Shown here: positions 1 through 64,000 of the stretch, piece by piece
How the letters are laid out: every line of letters begins with the position of its first letter
How positions within the stretch are numbered: the first letter of the stretch is position 1
Assembly: GCF_022760805.1 (NCBI RefSeq)
Contig: NZ_JAIVFL010000001.1
Coordinates: 1,426,001-1,490,000 of the forward strand
Length of the DNA: 64,000 bases
Direction of reading: 5' to 3'
Source: Candidatus Mycolicibacterium alkanivorans
GTDB lineage: Bacteria; Actinomycetota; Actinomycetes; Mycobacteriales; Mycobacteriaceae
The notes under the pieces: model-generated
The model's input: only the letters and a program-made list of their open reading frames with translations
Told to the model about the DNA's origin: nothing
Databases searched by the model: none
Program-made: the position numbers and the translations under genes

Positions 1-2000
1 ACGACTCCCGGTATTCGGCGTACACCGGGGGTCCGGATCCGCTGGCGCCGCCGGTGGATCTGCGGGAGGCCCTCGAGCAGATCGGCCAGGACGTGATGGA
101 GGGCACATCGCCGCGCCGGGCGCTGTCGGAGTTGCTGCGCCGCGGCACCAGGAACATGCGCGGCGCGGACCGGCTTGCCGCCGAGGCCAACCGTAGACGT
201 CGAGAGTTGTTGAACCGCAACAACCTTGACGGCACCCTGCGGGAGATCAAGAAGCTGCTCGACGAGGCCGTGCTGGCCGAGCGCAAGGAGTTGGCACGCG
301 CCCTCGACGACGACGCCCGCTTCGCCGAACTGCAGATCGAGTCGCTGTCACCGTCGCCGGCCAAGGCGGTTCAGGAACTGTCCGACTACGACTGGCGAAG
401 CCCCGAGGCGCGCCAGAAGTACGACCAGATCACGGATCTGCTGGGCCGCGAGATGCTCGATCAGCGCTTCGCCGGCATGAAGCAGGCACTGGAGAACGCC
501 ACCGACTCCGACCGCCAGGCCGTCAACGAGATGCTCGACGACCTGAACGACTTGCTGGACAAGCATTCTCGCGGAGCGGACAGCCCGGACGACTTTCAAA
601 ACTTCATGCGCAAGCACGGCCAGTACTTCCCGGAGAACCCGCGCAATATCGAGGAGCTGCTGGATTCGCTGGCCAAGCGGGCCGCTGCCGCGCAACGATT
701 CCGCAACAGCCTGACCCCCGACCAACGCGCCGAGCTGGATGCCTTGGCGCAGCAGGCATTCGGCTCGACGGAGCTGATGAATGCGCTCAATCGGCTGGAC
801 GCCCACTTGCAGGCGGCCCGACCGGGCGAGGACTGGGACGGTTCCCCGGAGTTCACCGGCGACAACCCGCTCGGCATGGGGGAGGGCGCCCAGGCGCTCT
901 CAGACATCGCCGAACTCGAGCAGCTCGCCGAACAGCTCTCGCAGAGTTACGCGGGCGCGACGACGGACGACGTCGACCTCGACGCGCTGGCCCGTCAACT
1001 GGGTGACCAGGCCGCGATCGACGCCCGCACGCTGGCCGGACTCGAGCGCGCACTGATGAGTCAGGGCTTCCTGGACCGCGGGTCCGACGGCCGGTGGCGG
1101 CTGTCGCCCAAGGCCATGCGTCAGCTCGGGCAGGCCGCGCTTCGTGATGTGGCGCAACAGCTTTCGGGCCGTCACGGTGAGCGGGACACTCGCCGTGCGG
1201 GCGCGGCCGGCGAGCTCACCGGAGCGACGCGGCCGTGGGCGTTCGGTGACACCGAGCCGTGGAACGTCACCCGCACCTTGACCAACGCGGTGCTGCGCCG
1301 CGCCGGAGGGCAGGAGCGAAGCGACCCGGGAATTGGCAGGGGCACCGAGGACACCGACGGTCCGCTGCAGATCGCAGTGGAGGATGTCGAGGTGTCGGAG
1401 ACCGAGACGCGCACCCAGGCCGCGGTGGCCCTGCTGGTCGACACCTCGTTCTCGATGGTGATGGAGAACCGGTGGCTGCCGATGAAGCAGACCGCCCTGG
1501 CGCTCAACCACCTGGTCAGCACCCGGTTCCGCTCCGACGCGCTGCAGATCGTCGCGTTCGGCCGCTACGCGCGAACCGTGACGGCGGCCGAACTCACCGG
1601 ACTCGAAGCCGTCTACGAGCAGGGCACCAACCTGCACCACGCGCTCGCGCTGGCCGTGCGTCATCTGCGCCGGCATCCCAACGCGCAACCGGTGGTGCTG
1701 GTGGTCACCGACGGCGAGCCGACCGCGCACCTCGAGGACTTCGACGGCCAGGGCTCCTCGGTGTTCTTTGACTACCCGCCGCATCCGCGCACCATCGCCC
1801 ACACCGTGCGCGGTTTCGACGAGGTGGCCCGGTTGCGGGCACAGGTGACAATTTTCAGGTTGGGAAACGATCCGGGGCACGCCCGGTTCATCGATCAGGT
1901 TGCTCGGCGGGTCGAGGGCCGGGTCGTCGTTCCCGATCTCGGCGGGCTCGGCGCGGCAGTCGTCGGCGACTATCTCCGGTCCCGTCGACGGCGCCGTTGA
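1..2000 (+). CDS. VWA-domain protein (Rv0959-like), 5' end outside window
   Basis: The reading frame is open from the first bases of the window (in-frame residues TGGPDPLAPP precede the GTG at 54), so the true start lies upstream and the GTG is internal. The long N-terminal part is helical and charged. The C-terminal third is a von Willebrand factor A domain with a MIDAS-type DTSFS motif coded near nt 1440 and a VVTDGEP strand near nt 1705. In M. tuberculosis the ortholog Rv0959 sits next to a MoxR/Mg-chelatase-type AAA+ ATPase (Rv0958), so a chaperone role with that ATPase is inferred. The C-terminus ends in a basic RSRRRRR tail. Family assignment is good; cellular substrate is unknown. Confidence 0.85.
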   Translation, partial: DSRYSAYTGGPDPLAPPVDLREALEQIGQDVMEGTSPRRALSELLRRGTRNMRGADRLAAEANRRRRELLNRNNLDGTLREIKKLLDEAVLAERKELARALDDDARFAELQIESLSPSPAKAVQELSDYDWRSPEARQKYDQITDLLGREMLDQRFAGMKQALENATDSDRQAVNEMLDDLNDLLDKHSRGADSPDDFQNFMRKHGQYFPENPRNIEELLDSLAKRAAAAQRFRNSLTPDQRAELDALAQQAFGSTELMNALNRLDAHLQAARPGEDWDGSPEFTGDNPLGMGEGAQALSDIAELEQLAEQLSQSYAGATTDDVDLDALARQLGDQAAIDARTLAGLERALMSQGFLDRGSDGRWRLSPKAMRQLGQAALRDVAQQLSGRHGERDTRRAGAAGELTGATRPWAFGDTEPWNVTRTLTNAVLRRAGGQERSDPGIGRGTEDTDGPLQIAVEDVEVSETETRTQAAVALLVDTSFSMVMENRWLPMKQTALALNHLVSTRFRSDALQIVAFGRYARTVTAAELTGLEAVYEQGTNLHHALALAVRHLRRHPNAQPVVLVVTDGEPTAHLEDFDGQGSSVFFDYPPHPRTIAHTVRGFDEVARLRAQVTIFRLGNDPGHARFIDQVARRVEGRVVVPDLGGLGAAVVGDYLRSRRRRR

Positions 2001-2373
2001 GGCGAATTGTCCAGTTTTCCAGCAAACATCCAGATAGTGCGTTGCCGTCTTGGCTGAGAGTCGCTGACCAGCGCGAGCGTGGCAAACCTCAATATTGTTG
2101 ATGTCCCGGATCCACGGGGCGCGAGCCTAGCGAACACGCGCCATGTGACGGTCGGCGTACGGTACCAGGTTCTCGTGTCGGCTACTCGACAGCCGTCCGA
2201 ACAGGACGATTTCTCTGCGCGCCGGGGATTGCGAGGGCCGCGGATCGCGACGGTCCCGCTTGCTTGACGGCAAACAGCACCTTAGTATTCATCGAGGTCT
2301 TCTAAGATTCGTATCAGCAAAGCACCGAGTTCGTCTTGACCACGGCGAACCCGCACAACAAGGGGAATCGGCA
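2001..2373. other. Intergenic region upstream of secreted-protein gene
   Basis: I see no convincing gene in these 373 bases. A 62-codon GTG-started frame at 2079-2267 has no ribosome binding site or recognisable protein features. The 3' part is less GC-rich (around 2285-2320, with a TCTTCTAAGATTCG stretch) and probably carries the promoter of the following gene; AAGGGGAATCG at 2360-2370 is its ribosome binding site. Confidence 0.4.
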
Positions 2374-3735
2374 ATGGCGAAACGAGCTCGGCCGCTACTG
2401 ATGACTGGCGTGGCTCTGGCCAGCGCGACCGCGATCGTCACCTCGTCGCCGGCATTGTTCTCGCCTAACGACGCGACGGTGGTTGGCGCGCCGACGCCGA
2501 CCAAGCTGTCGTACGCGAAGTACGAGCTGACATCGATCACCGACATCACCTGGCAGGGCATCCTCGACGCCTACTGGGGCGGCTACGGCGACTACATCGG
2601 CAGCTGCTGCACGACCACCGCCGTGACGGGCGTGGATCCGGGCCTGAACTACATCAACGACACCAACCCCGATACCGAGAACGGGATCTACCCGGCCGTC
2701 GGCGGCGCTCAGCCCTACCCGAACGACCCGTACTTCCCCGGGATCAACAAGGCCGATCAACTCAGCGACGGCACCTGGCAGTATAACCGGCGTGGCGTCT
2801 ACCGCACCGGCGGCACCGGTGTCATCTACTACCTCACCGACCAAGTCCTGGACACGGCGACGCAGCTGACCGGCATCCCCATCAACCTCGACAACTACTA
2901 CTTCGAGGCCGGCGGCGTTTCGGCGCTGACCTACGTCGCGGCCGGTGAGATCTTCGGGCCCATCGGCGGTCAGGTCGTGGCCACCATCCAGGACTTGCCG
3001 TACGTCATCGCGCAGACGTTCGTTTCCGCGACCTCGGTCCTGCCGACGCTCAACATCGGACCGGTGCAGGTGGGCGGCGGCATCCTGTCCCGCGCCTACT
3101 TCAACGGCTACCCTTACCTGGGTAAAAAGTACTACGGCGCTTCTGCCATCGCCGCGTACGTGATCGACTCCATCGTGACTGCGTTCCCGGCGTCTGCCAC
3201 TGCTGCAGCGAAGACGGCAGCGGCGACACCATTGTCCGTGAGCCCAGCAGCGACCTCGACGCCGACTACCACGGGGACGGTCACCGAGAAGTCGACCACC
3301 GAGAAGTCGACCACCGAGAAGTCGACCACCGAGAAGTCGACCACCGACACCAGCAGCGAGACGCCGAAGACCGAGCCCAGCAGCTCGACCGAGGGCGGCA
3401 GCCTGACCGGCGGTGGCTCCACCGAGGGCAGCAGCTCGACGGGCGGCAGCTCTGCTGGGGCCAGCAGCTCCACCGGCGGTACCGGCTCGTCCAGCGACAG
3501 CAGCAGCTCGGACAGCGTCCCGGACCCGAAGCCGTCGACAGAGACGCAGAAGGCGGGAACCGCACGGGCGCACACCCGGTCGTCGGACAACCCGCTGTCG
3601 AAGATCGGCAAGAAGATCTCCGAAGCCATCTCGGGCAAGAAGAGCTCGGATTCGACCTCGACGAGCCCGGGCTCCGGCTCGACCTCGAGCGATTCGAGCA
3701 GCGGCCGCACCGGCTCCTCGAGCAGCGGCAGCTGA
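2374..3735 (+). CDS. Secreted protein with Ser/Thr-rich repetitive tail
   Basis: The start is set at ATG 2374 (453 residues) because AAGGGG lies just upstream and the product then begins MAKRARPLLMTGVALASA, a typical Sec signal peptide. Residues about 30-275 form a Tyr/Gly/Pro-rich extracellular domain with a Cys-Cys pair (SCCTTT) that I cannot assign to a named family. From about residue 290 to the end the chain is low-complexity Ser/Thr/Gly with four perfect EKSTT units, likely disordered and a plausible substrate for protein O-mannosylation (a pmt gene lies at 39869-41419). A strong terminator follows directly, so it is probably monocistronic. Function unknown. Confidence 0.8.
   Translation: MAKRARPLLMTGVALASATAIVTSSPALFSPNDATVVGAPTPTKLSYAKYELTSITDITWQGILDAYWGGYGDYIGSCCTTTAVTGVDPGLNYINDTNPDTENGIYPAVGGAQPYPNDPYFPGINKADQLSDGTWQYNRRGVYRTGGTGVIYYLTDQVLDTATQLTGIPINLDNYYFEAGGVSALTYVAAGEIFGPIGGQVVATIQDLPYVIAQTFVSATSVLPTLNIGPVQVGGGILSRAYFNGYPYLGKKYYGASAIAAYVIDSIVTAFPASATAAAKTAAATPLSVSPAATSTPTTTGTVTEKSTTEKSTTEKSTTEKSTTDTSSETPKTEPSSSTEGGSLTGGGSTEGSSSTGGSSAGASSSTGGTGSSSDSSSSDSVPDPKPSTETQKAGTARAHTRSSDNPLSKIGKKISEAISGKKSSDSTSTSPGSGSTSSDSSSGRTGSSSSGS
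3286..3345 (+). repeat. Four perfect 15-bp tandem repeats in coding sequence
   Basis: The unit GAGAAGTCGACCACC is repeated four times without mismatch (3286-3300, 3301-3315, 3316-3330, 3331-3345). It encodes EKSTT four times in the Ser/Thr-rich tail of the secreted protein. Perfect identity at the DNA level suggests recent slippage expansion and a possible length-variable locus between strains. Confidence 0.95.
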
Positions 3736-3747
3736 CAACGGCACACA

Positions 3748-3785
3748 ACTTCGGCCCCTCCCATCGGGAGGGGCCGAAGTTTTTG
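3748..3785 (+). terminator. Strong intrinsic terminator
   Basis: A perfect 15-bp stem (3748-3762 with 3766-3780) closes a three-base ATC loop and is followed by TTTTTG. It starts 12 bases after the stop codon of the secreted-protein gene. On the minus strand the same hairpin follows the DUF1707 gene, although without a good U-tract, so it may work in both directions between these convergent genes. Confidence 0.93.
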
Positions 3786-3810
3786 TCTGGGGGCCGAGAG
3801 GTTCGAGAGG

Positions 3811-4413
3811 TTATTGAGGCGGCTGGTCGCTGCCGCCGGCCTTGCGATTCTTGCGCTTGATTCCGACGCCACCCCACAACGAGAAACCACGGATGGTGAC
3901 CTTGGGCGCGCCGGGCGCGCCCTGGCCGTCGACGTCGTGGTCGAAACCGCCCATCACGCCGACACCCTTGACCTCGACGTTGACCTCGGGCGGCAGCAGG
4001 ATCGTCTGCCCGCCCATGATCGCGTAGGCGTGGATCTCCACATCGGCCGAAGTGAAGTCGGCGTACCGAAGGTCGACCACACCGCCGCCGAGCAGCGTGA
4101 ACGTGGTCATCCGGTCCGGCACGTTCCAGCGGCCCCGCCGCTCGAAACCGCTGAGGATCGCCAGCAGCAGCGTGGCGGGTGCCGGTTTGCCGGAGCCCCG
4201 CCGGCGGGACGGCTCTGCCACGCTCGGCAGATCGTCGGTGAGCCGGTCGAGCTCCGCATAGGTCTTGGCGGCGTAGGCCTGCGCCAGCCGACGCTCGTAC
4301 TCGCTGAGATCCAAACGCCCCTGAGCGGCGGCTTCGCCGAGCAACTGCGCGACCTGAATGCGGTCTTTGTCAGCGGCTCGCGTCGATGCGTCCCGGGGCG
4401 TCAAGTTGCTCAT
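3811..4413 (-). CDS. DUF1707 / LiaF-like C-terminal domain protein (Rv0966c-like)
   Basis: This 200-residue protein opens with a DUF1707 module (residues about 5-60, RAADKDRIQVAQLLGEA, then a DLSEYERRLAQAYAAKTYAEL helix pair). It ends with a beta-rich domain with repeated MGG turns (about 95-185, resembling the C-terminal domain of LiaF/DUF2154 proteins). No signal peptide or convincing membrane span is present. The M. tuberculosis counterpart is Rv0966c, upstream of the csoR region; here that copper locus is absent and the gene is followed by the decayed acyl-CoA operon. Related domains act in envelope-stress sensing, but no function is shown. The ATG at 4413 has no clear ribosome binding site, so a leaderless transcript is possible. 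Confidence 0.82.
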   Translation of the reverse strand: MSNLTPRDASTRAADKDRIQVAQLLGEAAAQGRLDLSEYERRLAQAYAAKTYAELDRLTDDLPSVAEPSRRRGSGKPAPATLLLAILSGFERRGRWNVPDRMTTFTLLGGGVVDLRYADFTSADVEIHAYAIMGGQTILLPPEVNVEVKGVGVMGGFDHDVDGQGAPGAPKVTIRGFSLWGGVGIKRKNRKAGGSDQPPQ

Positions 4414-4478
4414 CGGTTACGAGGGTACGACTCTGGTTCGCAACCGCAAGAGCGTTCGCTGAACTGTCACAAGATTGT

Positions 4479-4713
4479 CTACACCTGCCAATTCGGAGGG
4501 CGCTTCTGCAGAAACGCCAGCGTCCCCTCGCGAGCCTCCTCGGTGACGAACAACCGCTCCGACTCGGTTGCCAGCCGCTCGGCGTCCCGGTCGAAGCCGG
4601 CCAGGACCTCCGCTGTGGTCAGCGCCTTCGATGCCGCCAACCCCTGCGGCGAGCCGTGGCCTAGGTCCGCCACCAGCCCGGCGAGCGCCAGCTCCACGTC
4701 ATCGGCAGCCACC
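4479..4713 (-). pseudogene. Enoyl-CoA hydratase remnant (echA7-like C-terminus only)
   Basis: Only the last ~76 residues of a crotonase-family protein remain, from [11 protein letters not shown] to the end FLQKRPPNWQV, which matches the C-terminus expected for EchA7. The N-terminal two thirds, including the oxyanion-hole region, are gone. The fragment is joined directly (junction near 4705-4715) to the start of a biotin carboxylase gene in another frame. In M. tuberculosis echA7 (Rv0971c) is separated from accA2 by fadE12, so one deletion seems to have removed most of accA2, all of fadE12 and the start of echA7. Confidence 0.85.
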
Positions 4714-4887
4714 GGTGACGGTCTCGAGCCGCACCCGCAGATCGGCCTCGGCGACATGTGGCGACTGTGCGTCGGGGTCGGTGTAGACCGCGACGGTGCC
4801 GATACCGAGCCGGCGGCAGGTGGCGAAGACCCGGCGGGCGATCTCACCGCGGTTGGCGACCAGTGGTCGAGTGACCATGCTGCTCAC
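4714..4887 (-). pseudogene. Biotin carboxylase remnant (accA2-like N-terminus only)
   Basis: The frame begins GTG at 4887 (overlapping the accD-like stop as GTGA) or ATG at 4878 and reads [19 protein letters not shown], the diagnostic first strand and helix of biotin carboxylase N-domains. After about 55 residues homology stops and the frame terminates shortly after running into the echA-like fragment. The ATP-grasp domain and the biotinylated lysine domain are missing, so no acyl-CoA carboxylase alpha subunit can be made from this locus. Confidence 0.87.
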
Positions 4888-6028
4888 ATCCGGACGACGT
4901 CGAAGTTCGACGTCCCCTCGATCGGGCCATTGGGCAGGGACTCTGCCTCGATCTGGGCCTCCACAGCCGCGCGCAGTGCGGCATCAGCGTCCTCGTTGAC
5001 GGTGCCGCCGCGCGCCTCGGTGGCGGCCCCGGTTCACGATCGAGAGGACACCGGCGAGTTGGGCGCCGCCCATCACCGCGGACTTCGCACTCGGCCAGGC
5101 GAACAGAAACCGTGGGTCATAGGCGCGCCCGCACATGCCGTAGTGGCCTGCCCCGTAGGAGGCGCCGATCAACAGCGAGATGTGCGGCAACGCGGGAGTT
5201 GGACACGGCGGCAGCACCACAGCTCGCGGCTTGGGTCCCTGCTTGGCCCAGTTCGACCGGGCCACGATGCGTCGGCCGATACGGATGGCGTCGAGCTCGT
5301 CGACCGCCAGATAGTCGGCGAGACCCGACACCCGCGCATGCATCTCGGCACCGCCCAGCGACTCGTCGTCGGACTCCTCGCCGGTGGCCATCTTCACTAG
5401 CGGCGGACCGGCCAGGAAGACCTTGGAGCGTTGTTTGATCATCACGACGTGGTCGGACATTCCCGGAACGTAAGCGCCTCCGGCAGTGGAGTTTCCGAAT
5501 ACCAGCGCGATCGTCGGGATTCCCGCCGCCGACAGCCGGGTCAGGTCACGGAACATCTGCCCGCCCGGGATGAAGATCTCCTTCTGGGTGGGCAGGTCGG
5601 CGCCACCGGATTCCACCAGCGAGATCACCGGCAATCGGTTCTCCAGGGCGATCTGGTTGGCGCGCAGGATCTTCTTCAAAGTCCACGGGTTTGAGGTGCC
5701 GCCCCTGACGGTCGCGTCGTTGGAGACCAGCACGCATTCGACACCTGCGACCACCCCGATGCCGCTCACCACGCTGGCGCCCACCTGGAAGTCGCTGCCA
5801 TAGGCGGCCAGCGGGCAGAGTTCGAGGAAAGCCGAGTCGGGGTCGACAAGCAGTTCGATGCGTTCGCGGTCGGTCAGCTTCCCCCGCGAGTGATGGCGTT
5901 CCACGTACTTCGGGCCGCCGCCGCCGAGCGCCTTGGCCAGCTCACCGTCGATCTCGGTGAGTTTGACGGTCATCGCCTCCGAGGTAGGCCGGCGAGTTCG
6001 GGTCGACGGTGCTGCGAAGGGCCGTCAT
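4884..6028 (-). pseudogene. Acyl-CoA carboxylase beta subunit remnant (accD2-like), multiple lesions
   Basis: The carboxyltransferase is recognisable end to end but broken in at least four places. The true N-terminus MTALRSTVDPNSPAYL (ATG at 6028, overlapping the fadE stop as ATGA) is out of frame with the body, which starts around 5973. At about 5190-5205 the text jumps from WAKQGPKPRAVVLPP to LPHISLLIGASYGAG, losing roughly 130 residues of the usual ~530. A frameshift near 5034 follows VLSIVNR. In the shifted frame a further ~30 residues are missing between EAESLP and [10 protein letters not shown] (near 4930). The surviving segments are well conserved, indicating recent decay. Confidence 0.9.
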
Positions 6029-7131
6029 GACTGGTAGCCAAGGACTTTGGCGGCCAGTGCGGTGAGGATCTCGGTGGTTCCGCCGCCGATGCCCAGGATC
6101 CGCATGTCCCGGTACTGGCGTTCGACCTCCGATTCGGTCATGTACCCCATCCCTCCGAACAGTTGCACCGCGACCGCCTGGTTGGCCACCCATTCGCCGG
6201 ACTCCACGGCGGTGTTCTTGGCGAAGCACACCTCGGCGATCAGATCGGTGTCACCGGCCAGTTGGCGCTCCACCACGTTGCGCGAGTAGACCCGGGCGAC
6301 GTCGATCCGACGCGCCATCTCGGCGAGCGTGTACTGCACCGCCTGCCGGGAGATCAGCGGCCGGCCGAACGTCTCGCGATCCCGGCACCATTGAACGGTC
6401 AGGTCCAGGCAGCGCTGCGCCGACGAATAAGCCTGCGCGGCAAGGCCGATCCGCTCAGAGACGAAGGCCTGCGCGATCTGGGCGAAACCGGAGTTCTCGG
6501 CGCCGACCAGGTTGGCGGCCGGGACGCGGACATCGGTGTAGGACAGCTCGGCGGTGTCCGAGGAGCGCCAGCCCATCTTGTCCAGCTTCCGGGTCACCTC
6601 GAAGCCCGGGGCGCCCTTCTCCACGACGAGCAGCGACACGCCCGCCGCGCCGGGGCCACCGGTGCGCACGGCGGTGACGACATAGTCGGCCCGGACCCCG
6701 GAGGTGATGTAGGTCTTGGCGCCGTTGACGACGTAGTGATCACCGTCGCGCAGCGCGGTGGTGCGCAGGTGGCCGACGTCCGACCCGCCGCCGGGTTCGG
6801 TGATGGCCAGCGATCCGATCAACTCGCCGCGCAACGTGGGCCGGACGAACCTCTCGATCAGGCGCTCATCACCGGAGGCGACCATGTGCGGGACCGCAAT
6901 GCCGCAGGTGAACAGCGACGCGAAAACCCCAGCGGGAGTGCCCACTTCGTGGAGTTCCTCGCAGATGAGCACCGAGTCGACCGCGTCACCCCCGCCGCCG
7001 CCGACCGACTCCGGAAGTTCGGCTCCGAGCAGGCCGGTGTCGGCCGCCCGCCGGTGCAGGTCGCGGGGCAGCTCGCCGGCGCGCTCCCATTCCGCGACGT
7101 GGGGCAGGATCTCCCGTTCGGCGAAGCTGCG
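6025..7131 (-). pseudogene. Acyl-CoA dehydrogenase (fadE13-like) lacking its N-terminus
   Basis: From RSFAEREILPHVAEWERAG (near 7131) to the stop at 6025 the frame is a nearly complete acyl-CoA dehydrogenase: ITEPGGGSDVG flavin/substrate loop, GAKTYITSG, GGMGYMTESEVERQYRD and the C-terminal GGTTEILTALAAK. The first 15-20 residues and the start codon are missing. The homologous frame is fused near 7131-7136 to the tail of the AtuA-like remnant, and upstream the frame encodes only out-of-frame AtuA sequence. It is therefore probably not translated normally, although it is the least damaged gene of the operon. In M. tuberculosis the ortholog is Rv0975c. Confidence 0.82.
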
Positions 7132-7133
7132 AT

Positions 7134-7606
7134 GCCCTCGATCACGAAGTTCATTGCTCGCAGCTTGGGCAGAAGATCGCGAGTGATCGGCAAATCGTTT
7201 GTCTCTGGTAGCAATTGGCGAATGGCATCGACGGTGAGGTGATGTGCGAGCCACCGCCACTGCTCGTCGGTCCGCACCCACACACCGATGTTGGCCGCGC
7301 CGCCGTTGTCGCCGCTTCGGGCGCCGGCGATGGTGCCCAGCGGGACCCGCCGGGTGGGTGCCGCCGGCCACGGCTCCGGCAGGGCGGGAGCGTCGACGTC
7401 GGCCAGTTCGAGGGTTTCAGGAAGGTCTTGGCGTAGCCCCGCTCGGGGCTCTTCATCTTGTCGCGGCCCAGGATCGGCATGGTCAGCTCGGCCAGGTAGT
7501 CCCCGGTGAGGAAGTCCAAGTCACCGCCGGGGAGCATCTCGCGCATGGCGGCGACGCGGTCGCCATAGAAGCCCGAACAGTTGCCGATCCGCACCGCAGT
7601 CGTCAC
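7134..7606 (-). pseudogene. AtuA/DUF1446-type protein remnant (Rv0976c-like), internally deleted
   Basis: The start is GTG 7606 with AGGGGAG upstream and reads VTTAVRIGNCSGFYGDR, the typical N-terminus of acyclic-terpene-utilisation AtuA-like proteins. After about 60 residues (near 7435) the frame breaks and continues in another frame as ETLELADVDAPALPEPW and GTIAGARSGDNGGAANIGVW, the C-terminal ferredoxin-fold module of the same family. Roughly 390 residues between these parts are missing, and the extreme C-terminus is fused to the fadE-like gene. This was the first gene of the operon. Confidence 0.85.
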
Positions 7607-7705
7607 GCGCGCTGTCTCCCCTCGACGGGCCAACCAACCGGTAGGTTACTGGTCGACGCGGGTGCACAGTCAAGGGGTACGGCCCCGTCGGGGCCGCCCA
7701 ACCCG

Positions 7706-7763
7706 CGAGCAGACGCGGAATCGCACGATTCGGGCGTTTCCTGTGTGAATCCGCGTCTGCTCG
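7706..7763. repeat. Hairpin repeat, copy 1 (CGAGCAGACGC family)
   Basis: Perfect 14-bp inverted arms (7706-7719, CGAGCAGACGCGGA, with 7750-7763) enclose a 30-base centre. The element lies between the divergent AtuA-like remnant and rpmF. Copies with almost the same arms but different centres occur at 43544, 45803 and 59385 in this window. Confidence 0.9.
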
Positions 7764-7896
7764 GGCGGAAGGGGGGCCGATCGCGGCCTGTTTTGGACCC
7801 GACGCAGGTGAGCGGCTATCCTGAGGTGCAACTGTTGGCCGCCGGCAATCCAAATGTCCCTGCGCGGCGACACCCCTGATCGAGGAGATGTACGTC

Positions 7897-8070
7897 ATGG
7901 CTGTGCCCAAGCGCAGAATGTCGCGCTCGAACACCCGCAGTCGGCGTTCGCAGTGGAAGGCCGAGGCCACCGGCTTGGTCAACGTTTCCGTCGGCGGCCG
8001 CCTGCACAAGGTTCCGCGTCGCTTGCTCAAGGCCGCGCGCCTCGGTCTCGTCGATCTCGACAAGCGCTGA
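7897..8070 (+). CDS. rpmF: 50S ribosomal protein bL32 (zinc-free type)
   Basis: The 57-residue product [20 protein letters not shown] is bL32 of the large subunit. The ATG at 7897 is chosen over the in-frame ATG at 7888 because it gives the conserved MAVPKRR N-terminus and the usual length; GAGGAG lies at 7882-7887. The protein has no Cys-X-X-Cys pairs, so it is the zinc-independent form, as in M. tuberculosis Rv0979A. Position just before mprA is conserved. Confidence 0.95.
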
Positions 8071-8146
8071 CATCGTTCGCCGGCAGCGAATTGCCCGCTA
8101 GCACGGTGTGCCTCTTAGCCCAGTCTCAGGCGTTGGGCTAACACTG

Positions 8147-8839
8147 GTGTCCGTGCGAATTCTTGTCGTCGATGACGATCGTGCCGTGCGCGAGTCGCTG
8201 CGCCGGTCCCTCTCCTTCAACGGCTACTCGGTCGATTTGGCTCAGGACGGCGTCGAAGCGCTCGATGCGATCGCAAACGAACGACCCGATGCCGTCGTGC
8301 TCGACGTGATGATGCCGCGGCTCGACGGCCTCGAGGTGTGCCGTCAGTTGCGCAGCTCCGGCGACGATCTGCCGATCCTGGTTCTGACTGCCCGTGACTC
8401 GGTGTCCGAGCGCGTTGCCGGCCTCGACGCCGGCGCCGACGACTACCTGCCCAAGCCGTTCGCGCTCGAGGAACTGCTGGCCCGGGTGCGCGCACTACTG
8501 CGCCGCACCAGCCCCGAGGAACGGTCCGATTCGGCGGTGATGACGTTCTCGGACCTGACGCTGGACCCGGTGACCCGCGAGGTGCACCGGGGCAAGCGTC
8601 CGATCAGCCTGACCCGCACCGAGTTCGCCCTGCTGGAGATGCTGATCGCCAACCCCCGCCGGGTTCTCACCCGCAGCCGCATTCTCGAAGAGGTGTGGGG
8701 TTTCGACTTCCCGACCTCAGGCAATGCGCTGGAGGTGTATGTCGGCTACCTGCGCCGTAAGACCGAAGCTGAAGGAGAACCGCGGCTGATCCACACCGTG
8801 CGAGGTGTGGGTTACGTGCTGCGTGAGACACCGCCCTGA
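8147..8839 (+). CDS. mprA: Two-component response regulator MprA
   Basis: This 230-residue OmpR/PhoB-type regulator has a receiver domain ([26 protein letters not shown], phospho-acceptor Asp in [10 protein letters not shown], Thr/Lys switch LTARD and LPKPF) and a C-terminal winged helix ([22 protein letters not shown]). The GTG at 8147 gives the same length and N-terminus ([10 protein letters not shown]) as M. tuberculosis MprA. MprA, phosphorylated by MprB, controls envelope-stress genes including sigE and pepD. The stop overlaps the mprB start by one base, so the two are translationally coupled. Confidence 0.97.
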
Positions 8840-10380
8840 TGTCGCCACTGTGGCGGCGCTCGCGGGAAGCGCGGGCGCCCGAAGAACCGAGCGCATCGCT
8901 GTCTCTGCGATGGCGAGTGATGTTGCTGGCCATGTCCATGGTGGCGATGGTCGTGGTGCTGATGGCGGTCGCGGTGTATGCGGTGGTGTCCGCCGCGCTC
9001 TACAACGACATCGACAACCAACTGCAGAGCCGCGCGCAGTTGCTGATCGCCAGCGGGTCGCTGGCCGCCGACCCGGGCAAGGCCATCGAGGGCACGGCGT
9101 ACTCCGACGTCAATGCCATGCTGGTCAATCCCGGCCGGTCCATCTATACCGCCAATCAGCAGGGCCAGACGCTGCCGGTCGGCCAGCCGGAGAAGGCAGT
9201 CATCCGCGGTGAGTTGTTCATGTCCCGCCGGACGGTGTCCAACCAGCGGGTGCTCGCGGTACACCTGCCCAACGGCAGTTCGCTACTGATCTCCAAGAGC
9301 CTGGCGCCCACCAACGCGGTGATCACCAAACTCAAGTGGGTGCTGCTGGCGGTCGGCGGGATCGGGGTGGTGATCGCGGCGATCGCGGGTGGAATGGTGG
9401 CCCGGACGGGTCTGAGACCGGTGGGGCGGCTCACCGAAGCCGCCGAACGGGTGGCGCGCACCGACGATCTGCGGCCCATCCCGGTGTTCGGCAGTGACGA
9501 GTTGGCCAGGCTCACCGAAACGTTCAACACCATGCTTCGCGCGCTGGCCGAGTCGCGCGAGCGGCAGGCCCGGCTGGTTGCCGACGCCGGGCACGAACTG
9601 CGGACGCCGCTGACCTCCCTGCGGACGAACGTCGAGCTGCTGATGGCATCGATGCAACCCGGTGCCCCGCGGTTGCCGGAGGGCGAGATGGCCGAGTTGC
9701 GTGTCGATGTCATCGCGCAGATCGAGGAGTTGTCCACTCTGGTGGGCGATCTGGTCGACCTGACTCGCGAGGATGCCGGCGGCGTGGTGCACGAGGCGAT
9801 CGACTTGAGTGAGGTCGTCGACCGCAGCCTCGAGCGGGCTCGCCGCCGCCGCAGCGATGTTCAGTTCGATGTCGAGGTCATCGGCTGGGAGGTGTTCGGC
9901 GACGCTGCTGGATTGTCCCGCGCGGTACTTAATCTGCTCGACAACGCCGCCAAGTGGAGCCCGTCCGGCGCCCATGTGGGCGTGCGGCTGCGCCAGCTCG
10001 ACGCCACGCGCGCCGAACTCGTGGTGTCCGACCACGGGCCCGGAATTCCGGCGCGGGAACGCGGTCTGGTGTTCGAGCGGTTCTACCGGTCGGCGTCGGC
10101 GCGGGCGATGCCGGGGTCGGGCCTCGGCTTGGCGATCGTGAAACAGGTTGTCGTCAAACACGGGGGCATGATTCGCATCGCCGACACGGTTCCCGGTGGT
10201 CAACCACCGGGAACGTCCTTTTTCGTGTTGTTGCCGGGCCGGCCGATCGGCCCGACGTCCTGCTCCGATTCCGCCCACTGCGAAATCACCACCACAGTCC
10301 CCAAAACCAACGGTGGCGTGGGGATTTCCGAACCCGGGGTATCGGCTGTACCGAGTGATATCTCAGTCGATTCTCAGTAG
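8839..10380 (+). CDS. mprB: Sensor histidine kinase MprB
   Basis: The 513-residue protein has two membrane spans (about residues 28-55 and 168-190) flanking a ~110-residue extracytoplasmic sensor region. A HAMP linker follows, then the H-box DAGHELRTPLTSLRTN, N-box LLDNAAKWSP and G-boxes DHGPGIPARE and GSGLGLAIV. In M. tuberculosis DnaK binds the extracytoplasmic loop and holds the kinase inactive until envelope stress. The final ~50 residues are an unstructured tail whose coding sequence contains the MprA-box-like repeat of the pepD promoter. Confidence 0.96.
   Translation: MSPLWRRSREARAPEEPSASLSLRWRVMLLAMSMVAMVVVLMAVAVYAVVSAALYNDIDNQLQSRAQLLIASGSLAADPGKAIEGTAYSDVNAMLVNPGRSIYTANQQGQTLPVGQPEKAVIRGELFMSRRTVSNQRVLAVHLPNGSSLLISKSLAPTNAVITKLKWVLLAVGGIGVVIAAIAGGMVARTGLRPVGRLTEAAERVARTDDLRPIPVFGSDELARLTETFNTMLRALAESRERQARLVADAGHELRTPLTSLRTNVELLMASMQPGAPRLPEGEMAELRVDVIAQIEELSTLVGDLVDLTREDAGGVVHEAIDLSEVVDRSLERARRRRSDVQFDVEVIGWEVFGDAAGLSRAVLNLLDNAAKWSPSGAHVGVRLRQLDATRAELVVSDHGPGIPARERGLVFERFYRSASARAMPGSGLGLAIVKQVVVKHGGMIRIADTVPGGQPPGTSFFVLLPGRPIGPTSCSDSAHCEITTTVPKTNGGVGISEPGVSAVPSDISVDSQ
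10359..10378 (+). promoter_or_regulatory. Candidate MprA box upstream of pepD
   Basis: TCTCAG occurs twice in direct orientation (10361-10366 and 10372-10377), 11 bases apart, about one helical turn, within the last codons of mprB and 66-85 bases before pepD. MprA is known to bind two loosely conserved 8-bp direct repeats at its targets, including pepD. A single TCTCAG also lies at 8124-8129, just before mprA. Confidence 0.6.
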
Positions 10381-10443
10381 TACAAGGCAAGCTGGGACCA
10401 ACGTTTCACTGCGTCTCGTCCCGAGAAAGAGCGATCTGACACC

Positions 10444-11889
10444 ATGACCGACCATCCGAGGTACTCCTCGCCGCAGCGGCCCGGCCACTCGGCGCCGAAT
10501 CAGCAAGCGGCACCGGGCTATCCGCAAGTACCCCGGGCCGGTTACCAAAAGCCTTACGACTGGCGGTACGCCACCCAGCCGCCCCCGCAGCAGTACCGGC
10601 AGCCCTACGACCCGTATCACGCTGCGCGCCAGGGCAATCCGCCCACCATGCCGGGGATGCCGCCGCGTCAGCGTTCGCGCGCGGGCGTGTTGACGGCGGG
10701 TGCCCTGGCGATCGCCGTGGTGTCCGGCGGTATCGGCGGCACGGTGGTGCTACTCGCCCATCCTGACCATCAGCGTGTGACAACCATCACGTCAGCGGGG
10801 CCCAACGGACCCGCCAGCGTGCCTGCGGCGAACCTGCCGGTGGGCTCGGTGGAGCAGGTGGCGGCGAAGGTGGTGCCCAGCGTCGTCAAGCTCGAGACGG
10901 AGCTCGGCCGCCAGTCCGAGGAGGGCTCGGGAATCATCCTGACCTCCGACGGGCTGATCCTGACCAACAATCACGTCGTCGCCGCCGCCGCGGACAAGGA
11001 ACCGGGCGGCGCTCCCGCGGCCCCACCGCCGGTCATTCCCGGTTTGCCCGGCGGGCCGACCGGACCCGGTGGCCCGATCAGCCCCGGTGGTCCCGGCGGA
11101 CCGGGTGCAGGCGCGCCCGGCGGCGCCCCGACCACCACCGTGACGTTCGCCGACGGCCGCACCGTACCCTTCACCGTCGTGGGCACCGACCCGGCCAGTG
11201 ACGTTGCCGTCGTGCGCGCGCAGGGTGTGTCGGGCCTGACCCCGATCACCCTGGGTTCGTCGGCGAACCTGCGGGTGGGCCAGGACGTCGTGGCCATCGG
11301 CTCGCCGCTGGGCCTGGAAGGCACCGTCACGACCGGCATTGTCAGTGCTCTCAACCGCCCGGTCGCCACCGGCGGTGACGTCAAGAACCAGAACACCGTG
11401 CTCGACGCCATCCAGACCGACGCCGCGATCAACCCGGGCAACTCCGGTGGTGCGCTGGTGAACATGAACGGCGAGTTGGTGGGCGTCATCTCCGCGATCG
11501 CCACCATCGGCGGCGATTCGCCCGATGCCCAGAGCGGCTCGATCGGGCTGGGCTTCGCGATCCCCGTGGATCAGGCGAAGCGCATCGCCGACGAACTGAT
11601 CAGCACCGGCAGCGCGTCGCACGCCTCGCTCGGTGTACAGGTCAGCAACGACGCCACCACGCACGGCGCCAAGATCGTCGACGTCACCAAGGGCGGCGCG
11701 GCCGACACCGCTGGCCTGCCCAGCGGTGTGGTGGTCACCAAGGTCGACGACCGGGTGATCGGCAGCGCCAACGCACTGGTGGCGGCTGTCCGCTCGCGGG
11801 CACCTGGTGAGAAGGTGACGCTGACCTACACCGATCCATCGGGGTCGCCCAAGACCGTGCAGGTCACCCTCGGGAAGGCGACCCAGTGA
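10444..11889 (+). CDS. pepD: HtrA-like serine protease PepD
   Basis: The 481-residue protein has a proline/tyrosine/glutamine-rich cytoplasmic N-terminus (1-75) and one membrane span (about 80-104). A trypsin-like protease domain follows with the triad His in LTNNHVV, Asp in PASDVAVVRA and Ser in NPGNSGGALV. A C-terminal PDZ domain begins near residue 395. Between the catalytic His and Asp strands there is a ~30-residue collagen-like Gly/Pro insert (GGPTGPGGPISPGGPGGPG). In M. tuberculosis PepD is an envelope protease and chaperone under MprA/SigE control and feeds back on that stress response. ATG 10444 follows GAGAAAGAG. Confidence 0.96.
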   Translation: MTDHPRYSSPQRPGHSAPNQQAAPGYPQVPRAGYQKPYDWRYATQPPPQQYRQPYDPYHAARQGNPPTMPGMPPRQRSRAGVLTAGALAIAVVSGGIGGTVVLLAHPDHQRVTTITSAGPNGPASVPAANLPVGSVEQVAAKVVPSVVKLETELGRQSEEGSGIILTSDGLILTNNHVVAAAADKEPGGAPAAPPPVIPGLPGGPTGPGGPISPGGPGGPGAGAPGGAPTTTVTFADGRTVPFTVVGTDPASDVAVVRAQGVSGLTPITLGSSANLRVGQDVVAIGSPLGLEGTVTTGIVSALNRPVATGGDVKNQNTVLDAIQTDAAINPGNSGGALVNMNGELVGVISAIATIGGDSPDAQSGSIGLGFAIPVDQAKRIADELISTGSASHASLGVQVSNDATTHGAKIVDVTKGGAADTAGLPSGVVVTKVDDRVIGSANALVAAVRSRAPGEKVTLTYTDPSGSPKTVQVTLGKATQ

Positions 11890-12467
11890 TCCGCGTCGTG
11901 GTTGACCAACCCATGACCGTGACCGGTGCGACTGCGCCGTTGTCCGCCGCCGGATATACGGTGAGGGCCATGGAACAGCCTGGGGAGTTGGTGGGTCGTG
12001 CTCTGGTCGTCGTCGTCGATGACCGCATGGCGCACGGCGATGAGGAGGACCACAGCGGGCCGCTGGTCACCGAGCTGCTCGCCGAGGCGGGGTTCGTGGT
12101 CGACGGTGTCGTGGTCGTCTCGGCTGACGAGGTCGAGATCCGCAATGCGCTCAACACCGCGGTCATCGGCGGTGTGGACCTGGTCGTGTCGGTGGGCGGC
12201 ACCGGCGTCACACCTCGTGACGTCACGCCGGAGGCCACCCGCACGATTCTCGACCGTGAGCTGCTCGGCATCGCCGAGGCGCTGCGTGCCTCCGGGCTGT
12301 CGGCCGGCATCACCGACGCGGGCCTGTCCCGCGGCCTGGCCGGCATCTCCGGCAGCACACTGGTGGTCAACATCGCCGGGTCCCGCTACGCCGTCCGTGA
12401 CGGCATGGCAACGCTCAACCCGCTGGCCGCCCACGTGATCGGCCAGCTCTCCAGCCTCGAGATCTAG
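11886..12467 (+). CDS. moaB2: Molybdopterin adenylyltransferase-type protein MoaB2
   Basis: MogA/MoaB-fold protein with VVSVGGTGVTPRDVTPEAT (molybdopterin-binding GGTG) and the SGSTLVVNIAGS loop. The family adenylylates molybdopterin or acts in metal insertion during molybdenum cofactor synthesis. The GTG at 11886 overlaps the pepD stop (GTGA), giving 193 residues; ATG 11916 and ATG 11970 (MEQPGELVGRALVVV) are alternatives, and conservation is clear only from the last. Coupling to pepD suggests one mprA-mprB-pepD-moaB2 transcription unit, as in M. tuberculosis. Confidence 0.92.
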   Translation: MIRVVVDQPMTVTGATAPLSAAGYTVRAMEQPGELVGRALVVVVDDRMAHGDEEDHSGPLVTELLAEAGFVVDGVVVVSADEVEIRNALNTAVIGGVDLVVSVGGTGVTPRDVTPEATRTILDRELLGIAEALRASGLSAGITDAGLSRGLAGISGSTLVVNIAGSRYAVRDGMATLNPLAAHVIGQLSSLEI

Positions 12468-12584
12468 CAGCCTTGCTTGCTGGCCCGGCGGGCGCCGTGT
12501 GCCGGCGTACCGTTTGTTAAGGGCGCCGCAAATCCGCCGGGAGTTCTTGTGTTACACGCCTGTGAACTGCACAAATGCTCCGAT

Positions 12585-12600
12585 TGTGATCTTTGTCACA
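12585..12600 (+). promoter_or_regulatory. CRP-type operator TGTGA-N6-TCACA
   Basis: TGTGATCTTTGTCACA is a perfect match to the TGTGAnnnnnnTCACA palindrome recognised by mycobacterial CRP (Rv3676) and corynebacterial GlxR. It lies 16 bases before the ATG of a 51-codon ORF and about 120 bases after moaB2. Being so close to the start codon it would overlap the core promoter and could repress. Confidence 0.75.
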
Positions 12601-12616
12601 AAATGGGCGGCCTGTG

Positions 12617-12772
12617 ATGAGTACCGCGCGCCACGATCGCCACGCAGTTAACAAGATCTTCGGCACCGAGCTGCCGCAGGAGTCTTCTGACGAACGGGAC
12701 CCGAATGCCGGCCACGAAGACTCGGAACGCGACGAGTGGCTGCGCGATAACGTTCCCCCGCATCATCGTTGA
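12617..12772 (+). CDS. Small acidic/charged ORF (51 residues) behind CRP-type site
   Basis: The frame reads MSTARHDRHAVNKIFGTELP and ends in DEWLRDNVPPHHR. It is rich in Asp, Glu, Arg and His, has no signal peptide or membrane span and looks like a real small cytosolic protein rather than chance: biased codon third positions and a compact WLRDNVPPHH C-terminus that I believe recurs in mycobacteria, though I cannot name a family. An in-frame GTG lies directly before the ATG. No strong ribosome binding site is seen. Confidence 0.6.
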   Translation: MSTARHDRHAVNKIFGTELPQESSDERDPNAGHEDSERDEWLRDNVPPHHR

Positions 12773-13136
12773 GGAACTTGCAGGTGGTGACCGGCTACGC
12801 GGCCGGGCAACTCGCGATACTCGGGAGTGGTTTCGGTTGGCGGTGGGGCCGTGTTCGGAATCCGGTAGCCCTGCGTTCAGTTCCCAGCAAACTTTCCCCG
12901 GCTATGATCAGTTCGGATCAGCGCGACGGTACGCGTTGCCGCCTCGATGCCGTGCCGTTATGTTCCTCGTGTCAACGATGAGCGAAGCGTAAGAGCGATG
13001 AGCGAAGCGTGAGAGCAGAGTGTGAGGACGCTCATTTGTCTGCCTGACGCGGTGTGCGGTGCCCGCATGTTGGGGCCCCGGCACGAACCACAAATCGGTG
13101 AGCCCCCGGGTCACCGTCGACACAGCTAGGGAGAAC
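12773..13136. other. Intergenic region with a 20-bp tandem duplication before mspA
   Basis: No convincing gene is seen in these 364 bases. A 20-bp unit CGATGAGCGAAGCGTAAGAG (12976-12995) is repeated in tandem with one mismatch (12996-13015). The 3' end holds the leader of the porin gene, with CTAGGGAGAAC (13127-13136) as its ribosome binding site. Confidence 0.6.
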
Positions 13137-13775
13137 ATGAAGGTCATCGGTCGAGTGCTGGTGGCGTTGGTCGCGGCCGTGGCGGCGTTGTTCGCCGGGG
13201 CAGGTACCTCGCATGCAGGTTTGGACAATCAGCTGAGTCTGGTTGACGGCGGTGGCCGTACGATGACGGTTCAGCAGTGGGACACCTTCCTCGACGGTGT
13301 GTTCCCGCTGGACCGCAACCGGCTGACCCGCGAGTGGTTCCACTCCGGCAAGGCCGTCTACAGCGTGGTCGGCCCGGGTGCCGACGACTTCGCGGGGACC
13401 TTGGAGCTGGGCTACCAGGTCGGCTTCCCGTGGTCGCTGGGTGTGGGCATCAACTTCAGCTACACCACCCCCAACATTCTGCTCGACGACGCCAGCATCT
13501 CCCCGGGCAACTTCAATCCGCTGGGCTCGGTCATCACCCCGAACCTGTTCCCGGGTGTGTCGATCAGCGCGGATCTGGGCAATGGCCCCGGTATCCAGGA
13601 GGTCGCCACCTTCTCCGTCGACGTTTCGGGCCCCAACGGCTCGGTGGCGGTGGCCAACGCCCACGGCACCGTCACCGGTGCGGCCGGCGGTGTGCTGCTG
13701 CGCCCCTTCGCCCGGCTGATCTCCAAGGCCGGTGACTCCGTCACCACCTACGGCGAACCCTGGAACATGAACTGA
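13137..13775 (+). CDS. mspA: MspA-family outer membrane porin
   Basis: A 27-residue signal peptide (MKVIGRVLVALVAAVAALFAG..SHA) precedes a mature chain starting GLDNQLSLVDG and ending GDSVTTYGEPWNMN, nearly identical in pattern to MspA of M. smegmatis. The octameric channel crosses the mycolate outer membrane and admits small hydrophilic solutes. The constriction-zone acid pair is kept (ILLDDASIS) but the third acidic residue of MspA (the Asp in IDDGDI) is Ser here. 212 residues is the usual length. The gene sits between moaB2 and mscL, where M. tuberculosis has no porin. Confidence 0.96.
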   Translation: MKVIGRVLVALVAAVAALFAGAGTSHAGLDNQLSLVDGGGRTMTVQQWDTFLDGVFPLDRNRLTREWFHSGKAVYSVVGPGADDFAGTLELGYQVGFPWSLGVGINFSYTTPNILLDDASISPGNFNPLGSVITPNLFPGVSISADLGNGPGIQEVATFSVDVSGPNGSVAVANAHGTVTGAAGGVLLRPFARLISKAGDSVTTYGEPWNMN

Positions 13776-13809
13776 GAGACTCCCCGAGGACGTCACAAAG
13801 TGTCTGCGC

Positions 13810-14253
13810 TCAGTCTTTGTCTGCGCTGGCGTGCTTGGCGGTGTCGGTACCGGGGCCGGTGACCTTCTTCGGCGTTCCATTCGGCTCGGCGAGCAGGTCG
13901 CGGATCTCGGTCAGCAGGCTCAGTTCGGTATCGTCGGCCTGCTCGACCTCACCCTTCTTGCGCAGCCGGTTGTAGGGGACGACAACAAGGAAGTACACCA
14001 CCGCCGCCACCAGGATGAAATTGATGAACGCCGACAGCACGACGTTGAGATCGATCGTCTGCCCGCCGCCGATGTCAATCTGGAGGATTCCGTACTCGGT
14101 GTTCTGGTCGGCCCCGATGCGGTTGATCAGGGGCTGCAGGATGCTGTCGGTGAACTTGGTGACCAGCGCGGTGAACGCCGTGCCGATGACCACGGCAACG
14201 GACAGGTCGATGATGTTGCCGCGGGAGAGAAACTCCTTGAAGCCCTTCAACAC
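13810..14253 (-). CDS. mscL: Large-conductance mechanosensitive channel MscL
   Basis: 147 residues: the N-terminal amphipathic helix and first span [27 protein letters not shown], a periplasmic loop, second span [22 protein letters not shown] and a cytoplasmic charged helix. It forms a homopentamer in the inner membrane that opens under turgor stress. The GTG at 14253 follows AAAGGTGAAG. It converges with mspA, 34 bases apart; the order moaB2-mscL matches Rv0984-Rv0985c. Confidence 0.96.
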
Positions 14254-14402
14254 GAGATCTTCACCTTTCTTGTTCGGGTTCTCTTTACTGGAGAACTCGA
14301 AGCGTAACGAGTGTGCTGCGCCGTCGACTGATAGTTTTGCGAAGGACCGGTGACATCGGACGGAAGGACTGCGACGCCGGTGCCGACCCCGCCCGGGTGG
14401 CC

Positions 14403-15056
14403 CTAGTGGATCGTCAGTGTGACGGTCTGGACCAGCGTGGCCCCGGCCAGGGCGTTGGCGGCCGCTGCGGGCAGGGCGACGAGGACCACGCGGTCGTCGC
14501 CGGCGCCTGCTGACTTCGCTTTCGCCGAGACCAGCACCACGATCACGTTGGCGGCTACCACGCGAGGTTCGGCATCGGTGTCGGCCGACACCGCGCCCAG
14601 GACGTCGACAACGTCACCCGGCCGGATCAGGTCCAACACCGCGGCATCGGCCAGGTGCAACGGGACCACCCGGGCGTCCGGGCCCGCCGCGAGACCGGCC
14701 AGCCGCGACCCCAGCACGCGGGCGTCGGTGATGATCTCACCGCGACGCGTCGGACCGGCAAGCGTCGCGCCCAACGCCGGTTCGACAGCGCGCAGGGCCC
14801 CGTCGGGAACGGTTGGGGCGGAACGCTTTTCGACTGCCACGTCATCAGGCGTCAGGGTCACGCCGGGACTCAGGTCGCGGGTGGCGATCACCACCTCGGC
14901 GCGGGAGTCGGCCGGGTCGGGCCGCAGTGCGGCGATGCCGGCGAGTACGACCAGGCCACCGGCTGCGATGCGTCGGGCCATCAACGTGCGGGCGAAATCC
15001 GGGCGCAGGGCGCGCGAAACCCGGCTCAGCAGAGTCGGATTGAGCGATTTACCCAT
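14403..15056 (-). CDS. SAF-domain membrane-anchored protein (CpaB/RcpC-like; Rv0990c-like)
   Basis: 217 residues. A basic N-terminus and one hydrophobic span (about 28-46, [14 protein letters not shown]) are followed by a SAF domain ([22 protein letters not shown]) and a C-terminal region like that of Flp pilus assembly proteins CpaB/RcpC ([14 protein letters not shown]). The family is normally linked to tad pilus secretins, but no pilus genes are near. Location before ruc matches M. tuberculosis. Function in mycobacteria unknown. Confidence 0.8.
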
Positions 15057-15120
15057 GCCGCCACAGTAGAAGGACGGCCGGCATCCGGGCTTCGCTACGA
15101 AACCCGCCTGTTGATAAGTG

Positions 15121-15426
15121 CTAGCTGGAGGCTGCGGCGGCAGGTGCCGAGGTGCTCGAGCCCGACGTCGAGGAGCTGGACGAGCTGGAGGACTTCTCCG
15201 AGCTCGACGACGACGTCGAGGACTCCGACTTGCTCGAACTCTTCGAGGACTCGCGGCTGTCGGTGCGGTAGAAGCCGCTGCCCTTGAACACCACTCCCAC
15301 GGAGTTGAACAGCTTGCGCAGCCGACCGGAGCATTCGGGGCAGGAGGTCAGCGTGTCATCAGTGAACGCCTGCACAGCATCGAAGCGGTTGTCGCACTCG
15401 GTGCAGGCGTAGCTGTATGTCGGCAC
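15121..15426 (-). CDS. ruc: Redox-regulated chaperone Ruc-like zinc-ribbon protein (Rv0991c-like)
   Basis: 101 residues with an FmdB-type zinc ribbon using two Cys pairs, CTEC (residues 8-11) and CPEC (29-32), followed by a ~45-residue tail made almost only of Ser, Lys, Glu and Ala. The M. tuberculosis ortholog Rv0991c (Ruc) is an oxidation-activated chaperone with a disordered C-terminus whose expression is controlled by the heat-shock repressor HrcA. The GTG at 15426 follows GGAGG. A CIRCE-like operator lies 28 bases upstream, supporting the same regulation here. Confidence 0.88.
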   Translation of the reverse strand: MPTYSYACTECDNRFDAVQAFTDDTLTSCPECSGRLRKLFNSVGVVFKGSGFYRTDSRESSKSSSKSESSTSSSSSEKSSSSSSSSTSGSSTSAPAAAASS

Positions 15427-15453
15427 ATGAACCTCCGGGAGAAAACAAACTTG

Positions 15454-15480
15454 TTAGCACTCTACCGTTTCAAGTGCCAG
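15454..15480 (-). promoter_or_regulatory. CIRCE-like HrcA operator upstream of ruc
   Basis: TTAGCACTC at 15454-15462 is a perfect CIRCE half-site. After exactly nine bases comes AAGTGCCAG (15472-15480), which matches six of nine positions of the second half GAGTGCTAA. The site overlaps the expected promoter of ruc on the minus strand. Confidence 0.8.
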
Positions 15481-15596
15481 AACCGCTATGTGGTGGGTAT
15501 CATTCCCTGAACGCCGTGAACTGGGGGAGGGCCGCGGTGAAGTGCCGTAAATGCGGCCCGAGAGGGCCTGGGTGGGTGCATCGTAAGCCGGTGGCC

Positions 15597-16202
15597 TCAC
15601 CGCACGACGCCGAGCGCTACCAATCCGCGTCCCGGGGTCAGCGCGTGCGTCATTCGGACGTCATGCGGTTCACTCGGCAGTTCGTCGAGCACCTCGTTGT
15701 CGCGGACCACCGCAATCAGGCGCGTCCCCGGAGCGCACAGACACAGCGAGCGGTCGTAGTAACCGCCGCCGCGGCCCAGTCGCACCCCGCGGCGGTCAAC
15801 GGCGAGCGCCGGCACCAGCAGCGCCGCGGCCTGGGCCACGGCCTGCGGCTCGAGCAACGGTCCGGCGGGTTCCCACAGGCCGAACCGCCCACGGACCAGG
15901 GCGCCGGGGACGTACTCGCCCCACCGCAGCGGCAGCGCCTCTCCGCCGGCACCGGTCCGGCTGACCGGCAGCAACACCCGCGCGCCCTGCTCGCGCAGTC
16001 GGTCCACCAGCGCGGGCGAGCCCGGCTCGGCCCCGACGGGCACGTAAGCGCACACCACCTCGCCGGCGCCGGCGACCGCGGGCAGGTGGTCGCAGAGCGC
16101 CCGCGCCTCGGCCGCCCGGTCGGCCTCGGACACCGCACGTCGGGCCGCCAGCAGAGCGGCCCGCAGCTGGGTCTTGGTTCCGGCGAGCACGCCGTCCACC
16201 AT
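15597..16202 (-). CDS. 5-formyltetrahydrofolate cyclo-ligase (Rv0992c-like)
   Basis: The product converts 5-formyl-THF to 5,10-methenyl-THF using ATP. Visible signatures are [26 protein letters not shown], the [23 protein letters not shown] catalytic loop and the C-terminal [23 protein letters not shown] 16202 (201 residues) is preferred because conserved sequence begins just after it and GAGG lies upstream. ATG 16244 is in frame and would be nearly leaderless. It is divergent from galU. Confidence 0.9.
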
Positions 16203-16265
16203 GTCAGCGAGCGCCTCGATTGCGCCAGAGTGAAGGGCCGTCATGTTGCGGTTAGGGTGTGAAAA

Positions 16266-17189
16266 ATGATGACGTCGGTCGGGGTTCCATTTCCGTGCAC
16301 GGCGATCGTGCCTGCGGCCGGTCTGGGGACGCGATTCCTGCCGGCAACCAAGACGGTTCCCAAGGAATTGCTGCCCGTGGTCGACACCCCGGGTATCGAA
16401 CTGGTCGCCGCTGAGGCCGCCGAGGCCGGTGCGGAACGGCTGGTCATCGTCACCTCTGCGGGCAAGGACGGGGTGGTCGCCCACTTCGTCGAGGACCTCG
16501 TCTTGGAGGGGACACTGGAGGCCCGCGGCAAGAAGGCGATGCTGGCCAAGGTGCGGCGCGCCCCGGCGTTGATCAAGGTCGAGTCGGTGGTGCAGGCCGA
16601 GCCACTGGGCCTGGGCCATGCGGTCAGCTGCGTGGAGCCGGTGCTCTCGCCTGACGAGGATGCCGTCTCGGTGTTGTTGCCGGACGACCTGGTGCTGCCC
16701 AGCGGGGTGCTGGAGACGATGGCCAAGGTGCGAGCCAAGCGGGGCGGCACGGTGCTGTGTGCGATCGAGGTCTCGCCCGAGGAGGTCAGCTCCTACGGTG
16801 TGTTCGACGTCGAGACGGTGCCGGATGCGACCAACCCGAACGTGCTGCGGGTCAAGGGCATGGTGGAGAAGCCCAAGGCCGAGGACGCGCCGTCGTTGTA
16901 TGCCGCGGCCGGGCGCTACATCTTGGATCGGGTGATCTTCGATGCGCTGCGCCGGGTCGAGCGCGGCGTGGGTGGTGAGATTCAGCTGACCGACGCGATC
17001 GAGTTGCTGATCGAGGACGGCCACCCGGTGCACGTGGTGGTCCATCGCGGGTCTCGACACGACTTGGGAAATCCCGGCGGCTACCTGAAGGCTGCGGTTG
17101 ACTTTGCCTTGGATCGTGACGACTATGGCCCGGACTTGCGGCGATGGTTGGTAGCGCGACTGGGCCTGGCCGAGAAGACCGAACAGTAG
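16266..17189 (+). CDS. galU: UTP--glucose-1-phosphate uridylyltransferase
   Basis: 307 residues. Nucleotidyltransferase signature [19 protein letters not shown], uridine-binding [10 protein letters not shown], metal/substrate loop LPDDLVLP and [11 protein letters not shown]. It makes UDP-glucose for trehalose, glycogen and envelope polysaccharides. It heads the conserved actinobacterial cluster galU-glp/moeA-rimJ-glpR. Start at ATG 16266 or the adjacent ATG 16269. Confidence 0.96.
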
Positions 17190-17238
17190 AGGCTGCGGCG
17201 GGCCCGCCTGACCGGGGCTCGAGGCAGAAAGGCGCGCT

Positions 17239-18486
17239 GTGCGTTCGGTAGAGGAACAGCAGGCCAAGGTGGCCGCGGCTGCGGTGGCACCGCGTCCCGT
17301 TCGGGTCGCGATCGCCGAGGCGCAGGGGCTGATGTGCGCCGAGGAAGTCATCACCGAGCATCCCCTGCCGGGCTTCGATCAGGCCGCGATCGACGGCTAT
17401 GCGGTGCGCAGTGTGGACGTTCTCGGAGTCGGTGGTGAGGACGAGGACGGCGGCGGCGACATCAGTCTGCCCGTGATGGGCGTCATCGAGGCCGGCACGC
17501 GCACCCCGAGCCGGCTGCAACCCAAACAGGCCGCCCGCGTGCAGACCGGTGCGCCGATGCCCACACTGGCCGATGCGGTACTGCCGATGCGGTGGACCGA
17601 TGGCGGCCAGACCAGGGTCCGCGTGTTGCGCGGAGTCCGCTCGGGCGCCTACGTACGCCGCGCGGGTGACGACGTGCAGCCCGGTGACGTCGCGGTGCGC
17701 GCCGGGGCGATCATCGGCGCCGCGCAGGTCGGACTGCTGGCCGCGGTGGGACGCGAACGCGTGCTGGTGCACCCCCGGCCCCGGGTGACCGTCATGAGTG
17801 TCGGCGGCGAGCTGGTGGACATCAGCCGCACCCCGGGCAACGGTCAGGTGTACGACGTCAACTCCTACGCGCTGGCTGCCGCGGCGCGCGACGCGGGCGC
17901 CGAGGTCAACCGGATCGGGATCGTCAGCACCGAGCCCAAGGAACTGCGCGAGGTGGTCGAGGGCCAGCTGGGCCGCGCTGAGGTGGTGGTCATCGCCGGC
18001 GCGGTCGGCGGGGCGGCCGCCGAGGGCGTGCGCAACGTCCTGTCCGAACTCGGCGAGATGGAGGTCTCGCGGATCGCGATGCATCCGGGCTCGGTGCAGG
18101 GGTTCGGCCAGCTCGGCCGTGACTTGGTGCCGACGTTCCTGCTGCCGGCCAATCCGGTCAGCGCGCTGGTGGTGTTCGAGGTCATGGTTCGCCCGTTGAT
18201 CCGGCTGTCGCTCGGCAAGCGGCAACCGATGCGGCGTGTCGTGCGGGCGCGCGCGCTGTCGCCGATCGTTTCGGTGGCGGGTCGCAAGGGTTTCCTGCGG
18301 GGCCAGCTGATGCGCTACCAGGACACCGGCGAGTATCTGGTGCAGGCGCTCGGTGGCGCGCCGGGGGCGTCGCATCTGTTGGCGACGTTGGCCGAAGCCA
18401 ACTGCCTGGTGGTGGTGCCCACCGAGGTCGATCAGGTGCGCACCGGCGAGATGGTCGACGTCGCCTTCCTGGCTCAGCGCGGCTGA
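17239..18486 (+). CDS. moeA1: Gephyrin-like MoeA/Glp protein
   Basis: 415 residues with the MoeA architecture: [15 protein letters not shown] substrate loop, [11 protein letters not shown] (domain III entry), SVGGELVDI and the [10 protein letters not shown] region. The usual catalytic GGxS loop is changed to [13 protein letters not shown] and the MPGKP-type loop to HPGSV, so molybdenum insertion activity is doubtful. In Corynebacterium the equivalent gene (Glp) lost its enzymatic role and works with membrane protein GlpR at the divisome; the same gene pair occurs here (glpR-like at 19301). GTG 17239 follows AGAAAGG. Confidence 0.88.
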
Positions 18487-18502
18487 ACCCGGAACCGGCA
18501 CT

Positions 18503-19156
18503 GTGAACCTCTGGCGCAACAGTTCTCTTCATCCGGGCTGGCCGACCCCAATCGGTCCGTTGCGGGTGGCCGCCGGTGTCATCCGGTTGCGGCCGATCCG
18601 GATGCGCGATGCCACACAGTGGAGTCGCATCCGGCTCGCCGACCAGCCACACCTGGAACCCTGGGAACCGACAGCTGAGGTGGATTGGACTGTGCGCCAT
18701 GCCATTTCATCATGGCCGCCGGTGTGTTCGGGATTGCGTGCCGAAGCCCGCAAGGGTCGCATGCTGCCCTATGTCATCGAACTGGACGGCCAATTTTGCG
18801 GTCAGCTGACCATCGGCAACGTCACGCATGGCGCGCTGCGCTCGGCCTGGATCGGCTACTGGGTGTCCACCGCGGTCACCGGCGCGGGGGTGGCCACCGG
18901 GGCGCTGGCGCTCGGGCTCGACCACTGCTTCGGGCCGGTGACACTGCACCGCGTCGAGGCGACCGTGCGTCCCGAGAACGCGGCCAGCCGCGCGGTACTG
19001 GCCAAGGTGGGCTTCCGGGAGGAGGGCCTGCTGAAGCGGTATCTCGACGTCGACGGGGCGTGGCGCGATCACCTGCTGGTGGCCATGACGATCGAGGAGA
19101 TCGAGGGCTCGGTGGCGTCCCGTTTGGTGCAGCGCGGGTTGGCGCACTGGTCCTGA
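18503..19156 (+). CDS. rimJ: GNAT N-acetyltransferase RimJ-like
   Basis: 217 residues with the RimJ/RimL-type GNAT fold: LRPIRMRDATQWSRIR, acceptor strand GQLTIGNV, IGYWVSTAVTGAGVATGAL (acetyl-CoA pyrophosphate loop) and ATVRPENAASRAVLAKVGFREEG. The family acetylates N-termini of ribosomal or other proteins. GTG 18503 lies 16 bases after the moeA stop. Conserved neighbour of glp and glpR in mycobacteria (Rv0995). Confidence 0.93.
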   Translation: MNLWRNSSLHPGWPTPIGPLRVAAGVIRLRPIRMRDATQWSRIRLADQPHLEPWEPTAEVDWTVRHAISSWPPVCSGLRAEARKGRMLPYVIELDGQFCGQLTIGNVTHGALRSAWIGYWVSTAVTGAGVATGALALGLDHCFGPVTLHRVEATVRPENAASRAVLAKVGFREEGLLKRYLDVDGAWRDHLLVAMTIEEIEGSVASRLVQRGLAHWS

Positions 19157-19300
19157 CTCCCCCGCCATCTGTTACTAATGTGACTTTTGTGGCTGTTGGT
19201 GCTTGTCAACCGCTAATTACAAGTGTGTAATTGTCTCCGGCGCGCCGTCGCGGGTTGCGTAGGTCGCGGACCTAGCCTGGACGGGAAAGGAGCAGGCACC

Positions 19301-20395
19301 ATGCCAAGCATCCCCCAGTCATTGCTCTGGATCTCACTTGTGGTGCTCTGGTTGTTCGTGTTGGTCCCCATGCTCATCAGCAAGCGCGACGCCGTGCGCC
19401 GGACGAGTGACGTCGCCCTGGCCACCCGGGTGCTCAACGGCGGCGACAAGTCGCGGCTGCTCAAGCGCAAGGGCCGCCCGGCAGCCGGACACCGGCACGA
19501 TCCCGACTGGCAGCGCGAAGAAGACGAGTTCGACGATCTTGACTCCGACGACGAGGTGGCGCCCGTGCGCACCCGCGCTGTCGTCGTCGTGGCGGCGGTC
19601 GCCGAGGAGATCATCGAGGAGCCCGACTACCTCGATGTCGACGTGGTCGACGAGGATTCCGGTGCGCTTCCGGTAGGCGGCGGCGCGACGAGGTCCGCCG
19701 TTGTCCAGCCCAGCCTGTTCGACGATGTCGTAATCCCGGTGGTCGAGGCTGAGCCCGTCGAGGCCGTCGGTGCTGTTGCGGCCGACGCGTCCGAGGACAT
19801 CGACGAAGAAGAGACCATCGCAGAGGGCGATTCCACCGATCAGTTCCAGACGATCGCCGACGACGAGCAGCCGCAGGACGGTACCGCCGACGAGTACGAA
19901 TATGTCGAGGACACTTCGGGTTTGGAGGCCGAGGAGGAGTCGCCGATGGCTGTGACGCCGGGCGCGGGCCGCTCGCGACGCCTGGAATCGTCGACGGCCG
20001 CGGCCGTGACCGCGCGCAAGTACCGCTTCCGCAAGCGGATGCTGATGGGCATGTCGGCGGTCATGATCCTGACGGCCGTGCTGGCCTTCACCCTGAGCGC
20101 GGACCTGTGGTGGGCCTGCGTCAGCAGCGCCGTGGTGACCATCCTGTACCTGGCATATCTTCGCCGGCAGACCCGCATCGAGGAGCGAGTGCGTCGACGC
20201 CGTCAGCAGCGGAGGGCGCGCTCGCGGCTCGGGGTGGAAAACACCGAGGACCGCGAGTTCGATGTGGTGCCGTCCCGGCTGCGCCGGCCGGGGGCCGCCG
20301 TCCTGGAGATCGACGACGAGGACCCCATCTTCGAGCACCTCGACGAGGTGCCGTTCGCGCGGCAATACGACCTGCCTCGGGCCGCCGGCCAGTAG
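19301..20395 (+). CDS. GlpR/SepX-like membrane protein (Rv0996-like)
   Basis: 364 residues. The ATG at 19301 is chosen because AAAGGAG lies 7-13 bases upstream and the N-terminus MPSIPQSLLWISLVVLWLFVLVPM forms the first span. A ~210-residue very acidic, probably disordered cytoplasmic region (runs such as DEFDDLDSDDEV) is followed by two adjacent spans (about 245-290) and a basic segment. Orthologs are SepX of Streptomyces and GlpR of Corynebacterium, membrane proteins acting at cell division; GlpR binds the gephyrin-like Glp. The same pairing with moeA/glp argues for that role. Confidence 0.85.
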   Translation: MPSIPQSLLWISLVVLWLFVLVPMLISKRDAVRRTSDVALATRVLNGGDKSRLLKRKGRPAAGHRHDPDWQREEDEFDDLDSDDEVAPVRTRAVVVVAAVAEEIIEEPDYLDVDVVDEDSGALPVGGGATRSAVVQPSLFDDVVIPVVEAEPVEAVGAVAADASEDIDEEETIAEGDSTDQFQTIADDEQPQDGTADEYEYVEDTSGLEAEEESPMAVTPGAGRSRRLESSTAAAVTARKYRFRKRMLMGMSAVMILTAVLAFTLSADLWWACVSSAVVTILYLAYLRRQTRIEERVRRRRQQRRARSRLGVENTEDREFDVVPSRLRRPGAAVLEIDDEDPIFEHLDEVPFARQYDLPRAAGQ

Positions 20396-20442
20396 GCCGT
20401 TTCAGCTGGCGGGCGTCGTGCTGGTAGCCTGCTAGCGACCAA

Positions 20443-20518
20443 GGGGCTATGGCGCAGTTGGTAGCGCGACTCGTTCGCATCGAGTAGGTCGGGAGTTCGA
20501 TTCTCCCTAGCTCCACCA
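20443..20518 (+). tRNA. tRNA-Ala (anticodon CGC)
   Basis: Acceptor arms GGGGCTA and TAGCTCC pair perfectly, with a GCGC D-stem, anticodon stem ACTCG/CGAGT around loop TTCGCAT (anticodon CGC), five-base variable loop and GGGAG/CTCCC T-stem. Discriminator A at 20515 and an encoded CCA at 20516-20518. It marks the left edge of an insertion relative to the M. tuberculosis order. Confidence 0.96.
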
Positions 20519-20767
20519 GGTATTCCGCAAGCTGACCGTTCTGGTGCTGTGATTGCACCGCGGTCGTGATCGGCGCTTCTGGCGTAGTCCCGACTGCAGT
20601 CTCGCCGGCGGAGGCCTGGCATGACTGCTGGCGTCATCGTTCTGCATCGATGACACCATCTGCCCCACCCGTCACGACCTCGGTGAACTGCCGTAGCGGT
20701 GTCCGCGTGGCGCCGCGGCAGGCTTTCCTTCGTTCGATACCCTGGCCCGCATCCGACGAAAGAGACA
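20519..20767. other. Spacer between tRNA-Ala and helZ-like gene
   Basis: No gene is recognisable in these 249 bases. A GATACCCT-type -10 element near 20737 is a possible helZ promoter. I do not see a second copy of the tRNA 3' end here or further into the accessory segment. Confidence 0.4.
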
Positions 20768-20773
20768 ATGTCC

Positions 20774-23700
20774 ATGTTGGTCTTGCACGGGTTCTGGTCC
20801 GCCTCGAATGGGTTGTGCCTGTGGGCCGAGGATTCCACGCTGACGGTGACGAGCTCCAGCGACGCGTTGCGTTCGGCGCGCCCACATCCGTTCGCCGCGC
20901 CCGCTGACGCGATCGCCGCGATCCACGCCGGCAAGCCGGCCGCCGCGGTTCTGTTGCTGCCGTCGTTGCGGAAGTCGCCGCTGGACTCACCGGAGCTGTT
21001 CCGGGTCACGCCGCGCCCGGCACCAAGATCCGAAGCCGTCCTGCTGTCTTGGACGGTTCCGGTGATGTCGCTGCCCGCCGCGTCGGCGCTGACCGCGCTG
21101 GACGAGCCTGCCGCCGACGTGCGCTACGGCGCTTCCGTGGCGTATCTCGCCGACCTGGCGCTCTTCGCGCGGGAGCTGGTGGAGCGCGGCCGGGTCCTGC
21201 CCGCGCTCTCCTGCGATGAACACGGGCCGGCCGCGATCTGGCGTCCGGTGGTTCAGGGTCCCGACATCGTGACCCTGAACTCGCTGATCGCCGCGATGCC
21301 ACCGGTGTGCCGGGCCGAGCCGGAGACCCAGGACGGCCATGAGCTGGCCACTTCGGCGTTGAATGCATTCGTCGATGCGGCGGTGCGGTCGCGGTTGCCG
21401 GCCGGGATCGACTTGCTGCCGCCCCGGCGCGGCCGCCGCCCGAAACACGTTCCAGCCGAAGAAGCCTGGCTGGCCGCGCTGACCGCTCCGGATGGGCGGT
21501 TCGATTCGGACCCAGGCGAACTCGACGAGCTGGCCGAGGCGTTGCAGCCGTGGGACGCGATCGGTGCCGACGAGCCAGGCCCGGCCAGGGCGATGTTCCG
21601 GCTCACCGACACCGAGGGGCCGCACGGCCAACAGCCCGCCTGGCGGTTGGAGTTCCTGCTGCAATCTATGGCCGACCCCAGCCTGTTGGTGCCGGCGGAG
21701 CAGACCTGGGACGAAGACGGCAGCCTGCGCCGATGGCTGGACCGGCCCCAGGAACTCCTGCTCGGCGAGTTGGGCCGCGCCGTCCGGATCTACCCCGAAC
21801 TGGCGCCCGCCCTGCGCACCGCACGTCCCTCCGAAATTCTCCTGGACACCGACGGCGCCTACCACTTCCTGTCCACCGCAGCGCCCCTGCTCGACGAGGC
21901 GGGGTTCGGTGTTCTGCTGCCGGCATGGTGGGACCGGCGGCGCAGGCTCGGCATCGCCGTCTCGGCGCACACGCCGGTCGATGGGATAGTCCGCGGCACA
22001 AGCAGATTCGGCCGCGATCAGCTGATCGATTTCCAGTGGAAACTCGCGGTCGGCGACGACACCCTGACCGACGACGAGATCGCCGCGCTCGCCGAGACCA
22101 AGGCCCCGCTGATCCGGCTGCGCGGCCAGTGGGTGGCAGTCGACCCTGAGCAGCTACGTCGCGGGGTGGAGTTCCTGGCGCGCAATCCCACCGGCCAAGC
22201 GACCACGGCCGAGATCCTCGCGCTGGCCGCCAGCCATCCCGCCGACACCGACACTCCGCTGGAAGTCACCGCTGTGCGCGCCGACGGCTGGCTCGGCGAC
22301 CTGCTCAGCGGGGCGGCAGCCCAGTCGTTGCGGCCGCTGGCACCCCCGCCGGAGTTCGCCGCGGTGCTGCGTCCCTACCAGCAGCGCGGGCTGTCCTGGC
22401 TGGCCTTCCTATCCTCGCTGGGGCTGGGCAGCTGCCTGGCCGACGATATGGGGCTGGGCAAGACCGTGCAGTTGCTTGCCCTGGAGTCCGCGCAACGTCA
22501 CGACGAACCCGGTACCGGGCCCACACTGCTGCTGTGCCCGATGTCGTTGGTCGGCAACTGGCAACGGGAAGCCGCGAAATTCGCACCGGCACTGCGGGTT
22601 TATGCCCACCATGGCACGGCTCGGCTGCGCGGTGACGCGCTGCGCGAGCATCTTGCCGACATCGACGTCGTGGTCACCACCTACGCCACCGCGACCCGCG
22701 ATATCGACGAGCTCGCCGCATTCCGGTGGAACCGCGTGGTGCTCGATGAGGCGCAGGCGGTCAAGAACAGCCTGTCCCGCGGGGCCAAGGCGGTGCGGCG
22801 ATTGGAGGCGGCGCACCGGGTGGCGCTCACCGGAACCCCGGTCGAAAACCGGCTCGCCGAGCTGTGGTCCATCATGGACTTCCTCAACCCCGGCCTGCTC
22901 GGCTCGTCGGAGGTCTTCCGCACCAGGTTTGCGATCCCGGTCGAGAAGTACGGCCAGACCGAGCCGGCCGAGCGGCTGCGCAAGATCACCCGCCCCTACG
23001 TCCTGCGCCGGCTCAAGACCGACCCGACGATCATCGACGATCTGCCGGAGAAGATCGAGATCAAGCAGTACTGCCAGCTCACCGCCGAACAGGCATCGCT
23101 GTATCAATCCATCGTCGACGAGATGATGGAGAAGATCGAGAACACCGAGGGCATCGAGCGGCGCGGCAACGTGCTCGCCGCGATGGCCAAGCTCAAACAG
23201 GTTTGCAACCATCCCGCGCAACTGCTGCACGACCGTTCGCCGGTCGGTGCGCGATCGGGTAAAGTCATCCGGCTCGAGGAGATCCTGGAGGAGATCCTCG
23301 CCGAGGGCGACCGGGTGCTGTGCTTCACCCAATTCACCGAATTCGCCCAGATGCTCGTGCCGCACCTGGCCGCACGGTTCGGGCAGGACGTGGCCTACCT
23401 GCACGGCGGCACCCCGAAGAATCGGCGCGACCAGATGGTGGCGCGCTTCCAATCCGGTGATGGGCCATCGATCTTCCTACTGTCGCTGAAGGCCGGTGGC
23501 ACCGGGCTCAATCTCACCGCGGCCAATCACGTTGTCCACCTCGACCGCTGGTGGAACCCGGCGGTGGAGAACCAAGCCACCGATCGCGCGTTCCGCATCG
23601 GCCAGAAGCGAAAGGTCCAGGTGCGCAAGTTCATCTGCACCGGCACGCTCGAAGAGAAAATCGACGACATGATCGAGAAAAAGAAGGCGCTGGCCGATCT

Positions 23701-23794
23701 TGTGGTCGGTGACGGGGAAGGCTGGCTGACAGAGTTGTCCACCGGCGATCTGCGCAAGCTGTTCGCCCTGTCCGAGGGGGCCGTTGGTGAGTGA
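20774..23794 (+). CDS. helZ: SNF2-family helicase HelZ-like
   Basis: 1006 residues from ATG 20774 (ATG 20768 also possible). The N-terminal half (about 1-510) is the family-specific region ending in the SNF2_N-associated DUF. The C-terminal half is a full SNF2/Rad54-type motor: Walker A DDMGLGKTVQ, DEAQ box LDEAQAVKN, ALTGTPVENRLAELWS, helicase C LCFTQFTEFAQ, SLKAGGTGLNL and motif VI QATDRAFRIGQKR. All ATPase motifs are intact. It corresponds to M. tuberculosis HelZ (Rv2101), which there also precedes a SWIM protein (Rv2102) and a toxin-antitoxin pair, but at a different chromosomal site. Likely translocates on dsDNA; role unknown. Confidence 0.93.
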   Translation: MLVLHGFWSASNGLCLWAEDSTLTVTSSSDALRSARPHPFAAPADAIAAIHAGKPAAAVLLLPSLRKSPLDSPELFRVTPRPAPRSEAVLLSWTVPVMSLPAASALTALDEPAADVRYGASVAYLADLALFARELVERGRVLPALSCDEHGPAAIWRPVVQGPDIVTLNSLIAAMPPVCRAEPETQDGHELATSALNAFVDAAVRSRLPAGIDLLPPRRGRRPKHVPAEEAWLAALTAPDGRFDSDPGELDELAEALQPWDAIGADEPGPARAMFRLTDTEGPHGQQPAWRLEFLLQSMADPSLLVPAEQTWDEDGSLRRWLDRPQELLLGELGRAVRIYPELAPALRTARPSEILLDTDGAYHFLSTAAPLLDEAGFGVLLPAWWDRRRRLGIAVSAHTPVDGIVRGTSRFGRDQLIDFQWKLAVGDDTLTDDEIAALAETKAPLIRLRGQWVAVDPEQLRRGVEFLARNPTGQATTAEILALAASHPADTDTPLEVTAVRADGWLGDLLSGAAAQSLRPLAPPPEFAAVLRPYQQRGLSWLAFLSSLGLGSCLADDMGLGKTVQLLALESAQRHDEPGTGPTLLLCPMSLVGNWQREAAKFAPALRVYAHHGTARLRGDALREHLADIDVVVTTYATATRDIDELAAFRWNRVVLDEAQAVKNSLSRGAKAVRRLEAAHRVALTGTPVENRLAELWSIMDFLNPGLLGSSEVFRTRFAIPVEKYGQTEPAERLRKITRPYVLRRLKTDPTIIDDLPEKIEIKQYCQLTAEQASLYQSIVDEMMEKIENTEGIERRGNVLAAMAKLKQVCNHPAQLLHDRSPVGARSGKVIRLEEILEEILAEGDRVLCFTQFTEFAQMLVPHLAARFGQDVAYLHGGTPKNRRDQMVARFQSGDGPSIFLLSLKAGGTGLNLTAANHVVHLDRWWNPAVENQATDRAFRIGQKRKVQVRKFICTGTLEEKIDDMIEKKKALADLVVGDGEGWLTELSTGDLRKLFALSEGAVGE

Positions 23795-24608
23795 CTGGTT
23801 CCCGCCGCCGTCGCGGCCCCGCTCGGTCGACGGCGGCCTCAAAGCCCGCAGCATCCGCGGCGAAATCGCCCAGACCTGGTGGTCCAAGCGGTTCATCGAG
23901 GTGCTCGAAGGCATCGGAATGGGCAGCCGGCTTGAACGCGGGCGCAGTTATGCCCGCAAGGGGCAGGTGATCTCGATGGATGTGGGTCCGGGGTTGGTCA
24001 CCGCACGAGTGCAGGGCAGCCGGGTGCGCCCCTATCGGGTGCGCATCGGCATCGGTGCCTTCGACAAGAGCGAGTGGGCGCAGGTAGAGGGTGCGTTGGC
24101 CGAAAACGCTTGGTATGCCGCCGCTTTACTCGCCGGAGAGATGCCAGAGGATATCGAAGAAGTCTTCGCCGGGCTGGGGCTTCCGCTGTTCCCGGCGACC
24201 CCTCGGGAGCTGTCGCTGGACTGCTCCTGCCCGGATGCCGCGGTGCCGTGCAAGCACCTTGCCGCGACGTTCTACCTGTTGGCCGAGTCGTTTGACGGTG
24301 ATCCGTTCGCCATCCTCGCCTGGCGTGGACGCGAGCGTGAGGATCTGCTGGCGAATCTGCAGGCGGCCCGGTCGCAGGGTCGCCCGGCTGCCGATCGTGC
24401 CGAGCCGCCGGGGCGGCCGCTCACCGATTGTCTTGATTCCTATTTCATTCGGCAGGCCGACCTCCCATCGCCAGGCCCGCGGGCGACGTTGTCGACGGCA
24501 TTGCTCGATCAGCTTCCCGATGTCACTGTCGGGGTGCGCGGCCGGCCGCTGGTCGAGATCCTGCGGCCCGCGTATGCCGCGCTGGGCGAAGGCGGAGGTG
24601 ACCGGTAA
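23787..24608 (+). CDS. SWIM zinc-finger protein (Rv2102-like)
   Basis: 273 residues from GTG 23787, which overlaps the helZ stop by eight bases, so the two are translationally coupled. The SWIM motif CSCPDAAVPCKHLA (CxC...CxH) is intact at about residues 150-165, preceded by a strand-rich region with WWSKRFIEVLEGIG and SYARKGQVISMDVGPG. SWIM domains bind DNA or proteins and are regular partners of HelZ-type SNF2 ATPases in bacteria. A joint role in DNA handling is inferred from coupling only. Confidence 0.9.
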   Translation: MSDWFPPPSRPRSVDGGLKARSIRGEIAQTWWSKRFIEVLEGIGMGSRLERGRSYARKGQVISMDVGPGLVTARVQGSRVRPYRVRIGIGAFDKSEWAQVEGALAENAWYAAALLAGEMPEDIEEVFAGLGLPLFPATPRELSLDCSCPDAAVPCKHLAATFYLLAESFDGDPFAILAWRGREREDLLANLQAARSQGRPAADRAEPPGRPLTDCLDSYFIRQADLPSPGPRATLSTALLDQLPDVTVGVRGRPLVEILRPAYAALGEGGGDR

Positions 24609-24655
24609 TCGGCCCGTTCGACGGCCCGCCGCCGCCGTCCCGGCGAGTTCCAACG

Positions 24656-24985
24656 TCACCCAGAGCAGTCGACCGCGACTTCGAGAGCCGTGCAGATGGC
24701 GCGCATCCGCGTCTCGGCAAGTCGGCCCAGCCGATTCACCAACACCCCGACCGAGACACTTTCGACAGAGTCCAGATTCACCGCGGAGCGGCGCGGGATC
24801 GGGTCGGAATCCGGTTCGAGGACGACCTCGCTGGCCAGCCCCCGGATGGTTGTCGTGCACGGTGCGACGAGTGTCCGTTTGAGCCGAGGGATCGCCGCGT
24901 CGCGCGAGAGCACAACGACTGGGCGTCGGCCGATCCCGGCCATTTCACACCACCACACCTCTCCGCGTGCCGGAAGTGCGCTCAC
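24656..24985 (-). CDS. MazF/PemK-family toxin
   Basis: 109 residues from GTG 24985, which overlaps the antitoxin stop as GTGA. Family features: [23 protein letters not shown] (first strands with the catalytic Arg context), [21 protein letters not shown] and [16 protein letters not shown]. MazF toxins are sequence-specific RNases that stop translation. The promoter-distal position behind the antitoxin is typical. Which of the many mycobacterial MazF types it is cannot be told by eye. Confidence 0.88.
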
Positions 24986-25218
24986 GAGGCGCCGGCCATC
25001 CGGCGCCAGGACGCCAGGTCGCCCCACTCGTCGGGCTCGTCAAGCGGGTGCTCGTCGTAGCCCGCATAGCTCGCGTCGATCTCGGCCGATCGGTGCCGAG
25101 CAAGTAATGCCCCGAGGGCCTCATCGATGAGAGCAGCGTCAGTGATTCCTGCCCGCACGCCGCGTGCACTGCTCAACAGCCCGGCGTCGACAGTGGTACT
25201 CAGGCGTATGCGATTCAT
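24982..25218 (-). CDS. MazE-type antitoxin
   Basis: 78 residues: a ribbon-helix-helix-like N-terminus ([21 protein letters not shown]) and an acidic, Trp-containing C-terminus ([17 protein letters not shown]) that would bind the toxin. It resembles mycobacterial MazE antitoxins closely. The direct repeat CATGCCAC (25216-25223 and 25227-25234) spans the start codon, 11 bases apart, and could be the autoregulatory operator. Confidence 0.88.
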
Positions 25219-25291
25219 GCCACTAGCATGCCACGGTCACGCCAGAAACGGTTCAGGTGCTTTCGAGCCGGATCCAGCTCGCCAACTCTCG

Positions 25292-26161
25292 CTACCGCAC
25301 CACCAGCACCGGGCATTCGGCGTGATGGATCAGGTTCTGGCTGACCGAGCCGAGGATCGAGTCGGCGAGGCTCCCGCGGCCATGGCTGCCGACGACCACA
25401 AGCTGGGCCTCCCGGGACAGGTCGGTGAGCCCCTTTGCCGGGCTGACGTCCTGAAAGACCTGGCTCACATGGGCGTTTCGGTACTTGCGGGCGAACGGTT
25501 CGACCAACTCGTCCATCCGCTGACGCTGCTGGGACTGCAACAGATCGAGCAGCTGCCAGTCCATGTACCCCTGGCTGTAGCCGAGGCCGACCGCGGCGCC
25601 GATCTCCCACATGTGCACTACCGTCAGCGGTGCATGCAGCATCGTGGCGATGTCGAACGCTTCGGCGACTGCGCGGGTCGACCCGTCCGACTCATCGACG
25701 CCCACGACGACGGGCAGCGGCTTGCCGGTCCGCTTGGCGACCGGTTGTCGCCAGACCACGACGGGACAGTGCGCCCGATGCGCGATCCTGACGGCGTGCC
25801 CGCCCAGCGCGCGATGATCCGTCGCACCGCTGCCCACCACCAGAAGCCGCGCGGATTGCGAGGCGTCGCTCAAGGCTGTCGCGACCGCGCCTTTGACGGC
25901 CGCCGTGCGGATCGCAAGGTCGGGATGCGCCGACCGCACGGCCGCCGCCGCAGCGGCGAGCACCCGGTCGCCGTCAGCGCTCCGGTCGCCGTCAGCGCTC
26001 CGGTCGGCTTCAGCGGGTGGGTCGGCACTGGCGAAATGCCAGTCCAGCTTTGGGCCGCGTGCAGGAGCGTCAGCGGAACCGCGTGTCTGGCGGCGAACTC
26101 GGCGGCCCAGTGGGCCGCACCATGGCCAAGCGGCCGGGACCAACGGCTCTATGACAGTCAA
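25292..26161 (-). CDS. Universal stress protein, first domain damaged by frameshift
   Basis: Two Usp domains are present. The second (from VVVGVDESDGSTRAVAEAF to the end) is complete with the ATP-binding GSHGRGSLADSILGSVS motif. In the first, the strand-helix segment HWAAEFAARHAVPLTLLHAAQ is encoded in a different frame (near 26045-26120) from the rest, and the usual VVVGxDGS start is missing. Translation from TTG 26161 would give an aberrant N-terminus. The gene may be a recent pseudogene or make a shortened protein. An 18-bp perfect tandem repeat (25965-26000) lies inside. Confidence 0.65.
   Translation of the reverse strand: MTVIEPLVPAAWPWCGPLGRRVRRQTRGSADAPARGPKLDWHFASADPPAEADRSADGDRSADGDRVLAAAAAAVRSAHPDLAIRTAAVKGAVATALSDASQSARLLVVGSGATDHRALGGHAVRIAHRAHCPVVVWRQPVAKRTGKPLPVVVGVDESDGSTRAVAEAFDIATMLHAPLTVVHMWEIGAAVGLGYSQGYMDWQLLDLLQSQQRQRMDELVEPFARKYRNAHVSQVFQDVSPAKGLTDLSREAQLVVVGSHGRGSLADSILGSVSQNLIHHAECPVLVVR
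25965..26000. repeat. Two perfect 18-bp tandem repeats in the Usp gene
   Basis: CGGTCGCCGTCAGCGCTC occurs twice in a row (25965-25982 and 25983-26000), with a third partial copy to 26015. It encodes RSADGD repeats in the linker of the first Usp domain and suggests recent slippage in an already damaged gene. Confidence 0.93.
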
Positions 26162-26211
26162 CCGGGCAGGGGCAACCTTGAACGATGCGTGACGCTGGGA
26201 GGGGTACGTCG

Positions 26212-26838
26212 ATGACGGACATGCAGACGCGGGCGGCCCACTGGGACGAGCGCTACCGCACGGTGGGCGCGGACCGAGTCAGTTGGTTCGAGCCAGAGCC
26301 ACACCAGTCCCTGGCTCTTCTGCAGATGGTGGGTGCAGGTCCATCGTCGTCGGTGATCGACATCGGGGGAGGAGCCTCACCTCTGGCCGGGTGTCTCGTC
26401 GAGCAGGGCTACCGCGACGTCTCGGTCCTCGATATCTCCCAGGAGGCGCTTGACGCCGCGCAGGCGCGCCTGCATCGGCCTGGCGCCGTCACTTGGATCA
26501 AGGCCGATCTGCTCGAATGGGTCCCGGACCGGCGCTGGCAGGTCTGGCATGACAGGGCCGTCTTCCATTTCCTCACCGAAGAACGGGATCGAGCCGCCTA
26601 CCGACTACTGCTGCATCGGGCGCTCGAACCCGGTGGGGCAGCGATCATCTCGACCTTTGGCGAAGCCGGTCCGACGTCATGCTCGGGGCTGCCGGTCGCG
26701 CGCTACAGCCCGATCCGGCTCATCGCCGAGATCGGGCCAGGTTTCACACCGGTCGGTTCCGGTGGCTTCGACCATGTCACCCCGACCGGGCTGACGCAGA
26801 AGTTCACCTGGGTGGCGCTTCGTGCCGACCTACCGTAG
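26212..26838 (+). CDS. Class I SAM-dependent methyltransferase
   Basis: 208 residues. Motif I VIDIGGGASPLAG, post-I SVLDISQEALDAAQARL, motif II HDRAVFHFLTEERDR and a conserved N-terminal HWDERYRTVGADRVSWFEPEP. The ATG at 26212 is preceded by GGGAGGGG. It resembles the small thiol- or metabolite-directed methyltransferases common in actinobacteria, but the substrate is unknown. Divergent from the Usp gene, with about 50 bases between them. Confidence 0.88.
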   Translation: MTDMQTRAAHWDERYRTVGADRVSWFEPEPHQSLALLQMVGAGPSSSVIDIGGGASPLAGCLVEQGYRDVSVLDISQEALDAAQARLHRPGAVTWIKADLLEWVPDRRWQVWHDRAVFHFLTEERDRAAYRLLLHRALEPGGAAIISTFGEAGPTSCSGLPVARYSPIRLIAEIGPGFTPVGSGGFDHVTPTGLTQKFTWVALRADLP

Positions 26839-27071
26839 CGCGAGCGGACCTTCCTCCATGAAAACGCTTGTTGCTGAACGGAAGTCACACACTCCATGGG
26901 CCGGTCACGGATTCGGCGGCGGCTACACCATGTCGCAACTCCAGCAGCCGATGCCGAGCACCTACACCGACGTGCAACGCTGGAAACTGCCGTCTGGCTG
27001 GACGGGCCCATCGCATGCTCCTTGGCCGACATCCGCACCAGCCCGCAACTGGCCCGCCGCCATCAACCCTG
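26839..27071. other. Unassigned region, possible gene debris
   Basis: Plus-strand frames are open through most of this interval, one reading ETAVWLDGPIACSLADI, but no start, ribosome binding site or family is recognisable and different frames look partly coding in turn. Its position between a truncated kinase and an intact methyltransferase suggests deletion debris. Confidence 0.35.
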
Positions 27072-27287
27072 CTATCCGCTTGTTGCCCGACATGTTCCCC
27101 ACGGACAACTCCGCCAGCGCTCGACGAGGTCGGGCGCGGTGGCGAACGAGGGATGCAGCAGCTTGACCGCGACGGGGCGCTCCAGACGGCTGTCCCAGCC
27201 AACGTGCACCTCGCCCATTCCGCCGCGGCCTATGACGCCACGCAACGCGTAGCGGCCGCAGAGCACGCCTGGTCCGAGCACAGCCAT
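27072..27287 (-). pseudogene. Ser/Thr protein kinase remnant (N-lobe only)
   Basis: Starting at ATG 27287 the frame reads CGRYALRGVIGRGGMGEVH and RPVAVKLLHPSF, the glycine-rich loop and ATP-binding lysine of a PknB-type kinase. Homology ends near 27110 after about 60 residues; the catalytic loop, DFG and activation segment are missing and a stop follows. It is a clean truncation. Confidence 0.85.
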
Positions 27288-27303
27288 GCCAGGGGGTGTA
27301 CCC

Positions 27304-27879
27304 CTAGCGGCTGCTGCCACCCACCTCGGCGGGCAGTGGCGGTGGCAACGGGGTGGTCGAGGTCGGAGTCGTCGACGTCGGTGCCGACGACGTCGACGGC
27401 GCGGCCGTGCCGGACGTGGTGGTGGTGGTGGTGGTCGTCGTTGTCGTCACGGTCGACCCCCCAGGCGATTTCGGGGCCTGTGACCCGTGGAAATCGACCC
27501 ACGACTCGGAGCGGATCGTGTTCCGGCCGGAACTCACCGTCAGTGCGCGGGAGTTCACCGTGTAGGTGATGCCGTCGTTCTCGGCGACGAAGGAGCCGCT
27601 GCCGGACGGGGTGGCCGTCAGGATCAGCTTGGCGCCGTCACGGACCCGGACACCCCGGTACTCGTACCCGCCGGAGGACGACGGGCAGATGGCCACCCGT
27701 GAGGTGTCGGTGCTGCCGAAGAGCACGGCGGTGCCGGCGCAGCGCGCCGTCGAGTCGACGTAGCCCTGCGAATCGAAGGCCGGCGCGGCAGCTGCCGAGG
27801 GCAGCCCGAAGGCGAGCAGCGCCGAACCTGCCGCCACTGTTGCCACTTGGCCGGTGCGGATCCAAAGACGGGACGTCAC
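27304..27879 (-). CDS. Secreted protein with poly-threonine tail
   Basis: 191 residues from GTG 27879. A signal peptide (RTGQVATVAAGSALLAFG..AAAA) leads to a ~95-residue domain with one Cys pair (STARCAGTAV and RVAICPSS), then a run of about twelve threonines and a Pro/Ser/Thr-rich tail. The tail is a likely O-mannosylation target. No domain family recognised. The start lacks a good ribosome binding site; a slightly longer N-terminus is possible. Confidence 0.72.
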   Translation of the reverse strand: MTSRLWIRTGQVATVAAGSALLAFGLPSAAAAPAFDSQGYVDSTARCAGTAVLFGSTDTSRVAICPSSSGGYEYRGVRVRDGAKLILTATPSGSGSFVAENDGITYTVNSRALTVSSGRNTIRSESWVDFHGSQAPKSPGGSTVTTTTTTTTTTTSGTAAPSTSSAPTSTTPTSTTPLPPPLPAEVGGSSR

Positions 27880-28144
27880 TTGATCCACGACACCACGGCG
27901 GGCCTGGGGATGCGAGTGTCGATGCCAGAACAGCGCGAGATCGTTAGGGATCCGAAACCCGCCGCCTGACCCGCTGAATCGCGCGAACGGTGTTCTGCCC
28001 GGCACCTTCGGCTCCGGCACCACCTCCGTAGGGCGCTGCGACAGCGTCCTACGAGGTTGCCCGGGGCGCGCACGCAGCAATGAACCGGTCACCTGCCGTG
28101 CACGTATCTCCAGAGGACGGTGCTGAGGACCGAAGGACGAAACA

Positions 28145-31583
<3,439 letters not shown>

Positions 31584-31725
31584 AGGTGGGCAACCCGGCG
31601 CTGGACGAGGACACCCGGCTGCGCATCTCGCCGGCGGGCCCGGCCGAGTAACGTCGGCACCCGATTCCACAACTACCTCTACGAGCGACTCAGGGGCTCG
31701 TATCGCCGCGAAGTCAGCCGGACGG

Positions 31726-32079
31726 ATGTTGAATAGAGACGTGCAGAAACGTCAGCTCTACCTGGTACCAGCGTTCGCGGTGGCCGCAACCGTGGTGGGA
31801 ATGGGCGTCGCGTCGCCGGCCGCCGCAGACTGCAATTACAGCGGCGGATCAACCCTGTGTTCCAGCGGCACGGTCCGGGGCGGGTCCGCGCCACCGCAGG
31901 CCACCTTCGACCCGTACCCCTGTTACGGAGATCCGACCTGCGACTACTACGACAACTGGGACCCGAACATCTACCTGGACCTTCCTGGCATCGGTGGCGG
32001 CAGACCGGGCGTCGGCGGCGGCCCCATCATCCCGGGCGGCAGACCCGGCGGTGGCGGCGGTAGACCCGGTCGAGGCTAG
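31726..32079 (+). CDS. Small secreted Cys- and Gly-rich protein
   Basis: 117 residues. A signal peptide (LYLVPAFAVAATVVGMGVASPAAA) precedes a short region with four Cys (DCNYS, TLCSSG, PCYGDPTCDYY) and a Gly/Pro/Arg-rich tail (GGGRPGVGGGP). ATG 31726 or GTG 31741 could start it. I do not recognise the family. It lies 35 bases before a heme-binding-type gene in the same direction. Confidence 0.65.
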   Translation: MLNRDVQKRQLYLVPAFAVAATVVGMGVASPAAADCNYSGGSTLCSSGTVRGGSAPPQATFDPYPCYGDPTCDYYDNWDPNIYLDLPGIGGGRPGVGGGPIIPGGRPGGGGGRPGRG

Positions 32080-32114
32080 CCATGACGCTCATCGCCTACT
32101 TGAAGGAGTCCGCC

Positions 32115-32477
32115 ATGTTGGTTAATTCCCGTCTGGCCCGCCGCATGGTTGTCGGTGCGCTCGGTGCGGGCGCGGTCGCGGGTGCGCTTGCGGCGGCCCC
32201 GTCGGCGCTGGCCGATCCCGCTCCCAATTGCTCCGCCGCGGATCGGGCCGGCATCACAGCCGGAGTGCAAGCCGCTACGTCGGCCTATCTGTTCACCCAT
32301 CCGGACGTCAATGACTTCATGACCAGTCTGGCGGGCCGCCCGGTGGATCAGGTCCCGACCGATGTGCAGAACTTTCTGGACGCCAACCCGCAAACCAAGG
32401 CCGAACTCCAAGGCATCCGCCAGCCGCTGGCTGACATGCGCGAGCGCTGTGGCGCTCCGCTGCTGGATCAGCCCTGA
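32115..32477 (+). CDS. Secreted MHB-type (mycobacterial heme-binding) protein
   Basis: 120 residues. Signal peptide (MVVGALGAGAVAGALAAAPSALA), then the small helical domain typical of mycobacterial haemophore-like proteins: NCSAADRAGITAGVQAATSAYL, HPDVNDFMTSL, DVQNFLDANPQTKAELQGIRQPL and a second Cys in RERCGAP. AAGGAG at 32103-32108 sets the start. The family includes Rv0203, which carries heme to MmpL3/MmpL11; heme binding by this member is inferred. It overlaps the convergent arrestin-like gene by ten bases. Confidence 0.85.
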   Translation: MLVNSRLARRMVVGALGAGAVAGALAAAPSALADPAPNCSAADRAGITAGVQAATSAYLFTHPDVNDFMTSLAGRPVDQVPTDVQNFLDANPQTKAELQGIRQPLADMRERCGAPLLDQP

Positions 32478-33376
32478 CCGACCGCATTCACCACGACGAT
32501 CGGCTTGCGCACCCGTTCCGTCATGTGGCCGGTGGACCCGGCGCAGAACAACTCGGCGCGGATGAACCACGACATCGACGAGTGCACGGCAGCCGCCGTC
32601 GGCGCCGCGTCTTCGGGTAGGACGAGATCGAACGGCACCACGGTCGGAACGCCTGCCCGCAACCGAATCCCCTGGCCCAGCTTGACAATCGGGCCGTCCA
32701 CCGGAGCCGTCGTGCAGGGATTACCGGTCAGCGGATGCGACTCGCGATGGCGCTGCCACGACACCCCCAGGTCCCCGTCCGGAACATCGGTGGTCGGCGT
32801 CAGCGTGATCTGCCCGCGCACCACCTGGCCCGCCGCGTACACCGGTGACGGCAGCGTGATCTCGATTACCGTCTCACCCGAACCGTCATAGCGCTCCATC
32901 GGTTCGTCACCGGCATCGGCGTCCTCGGGTCGTACCACCACGGTGAAATCCCCGCGAGCCTCCACATCCGGTCCCTCGCGGTCCACCGTCAGCCGGCACG
33001 ACCACCGCGCGATCTCCCGCGAGGACGCCGGAGCCCACGACGGAACCTTGAAATCGTAAGAGCCGCCGGTCAGCTCGCCGGTGGCGATCGGCAGGTCGAC
33101 GGCGGTTACGCTCACCCACTCCTCGGTGTCGCGGTCGCCCCCGTAGTTCGTGCCGACCTCGCCGAGCAGCCACAGGTCGTCGTTGAGCTGCGCGGCGGCC
33201 GAATCGGCGTGCCCGGCCCAGCGATGGCGAAAGAAGTTGGTGTAGCCCCAGTCCAGCCTCGCCGACCTGACCCGGTCGACAGAGCCGGTGACCGTGGCCG
33301 TGACGGTCTGGCGGAGTACGGCAAGCGGCGGCGACACAGCCAGGTCGACCGGGGCCGAGCGACGGAACAGACCCAT
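32468..33376 (-). CDS. Arrestin-fold (SpoOM-like) protein
   Basis: 302 residues from ATG 33376, preceded by GAGGAAG. The chain is almost all beta strands and starts MGLFRRSAPVDLAVSPPLAV, with a second sandwich (VIEITLPSPVYAAGQVVRGQITL, then LRAGVPTVVPFDLVLPED), typical of the arrestin-like SpoOM family. No signal peptide or membrane span. Family members are scaffolds of uncertain role in bacteria. Confidence 0.7.
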   Translation of the reverse strand: MGLFRRSAPVDLAVSPPLAVLRQTVTATVTGSVDRVRSARLDWGYTNFFRHRWAGHADSAAAQLNDDLWLLGEVGTNYGGDRDTEEWVSVTAVDLPIATGELTGGSYDFKVPSWAPASSREIARWSCRLTVDREGPDVEARGDFTVVVRPEDADAGDEPMERYDGSGETVIEITLPSPVYAAGQVVRGQITLTPTTDVPDGDLGVSWQRHRESHPLTGNPCTTAPVDGPIVKLGQGIRLRAGVPTVVPFDLVLPEDAAPTAAAVHSSMSWFIRAELFCAGSTGHMTERVRKPIVVVNAVGQG

Positions 33377-33479
33377 TACTTCCTCTGGCTCGCCGCGTAG
33401 ACTTCGGGCCGGCTCGTTGGGATAGGGCGATTGTGCAAGGTCACGGTGCGCCTCCTCCGAGTTGACCCGGAACTGGGTG

Positions 33480-33514
33480 CGGCTGCCGGGGCGCGAAGTC
33501 GGCACCGGCAGCCG
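33480..33514 (-). terminator. Possible I-shaped terminator after the LpqN-like gene
   Basis: A perfect 10-bp inverted repeat (33480-33489, CGGCTGCCGG, with 33505-33514) lies 10 bases downstream of the LpqN-like stop codon. There is no U-tract, as is common for mycobacterial terminators, so it might only protect the mRNA 3' end. Confidence 0.45.
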
Positions 33515-33523
33515 TGAGGGCGA

Positions 33524-34210
33524 TCAGGGGGTGATCGTCGTCTTCTCGTCGATGACGTTGGTGGCGTCCATCAGGACGTTCTTCTGCCCGTCGAGGGCGT
33601 CGGCGTTCATCTGCAGGACGTAGAGGCCATCGGAGCCCGGGATCACGACGGTCTTCTGCGCGATGATGCGCTTCTTGCCGTCCTTCACGTACGTGCCGCC
33701 GAGCTGGACGGCATCGAAGCCGCTCAGCGTGCTCTTGTTGTCGTCACCAAGCGGCTCGTACTGCGGCAGGTTCTTCAACTCGCCCGGTGCGAACTCCAGG
33801 ATCTTGGCCGGGTCGACGTTCCCCGTCAGCCTGGAGACCAGCGTGATGATGCTCGGCGGATCGGATGGAGCCTCGGGCTTGTCGTACACGATCGCCCCGA
33901 AGGCCCACTCGGGAGTCTGCTGACCGGCGTCCGACCAGTCGGGCGGGAATGGCAGGTCGATATTCGGTGACCCCGGATCGCCCCGGTGCACCGCGGCCTC
34001 CTGAATGTTGTTCTCTTTCAGGTAGTCCTGGATCGTCTTGTTCGGTCCGGCGGCCTGGGTGGGGCTCGACGACGTGGTTGTCTTCGTCGACGTCGAGGTC
34101 GAGGTGGAGGTCGACGTTTTGGTCTCGGTCTTGGAGCCGCAGCCAACCAGCGCGACACTGACCGAGATAGCGGCCAGACCCGCCGTCGCAACCGCCGTCA
34201 TTTTCTTCAT
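33524..34210 (-). CDS. LpqN/LpqT-family lipoprotein
   Basis: 228 residues from ATG 34210 with AAGGAGAC upstream. Lipobox VALVGCGS puts the lipidated Cys at residue 24, followed by a TSTSTSTSTSTKTTTSSS linker and the LpqN/LpqT domain (IQDYLKENNIQEAAVHRGDPGSPNIDLPFP, then PSIITLVSRLTGNVDPAKIL). M. tuberculosis LpqN binds MmpL3/MmpL11-linked complexes; this paralog's partner is unknown. The Thr/Ser linker is a typical O-mannosylation site. Confidence 0.88.
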   Translation of the reverse strand: MKKMTAVATAGLAAISVSVALVGCGSKTETKTSTSTSTSTSTKTTTSSSPTQAAGPNKTIQDYLKENNIQEAAVHRGDPGSPNIDLPFPPDWSDAGQQTPEWAFGAIVYDKPEAPSDPPSIITLVSRLTGNVDPAKILEFAPGELKNLPQYEPLGDDNKSTLSGFDAVQLGGTYVKDGKKRIIAQKTVVIPGSDGLYVLQMNADALDGQKNVLMDATNVIDEKTTITP

Positions 34211-34518
34211 CGGACGAGTGTCTCCTTGTTCGTGTGGCCGACCGCACAATCAGCGACCGAATTCGATTGAGGAGCTTAGTGCTCCGAGTGCCCGATAACC
34301 GCAGATTGTCCGGATTTTCCGGGAATGGATATGGCTAATGTGTGGTCGTTTGCCCCGCGTGCCGGCACAGCCGCCCGCCGTGGCGGTATGCCGGACGCGG
34401 ATGGTCGCAAAGCGGGACCGGGGCGAAACCGCAAAGTCCGCTTCCCTTTTCGCTGGCGCCCCACCCCGCTGTGGTGTTCGTTCGCGGCGCTGTCCACCGA
34501 CATCTGGCGCCTGAATCG

Positions 34519-35487
34519 CTAGAACGCCAACGTCACCGGAGCGAACCGGTCGGTGACATCACCAACCAGCGAATCGTCGTACGGGTCGACGCTCACCGGC
34601 CCGGTCGCCTCGTCGAGGTGGAGCCGGTCGAACTCGGCCCAGATGATGCTGGGGCTGGTGGTCAACTCGAAGAAGTACATCCGGTTCGTCAGGTCGGTGA
34701 CGGTGCGGTATTCGGTGTTGTACACGCCGAATTCGGCGTAGGGGGCGCCGAACGGGACCGACACGTTGCGCATGATCGCCATGACACTCGCGATCGCCTG
34801 GCGCTCGGTAGTCGGCTTGGGTAGCAGCGCCGAATAGTAGGCGGCACGCTGGAACCGGTCGACGGCGTTGACGTTCCCGGGCAGCGGAATCTCCCGGCTG
34901 GGATGCGAAAAATCTTGCGCGGCAAGCGACTTCAGCTGCTCGTCGTAGGTGGGATCGTTGGTCATCAGGGTGTACTGCATGCCGTGGTGCACCACCGCGC
35001 GTCCGTCGGCGAACTCGATGATCGCCGAGTCGCCGCCGACGTCCTCGAGGGCCACGTGGATATTCGCGTCGCGCCCGCGAACGCGGATCTTCAACAGCTC
35101 GACGTCCTCCATCAACGCCAGTGCCTCGGCCACCGTGGCGGCCTGGTCCAGCAGGTACTGCAACCACAGCCCGGCCTGGACCGCGGGCCTGGAGTCGTCC
35201 CGGGCGCCGTAGTCGGTGGCCTCCAGGTACAGGCCGTGGCCGGCCAGGCCTGCCTCGTTGAGGCCGTCCACGGTGCCCACGCCGTAGATCGTCGTGACCA
35301 GGCTGGCGTAGCGGCTCGTCCACCGCAGCGGGTTCGGGTCGTCGACCGGCCCGGCGGGGCTGATCCCGTTGCGCTCCCGGCCGCGGGGGAAACCGACGAT
35401 CAACGGTTGCGTCGACTCCGGCCAGTCCATGGTCCGGCCGGTGAGGACCGCAAGATCGTTGGTGTTCCACAACACGCGAGTGCACAT
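34519..35487 (-). CDS. Choloylglycine hydrolase-like Ntn amidohydrolase
   Basis: 322 residues starting MCTRVLWN, so that Cys2 becomes the N-terminal nucleophile after Met removal. Other features are TGRTMDWPE, the GLNEAGLAGHGLYLE strand pair, MTNDPTYDEQL and NVNAVDRFQRAAYY. The family splits linear C-N amide bonds (bile-salt hydrolase, penicillin V acylase, acyl-homoserine lactone acylases). No export signal is visible. Substrate unknown. Confidence 0.88.
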   Translation of the reverse strand: MCTRVLWNTNDLAVLTGRTMDWPESTQPLIVGFPRGRERNGISPAGPVDDPNPLRWTSRYASLVTTIYGVGTVDGLNEAGLAGHGLYLEATDYGARDDSRPAVQAGLWLQYLLDQAATVAEALALMEDVELLKIRVRGRDANIHVALEDVGGDSAIIEFADGRAVVHHGMQYTLMTNDPTYDEQLKSLAAQDFSHPSREIPLPGNVNAVDRFQRAAYYSALLPKPTTERQAIASVMAIMRNVSVPFGAPYAEFGVYNTEYRTVTDLTNRMYFFELTTSPSIIWAEFDRLHLDEATGPVSVDPYDDSLVGDVTDRFAPVTLAF

Positions 35488-35549
35488 GCCGATCAGGCTA
35501 GCCCGCGAGGCTCGCCCACCGCGGAATCAAACAGTGGTATCAAGGCCAC

Positions 35550-36209
35550 GTGCGGCGGTTCGCGCTCTGCCTGGGGATGGTCCTGTGCGCGGCTGCCTGC
35601 GGGTCGCCCCCGCCCCCGGCGACATCACCGACGTCGAGCACCTTGGCGGCGCCGCAGGCGGTGAATACGGCCAACATCAAGCGAATTCGCCCGGACCTGC
35701 CGTCCGGTTACGAGATCGCCGATGTGGTCGGACCGGTCAGTGCCGCCGGGACGTGGGGTTTCGGACTCGGCTGGACCGCCGATCCCGCGCAGTGCGCGGC
35801 ACTGGCCGACCCGGCGCCGGCCGATGCGGGGGCACGCGGATATTCGGCCTCCGGCCAGGGCGGCACCGTGTACGTGGTCGTCGCAGCGACGCGGGTTGCC
35901 CCGGATGCCGGCCTCATCGCGCAATGCGCCCAGTGGTCCATGGCGTTCACCCACACCACCGGTGCGGTGGCCACGGTGGACCCGCCGCGCATCGACGGCG
36001 CCCAGACCGTCGCGCTGAGGGTGACCACCCGGACCGTCGTCGAATCCGGCCGCGAGACCGACGGACAGGCCTCCACAGCACAGGCCTACCTCGATGGCCA
36101 CGTCGTGTTCGTCACGCTCGTCACCGACCCGGGGTCGCCCTACCCGCCGCTGAACTCGCATTACATCACCGATCTGCTGACCGAAGCGGTGACCGCACTG
36201 CGCGGCTGA
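35550..36209 (+). CDS. DUF5642-type lipoprotein, first of a tandem pair
   Basis: 219 residues from GTG 35550. Lipobox LCAAACGS (Cys at 17), a short Pro/Ser/Thr linker and a domain with RIRPDLPSGYEIADVVG, four further Cys-containing turns and TALRG at the end. It is followed 28 bases later by a related lipoprotein, suggesting tandem duplication and divergence. Function unknown. Confidence 0.78.
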   Translation: MRRFALCLGMVLCAAACGSPPPPATSPTSSTLAAPQAVNTANIKRIRPDLPSGYEIADVVGPVSAAGTWGFGLGWTADPAQCAALADPAPADAGARGYSASGQGGTVYVVVAATRVAPDAGLIAQCAQWSMAFTHTTGAVATVDPPRIDGAQTVALRVTTRTVVESGRETDGQASTAQAYLDGHVVFVTLVTDPGSPYPPLNSHYITDLLTEAVTALRG

Positions 36210-36237
36210 CCGCCCGGTGGTGGGTACATTGGCGACG

Positions 36238-36891
36238 ATGTCGAACCCGAGAATCGCGGCGGCCCTGGCGTGCGCCGGCGTGCTGGCCGCCTGCGGATCG
36301 CAGGCATCGCAGAGCGCCGACATCGCCAGGGTGACGGGCCTGAAGGCGAGCTTCGGGCCGGAGTACAAGGTCACCGAGGTGGCCAGGACCGGTATCGACC
36401 CCAACCTGCTGACGGGCCAGAAGCTGCCCGAGGGGCTGAAGTTCGACCCGGCCGGGTGCGCGACGTTCGCCACCGGCCAGCTGGTGCCGCCCGGCACCAA
36501 AGGGAACATGGCCGCGGTTTCCGCAGAGGGCCAGGGCACCCGATTCATCGTGATCGCCGTCGAGACCAACGAGGCGGTGCCGGTGACCGATCCGGGGCCC
36601 GACTGCAAGAAGGTCACCTTCGGCGGCGGCGCGGTGCGCGGCGCGGTCGAGTCGGTCGACGCCCCGAAGATCGAGGGCGCGCAGACCCTCGGTGTGCACC
36701 GGGTCCTGCAGACCGTGATCAACGGAGCGCCCCGCACCGGCGAGGTGTACAACTACTCCGCCCACTTCGGCGACTATCAGGTGATCGTCACCGCCAACCC
36801 GTTGGTCGTGCCCGACAAGCCGGTGGTGCCGGTGAACACCCAACGCGCGGCCGAACTTCTGGTCGCCGGGGTCAACGCCATCCGCAGCTGA
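36238..36891 (+). CDS. DUF5642-type lipoprotein, second of a tandem pair (Rv0999-like)
   Basis: 217 residues from ATG 36238. Lipobox GVLAACGS, then ARVTGLKASFGPEYKVTEVAR and two Cys (PAGCATFA, PDCKKVTF) probably forming a disulfide. It has the same layout as the upstream protein (about the same length, matching SAEGQGT/SASGQGG turns and a C-terminal LLVAGVNAIR helix). The location next to the AlkB-like gene matches M. tuberculosis Rv0999-Rv1000c. Confidence 0.8.
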   Translation: MSNPRIAAALACAGVLAACGSQASQSADIARVTGLKASFGPEYKVTEVARTGIDPNLLTGQKLPEGLKFDPAGCATFATGQLVPPGTKGNMAAVSAEGQGTRFIVIAVETNEAVPVTDPGPDCKKVTFGGGAVRGAVESVDAPKIEGAQTLGVHRVLQTVINGAPRTGEVYNYSAHFGDYQVIVTANPLVVPDKPVVPVNTQRAAELLVAGVNAIRS

Positions 36892-36893
36892 GC

Positions 36894-37490
36894 TCATCGC
36901 ACGTCGCGCGGACGGAACTGGATGCTGATCCGCGGCTCCTTCGGTATCGCGGTCTTGGGCACGGCGTGCTCCCAGGTGCGCTGGCACGAACCACCCATCA
37001 CCAGCAGATCACCATGGTGCTGAGGCAGGCGCAGCGACTGACCGCCGCCGCGCGGCCGCAGGGCCAGCACCCGGGTGGCGCCCAGGCTGACGATGGCGAC
37101 CATGGTGTCCTCGGTGCTGCTGCGGCCCACGGTGTCGCCGTGCCAGGCGACGCTGTCGGAGCCGTCGCGGTACAGGCACAACCCCGCCGAGGTGAACGGT
37201 TCACCCAGTTCCCCGGCGTAGATGTCGTTGAGCCGGCGACGCAACTTGGTGATGGCCGGGTGGGGTGCCGGCCCGGTGGTCAGGTCGTGGAAGCTGACCA
37301 GCCGCGGCACGTCGAGCCCCCGGTCGTACATCTGCCTGCGTTCGGCGCGCCAGGGGATGACCGACAGCAGCTCGTCGAACAGGGCATGAGCGTCGTCCGC
37401 CCAGGACGAGCGCAGGTCGACCCAGGCGCCGGCACCGAGATCGCGACGCTCACTGTGCTCGAACAAAGCGCCCTGAACCGACACAGACAC
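36894..37490 (-). CDS. AlkB-like 2-oxoglutarate/Fe(II) dioxygenase (Rv1000c-like)
   Basis: 198 residues. Iron ligands are visible as WHGD (HxD) and TWEHAVP, and the 2-oxoglutarate Arg lies in RISIQFRPR; YDRGLDVPRLVSFHD is the substrate-side region. AlkB-type enzymes repair alkylated bases or act on RNA/proteins. GTG 37490 is the start. Tail-to-tail with the DUF5642 lipoprotein, two bases apart. Confidence 0.9.
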   Translation of the reverse strand: MSVSVQGALFEHSERRDLGAGAWVDLRSSWADDAHALFDELLSVIPWRAERRQMYDRGLDVPRLVSFHDLTTGPAPHPAITKLRRRLNDIYAGELGEPFTSAGLCLYRDGSDSVAWHGDTVGRSSTEDTMVAIVSLGATRVLALRPRGGGQSLRLPQHHGDLLVMGGSCQRTWEHAVPKTAIPKEPRISIQFRPRDVR

Positions 37491-37560
37491 GCCGCCAGGT
37501 TATCGCACACCCGTTCGAATCGGCTAGGGCTTCGCTGCGCCAGCCCGCCGACAGCCCGGC

Positions 37561-37719
37561 TCAGCCGCGGCTGGTCGGCACCCGGTCGGCGGGTAACGTC
37601 GCCGGCGCCTCGGCGACGTTCGCCAGCGGAATGCCCAGCCGCTGCGACATTCTGATGAAGGCCATGGCCACTCCCGCGCGGCGGGCGACGTCACCGGGCG
37701 TCAGCTGGTGCTCGGTCAC
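37561..37719 (-). pseudogene. SoxR/MerR-family regulator remnant, internally deleted
   Basis: The 52-codon frame reads LTPGDVARRAGVA followed directly by AFIRMSQRLGIPLANVAEA and ATLPADRVPTSRG before a stop. In SoxR-type MerR proteins these two parts are separated by about 35 residues (wing and part of the dimer helix). After the stop position the Cys-rich iron-sulfur segment should follow but is absent. One internal and one terminal loss make it inactive. Confidence 0.85.
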
Positions 37720-37763
37720 ACCGCGACGATTGTTGGGGTCGTCCGAGCGGCTAACGTGCTAGT

Positions 37764-38273
37764 GTCTCAACTGCCGCTGAGATCGTTCTGACCGATGCTG
37801 AACGGGCCGAGTTGGAGGCGCGGACGCGACGACGCAAGAGTGCTGCTGGTCTGGCGTTGAGCGCCAAGATCGAGCTGGCTGCGGCTGACGGGGGCTCCAA
37901 TGTGGATCAGGCCGAGCGTTTAGAAACCACTTCGCCGGATGCCACGCTGTGGTCGACCCGCTCGATGGCGAACCATCTCGGGCCGAGTCAGTCGATGGTG
38001 TCGCGGGTATGGCGCGCCGCCCTCGACTCGACCACCGGCAAGGTCATCGGGTCCCTGCACTCCCGCCACCGCGCCCAGGAGTTTCTGGCCTTTCTGAAGA
38101 CGATCGACGCCGCAGCCCCAGCCGACCTTGACTGCCATGTCGTGCTCGACAACGCCTCCATGATCAGCACGTGGAACGACAGCCCACGCCCCTGCGTCTG
38201 GGCCAAGACCGCCGATCAAATCCTTGATTCGATCGCCAGCCACTGCCGACGAATGAATGACTCAGGACACTAG
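37764..38273 (+). mobile_element. IS630-family transposase remnant with several internal deletions
   Basis: The open frame retains the order of an IS630-type transposase: LTDAERAELEARTRRRKSA, ALSAKIELAAADGGSN, TTSPDATLWSTRSMA, GPSQSMVSRVWRA, TGKVIGSLHSRHRAQEFLAFL, ADLDCHVVLDNAS, WNDSPRPCVWAKTADQIL and the end RRMNDSGH. Large parts between these are missing (HTH linker, the first catalytic Asp region, and the DDE segment after LDN), so about 170 of ~350 residues remain and it is inactive. Yet the frame is still open. Inverted repeats are not identifiable. It ends two bases before the arcA start codon. Confidence 0.9.
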
Positions 38274-38275
38274 CT

Positions 38276-39484
38276 GTGACTGCCACCGTGCTGGGCACCA
38301 ACTCCGAGGTTGGAACGCTGCGGGTCGTCATCCTGCACCGGCCCGGCGCCGAGCTGCAACGGCTGACTCCGCGCACCAACGACAAGCTGCCGTTCGACGG
38401 CCTGCCGTGGGTGTCGCGCGCGCAGGAGGAGCACGACGCGTTCGCCGACCTGCTGCGCTCGCGCGGCGTGGAAGTGCTGCTGATGTCCGACCTGTTGACC
38501 GAGGCGCTGGACAGCGGTGCCGCCCGAATGCAGGGAATCGCCGCCGCGGTCGACGCCCGCCGCCTTGGACTGCCTCTGGCTCAAGAGCTTTCGGCCTACC
38601 TGCGCGGCCTTCAGCCACCCGAGCTGGCGCCCCTGCTGACCGCGGGCATGACCTTCACCGAACTGCCGTCCAGCGCCAAGGCCGACACCTCGCTGGTGCG
38701 CCGCATGCACCACGGCGGCGACTTCGTCATCGATCCGCTGCCCAATCTGCTGTTCACCCGCGACTCGTCGTTCTGGTTCGGCCCCCGGGTCGCAATCACC
38801 TCGCTGGCGCTTCCAGCCCGCAGCCGCGAGACGTCGCTGACTGACCTGATCTACGCCCACCATCCCCGCTTTCTCGGCGTGCGCCGGGCCTACGAGTCGC
38901 ACACCACGCCGGTCGAGGGCGGCGACGTGCTGTTGCTCGCGCCTGGAGTGGTGGCCATCGGCGTGGGGGAGCGCACCACCCCGGCTGGCGCGGAGGCATT
39001 GGCGCGCAGCCTGTTCGACGACGAACTGGCCCACACTGTCCTGGCCGTGCCGATCGCGCAGGAGCGTGCCCAGATGCACCTCGATACGGTGTGCACGATG
39101 GTCGATGTGGACGCGGTCGTGATGTGCCCGGCGATCAAGGATTCGCTGTCCGCCTTCACCATCAAGCGCACGCCCGACGGTGTGACGATCCTCGACGAAG
39201 CGCCGTTCGTCAAGGCCGCCGCCGAAGCGATGGGCGTCGACCGACTGCGCGTCATCGACACCGGACTGGACCCGGTGACCGCCGAACGCAAGCAGTGGGA
39301 CCACGGCGACAACACCCTCGCGCTCGCCCCCGGCGTGGTCGTCGCCTACGAGCACAACACCGAAACCAATACGCGGCTGCAGGATTCGGGCATCGAGGTG
39401 CTGCCGATCGCCGCATCTGAGCTCGGTACCGGGCGCGGCGGGCCACGGTGCATGTCGTGCCCGGTCGCCCGGGACGCGCTGTGA
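38276..39484 (+). CDS. arcA: Arginine deiminase
   Basis: 402 residues, complete. Substrate and catalytic motifs are visible: [12 protein letters not shown] (Asp/Arg), [14 protein letters not shown] (Glu), [16 protein letters not shown] (catalytic His) and the nucleophilic Cys in GPRCMSCPV near the end. It hydrolyses arginine to citrulline and ammonia. No arcB or arcC is adjacent, as in M. tuberculosis Rv1001. GTG 38276 lies two bases after the transposase remnant, so its native promoter region has been replaced. Confidence 0.95.
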
Positions 39485-39675
39485 CCGATCTGCTCATCGA
39501 CGGGACGCTGGCCGTCACCGGCGGCTCGGGGACCTTCGCCACCGAGGATCAGCTCCAGCGCCTGGGCCGCCGAGGTCGCGGTGTGGGGGCGCCGAAGCTC
39601 AGTGCCGAATCAAGTTTGGCGGCAACGGGATCCACGGCCATGATTGTGGTCGCCCCGTTGATCCGTGCCCCCTGA
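39481..39675 (+). pseudogene. Possible aldehyde dehydrogenase N-terminal remnant
   Basis: GTG 39481 overlaps the arcA stop (GTGA). The first residues [20 protein letters not shown] resemble the N-terminus of aldehyde dehydrogenases, but the next 40 residues do not, and the frame stops at 39675. It could be a short fused relic. Weak evidence. Confidence 0.35.
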
Positions 39676-39728
39676 ACGGCGGCGATGCCGATTCCCCGCT
39701 CCTCATCAGCCCGATCGTATCCTGGCGA

Positions 39729-39895
39729 TCAGTCGACCGGCTGATACCCGTTCGGGTTCATCTGCTGGAAGCGCCAGGCGTCGCGGGAGATGTCGGCCAC
39801 GGTGAAGCGCGGTCGCCACGACCAGCTGGTCTGCGCCAAGGCGGTGTCGGCGACCAGCTCCGGCACGCCTACCGCCAGCTGGGCAGCCAGATCTC
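39729..39895 (-). pseudogene. UDP-glucose 4-epimerase-like C-terminal remnant
   Basis: On the minus strand the frame ends VPELVADTALAQTSWSWRPRFTVADISRDAWRFQQMNPNGYQPVD, the typical C-terminal sequence of GalE-type epimerases (VADxxxAxxxxxWxPR.....DAWxF...P.GY; shown here only in part as separate motifs WRPRFTVADI and DAWRFQQMNPNGY). About 45 residues are recognisable out of ~330. It abuts the 3' end of the pmt gene, which lies upstream on the same strand, and no start is available. Confidence 0.78.
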
Positions 39896-41419
39896 CATGT
39901 TCCACGTCGACTGCGAAATCGGAATGCCGGTCAGGATCGGATACATCCAGGCGAAGTTGGTGATGACCAGGGCGATGTAGCCGCTGACCACGATCAGCCC
40001 CAGGGTCCGTCGCTCGGTGTTCTGATTCGGGGCGTGCAGGATCTCACCGAGGATCAGTGCGATCGCCATCACCAGGAATGCCGCCATCGGCACCGCGTAG
40101 AAGAAGTACATCTGCCGGTCGATGTCGGCGAACCACGGCAGGAAGCCTGCGCAATACCCGGTGAGCACCACCGCGAAGCGCCAGTCGCGGCGCACGAACG
40201 CCCGCCATCCCGAGTAGATCAGGACCGGTACCGCCAGCCACCACATCGCGGGCGTGCCCACCAGCATGACGGCCTTCACACACGAGGTCGCCCCGCAGCC
40301 GGGCACGTTCTGGTTGTCGATCGCGTACAGCACCGGCCGCAGCGACATCGGCCATGTCCACGGCTTGGACTCCCACGGATGATGGTTGCCGGCCGAGTTC
40401 GTCAGCGTCGAGTGGAAGTGATACGCCTTGTACGTGTAGTGCCACAGCGACCGGATCGCGTCGGGCGGCTGGAACCACCGCCGCTCGCCGATCGACTGGC
40501 CCACCTCGTAGCGGTTGACCGCCGTCTCCGAGGAGAACCACGGCGCGTACGACGCCAGGTACACCGCGAACGGGATCACCGCGAAGACATACGCGCTCGG
40601 CCCGAGGTCGTGCCGGAGCACCCCGAACCACGGCCGCGGCACCCGGTAGGCGCGGCGCGCCGCGACGTCGAACGCCAGCGACATCGCGCCGAAGAACACG
40701 ATGTAGTACAGCCCCGACCACTTGGTCGCGAAAGCCAGGCCCAGCAGCACGCCCGCCGCGAATCGCCACCACCGCACGCCAAGCCGCGGACCCCATGGCG
40801 TCTCGGCGATGCGGCCCTCCAGCAGGGCGTTGTGCATGCGCTCGCGGACCTGATCGCGGTCGACGATCAGCGCGCCGAAGGCCGCGACCACGAAGAACGT
40901 CAGGAAGCTGTCCAGCAGCGCGGTGCGGGCCGCGACGAAGCTGACGCCGTCGGCGATGAGAAGCAACCCGGCGATCGCGCCGAGCATCGTCGACCGGCTG
41001 ATGCGACGCACGATCCGGACTACCAGCGCCACCAGCAGCACGCCCAGCACCGCGCTGCTGAACCGCCAGCCCACGCCGGTGTAGCCGAACAGTGCCTCGC
41101 CGATCGCGATGAGCTGCTTGCCGACCGGCGGGTGCACCACCAGGCCGAAGCCCGGGTTGTCCTCGACGCCGTAGTTGTACAGCAGCTGCCAGGCCTGCGG
41201 CGCGTAGTGCTTCTCGTCGAAGATCGGTGTACCCGCGTCGGTGGGCGAGCCGAGGTTCATCAGGCGGGTCAGCGCGGCCAGCGCGGCGACGATCGCGGTC
41301 GCGGCCCAGCCCTCGATGCGGTCGGTCGGGCCGAAGTCGGCGACCGGCACCAGCGGCGCGGGGCTGATGACGGGGACCCCGCGCGGGTGCGCGTCGAGGT
41401 CGTCGGCGGTAGCAGTCAT
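39869..41419 (-). CDS. pmt: Polyprenyl-phosphate-mannose protein O-mannosyltransferase
   Basis: 516 residues, polytopic GT39 enzyme. After a short cytoplasmic N-terminus come about eleven spans; the first extracytoplasmic loop carries the catalytic acid pair IFDEKHYAPQAW, followed by HPPVGKQLIAIGE. It transfers mannose from polyprenyl-P-mannose to Ser/Thr of proteins during Sec export (ortholog Rv1002c). Likely substrates in this window are the Ser/Thr-rich exported proteins at 2374, 27304, 33524 and 59462. Its ATG is 18 bases from the divergent rsmI start. Confidence 0.95.
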   Translation of the reverse strand: MTATADDLDAHPRGVPVISPAPLVPVADFGPTDRIEGWAATAIVAALAALTRLMNLGSPTDAGTPIFDEKHYAPQAWQLLYNYGVEDNPGFGLVVHPPVGKQLIAIGEALFGYTGVGWRFSSAVLGVLLVALVVRIVRRISRSTMLGAIAGLLLIADGVSFVAARTALLDSFLTFFVVAAFGALIVDRDQVRERMHNALLEGRIAETPWGPRLGVRWWRFAAGVLLGLAFATKWSGLYYIVFFGAMSLAFDVAARRAYRVPRPWFGVLRHDLGPSAYVFAVIPFAVYLASYAPWFSSETAVNRYEVGQSIGERRWFQPPDAIRSLWHYTYKAYHFHSTLTNSAGNHHPWESKPWTWPMSLRPVLYAIDNQNVPGCGATSCVKAVMLVGTPAMWWLAVPVLIYSGWRAFVRRDWRFAVVLTGYCAGFLPWFADIDRQMYFFYAVPMAAFLVMAIALILGEILHAPNQNTERRTLGLIVVSGYIALVITNFAWMYPILTGIPISQSTWNMEIWLPSWR

Positions 41420-41437
41420 CGATGTCGATCGTAGGGT

Positions 41438-42319
41438 GTGGCTGTGCCGATCCCCGAGTCGCTTCGCTCCTACCCGCCGGAGCCCACTGGCCGACTCCTG
41501 CTCGGTGCCACGCCGCTGGGCCAGCCTTCCGATGCCTCGAAACGGCTGGTCGACGCGTTGGCCAGCGCGGACATCGTGGCCGCCGAGGACACCCGGCGGG
41601 TGCGCACGCTCGCTTCAGCGCTCGGGGTGAAGATCGCCGGCCGGGTGGTCAGCCTCTTCGACCAGAACGAGGCGGCTCGGGTCCCGGCCCTGGTCGACGA
41701 CATCAAGGGCGGGGCCACCGTGCTGGTGGTCAGCGACGCCGGCATGCCACTGATCAACGACCCCGGCTACCGCATGGTGACCGCCTGTGTCGAGGCCGGC
41801 CTGCCGGTGAGCTGCCTGCCCGGTCCATCGGCGGTGACCACCGCGCTGGCCGTCTCGGGCCTGCCGTCCGACCGGTTCTGCTTCGAGGGCTTCGCGCCGC
41901 GCAAGCAGTCCGCGCGCCGGGCCTGGCTGGCCGGCCTGGCCGCCGAGCCGCGAACCACCGTGTTCTTCGAGTCCCCGCGCCGGCTCGCCGAGTGTCTGCG
42001 TGACGCGGTCGGCGAACTGGGCGGCGAGCGCAGGGCGGTGGTGTGCCGCGAACTGACCAAAGTCCACGAGGAAGTGCTGCGCGGGTCGCTGGCCGAGCTG
42101 GCCGAGTGGGCCGATGAGAAGGTGCTCGGTGAGATCACCGTTGTCCTCGACGGTGCGCGGCCGGTGGCCGACCTGCCGACGCTGGTGGCTGAGGTCGATG
42201 CGCTGGTCGCCGAGGGCCTTCGGGTCAAGGACGCCTGCGCGCAGGTCGTGGACGCCCATCCCGGCGCGCCGTCGCGGCGCGAACTCTACGATGCCGTGCT
42301 GCGTGCCCGGGACTCGTGA
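41438..42319 (+). CDS. rsmI: 16S rRNA (cytidine1402-2'-O)-methyltransferase
   Basis: 293 residues. SAM-binding tetrapyrrole-methylase-type fold: LLLGATPLGQPSDASKRL, ADIVAAEDTRR, VVSDAGMPLINDPGYRMV and CLPGPSAVTTALAVSGLPSDRFCFEGFAPRK, shown in pieces. It methylates the ribose of C1402 in the 30S P site together with RsmH. The GTG at 41438 is only 18 bases from the pmt start, with no ribosome binding site, so a leaderless mRNA is likely. Confidence 0.94.
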   Translation: MAVPIPESLRSYPPEPTGRLLLGATPLGQPSDASKRLVDALASADIVAAEDTRRVRTLASALGVKIAGRVVSLFDQNEAARVPALVDDIKGGATVLVVSDAGMPLINDPGYRMVTACVEAGLPVSCLPGPSAVTTALAVSGLPSDRFCFEGFAPRKQSARRAWLAGLAAEPRTTVFFESPRRLAECLRDAVGELGGERRAVVCRELTKVHEEVLRGSLAELAEWADEKVLGEITVVLDGARPVADLPTLVAEVDALVAEGLRVKDACAQVVDAHPGAPSRRELYDAVLRARDS

Positions 42320-43524
42320 CCCACGATCGTGGCGGCCTTGTGCAGGCACTCCTGCCATTCGGCCAGCGGGTCAGAGTCGGCGGTGATGCCGCCGCCCACG
42401 CCGAGCACCGCGCCGCCGTCGGTGTCGAACTCGACGGTGCGGATAGCCACGTTGAGTTCTGTGCCCGCAATCGGCGAGGCCATGCCGACACTGCCGCAGT
42501 ACACCCCGCGCCGGTGCGGCTCCCACTGCGAGAGAAGCTTGCGGGCATGGGTTTTCGGCGTTCCGGTGACGGATGCGGGCGGAAACGCCGCAGACAGCAG
42601 CGCCGCGGTGGGCAGATCGGCCGGCACTGTCGCGCACACGGTCGACACCAGGTGCCACACCCCGGGCGCGGCGTGCACCGCCAGCAGTTCGGGAACGGTC
42701 ACGGTTCCGGTGTTGGCCACCCGCCCCAGGTCGTTGCGCACCAGGTCGACGATCATGATGTTCTCGGCGACGTCCTTGACCGACGCCCGCAGTTGCGCGG
42801 GTGTGGCGTGCAATGGCAACGTGCCCTTGATCGGACTGGATGTCACCTGAGTTCCATTGCGTCGCAAGAACAATTCCGGTGACAGCGATGCGACCGCACC
42901 CCAGTCGCCGGCGAGGTAGGCCGCCCGGGCGGGGGCGGTTCGGGCCACCGCGTCGGCGAAGAAATTCACCGGTGACCCGGTGACCGCGCCGGTGAACTGG
43001 GTGCACACGCAGGCCTGGTAGCACTCGCCCGCACCGATCGCGGCCAGGCAGTCCAGCACCCCGGCCTGATGTGCTGCGAAATCCGGTTCGTTCCAGTCGA
43101 TGTCGCACACACCACGCGGCGGCGGAGCGGCCAGGGCGGCGCTCACCCAGGGCTGCATGGTTGCGCCGGAGACGCTTTCGTACCACCAGCACCCGTCCGC
43201 ATCCAGGCGTAACGCGCAGTCGGTCCACCCGCCGGCCGCCTCCAGGATCCGCGGCCCGCCGCCGTCGGCGGCGGCGTCGGGGTAGGACAGGTACCCGATC
43301 CACCCACCGCCGACCGCGTCGCTGCGTGCGCCCGGTGCGACGGCGAACGCGTCGGCGGGGTCGGTGGGCAGGACGGCGACGCTGGGTGCCACCACCGCGG
43401 CCGAGCCGAACCAGTCGCCGACGAACGCGGCCGGCGGCGGCAGACCCAAGCGGCCGGTGGCGCCGGCGAGCGAGCGCAGAACGTCGGCGGCGGTGCCGCC
43501 GTCGCCGAGCCGCTCGATGCGCAT
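42286..43524 (-). CDS. pabB: Aminodeoxychorismate synthase component I
   Basis: 412 residues of the anthranilate synthase I/PabB family: GECYQACVCTQF, LSPELFLRR, the signature SSPIKGTLP, KDVAENIMIVDLVRNDLGRV, SVTGTPKTHARKL, RRGVYCGSVGMASP and LGVGGGITADSDP. It aminates chorismate for folate synthesis (ortholog Rv1005c). The 3' end overlaps convergent rsmI by 34 bases. The uncharacterised Rv1004c gene found between them in M. tuberculosis is absent. Confidence 0.94.
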   Translation of the reverse strand: MRIERLGDGGTAADVLRSLAGATGRLGLPPPAAFVGDWFGSAAVVAPSVAVLPTDPADAFAVAPGARSDAVGGGWIGYLSYPDAAADGGGPRILEAAGGWTDCALRLDADGCWWYESVSGATMQPWVSAALAAPPPRGVCDIDWNEPDFAAHQAGVLDCLAAIGAGECYQACVCTQFTGAVTGSPVNFFADAVARTAPARAAYLAGDWGAVASLSPELFLRRNGTQVTSSPIKGTLPLHATPAQLRASVKDVAENIMIVDLVRNDLGRVANTGTVTVPELLAVHAAPGVWHLVSTVCATVPADLPTAALLSAAFPPASVTGTPKTHARKLLSQWEPHRRGVYCGSVGMASPIAGTELNVAIRTVEFDTDGGAVLGVGGGITADSDPLAEWQECLHKAATIVGHESRARSTAS

Positions 43525-43543
43525 CGCCTAAGCCTGACGCCTG

Positions 43544-43607
43544 CCGCGAGCAGACGCAAAGTCGCCCGCATGAGGCCCGAATCGCGCGATTCTGCGTCTG
43601 CTCGCGG
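43544..43607. repeat. Hairpin repeat, copy 2 (CGAGCAGACGC family)
   Basis: Perfect 15-bp arms (43544-43558, CCGCGAGCAGACGCA, with 43593-43607). It lies 37 bases beyond the stop of the ECF sigma gene and 20 bases before the pabB start, both on the minus strand, so it could end the sigma operon transcript. Confidence 0.92.
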
Positions 43608-43643
43608 GGAGAGGAGGGGGCTCGCGGGCGGAGGAGAGCGGGT

Positions 43644-44537
43644 TTAGCGGCTGATCTCCCGGCGGACGGTGACCGACGCCAGCTTCTCCGGATTGCGCAT
43701 CGCGTAGAAGTTGGTGATCTTGCCGTCGCTCATCTCGATCAGGAACACGCTGTCCGGCTTCTCGTCGCGGTAGACGATCATCGCCGGTGTGCTGTTGTAG
43801 GTCGCGGGCTCGATGCGGTACTCGGAGCCGGCCCGGCTCAGCAGGCCGATCAGCAGCCTGGCCACCTTCTCCGGCCCGAGCACCGGGCGCCGGGCCGCGC
43901 TGACCTTGCCGTCGCTGTCGGAGGTGAACACCACGTCGGGCGCCAGCATCGCCATCAGCCCCTCCAGATCGCCGGTGGCCGCCGCCATCAGGAACTGGGT
44001 GGTGATCTGCTCGGACTGCTGGGCGTCGACGGGTTCGAAGCGCCTGCGCCGTGCGTGCACATGCTCGCGGGCGCGGTGTGCCATCTGACGCACTGCGGTC
44101 GTGGATTTGCCTATGGCTGAGGCGATTTCGTCATGGCTGAAGCCGAACACCTCGCGCAGGACGAACACCGCGCGTTCGTCCGGGGTCAGCGTCTCGAGCA
44201 CCACGAGCATCGCCATCGACACCGACTCGGCCAGCACCACGTCCGCGGCGCCGTCGTGCTCGTCGAGCAGCAGCGGCTCGGGCAGCCACGGGCCGACGTA
44301 GTCCTCCCGGCGCCGAGCCTGGGCCCGCAGCGTGTTCAGCGCCTGCCGGGTGACCAGTTGGGCCAGGTAGGCCTTGGTGTCGCGCACCTCGGCCAGGTCG
44401 ACCCCGGCCCACCGCAGGTAGCTGTCCTGCAGCACGTCGTCGGCCTCCGTGGCCGAGCCCAGGATCTCGTAGGCGATCGTGAACAGCAGTGGGCGCAGCA
44501 GGGTGAATCGCTCGGCGTGCTCGTCGCTGGCGGTCAT
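43644..44537 (-). CDS. ECF41-type sigma factor with SnoaL-like C-terminal domain
   Basis: 297 residues. Sigma-2 (HAERFTLLRPLLFTIAYEILGSATEADDVLQD, in part) and sigma-4 (LTPDERAVFVLREVFGFSHDEIASAIGKS) are joined by a linker with the WLPEP motif (PWLPEPLL). A ~115-residue SnoaL-like extension follows and ends with NPEKLA, the counterpart of the NPDKL motif of ECF41 factors; the DGGGR-type motif is degenerate (DGKVSAARRP). In ECF41 the extension replaces an anti-sigma factor. Start ATG 44537 overlaps the oxidoreductase stop, so the pair is coupled. Sigma J is the nearest known mycobacterial relative. Confidence 0.92.
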   Translation of the reverse strand: MTASDEHAERFTLLRPLLFTIAYEILGSATEADDVLQDSYLRWAGVDLAEVRDTKAYLAQLVTRQALNTLRAQARRREDYVGPWLPEPLLLDEHDGAADVVLAESVSMAMLVVLETLTPDERAVFVLREVFGFSHDEIASAIGKSTTAVRQMAHRAREHVHARRRRFEPVDAQQSEQITTQFLMAAATGDLEGLMAMLAPDVVFTSDSDGKVSAARRPVLGPEKVARLLIGLLSRAGSEYRIEPATYNSTPAMIVYRDEKPDSVFLIEMSDGKITNFYAMRNPEKLASVTVRREISR

Positions 44538-45706
44538 GGTGTCGACACCGCCGCACCGACGACGTGGCGGCCACCCTTGAACCAGAACACCGAACCGGGC
44601 TTGCGCGCCTCACGGCGCAGGCCGGCGATCGTGCCCTTGCACACCGCCTCCTTGAGCTTCGCGGCGGTCCAGCCCGCGATGTACAGCGGCATCGCCGTGT
44701 CGTCCTTGTGGGCGAACTGGATGATGCCCGCGCCGCGGCCCAGGCTGACGCACTGGCCGTTGAAGGCCTGGTCGAGGACGGCGGGCTGCTCGCCGGCGAT
44801 GCGGGACAGCACGGTGTTAGCTGCCTGGGCGCCCAGCGGGATCGCAGCCTGGCAGCTCATCCGCAACGGCTCGCCCGACGGTGCGGCGGCGTCCCCGGCG
44901 GCCACGACGCGTCCGTCGTCGATGCTCGTCAGGGTTTCGTCGGTGAGCAGCCGGCCGATCGCGTCGGTGCGCAGCCCGGACCTCGACGCCAGATCCGGCA
45001 CGCCGAACCCGGCGGTCCAGATCGTCACCAAGCTCGGCAGCCGTCGGCCGTCGTCAAGCGTGATCGCGTCGGCGGCGACCGCGGTGACGATCGAGCCGGG
45101 ACCGTCGAGCATCTCGACACCGAGGCGGCCCAGCCGCTTGGCCACCGACCGGCGCCCCGGGGTGCTCAGGTACGGCCCCAAGACGGGTCCGCATACCAGG
45201 GTGACCCTTCTACCTTGCTCGGCGAGTTCGGCAGCGGTCTCGATGCCCGTCGGGCCCGCACCGACCACGCACACCGGCGCGGCGTAGTGCTGCTCGTCGA
45301 GGGCGGCGTTGAGGCGCTTGGCTTCCTCGAGATCGGCGATGGGATAAGCGAATTCGTCGACGCCGGGCGCTGTGGGGCCGCCCGAGCCGCTGCCCACCGC
45401 GTAGATCAGGTAGTCGTAGGACAGCGGCGCCCCGTTGAACAGCGCCACCTCTCGCGCGCCGGTGTCGATGCCGGTGGCCGCGTCGACCACTAACTCGATG
45501 CCCGGGCCGAGGATCTCGGCGTAGTCCACGACGGCGTCGTCGGATCCGGCGACCAGTTGGTGCAGACGGATCCGCTCGACGAACTGCGGGCGCGGGTTCA
45601 CCAGGGTGATGTGGACGTCGGGCCGCAGTCGCAGATGGTTGGCCGCGATCACCCCGGCGTAGCCGCCGCCGATGACGACGACTCGGGTCGTGTGCTCAGT
45701 CATCAC
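44534..45706 (-). CDS. FAD/NAD(P)-dependent oxidoreductase (NDH-2-like), ECF41 partner
   Basis: 390 residues. N-terminal FAD-binding VVVIGGGYAGVIAANHL, second Rossmann motif VCVVGAGPTGIETAAELAE and the C-terminal FAD contact DDGRVVAAGDAAAPSG. No membrane anchor. ECF41 sigma genes typically control one adjacent carboxymuconolactone decarboxylase, oxidoreductase or epimerase gene; here it is this oxidoreductase, upstream and overlapping (ATGA). AGGAGAG precedes the start. I did not find a clear match to the ECF41 promoter consensus upstream. Confidence 0.9.
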   Translation of the reverse strand: MMTEHTTRVVVIGGGYAGVIAANHLRLRPDVHITLVNPRPQFVERIRLHQLVAGSDDAVVDYAEILGPGIELVVDAATGIDTGAREVALFNGAPLSYDYLIYAVGSGSGGPTAPGVDEFAYPIADLEEAKRLNAALDEQHYAAPVCVVGAGPTGIETAAELAEQGRRVTLVCGPVLGPYLSTPGRRSVAKRLGRLGVEMLDGPGSIVTAVAADAITLDDGRRLPSLVTIWTAGFGVPDLASRSGLRTDAIGRLLTDETLTSIDDGRVVAAGDAAAPSGEPLRMSCQAAIPLGAQAANTVLSRIAGEQPAVLDQAFNGQCVSLGRGAGIIQFAHKDDTAMPLYIAGWTAAKLKEAVCKGTIAGLRREARKPGSVFWFKGGRHVVGAAVSTP

Positions 45707-45802
45707 ATCTCTCCTTTGAGGTCGTTTTGAGCCGTTCGACCTCGAGACACCCCAGATGCTCTGAATGTGACCTTACGTGCCGCAGGTCACCCTTTCCCCG
45801 CG

Positions 45803-45860
45803 CGAGCAGACGCAAAAGTGCCCGAACCTCGGCGTGTCGGGCGACGTTTACGTCTGCTCG
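45803..45860. repeat. Hairpin repeat, copy 3, overlapping the metG stop codon
   Basis: Perfect 10-bp arms (45803-45812, CGAGCAGACG, with 45851-45860). Read on the minus strand the arm encodes the last residues of methionyl-tRNA synthetase (Glu-Gln-Thr) and its TAA stop, so the element has been built into the gene's 3' end and probably serves as its transcript end. Confidence 0.9.
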
Positions 45861-47404
45861 GCGATCTGATAGCGCGGGAAGACCCCGGTGGGCGCGGGCA
45901 ACGTCGTGCCGGGCGCGATCGATGTTGTCACGGCGGTGAAGTCGCGCTGCGACTCCGGCTGGCCGAGCAGGTCGAGTAGCGCGGCCGCCGACGCCGGCAT
46001 CACCGGCTGCACCAGCAGCGCGGCCACCCGCACCACCTCCAGGCTCACGTACAGAACCGTGCGGAAGCGGTCCTGGTCGGCCTGCGCCTCGGACTTGCGC
46101 AGAACCCACGGCTCCTGGGCTGAGAAATAGCGGTTGGCCGCGCCGAGCATCAGCCAGATCGCCTCGAGCGCCTGGTGCATCGCCTGCTCGTCGAACGCCG
46201 CCCGCACCCTCGCCAACAGGCCGTCGGCAATCGCCAGCAGTTCGGCGTCCTCAGCGGTGAACTCGCCGGGGGTGGGCACCTGGGCGTCGAGGTTCTTGTT
46301 CACCATCGACAGCGACCGCTGCGCGAGATTGCCGAACTCGTTGGCGAGGTCGGCGTTGATCCGGCCGATGATGGCGTCCTCGCTGTAGCTGCCGTCCTGC
46401 CCGAACGGGATCTCTCGCAGGAAGAAGTAGCGCACCTGATCGGTGCCGAACTCGTCGACGAGGGCGATCGGGTCGATGACGTTGCCGACCGACTTGCTCA
46501 TCTTCTCGCCCTTGACGTTGATGAATCCGTGGGCGAACACCCGCCTGGGCAGTTCGATGCCCGCCGACATCAGGAACGCCGGCCAGTACACGGTGTGGAA
46601 CCGCACGATGTCCTTGCCGATCACGTGCAGGTCGGCCGGCCAGTAGCGCTGGAACATCGCCGAGTCGGTGTCCGGGAAACCGACACCGGTGAGGTAGTTG
46701 GTCAAGGCGTCGACCCAGACGTACATGACGTGTTCGGGATGATCGGGCACCGGCACGCCCCAGTCGAAGGTGGTGCGGGAGATCGACAGATCGCGCAGGC
46801 CCCCCGAGACGAAGCTGACCACCTCGTTGCGCCGGACATCGGGGCCGATGAAATCCGGGTTGGCCTCGTAGTGGGCGAGCAGCCGGTCGGCATAGGCGGA
46901 CAACCGGAAGAAGAAGGTCTGTTCCTCGGTCCAGGTGACCGGGGTTCCGGTCTCGATCGCGTAGCGCGCACCGTCGTCGCGGACCTCGGTCTCGTCTTCG
47001 GTGAAGAAGCGCTCGTCGCGCACCGAGTACCAGCCCTGGTAGCTGCCGAGGTAGATGTCGCCGGCGTCGTTCATGCGGCGCCAGATGGCCTTCGACGACT
47101 CGTAGTGGTCGGCGTCGCTGGTCCGGATGAACCGGTCGAACGAGATGTTCAGGCGCTGCTGCATCTGCTCGAAGACGTCTGAGTTGCGCCGCGCCAGCTC
47201 GGCGGTGGGGATGCCCCGGGCCGCGGCGGTCTCCGCCATCTTCAGGCCGTGCACGTCCGTGCCCGTCAGGAAGCGCACGTCGAAACCGTCGAGTCGCTTG
47301 AAGCGCGCCAACGCGTCGGTCGCGATCTTCTCGTAGGCATGCCCGATGTGGGGTGCACCGTTGGGGTAGTCGATCGCCGTGGTGATGTAGAAGGGCTCAC
47401 TCAT
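45848..47404 (-). CDS. metG: Methionyl-tRNA synthetase
   Basis: 518 residues, class I synthetase: HIGH-type [14 protein letters not shown] in [14 protein letters not shown], the anticodon-binding helix bundle from about residue 370 and no C-terminal EMAP domain. It has no Cys4 zinc knuckle pair, as in the M. tuberculosis enzyme (Rv1007c). The ATG at 47404 is 25 bases from the divergent tatD start. Its stop codon lies inside a hairpin repeat. Confidence 0.96.
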
Positions 47405-47429
47405 TTGAGGTTCACCCTAAGGTGTGGGC

Positions 47430-48257
47430 GTGAGTTCTCGCCGCGAGCCGCCACCCATGCCGGAGGCCCTCACACCATTGATCGATGCCCACACTCATCT
47501 CGACGCCTGCGGCGCCCGCGACGTCGACGACGTCCGCGCCATGCTCGACCGCGCCGAGGCCGCCGGTGTGCTCGCGGCGGTCACCGTCGCCGACGACCTC
47601 GACGCCGCCCGCTGGGCCGCCGAGGCCGCCACCTGGGACCCGAGGGTCTACGCCGCGGTGGCACTGCACCCGACCCGCGCCGACGCGCTGATCGAGTTTG
47701 CGCGCGCCGAACTCGAGCGGCTGGCGACCCAGCCGCGGGTGGTGGCGATCGGCGAGACGGGGATGGATCTGTATTGGCCGGGCAAGCTGGACGGCTGCGC
47801 GGACCCGGGCCGCCAGCGCGAGTCGTTCGCCTGGCACATCGACCTGGCCAAACGAACCGGCAAGCCGCTGATGATCCACAACCGGGAGGCTGACGCGGAG
47901 GTGCTCGACGTGCTGCGGGCCGAAGGCGCACCCGAGACGGTGATCTTCCACTGCTTCTCCTCGGGCCCGCAGATGGCACGCGCCTGCGTGGACGCCGGCT
48001 GGGTCATCAGCCTGTCCGGCACGGTCAGTTTCAAGAACGCCACCGACCTGCGGGCGGCGGCCGCCCTCGTTCCGCCCGAGCAGCTGCTGGTCGAGACCGA
48101 CGCGCCGTTTCTGACCCCGCACCCCTTCCGCGGAGCACCCAACGAGCCCTACTGCCTGCCGTACACGGTGCGCGCGCTGGCCGAGGTCGTCGACCGCCCC
48201 GCCCAGCTGGTCGCCGAGCAATCGTCGCAGACGGCGCGGCGCGTCTACGGTCTCTAA
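47430..48257 (+). CDS. tatD: TatD-family metal-dependent DNase
   Basis: 275 residues. Metal ligands are visible in LIDAHTHLDACG, GETGMDLYW, KPLMIHNREAD, VIFHCFSS and LLVETDAPFLTP. TatD enzymes are Mg-dependent 3'-5' exonucleases linked to DNA repair and turnover. GTG 47430 is preferred (conserved SSRREPP N-terminus); GTG 47424 is in frame. The region before it is too short for a full promoter plus leader, which suggests a leaderless mRNA. First gene of the conserved tatD-rpfB-ksgA-ispE series. Confidence 0.93.
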   Translation: MSSRREPPPMPEALTPLIDAHTHLDACGARDVDDVRAMLDRAEAAGVLAAVTVADDLDAARWAAEAATWDPRVYAAVALHPTRADALIEFARAELERLATQPRVVAIGETGMDLYWPGKLDGCADPGRQRESFAWHIDLAKRTGKPLMIHNREADAEVLDVLRAEGAPETVIFHCFSSGPQMARACVDAGWVISLSGTVSFKNATDLRAAAALVPPEQLLVETDAPFLTPHPFRGAPNEPYCLPYTVRALAEVVDRPAQLVAEQSSQTARRVYGL

Positions 48258-50405
<2,148 letters not shown>

Positions 50406-51245
50406 TGAACCCCTCTGCGTACCGCGTCGGTGACGTAGCGCATCATCTCGGTGCACGACTCATAGCGCCGGTCGGGGTCCTTGGCTATCGCTCTTGCCAG
50501 TACCACGTCGAAACTCCTGGACAGCCAGGAGATCGCGTGTGAGACCTCCGGTGGTGGCAGGTGTAGGTGCGCGTCGACGAGGGCTAGTGGACTGTCACCG
50601 GCGAACGGGGTGCGGCCGGTGAGCACTTCCAGTGCGGTGCATGCCAGCGCGTATTCGTCAGTCGCGGCCTGCGGTAGCCGGCCCTGCAGGAGTTCGGGGG
50701 CGGCGTAGGGCAGCGATGCCAGCACGTGGGGCGGGCGATGCCACACGTCCTCGGCCAGCGCGTATGCCACACCGAAATCGATGAGCACCGCACCGTCCTG
50801 CGAAAAATGTTGGTGGACAAGGATGTTGGTGGGCTTCACGTCGGCGTGCACGATGCCGTCGTGATGTGCGTGGTCGAGCGCCGCGGCAATCTGCCCCAGC
50901 GCTTGCAGCCGGTAGTCGAGGGTCGTCAGGGTGGTGACGTTGCCACCGTCGACGTACTGCATGGCGATCCAGAACGGGCCGTGGTCGTAGACCTCCACGA
51001 TGTGCGGGTGCCGCAGCCGGTCGGCGAGCCGGAACTCACGGGCCAGCCGGCCGGTGCAGCCCTGATCGCGGTGGGCGTCGTCGAGCACCTTCAATGCGAC
51101 CACCGGATGGGCGGGACCGCCGCCGCGGGCGCGGTACACCGCCGCCTCGCCGCCGCGTCCCAGCACGGTTTCGACGAGGTAGCTCTCGAACGACTGCCCC
51201 GGATGCATCACTATTCGACCTTAGATTCCGCGATAGTCTCGTGCG

Positions 51246-52190
51246 GTGTCTCGGTCCAACGGCAGCGTCGCCCCGGAGTGGGTGCCGACTGGATCGGTGA
51301 CTGTGCGGGTGCCGGGCAAGGTCAACCTCTACCTCGGCGTCGGCGACCGGCGTGCCGACGGGTTCCACGAGCTCACCACCGTCTTCCATGCCGTCTCGCT
51401 AGTCGACGAGGTGACCGTGCGCAATGCTGACGTGCTGTCCCTGCAAACCGTCGGCGAGGGCGCCGAGGAGCTGCCCGCCGACGCCCGCAACCTGGCCTGG
51501 CGGGCTGCCGAGCTGATGGCCGAGCACGTCGGGCGCGCGCCCGACGTGGAGATCGTCATCGACAAGTCGATCCCAGTGGCCGGCGGAATGGCCGGAGGCA
51601 GTGCCGACGCGGCCGCCGTGCTGGTCGCCATGAACACGCTGTGGGAACTGGGCGCGCCGCGCCGCGACCTGCACGCGCTGGCTGTCGAACTGGGTAGCGA
51701 CGTCCCCTTCGCACTGCACGGCGGCACCGCGCTGGGGACCGGCCGCGGCGAGGAACTGGCGACCGTACTGGCCCGCAGCACTTTCCACTGGGTGCTGGCC
51801 TTCGGCGCCGGCGGCCTGTCGACGGCGGCGGTGTACGGCGAGATCGACCGGCTGCGGGAAGCCGGCACACCACCGCGGCTGGCGGATCCCGAGCCGCTGC
51901 TGGGCGCGCTGGCCGGCGGTGATCCCCGCGAACTGGCCCCGCTGCTCGGTAACGACCTGCAACCGGCCGCCCTGAGCCTGAGGCCCGACCTGCGTCGGAC
52001 ACTGCGGGCCGGGATCGAGGCCGGTGCGCTGGCCGGCATCGTGTCCGGGTCCGGACCCACGTGCGCGTTCCTGTGCGACTCGGCCGCAGCGGCCCTCGAC
52101 ATCGGGACCGAGCTGGCCGGGGCCGGCGTGTGCCGCACGGTCCGGGTGGCCAGCGGGCCCGTCCACGGCGCCCGCGTCGTGCCGTCGTAG
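51246..52190 (+). CDS. ispE: 4-diphosphocytidyl-2-C-methyl-D-erythritol kinase
   Basis: 314 residues, GHMP kinase fold: [25 protein letters not shown] loop [30 protein letters not shown] and GSGPTCAFL. It makes the 2-phosphate in the MEP pathway to isoprenoids. GTG 51246 lies 34 bases from the divergent kinase start, so ispE must now have its own promoter or be leaderless rather than being read from ksgA. Confidence 0.94.
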
Positions 52191-52518
52191 CGCGGCGACC
52201 GCGACGCCGAACCCCGTCGGGTGTGACGCGGCCCTCATTTACTATGAAAACTTGGCGGTAACTTAAGGAAAGTTTAAGATAATCGGCGGTGATGACTAGC
52301 GGCCAGGACCTGCACGCGTGCGGATCGCCCACCCGGATTCGGGTCGGGCGGTGGCCCGGCGCCCCCGAAGCATCACCGATTCGAGACCGAAAAGCGCCCC
52401 ACTCGTACCCGCGTGCCTCCTATGCAGGTCGTACGTGCAGGTGGAGCATGAAATTCCGGGCTTTCGCGCCGTGCCCAGCGGCGGGGACCAGCCAGCTCCG
52501 GATGCCGAGGAGGTCGTC
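52191..52518 (+). promoter_or_regulatory. Upstream region of pks16 with AT-rich promoter
   Basis: The 328 bases contain an unusual AT-rich stretch (52255-52283) with the near-direct repeat AACTTAAGG / AAGTTTAAG and a TAAGATAAT -10-like element, indicating a promoter and a leader of about 230 bases. The leader frame is open in phase with pks16 from ATG 52318, but conservation begins only at the GTG at 52519. No known riboswitch recognised. Confidence 0.5.
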
Positions 52519-54153
52519 GTGAGCCGTTTCACCGACAAGATGTTCCACAGCGCCATGACCAGCAGCAAGGGCATGGTGACCGGCGAGCCGCACGAGCCGG
52601 TCCGGCACACCTGGTTGGAAGTCCACGAACGCGCCCGACGTATCGCGGGTGGCCTGGCCGCCGCCGGAGTCGGCCTCGGTGACGCGGTCGGCGTGCTGGC
52701 CGGCGCTCCGGTGGAGATCGCCCCCACCGCACAGGGCCTGTGGATGCGCGGCGCCAGCCTCACGATGCTGCACCAGCCCACCCCGCGGACCGACCTGGAG
52801 CACTGGGCCAAGGACACCGCCAACGTCATCGACATGATCGAGGCCAAGGCCATCATCATCTCCGATCCGTTCCTGGTCGCCGCGCCGGTTCTCGAGGAGC
52901 GCGGCGTGAAGGTTCTCACGGTCGAGGAGCTGTTGGCCGCCGAACCCATCGACCCCGTCGAGACCACCGAAGACGACGTCGCGCTGATGCAGCTGACGTC
53001 CGGCTCGACCGGTTCGCCGAAGGCAGTCGTCATCACGCACCGCAACATCCACTCCAACGCCGAGGCGATGTTCATCGGCGCCAAGTACGACATCGACAGC
53101 GACGTCATGGTCAGCTGGCTGCCCTGCTTCCATGACATGGGCATGGTCGGCTTCCTGACCATCCCGATGTACTTCGGCGCCGAGCTGGTCAAGGTCACGC
53201 CGATGGACTTCCTGCGCGACACCCTGCTGTGGGCCAAGCTCATCGACAAGTACAAGGGCACGATGACCGCCGCGCCCAACTTCGCCTACGCGCTGCTCGC
53301 CAAGCGGCTGCGCCGGCAGGCCAAGCCCGGTGAGTTCGACTTGTCCACGTTGCGCTTCGCGCTCTCCGGCGCCGAGCCGGTCGAGCCGGCCGACGTCGAG
53401 GACCTGCTGGACGCCGGTCGCCCGTTCGGTTTGCGTCCGGAGGCCATCCTGCCGGCCTACGGCATGGCCGAAACCACACTGGCGGTGTCGTTCTCGGAGT
53501 GCGGCGCGGGCCTGGTGGTCGACGAGGTCGACGCCGACCTACTGGCCGCGCTGCGCCGTGCCGTCCCGGCCTCGAAGGGCAACACCCGCCGGCTGGCCAC
53601 CCTGGGGCCGCTGCTCAAGGACCTGGAAGCCCGCATCGTCGACGAGGACGGCAACGTCCTGCCCGCGCGCGGCGTCGGCATCATCGAGCTGCGCGGCGAG
53701 TCGCTGACCCCGGGCTACATCACGATGGGCGGATTCGTGCCCGCGCAGGACGAGAACGGCTGGTATGACACCGGTGACCTCGGCTACCTGACCGACAACG
53801 GTCACGTCGTCGTCTGCGGCCGCGTCAAGGACGTCATCATCATGGCCGGGCGCAACATCTACCCGACCGACATCGAGCGGGCCGCCGGGCGGGTCGAGGG
53901 CGTGCGCCCCGGCTGTGCCGTGGCGGTGCGCCTGGATGCCGGCCATTCCCGCGAGACCTTCGCGGTGGCCGTGGAGTCCAACGCCTGGCGGGACCCCATC
54001 GAGGTGCGCCGGATCGAGCATCAGGTCGCGCACGAGGTGGTCGCCGAGGTCGACGTGCGGCCCCGCAACGTCGTGGTCCTCGGTCCGGGTACCATCCCGA
54101 AGACGCCGTCGGGCAAGCTGCGCCGAGCCAACTCGGTCGCGCTGGTCACCTAA
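52519..54153 (+). CDS. pks16: Fatty acyl-AMP/CoA ligase-like protein (Pks16)
   Basis: 544 residues from GTG 52519, with GAGGAGG at 52506-52512. Despite its name it is an ANL-superfamily adenylating enzyme: P-loop [55 protein letters not shown] and C-terminal KTPSGKLRR with the catalytic Lys. Length and sequence match M. tuberculosis Rv1013. It probably activates a long-chain acid for a PKS or lipid pathway; substrate unknown. Confidence 0.93.
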
Positions 54154-54160
54154 TTCCGCT

Positions 54161-54218
54161 TCGAGTGTGCGTCCAGGGCGGGATCTCGCGAGTTTTCCCG
54201 CCCTACAAGCACACTCGA
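54161..54218. repeat. Double-stem hairpin after pks16 (CGAGTGTGC family)
   Basis: Outer arms TCGAGTGTGC (54161-54170) with 54209-54218 are a perfect 10-bp inverted repeat; inner arms AGGGCGGGA (54175-54183) with 54196-54204 add 9 bp. It starts seven bases after the pks16 stop, without a T-tract, and probably ends or protects the pks16 mRNA. Its architecture resembles the CGAGCAGACGC hairpins but the sequence differs. Confidence 0.85.
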
Positions 54219-54222
54219 CGCC

Positions 54223-54446
54223 ATGATGCAGCCACGGTTCCTGACGCAACGCAAAGCGCTGATGGGCCACCTCCTGACGAGGGCCGTCGACCGCGGGGAG
54301 ATCAGCGCCTCCGCCGTCACCGATGACCTCTGGGACGTGTTGCCGGCTACCTGATCTACCGCTCGGTGCTCACCGGTCGGGCTCCGTCGCGCCAAACTGT
54401 CGCAGACTTCGTCGACAATGTGCTCATCCCAGCCTCACCCGCCACG
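54223..54446 (+). pseudogene. TetR-family regulator remnant (C-terminal part, frameshifted)
   Basis: From ATG 54223 the frame reads FLTQRKALMGHLLTRAVDRGEI and WDVLP before a stop at 54354. One base is missing near 54345, and the next frame continues GYLIYRSVLTGRAPSRQTVADFVDNVLIP, the usual end of TetR proteins. The DNA-binding N-terminal half is absent. It sits directly upstream of mmpS-mmpL, where TetR repressors of efflux operons are often found. Confidence 0.85.
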
Positions 54447-54490
54447 AGGCCTGAGCTACGGGTTGTGCGGTCCGGTCCCGTACCGTACCG

Positions 54491-54503
54491 TCAACCTAGT
54501 TGA
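54491..54503 (+). promoter_or_regulatory. Palindrome in the mmpS-mmpL promoter region
   Basis: TCAACCTAGTTGA (TCAAC-CTA-GTTGA) is an inverted repeat 62 bases before the mmpS start; GTCAAC recurs at 54532-54537. It could be the operator of the lost TetR regulator or of another repressor. Confidence 0.45.
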
Positions 54504-54565
54504 TATCCACCTGTCGATGGTCACACAGTAGGTCAACGATTCACCGCTTGTCGAAAGGGCAACGG

Positions 54566-55012
54566 ATGCGGCGGATTTCGATCGCAAGCCGGTTGATGCG
54601 GCGGTGGATGCTTCTGGTTGCGGTGCTCGTGGTGGCGGTGGCGGGGTTCGCGGTGTACCGGCTCAACGGCATCTTCGGCTCCAAAGACGTCACATCCACC
54701 CCGAGCGGGGCCGCGAACGAGATCGTGCCGTTCAATCCCAAGCATGTCGTCATGCAGGTGTTCGGCCCTCCCGGCACCGTCGCCACCATCACCTTCACGG
54801 ACGTGAACGCCCAGCCGCAGCGGGTCGACGAAGCGGCCCTGCCGTGGGCCTATGACGCGACCACCACCCAGCCCGCGGTCTTCGTCAACGTCTCGGCGCA
54901 GGGAGACAGCGACGCCATCGGCTGCCGCATCGAGATCGACGACGTCGTCAAGGACGAACGAACCGTCAACACGCTGAACGCCTTCACCTACTGCCTGGAC
55001 AAGTCGGGATGA
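54566..55012 (+). CDS. MmpS-family membrane protein
   Basis: 148 residues from ATG 54566 with GAAAGGG upstream. One N-terminal span (MRRWMLLVAVLVVAVAGF) and an extracytoplasmic beta domain with the family pattern VVMQVFGPPGTVATITFTDVN and two Cys (GCRIEIDD, TYCLDKS). MmpS proteins are the accessory subunits of MmpL transporters (MmpS4/S5 help export siderophores). The stop overlaps the mmpL start as ATGA. Confidence 0.93.
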   Translation: MRRISIASRLMRRWMLLVAVLVVAVAGFAVYRLNGIFGSKDVTSTPSGAANEIVPFNPKHVVMQVFGPPGTVATITFTDVNAQPQRVDEAALPWAYDATTTQPAVFVNVSAQGDSDAIGCRIEIDDVVKDERTVNTLNAFTYCLDKSG

Positions 55013-57870
55013 GCACCCAGCTCGCTGGACGCCCGACGCGCACCGACCACATCGCCAGATGGGTGCGTCGGCTGTGTGTGCCGATCGTCTTGTTCTGGGT
55101 GGCGATCGCCGCAATGACGAACGTGCTCGTGCCACAACTCGAGGCCGTCGGTGAACAACACAACGTGGCGTTGAGTTCTCCCGACTCGCCCTCGCTGCAG
55201 GCCTTTCAGCGCATCGGCAAGGTGTTCGGCGAATTCAACTCCGACAGCGCCGCGATGGTGGTGCTCGAAGGCGATCAGCCGCTCGGCGCCGACGCCCACG
55301 GCTACTACGACGACCTGGTCAAGCGGATGGAGGCCGACACCAAGCACGTCCAGCACGTACAGAACTTCTGGGGTGATCCGCTCACCGCCGCGGGCTCGCA
55401 GAGCCCGGACGGAAGGGCCGCCTATGTCCAGGTGTTCCTTGCCGGCAACCAGGGTGAGGCGCCGTCGCTGGAGTCTGTGGACGCGGTGCGCCACATCATC
55501 GCGAATACTCCGGCACCGCCGGGCGTGCACGCCTACGTCGCCGGCTCGGCAGCCCAGATCGCCGATCAGTTCGAAGTCGGAAACCAAAGCACGGAAACGG
55601 TCACGCTGCTGACGATCGGCGTGATCGCGGCGATGTTGCTCATCGTCTACCGCTCGCCGATCACGATGATCCTCGCGCTCGTCACGGTACTCATCGAGAT
55701 GTCGGCGGCCCGCGGCATCGTTGCGTTCCTGGCAAACGCTGGATTCATTGGCCTGTCGACCTATTCGACCAACCTCCTCACGCTGCTGGTCATCGCTGCC
55801 GGAACCGATTACGTCATCTTCCTGCTCGGTCGCTATCACGAGAGACGCAACGACGGTGACGACCGCGAGGTCGCGTTCTACGACATGTACCGCGGGACCT
55901 CGCACGTGATATTCGGTTCCGGACTGACCATCGCCGGCGCGGTGTACTGCCTGTCCTTCACCCGCCTGCCGTACTTCCAGAGCCTCGGGATCCCCGCCGC
56001 CATCGGGGTGTCCGTCGCGCTGATCGCGTCGTTGACGCTGGCGCCCGCGGTGCTGGTCATCGGCAGCCGGTTCGGCTTGCTGGACCCCAAACGCAAGACG
56101 GCCAAACGAGGTTGGCGACGGATCGGCACGGCAATCGTCCGATGGCCGGGGCCAATCCTTATCGCCACGCTCGCGCTCGCGATCGTAGGGGTGGCTGCAC
56201 TGTCCGGCTACAAGGTCAGTTACGACGTCAGTCAATACATGCCGGCCAGCGCGCCCTCCAACGTGGGCTATGCCGCCGCGGAGCGGCACTTCTCGAAGGC
56301 GCGGCTCAATCCCGAACTCCTGATGATCGAATCCGATCACGATCTACGGAATCCCACCGACATGATCTTGCTGGAGCGGGTGGCCAAGGCGGTCTTCCAC
56401 ACCGACGGCATCGCGCAGGTGCAGTCGATCACCCGGCCACTGGGCACACCGTTGGACCACACCTCGATTCCGTTTCAGATCAGCGCCGGCAGCGCGGCAC
56501 AGATCAACAGTCTGCCCTTCCAGCAGGACCGCGCGGCTGATCTGGTCAAGCAGGTGAAGGTCATCAACGATTCGATCAACATCCTGCGACAGCAGTATGT
56601 GCTGCAGCAGCAGTCGAGCGCCATCACCGACGAGCAGGCACAGGCGTTCAGGGACACCGTCGCCATCGCCCAGGACCTGCGCAACAAGATCGCGAACTTC
56701 GACGACTTCTTCCGGCCGATCCGCAACTATTTCTACTGGGAACCGCACTGTTTCGACATCCCCATCTGCTGGGCGATCCGGTCACTGTTCGACGCGCTGG
56801 ACGGCCTCGACGCACTGACCGATCAGCTGGCCAACGTCTCGGCCAGCATCACCAAGCTCGACGAACTCCAGCCGAAGTTGTTGGCGCTGATTCCGCCGCA
56901 GATCGAGAATCAGCAGACCAACCGCGATTTGACGATGACGAACTACGCCACGTTATCGGGGATCTATGACCAGAGCGCGGCGGCGTTGCAGAATGCGACC
57001 GCTCTGGGCCAGGCCTTCGACGCATCGAAGACGGATGATTCCTTCTACCTGCCGCCGGAAGCATTCGACAACCCCGAGTTCCAACGCGGCTTGCTACTGT
57101 TCCTGTCACCGGACGGCAAGGCCGCGCGCATGATCATCACTCATAGCGGCGATCCCGCTACGCCGGAAGGTATTTCGCATATCGACGCCATCCGGCATGC
57201 GGCTAAGGAGGCGGTCAAGGGCACGCCGTTGGCTGGGTCGAGGATCTTCATCGGTGGTACGGCCGCGACGTACAAGGACATCGCGGACATGGCACACTAC
57301 GACCTGCTCATCGCCGGCATCGCCTCGCTCAGCCTGATCTTGCTGATCATGATGTTCATCACGCGAAGCCTCGTCGCAGCGTTCGTCATCGTGGGCACCG
57401 TTGCGCTGTCACTAGGGGCATCGTTCGGCCTGTCGGTCCTGGTCTGGCAGCATCTCCTGGGAATCCAATTGTATTGGGTGATATTGCCTTTGGCGGTGAT
57501 CCTGCTGTTAGCGGTAGGCTCGGACTACAACCTTCTGCTGGTCTCCCGATTCAGGGAGGAGATCCAAGCCGGTGTCAACACCGGCATCATCCGCTCCATG
57601 GCCGGCAGCGGGTCGGTCGTGACCGCGGCGGGACTGGTGTTCGCGTTCACGATGGCGTCGTTCATCTTCAGTGACCTGCGGGTGCTCGGCCAGATCGGAA
57701 CGACGATCGCCCTGGGCCTCTTGTTCGACACGCTGATCGTCCGATCGTTCATGACGCCGTCGCTCGCGGCGTTGCTGGGCCGGTGGTTCTGGTGGCCGGT
57801 GCGGGTGCGCCAGCGGCCGGCGCCGCAGACCTTCGGCGGCGCAGCCACCCGTCAGCTGTCGCTGTTCTAG
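55009..57870 (+). CDS. MmpL4/MmpL5-type RND transporter
   Basis: 953 residues in the MmpL4/5 subgroup: first porter domain, spans 2-6 with AAGTDYVIFLLGRYHERR, the long second extracytoplasmic domain (about 390-760) including a coiled-coil stretch (DQLANVSASITKLDELQPKL) and Cys-containing EPHCFDIPICWAIR, and spans 7-12 with AVGSDYNLLLVSRFREE. The S/L pair is of the kind that exports siderophores or, when derepressed, drugs such as bedaquiline and azoles. With the neighbouring TetR relic, constitutive expression is possible. Confidence 0.93.
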   Translation: MSTQLAGRPTRTDHIARWVRRLCVPIVLFWVAIAAMTNVLVPQLEAVGEQHNVALSSPDSPSLQAFQRIGKVFGEFNSDSAAMVVLEGDQPLGADAHGYYDDLVKRMEADTKHVQHVQNFWGDPLTAAGSQSPDGRAAYVQVFLAGNQGEAPSLESVDAVRHIIANTPAPPGVHAYVAGSAAQIADQFEVGNQSTETVTLLTIGVIAAMLLIVYRSPITMILALVTVLIEMSAARGIVAFLANAGFIGLSTYSTNLLTLLVIAAGTDYVIFLLGRYHERRNDGDDREVAFYDMYRGTSHVIFGSGLTIAGAVYCLSFTRLPYFQSLGIPAAIGVSVALIASLTLAPAVLVIGSRFGLLDPKRKTAKRGWRRIGTAIVRWPGPILIATLALAIVGVAALSGYKVSYDVSQYMPASAPSNVGYAAAERHFSKARLNPELLMIESDHDLRNPTDMILLERVAKAVFHTDGIAQVQSITRPLGTPLDHTSIPFQISAGSAAQINSLPFQQDRAADLVKQVKVINDSINILRQQYVLQQQSSAITDEQAQAFRDTVAIAQDLRNKIANFDDFFRPIRNYFYWEPHCFDIPICWAIRSLFDALDGLDALTDQLANVSASITKLDELQPKLLALIPPQIENQQTNRDLTMTNYATLSGIYDQSAAALQNATALGQAFDASKTDDSFYLPPEAFDNPEFQRGLLLFLSPDGKAARMIITHSGDPATPEGISHIDAIRHAAKEAVKGTPLAGSRIFIGGTAATYKDIADMAHYDLLIAGIASLSLILLIMMFITRSLVAAFVIVGTVALSLGASFGLSVLVWQHLLGIQLYWVILPLAVILLLAVGSDYNLLLVSRFREEIQAGVNTGIIRSMAGSGSVVTAAGLVFAFTMASFIFSDLRVLGQIGTTIALGLLFDTLIVRSFMTPSLAALLGRWFWWPVRVRQRPAPQTFGGAATRQLSLF

Positions 57871-57918
57871 CCTTCGACCGTTGCAGGACAAAGCGGTGCG
57901 CCGCGGGTGACGGCTTGT

Positions 57919-58497
57919 TCACCAGGCGTGCACCTGGTTCTGCGCCGGTTCCAGGCCTAGTTCGATCAGCAGTTCGGTAGCGTCGGCGGCCATTTCGCAG
58001 ATGGTCGGCACCTGGGTGCGCTCGGCGGGCGAGAAGCTCTCCAGCACGAAGGCCGCTGGGTCCTTACGCCCCGGCGGGCGGCCGATCCCGATGCGTACCC
58101 GCTGAAAGTTCTTGGTGCCCAACGCATTAGCCACCGAGCGCAGGCCGTTGTGGCCGCCCTCGCCGCCACCGAGCTTCAGGCGGATCAGCCCAAAGTCGAT
58201 GTCGAGCTCGTCGTGGATGACGATCACGTCGGCCGGCGACACCGAGTAGAACTTCGCCAGCAGTCCGACCTGGCGGCCCGACTCGTTCATGTAGGTCCTG
58301 GGCTTGGCCAGCACGACCGGCCGGTGGCCGAGCCGGCCCGTGGCGATCTCGGCGCCGGACTTCTTGTGCACCTTGAACACCGCACCCATGCGGCCTGCGA
58401 GCAGGTCGGCCACCATGAACCCGACGTTGTGCCGGGTCTTGGCGTACTGCGGTCCCGGGTTGCCCAGGCCGACGACCAGTAGTGGTGGCTCGGCCAT
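57919..58497 (-). CDS. pth: Peptidyl-tRNA hydrolase
   Basis: 192 residues: [20 protein letters not shown] (catalytic His), [40 protein letters not shown] in parts, and [11 protein letters not shown]. It releases peptides from peptidyl-tRNA after ribosome drop-off. It follows rplY by nine bases, as in Rv1014c-Rv1015c, so the two are cotranscribed. Confidence 0.96.
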
Positions 58498-58506
58498 GGC
58501 GGGCGC

Positions 58507-59166
58507 TTACTCGGCCTCGGCCGACTTTCCCCCGGCGGCCGCGGTCTCCTCGGCGGCCTCCGCCTGCTCCTGCAGCGACTCGCCGCCCCCCTCGGCCTCG
58601 AGTTCCTCGGCGGACGGCGCAGCGACGATGTTGGCGACCAGCAGGTCGGGATCGCTGATCAGGGTGACGCCCGCGGGCAGCTCGACCTGGCCGGCGGTGA
58701 TCTGGGTGCCCTCCTCGACGCCCTCGATCGACACGGTCAGCTGCTGCGGGATCGACATGGCGTCGGCCTCGATCTCGATGCTGCTGGCATCCTGGGTGAC
58801 CAGGGCGCCCGAAGCGGCGTCACCTTCGAGGACGACGTTCACCTCGACGGTCACCTTCTCGCCGCGACGGACCACGATCAGGTCGGCGTGCTGGATGTTG
58901 CGGCGGACCGGGTGCACCTCGATGGCCTTGGTCAGCGCCAGCTGCTCCTTGCCGTTGATGTCGAGGGTGAGCACCGCGTTGGTGCCGGAATGCCGCAGCA
59001 CCGCGGCGAAGTCGCGGGCGTTCAGCTCGAGGTGCTGAGGGTCGGCGCCGTGGCCGTAGAGGACCACGGGCACCAGGCCCTCGCGGCGCGCGCGCCGAGA
59101 AGCACCCTTACCAGTCTTGGTGCGCACAGCGACGCTGAGTTTGTTGACGGTCAGGCCTTTGGCCAT
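58507..59166 (-). CDS. rplY: Ribosomal protein bL25 / CTC family
   Basis: 219 residues from ATG 59166. N-terminal bL25 5S-rRNA-binding domain ([22 protein letters not shown]), the TL5/CTC extension beta domain ([26 protein letters not shown] in part) and an Ala/Glu-rich acidic tail. CTC-type bL25 is associated with general stress in Gram-positives. Confidence 0.95.
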
Positions 59167-59384
59167 TTCGGTGCTCCTGTGTTGCCTGTCGTGGGTCACT
59201 CCGCACGGCAAAGGCAGGCACCAGATCGCTTACGCGAAGGCCTCGTCGATAACGGTGGCCGGACCACCCTCGCCGTGACGCGGCCTCAAGGTTAGCCGAT
59301 AGCGCGCTCAGAGCGGAAATTCAGTGCCTGTGAGCTGCTCGGACAGCTGCCAGAGTCCCCTGGCGGTGGGCCGTCCACTCCTGC

Positions 59385-59442
59385 CGAGCAGACACAAAAG
59401 GCCCCGACACGCCGTTGTTTCAGACACCTTTGCGTCTGCTCG
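59385..59442. repeat. Hairpin repeat, copy 4 (CGAGCAGACGC family)
   Basis: Arms CGAGCAGACACAAAG-like (59385-59399) and CTTTGCGTCTGCTCG (59428-59442) pair over 15 bases with one mismatch. It lies 20 bases beyond the lpqT stop in the minus direction and about 220 bases before rplY, consistent with a role as the lpqT/arsC transcript end. The rest of 59167-59461 shows no gene. Confidence 0.9.
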
Positions 59443-59461
59443 CGGGAGGAAAGGCGACGAC

Positions 59462-60109
59462 CTACTTCACCGTGACGCTGAAGCCTCTGATGACTGCCTC
59501 GATGTCGTCGGACTGCGCGGCGGCCTGGTCGGCAAGGGTGGTCACGGTGAACTGCACCAGGTAGCGCTGGAACTTCGGCGCGGGCGTCACCGGGATCACC
59601 ACCCGGTTGTAGGTATGCAGTCGCTCGCCGTCGGCGGCGTCGTAGCTGCCCTCGATCATCGCCGAGGGGAAGCCGTCGAAGGGGTCGCTCGAGGAGTTGA
59701 GCTTGGTGAAGTTCTTCGACATCTCGGCGTCGACGCTGGCGTGCTTGAGCGCTTCGCCCACGTCGAAGTTCCCGGTCAGCCGCAACACGACCACCATCGC
59801 CGTCGGGTAGGTGTTGTTCTTGGCGATCATCTCGGTGCCGGGGGAGAAGTTCGGGTTGGAGTACTTGGTCCAGCCCGGCGGCTTGGGCAGCGTCACCGTC
59901 AGGTCGGTCAGCTTGTCCAGCGGGATCTGCTCGCCGGTGACGCCGAGGCCGTAGAGGTACTTCGCGATGGGCTGCGGCTTGTCCGAATTGCTGGTGGTCG
60001 TGGTGGTGGGCGTCGTCGAGGACGTCCAGATCGACGAGTAGTCGGGCGGATTCGACCCGCACGCCGTCAAGACCAGCGCAAGGGGCAGGACTGCGGCGCG
60101 TGCCTTCAC
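59462..60109 (-). CDS. lpqT: LpqT-like lipoprotein
   Basis: 215 residues. GTG 60109 overlaps the arsC stop (GTGA). Lipobox ALVLTACGS, linker STTPTTTTTSNS and the LpqN/LpqT domain (TEMIAKNNTYPTAMVVVLRLTGNFDVGEALKHA in part). It is the second LpqN/T-family lipoprotein in the window (other at 33524). Ortholog Rv1016c. Confidence 0.92.
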   Translation of the reverse strand: MKARAAVLPLALVLTACGSNPPDYSSIWTSSTTPTTTTTSNSDKPQPIAKYLYGLGVTGEQIPLDKLTDLTVTLPKPPGWTKYSNPNFSPGTEMIAKNNTYPTAMVVVLRLTGNFDVGEALKHASVDAEMSKNFTKLNSSSDPFDGFPSAMIEGSYDAADGERLHTYNRVVIPVTPAPKFQRYLVQFTVTTLADQAAAQSDDIEAVIRGFSVTVK

Positions 60110-60453
60110 AGAATCTCGTGCACCGCGTCGATCGGCCGGGCCAGGCGGGTGCCCTTGGCGGTCACCACGAACGGACGCTCGATCAGGATCGGGTTGGCCG
60201 CCATCGCGTCGAGTAGCTCGTCATCACTGGCATCGGCGAGATTCAGTTCACCGTAAAGGGATTCGCGTTTGCGGACGGCGGTGCGCACATCGATGCCCGC
60301 GTCGGAGATCAGCTTGGCGATCTCGGCGCGGGACGGCGGCGTCTTCAGGTACTCGACGATCGTCGGCTCGATGCCGTTGTCGCGCAACAGGTCGAGGGTC
60401 TTGCGGGAGGTGCTGCAACGGGGATTGTGGTAGATGACGGGTGTGGCAGGCAA
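60106..60453 (-). CDS. arsC: Glutaredoxin-type arsenate reductase ArsC-like
   Basis: 115 residues of the ArsC/Spx thioredoxin fold: HNPRCSTSRKTL with the single nucleophilic Cys13, YLKTPPSRAEI and IERPFVVTAKGTRLARP (substrate-binding Arg). It would reduce arsenate using glutathione/mycothiol-type thiols. No arsR or arsenite pump is nearby. It sits ten bases after prs and is coupled to lpqT; in M. tuberculosis the corresponding spot has no arsC. Confidence 0.9.
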   Translation of the reverse strand: MPATPVIYHNPRCSTSRKTLDLLRDNGIEPTIVEYLKTPPSRAEIAKLISDAGIDVRTAVRKRESLYGELNLADASDDELLDAMAANPILIERPFVVTAKGTRLARPIDAVHEIL

Positions 60454-60462
60454 CGAGGCTCC

Positions 60463-61443
60463 CTATGCGTCTCCGTCGAAAAGCCCTGTCACCGAGCCAT
60501 TTTCGAACACCGCGCGGATCGTGCTGGCCAGCAGCGGGGCAATCGACAGCACGGTCAGCTGCGGGAAGCGCTTGGCGTCGTCGATGGGCAGGGTGTTGGT
60601 GACGATCACCTCGCGGGCACCGCTGTCTGCCAGCCGCTCGCGGGCCGGATCCGACAGCACACCGTGCGTGGCGGCGATGATGACGTCCTTGGCGCCGTCG
60701 TTGTGCAGCAGTTTGACCGCCCCGGCGATGGTGCCGCCGGTGTCGATCATGTCGTCGGTCAGCACGCAGGTCTTACCCGCCACGTCGCCGACGACCCGGT
60801 TGGACACCACCTGGTTGGGCACCTTCGGGTCGCGGGTCTTGTGGATGAAGGCCAGCGGGGTGCCGCCCAGGGCGTCGGCCCACTTCTCGGCGACGCGGAC
60901 GCGACCGGAGTCGGGGGAGACCACGACGACGTTCTCGCAGTTGTAGTTGTCCCGGATGTAGCCGGTTAGCAGCGGCTGTGCCCGCATGTGGTCCACCGGG
61001 CCGTCGAAGAAGCCCTGGATCTGATCGGTGTGCAGGTCGACCGAGACGATCCGGTCGGCGCCGGCGGTCTTGAACAGGTCGGCCACCAGTCGGGCCGAGA
61101 TCGGCTCGCGGCCGCGGTGCTTCTTGTCCTGGCGGGCGTAGGGATAGAACGGCAGGATCGCGGTGATCCGCTTGGCGCTGCCGCGCTTGAGCGCGTCGAT
61201 CATGATCAGCTGTTCCATCAACCACTTGTTCAGCGGTGCGGGATGGGACTGCAGCACGAAGGCGTCGCAGCCGCGGACGGACTCGTCGAACCGGACGAAG
61301 ATTTCGCCGTTGGCGAAGTCCCGTGCGGTCTGCGCGGTGACCTGGACGTCGAGTTCCTTGGCGACCTGGTCGGCCAGTTCAGGGTGTGCGCGGCCCGAGA
61401 AGAGCATCAGGTTTTTGCGATTGTCGGTCCAGTCCGTGCCCAC
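60463..61443 (-). CDS. prs: Ribose-phosphate pyrophosphokinase
   Basis: 326 residues: FSGRAHPELADQVAKEL, flexible loop YARQDKKHRGREPISARL, divalent-metal site VSVDLHTDQIQGFFD and PRPP loop VLTDDMIDTGGTIAGA. It makes PRPP for nucleotides, His/Trp and the arabinan donor DPA. Downstream of glmU as in Rv1017c-Rv1018c; a hairpin occupies the gap. Confidence 0.96.
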   Translation of the reverse strand: MGTDWTDNRKNLMLFSGRAHPELADQVAKELDVQVTAQTARDFANGEIFVRFDESVRGCDAFVLQSHPAPLNKWLMEQLIMIDALKRGSAKRITAILPFYPYARQDKKHRGREPISARLVADLFKTAGADRIVSVDLHTDQIQGFFDGPVDHMRAQPLLTGYIRDNYNCENVVVVSPDSGRVRVAEKWADALGGTPLAFIHKTRDPKVPNQVVSNRVVGDVAGKTCVLTDDMIDTGGTIAGAVKLLHNDGAKDVIIAATHGVLSDPARERLADSGAREVIVTNTLPIDDAKRFPQLTVLSIAPLLASTIRAVFENGSVTGLFDGDA

Positions 61444-61494
61444 TGTGCGCCCTTGCCGGTCGGAGGTCGATACGGGCTAATCGTACGGTGCCGG

Positions 61495-61529
61495 GTCGCC
61501 AGGTTACCAAAAAGGCAACATCTGGCGAC
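61495..61529 (-). promoter_or_regulatory. Hairpin between glmU and prs
   Basis: On the minus strand GTCGCCAG-AT-GTTGCC-TTTTT-GGTAAC-CTGGCGAC folds into an 8-bp outer and 6-bp inner stem around a T5 loop, five bases after the glmU stop and about 50 before the prs start. There is no U-tract after it, so it may be an mRNA processing or stability element or a partial terminator within the operon. Confidence 0.65.
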
Positions 61530-61534
61530 GGGGA

Positions 61535-63001
61535 TCACTCCCCGGAGTCGTCGTCCGACCGGGCCTTCTTGGCTTTCTCGGCGGCTTTGGCCGACGCGCT
61601 GCCCGGCCGCTTGTGCAGCACCCAGTCTTCGATGTTGCGCTGCGTTCCGGACGAAACCGCCAGCGCCCCGGGCGGCACGTCCTCGCGCAGCACGGTGCCC
61701 GCACCGGTGTATGCACCGTCGCCCACTGTGAGCGGGGCGATGAACATGGTGTCCGAGCCGGTGCGCACGTGCGAGCCGATGGTCGTCCGGTTCTTGTTCT
61801 CGCCGTCGTAGTTGACGAACACGCTGGAGGCGCCGATGTTGCTGTGCTCGCCGATCTCGGCGTCACCGACATAGGTCAGGTGCGGCACCTTGGTGCCGGT
61901 GCCGATGACGGCGTTCTTGGTCTCGACGAAGGTGCCCAGCTTGCCCTTGGCGCCCAGCTCGGTGCCCGGCCGCAGGAAGGTGAACGGCCCGACCGTCGCC
62001 TCGTCCCCAATCGCCGACTCGCTGCCGTGGGTGCGCACCACCGAGGCGCCGTCGCCGACGCTGACGTCGGTCAACGTGGTGTCCGGGCCGATTTCGCAGC
62101 GCCCGCCGATCCGGGTGGCGCCCAGCAGCTGGGTACCGGGCCGGATGACGGTGTCGCGGCCGATCACGACGTCGACGTCGATCCAGGTGCTCAGCGGGTC
62201 GACGACGGTGACGCCGGCGCGCTGATGGGCGGCGACGATCCGCCGGTTGAGTTCGCGGGCCAGATCCGAGAGCTGCACCCGGTCGTTGACGCCGGCCACC
62301 ATGGCGTAGTCGTCGACGTGCTTGGCGTGCACGATCTGCCCGTCGGCGCGCACGATCGAGATGACGTCGGTCAGGTAGAGCTCCTGCTGGGCGTTGTCGG
62401 ACGACAGTCTGCTCAGCGCCGAGCGCAGGGCGGCGATGTCGAAGGCGTAGATACCCGCGTTGACTTCGCGAATCGCGCGCTGCTGCGGAGTGGCGTCGGT
62501 TTCCTCGACGATCGCGATGACCTCGCCGTCCTGGGTGCGCAGAACGCGGCCGTAGCCTCTCGAGTCGGGCAGGGTGGTGGTGAGCACGGTGACGGCGGCC
62601 GGCTCGCCACGGTGGCTTTCGATGAGTTCGGCGAGGGTGTCAGCGTCGAGCAGGGGAATGTCACCCGAGGTGACGACGACGACACCGTCGAAATCCTCGG
62701 GCAGTGCCGACAAGCCGCACAGCGCCGCGTGTCCGGTGCCCAGCTGCTGGTCCTGCACCGCGACCTCGATGCGCCGGCCCAGCGAGTCGGCCAGCTCGTC
62801 GACCACCGGGGCGATGCGCTCGCGATCCTTGCCGAGTACCACCACGATCTGGTCGGGGGCCACCTTGGCCACCGCGTGCAGGGCGTGCGAGAGCATGCTG
62901 CGCCCACCCAGGGTGTGCAGCACCTTGGGAATGTCGGAACGCATGCGGGTTCCGGCGCCTGCTGCCAGGACCAAGACGGCTGCCTGGTCGTGTGTGGTCA
63001 C
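61535..63001 (-). CDS. glmU: Bifunctional GlcNAc-1-P uridyltransferase / GlcN-1-P acetyltransferase
   Basis: 488 residues from GTG 63001 with GGGGAGGT upstream. N-terminal pyrophosphorylase domain ([23 protein letters not shown] in part, TSGDIPLLD) and C-terminal left-handed beta-helix acetyltransferase (from about residue 255; [36 protein letters not shown]). It makes UDP-GlcNAc for peptidoglycan and the arabinogalactan linker. A charged [14 protein letters not shown] tail is typical of mycobacteria. Confidence 0.96.
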
Positions 63002-63084
63002 CGGACCTCCCCAGTGTGCGGTTTCAAAACGCGCCACGCCGTCCGCACCGTATGAACCGCACAGTCGCGCCTTTTCGCTGCGAG

Positions 63085-63156
63085 CTCCGTCGCCAGGACT
63101 CGAACCTGAACTATCTGAACCAAAATCAGAGGTGCTGCCGATTACACCACGACGGA
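63085..63156 (-). tRNA. tRNA-Gln (anticodon TTG)
   Basis: On the minus strand acceptor TCCGTCG pairs with CGACGGA, anticodon stem TCTGA/TCAGA encloses TTTTGGT (anticodon TTG), and the T-arm TCAGG-TTCGAGT-CCTGG is complete. Discriminator G; CCA is not encoded. It lies between glmU and the divergent TetR gene. Confidence 0.96.
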
Positions 63157-63207
63157 CTGGCTGAAATGTTCGCCTGAGACTCTAATGCAAGCACGTACGC
63201 TGACCTG

Positions 63208-63843
63208 ATGGCAGCACCGGAGAAGGAGCCGCGCGCGCCGCGGGCCCGCATGACGGGCACCGAGCGACGCCGCCAGCTCATCGACATCGCCCGGTCGCTG
63301 TTTGCCGAACGCGGTTACGAAGGCACCTCGATCGAGGAGATCGCCCAGCGCGCCAATGTCTCCAAGCCGGTGGTCTACGAGCACTTCGGCGGCAAGGAGG
63401 GCCTCTACGCGGTGGTCGTCGACCGGGAGATGTCGGCCCTGCTCGACGGCATCACTTCGTCGCTGACCAACAACCGCTCCCGGGTTCGCGTCGAGCGGGT
63501 GGCGCTGGCCCTGCTGACCTACGTCGAGGAGCGCACCGACGGCTTCCGGATCCTGATCCGCGACTCGCCCGCCGCGATCAGTTCGGGGACCTACTCGAGC
63601 CTGCTCAACGACGCCGTCAACCAGGTGTCGTCGATCCTGGCCGGCGATTTCGCCCGCCGCGGTCTGGATCCGGAACTAGCGCCGCTGTACGCGCAGGCGC
63701 TTGTCGGCTCGGTGTCGATGACTGCGCAGTGGTGGCTGGACACCCGCGAGCCGAAGAAGGAAGTGGTGGCCGCCCACCTGGTGAACCTGATGTGGAACGG
63801 GCTGACCCATCTCGAGGCGGACCCGCAGCTGGGGGCCGAGTAG
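63208..63843 (+). CDS. TetR-family transcriptional regulator (Rv1019-like)
   Basis: 211 residues. HTH in the N-terminal third (RRRQLIDIARSLFAERGYEGTS, EEIAQRANVSKPVVYEHFGGKEGLY, shown in parts) and an all-helical ligand/dimer domain ending WWLDTREPKKEVVAAHLVNLMWNG. The M. tuberculosis ortholog Rv1019 sits directly before mfd. Ligand unknown. ATG 63208 lacks a strong ribosome binding site. Confidence 0.93.
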   Translation: MAAPEKEPRAPRARMTGTERRRQLIDIARSLFAERGYEGTSIEEIAQRANVSKPVVYEHFGGKEGLYAVVVDREMSALLDGITSSLTNNRSRVRVERVALALLTYVEERTDGFRILIRDSPAAISSGTYSSLLNDAVNQVSSILAGDFARRGLDPELAPLYAQALVGSVSMTAQWWLDTREPKKEVVAAHLVNLMWNGLTHLEADPQLGAE

Positions 63844-63902
63844 CCCTCCGAATCGTGGCCCGCCGCAACGTCTTCGGCCATGCTGCCTAGAATGGACACA
63901 TC

Positions 63903-64000
63903 ATGACCGCACCGGGGCACCAGTATGTTCAGACCCCGATCGCGGGTCTGGTGGAGTTGGCGCTGTCGGCCCCCACGTTCACCGATCTCGCCGAGCGCGC
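63903..64000 (+). CDS. mfd: Transcription-repair coupling factor Mfd, N-terminal start only
   Basis: The frame starts at ATG 63903 ([19 protein letters not shown]) and runs off the window end. [16 protein letters not shown] is the conserved N-terminus of mycobacterial Mfd, and the order Rv1019-mfd is conserved. Only 32 complete codons are visible, so the domains cannot be checked. Confidence 0.85.

Follow-up and report, generated by a model that had tools for sequence, protein, structure and literature searches.

A catabolic operon very probably killed not long ago and losing pieces by deletion in a small mycobacterial genome

The stretch of DNA analysed here, henceforth the window, comprises 64,000 bp (C1:1426001-1490000) of a mycobacterial genome (G000) of 4,050,246 bases assembled in 3 contigs. 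Comparison with relatives indicates that it very probably holds a recently killed catabolic operon that is losing pieces by deletions in a small genome, a reading to which we assign a probability of about 0.87. The ancestor would have carried a six-gene operon, atuA-fadE13-accD2-accA2-fadE12-echA7, which is almost always kept by relatives, and on the window's lineage five deletions of 90-3,561 bp together with three small indels removed about 63% of it. No complete carboxylase, hydratase or AtuA can be obtained from the remnants, among which fadE13 alone is nearly whole, and the corresponding activities are presumably lost.

Remnants were mapped by tblastn with the six intact proteins of G307, the nearest relative with an intact operon among those found (DNA identity ~83-86%), and the region was compared by blast with a set of 88 loci (L numbers) and with 120 kb of G307; a second comparison set comprised 396 genomes of the genus (G numbers). 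The gene names atuA, fadE13, accD2, accA2, fadE12 and echA7 are in part taken over from an earlier note and in part our assumption; the families were confirmed by Pfam and NCBIfam. The earlier note, made from the sequence alone, had described decayed minus-strand remnants of AtuA-like, FadE13, AccD2, AccA2 and EchA7 genes, and all of them were recovered at the places that it had given. On that strand atuA is left as two pieces, residues 1-63 of 565 at 7418..7606 (88.9% identity to G307 AtuA by tblastn, aligned to PF07287 positions 1-60) and residues 435-530 at 7131..7418 (78% by tblastn), so that an internal loss did occur as proposed, its size being about 371 internal residues plus the last ~35 instead of ~390. 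The fadE13 remnant at 6025..7129, minus strand (tblastn span 7152-6031), keeps residues 11-391 of 392 at 87.8% identity and its acyl-CoA dehydrogenase domains; its natural start is gone, and its new N-terminus is atuA sequence read in another frame. The claimed loss of the FadE N-terminus was therefore seen, its extent being only about the first 10 residues, which disappeared together with the atuA end. The resulting product is listed in the protein database with 409 residues (P0241).

Further along the minus strand, tblastn identified three accD2 remnants. The first (residues 10-276 of 531, 5209..6009) has lost 8 bp not far from its start; the others (residues 401-454 and 455-531, 4887..5190) are frameshifted, the last piece being interrupted. 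The small lesions of this gene thus consist of the 8-bp deletion and two single-base insertions that cause the frameshifts; both the two frameshifts and the two deletions (355 and 90 bp) that had been attributed to AccD were found, with a larger gap of about 124 residues, not ~130. The accA2 remnant comprises residues 1-55 of 672 (4723..4887, minus strand, 85.5% by tblastn), the start of Biotin_carb_N, and the echA7 remnant residues 183-257 of 259 (4479..4714, minus strand, tblastn span 4712-4488, 85.3%). In agreement with the proposed junction of some 55 AccA2 residues to the EchA7 end with fadE12 gone, tblastn did not find fadE12 at the locus, its sole match there being the related fadE13 at 28%. 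The overlapping start and stop junctions reported before are also in place (ATGA at 6028-6025, GTGA at 4887-4884), and no stop codon occurs inside any surviving operon piece.

The surroundings of the remnants keep the order seen in relatives. On one side, the genes that we take to be mprA, mprB, pepD, moaB2 and an mscL-like gene (7790..14273) form a colinear flank with 83.3% identity to G307 over 6.6 kb; on the other, a colinear flank with a DUF1707 protein (3582..4478, PF08044) shows 78.9% identity to G307 over 3582-4720. Both flanks are colinear with G307 (~79-83% DNA identity) and with L020 (M. rhodesiae), the top-scoring named DNA relative in the blast of the region against the 88 loci, and this colinearity at ~79-83% excludes chance. 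Comparison with the intact operon of a relative, as the earlier note had suggested, confirmed the deletions: relative to G307, 5,273 of about 8,430 bp are gone via five net deletions. These correspond to 1,114 bp within atuA (junction 7417/7418), 153 bp that included the atuA end and the fadE13 start (junction 7129/7131), 355 bp (junction 5210/5241) and 90 bp (junction 4933) within accD2, and 3,561 bp with most of accA2, the whole fadE12 and the first 182 residues of echA7 (junction 4720/4724). The five breaks recur within some tens of bases against L020 and other relatives, as judged, where the relatives' contigs reach, on the 18 best of the 88 loci, a set that includes the window. Micro-homology at the junctions is not reliably readable because G307 is only ~83-86% identical in DNA.

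The gene pieces were lost on the window's lineage. An operon was considered intact if each of its six proteins was recovered over at least 90% of the length, unfragmented, free of stops and with an identity of at least 50%. This was the case for 67 of the 88 loci tested and for 47 of the 54 full-flank loci of the named genome collection. The seven full-flank exceptions all fall outside Mycobacteriaceae (Saccharopolyspora, Gordonia, Prauserella, Haloechinothrix, Streptacidiphilus, Nocardioides and one Nocardia), and the remaining 14 shortfalls, out of 21, comprise short-contig loci, three mycobacterial draft loci in which EchA7 alone fell short (L016, L039 and L065), so that the operon is not everywhere uniform, and three broken operons. 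Among the latter, G195 has only fadE12 left, G294 shows internal losses in atuA, fadE13 and fadE12 and is without accD2 and accA2, and G397 is without accD2 and most of accA2. When the whole remnant was used as the query, all 230 scored genomes matched (396 genus genomes sampled, 166 unscored), 227 of them, G000 included, at E <=1.1e-180 and three weakly (G087, G127 and G195), a match of this kind not proving an intact operon. A 261-base probe over the largest junction matched end-to-end only in G000 among the matches listed, with some match in 394 of the 396 genomes and none in G087 and G127, both 3.3-Mb genomes. The plasmid records yielded one match only, from Nonomuraea, at 78.5% over 45% of the query. 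A protein with 88% identity, 77 residues and the same start as the echA7 remnant (P0002) may come from a sister species that shares this deletion. Another candidate for a shared echA7 truncation, P0042 of M. insubricum, was rejected, since its upstream residues look by eye like a frame-shifted EchA7 stretch.

With regard to timing, parsimony with four outgroups was used to place each change on the branch of the window or on that of G307, giving rough counts that ignore multiple hits. The eight pooled operon pieces gave an N/S of 71/141 on the window branch and of 54/134 on the G307 branch with its intact genes (Fisher P 0.33), in comparison with 100/299 and 99/318, respectively, for seven flanking genes; on the window branch, the operon was slightly above its flanks (P 0.03). 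Against a neutral N/S expectation of 1.9-2.8, the unconstrained share of the window branch since G307 is ~4-6% (0.04-0.06), with 95% upper bounds of 11-18%. Five deletions accumulated while few unconstrained substitutions did, and the substitutions in the surviving pieces look mostly protein-conserving. Altogether, five sizeable deletions, three small indels, the lack of internal stops and these N/S values bear out the earlier proposal of a recent, deletion-driven loss. For fadE13 alone, N/S was 20/44 on the window branch and 17/53 on the G307 branch, a protein-conserving pattern that would be expected of a still-working fadE13 as well. Normal-length FadE13 proteins are listed at 92-93% identity, and normal-length AccD2 proteins (531 residues) are listed on contigs of the same size as three of the FadE13 contigs, which are presumably shared. 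From these proteins it follows that the operon loss probably post-dates the split from the relatives with 92-93% FadE13.

The genome also carries a second, divergent set of related genes. A genome-wide PF07287 search revealed a second complete AtuA at 3455115-3456377 (covering PF07287 1-435 of 437), and a carboxyltransferase search a complete second AccD at 3459994-3461415 (covering Carboxyl_trans 2-483 of 493). The same PF07287 search of G307 found the native AtuA and no second copy. This cluster 2 runs in a single direction and contains accD', accA', echA', a gene for a TIGR03084/MDMPI protein and atuA'. Identities to the native proteins are 60% for AtuA', 63% for AccD', 52% for AccA' and 36% for EchA', the best model for the last one being EchA19 with a score under the model's cut-off. 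Cluster 2 sits in a 13-kb piece at 90% to G188, itself part of a stretch (3,415,657-3,490,519) in which 53,390 of 74,863 bp align colinearly to contig C81 of G188 in 12 gapped pieces at 86-97% identity, once weaker 66-76% matches out of colinear order had been excluded as paralogs. Two core regions of G000 and G188 are 81.5% and 82% identical in DNA, and for G036 the values are 82-90% for part of the 75-kb stretch and 81-82% for the core. An island at 86-97% in a background of ~82% to G188 makes horizontal transfer the simplest reading, and the identity pattern thus lends good support to the acquisition of the 75-kb stretch with cluster 2 from another mycobacterium. As the island is 3-14% diverged from G188, the time of the transfer is bounded only loosely. 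An AtuA of the cluster-2 type (at least 69% identity, E<=1e-200) was found in 51 of the 396 genus genomes, G000 included, its accompaniment by accD' and accA' having been established by colinearity in G188 and G036 only. These two genomes hold cluster 2 and all six native genes, which indicates that cluster 2 does not force the native loss. As for the other broken operons, a small and hand-picked sample, one of the three (G397) carries a cluster-2 AtuA, at 78%, and no AtuA was detected at E<=1e-200 in G195 and G294.

Why the operon was lost can be explained in two main ways, and on the evidence plain genome reduction ranks ahead of replacement. According to the former, which we regard as somewhat probable, the operon would be one of many dispensable losses unrelated to cluster 2. 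In this regard, G000 has 4.05 Mb in comparison with 5.6 Mb for G307, 6.2 Mb for G036 and 6.5 Mb for G188, and 88,575 bp of G307 correspond to the 64,000 bp of the window. Outside the operon, the net differences, unpolarised as to gain or loss, reach 7.3 kb in favour of G307, some others of lesser size favouring the window, and four additional G307 ORFs are only partly matched, breaks similar to those of the operon being seen elsewhere in the window. The other three broken operons, two of them in genomes lacking a cluster-2 AtuA, point in the same direction, as does, in the portion of PMC4347857 available to us, an accD2-accA2 knockout of M. smegmatis that was wild-type-like in 7H9 and similar on isovalerate. 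Nevertheless, nearly all sampled mycobacteria keep the operon, including the 3.7-Mb genome G263, which argues against its being commonly dispensable in nature. A xenologous replacement, in which the acquired accD'-accA'-echA'-MDMPI-atuA' set took over the native job and redundancy led to native loss, looks doubtful. Cluster 2 is complete at its main genes, with near full domain coverage in AtuA' and AccD', the island stands out from the core in its identity to G188, G307 has no second AtuA, and G397 combines the lack of accD2 and most of accA2 with a cluster-2 AtuA. On the other hand, G188 and G036 hold both sets, the operons of G195 and G294 broke in genomes without a detected AtuA, and the identities of AccA' and EchA' (52% and 36%) together with a differing gene order and partners suggest that the substrate may differ. 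The still more specific idea that the foreign cluster on the 75-kb stretch, with its different organisation, is displacing a nearly universal mycobacterial carboxylase operon, and that G000 would capture this handover shortly after the death of the native copy, we consider unlikely.

Two further alternatives concern the remnants themselves. It is very improbable that the contig was collapsed or mis-joined during assembly: the two single-base frameshifts could be sequence errors, but the contig carrying the window measures 4,049,316 bases in a genome 99.2% complete, comparable breaks occur elsewhere in the window, and a 77-residue echA7 remnant protein (2 member sequences) is found on a 5,143-base contig outside the three of this assembly. 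Only a minor chance is given to a fadE13 that still works from its new start in an otherwise dead operon. Its residues 11-391 kept without a stop, its database entry (P0241) and its N/S of 20/44, against 17/53 on the G307 branch, would fit such a gene, whereas the loss of the natural start and of the first ~10 residues, the N-terminus made of atuA in another frame and the loss of the operon partners speak against it.

Under the preferred reading of a recently killed operon, Ku-dependent end joining would be a plausible route to the deletions, since a search for Ku was positive in all three genomes covered (G000, G307 and G188), and the deletions would be in keeping with the small overall size of the genome and the shortening of the window. 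The AccD1 signature given in the part of PMC4347857 at hand is found at 16 of 16 positions at locus L165 of G000 and at 15 of 16 at the G307 counterpart L164, by which G000 possesses the leucine-route carboxyltransferase. The operon loss is probably tolerable because this accD1-type carboxyltransferase is kept, and perhaps also because the divergent second cluster arrived on the 75-kb stretch, which may have brought some relief. A growth defect had been predicted from the decay; given the second atuA/accD/accA/echA cluster in the genome, that prediction is uncertain. Moreover, the similar growth of the M. smegmatis knockout on isovalerate, as far as the available text of PMC4347857 goes, implies that growth on this substrate should not reveal the loss.

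Altogether, we add a further case to a familiar process, ordinary gene decay, with possible replacement by a foreign cluster; decay or replacement of this operon is absent from the titles and abstract openings found in our literature search. G000, which also has a second atu/acc cluster, has recently lost its AccD2-AccA2 operon and so amounts to a natural knockout, and genomes with native copies only, with both or with broken copies offer a means to ask for the operon's role. If displacement were true, the AccD2-AccA2 substrate could be revealed by comparing relatives that have a single cluster, the two together or none. The locus is moreover a clear mycobacterial example of large deletions outrunning point mutation in gene loss.

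The Pseudomonas atu and liu clusters serve the breakdown of acyclic terpenes and of leucine/isovalerate. In them, as in the present operon, genes for a biotin-dependent acyl-CoA carboxylase, an acyl-CoA dehydrogenase and a hydratase accompany one for an AtuA family protein, a likeness that here concerns the genes alone. In xenologous gene displacement, a foreign homologous set is present and the native set is inactivated; both features are seen in G000, a shared substrate and the order of events being putative here. The genes broken in the window are presumably those named AccD2-AccA2 in PMC4347857. The accessible part of that work describes a mycobacterial AccD2-AccA2 acyl-CoA carboxylase whose complex was shown and whose role was left open; the gene pair is functional in the strains used there but broken here. 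Judging from the parts of the literature available to us, the pseudogenes and reductive evolution of M. leprae, M. lepromatosis, M. lepraemurium and M. ulcerans likewise show gene death in mycobacteria as the genome becomes smaller. In contrast with the pseudogenes of the M. leprae type, as these partial sources present them, the remnants in the window lack stops and show few unconstrained substitutions, and decay, at an early stage, proceeds by deletions that range from 90 bp up to 3.6 kb.

Internal loss of the native operon (atuA-fadE13-accD2-accA2-fadE12-echA7) is found in other genomes of the genus. At locus L159 of G397, the operon lacks accD2 and residues 1-624 of accA2, while nearly full-length AtuA, FadE13, FadE12 and EchA7 are kept, and the same genome also encodes an AtuA of the type found in cluster 2, the second, divergent set of G000 (the genome containing the window). 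A separate and differing instance is seen at L157 of G294, where atuA, fadE13 and fadE12 are fragmented by internal losses and echA7 is whole; accD2 and accA2 were not found at this locus.

The 75-kb stretch of G000 that harbours cluster 2 (C1:3415657-3490519; loci L183, L184, L185 and L213-L216) shares 86-97% identity over 53 kb with C81 of the relative G188. Several genes for acyl-CoA enzymes and a tRNA-Thr are present in the stretch, and a third accD/accA-like pair (3471216-3474596) lies in a portion not colinear with G188.

Within the window, four segments partially match mechanically called ORFs of G307, the nearest relative found with an intact operon: 31381-31685 (14% of 593 residues covered), 36220-36885 (46% of 486), 38893-39537 (32% of 675) and 53835-54152 (26% of 405). 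They are perhaps further deletion remnants. At 2260-3735, a 491-residue ORF that contains consecutive STTEK units and is rich in serine at its C-terminus had no match in a Pfam search. The alignment with G307 ends at 20516, next to a tRNA gene (20443-20515) on its 3′ side, and beyond this point 6.8 kb of the window and 7.5 kb of G307 do not align to each other. The ORFs of this window segment (20516-27303) include an SNF2-type helicase ORF 1,031 residues long and a methyltransferase-like one, besides some that matched nothing in Pfam; the segment is perhaps an integrated element or a defence island.
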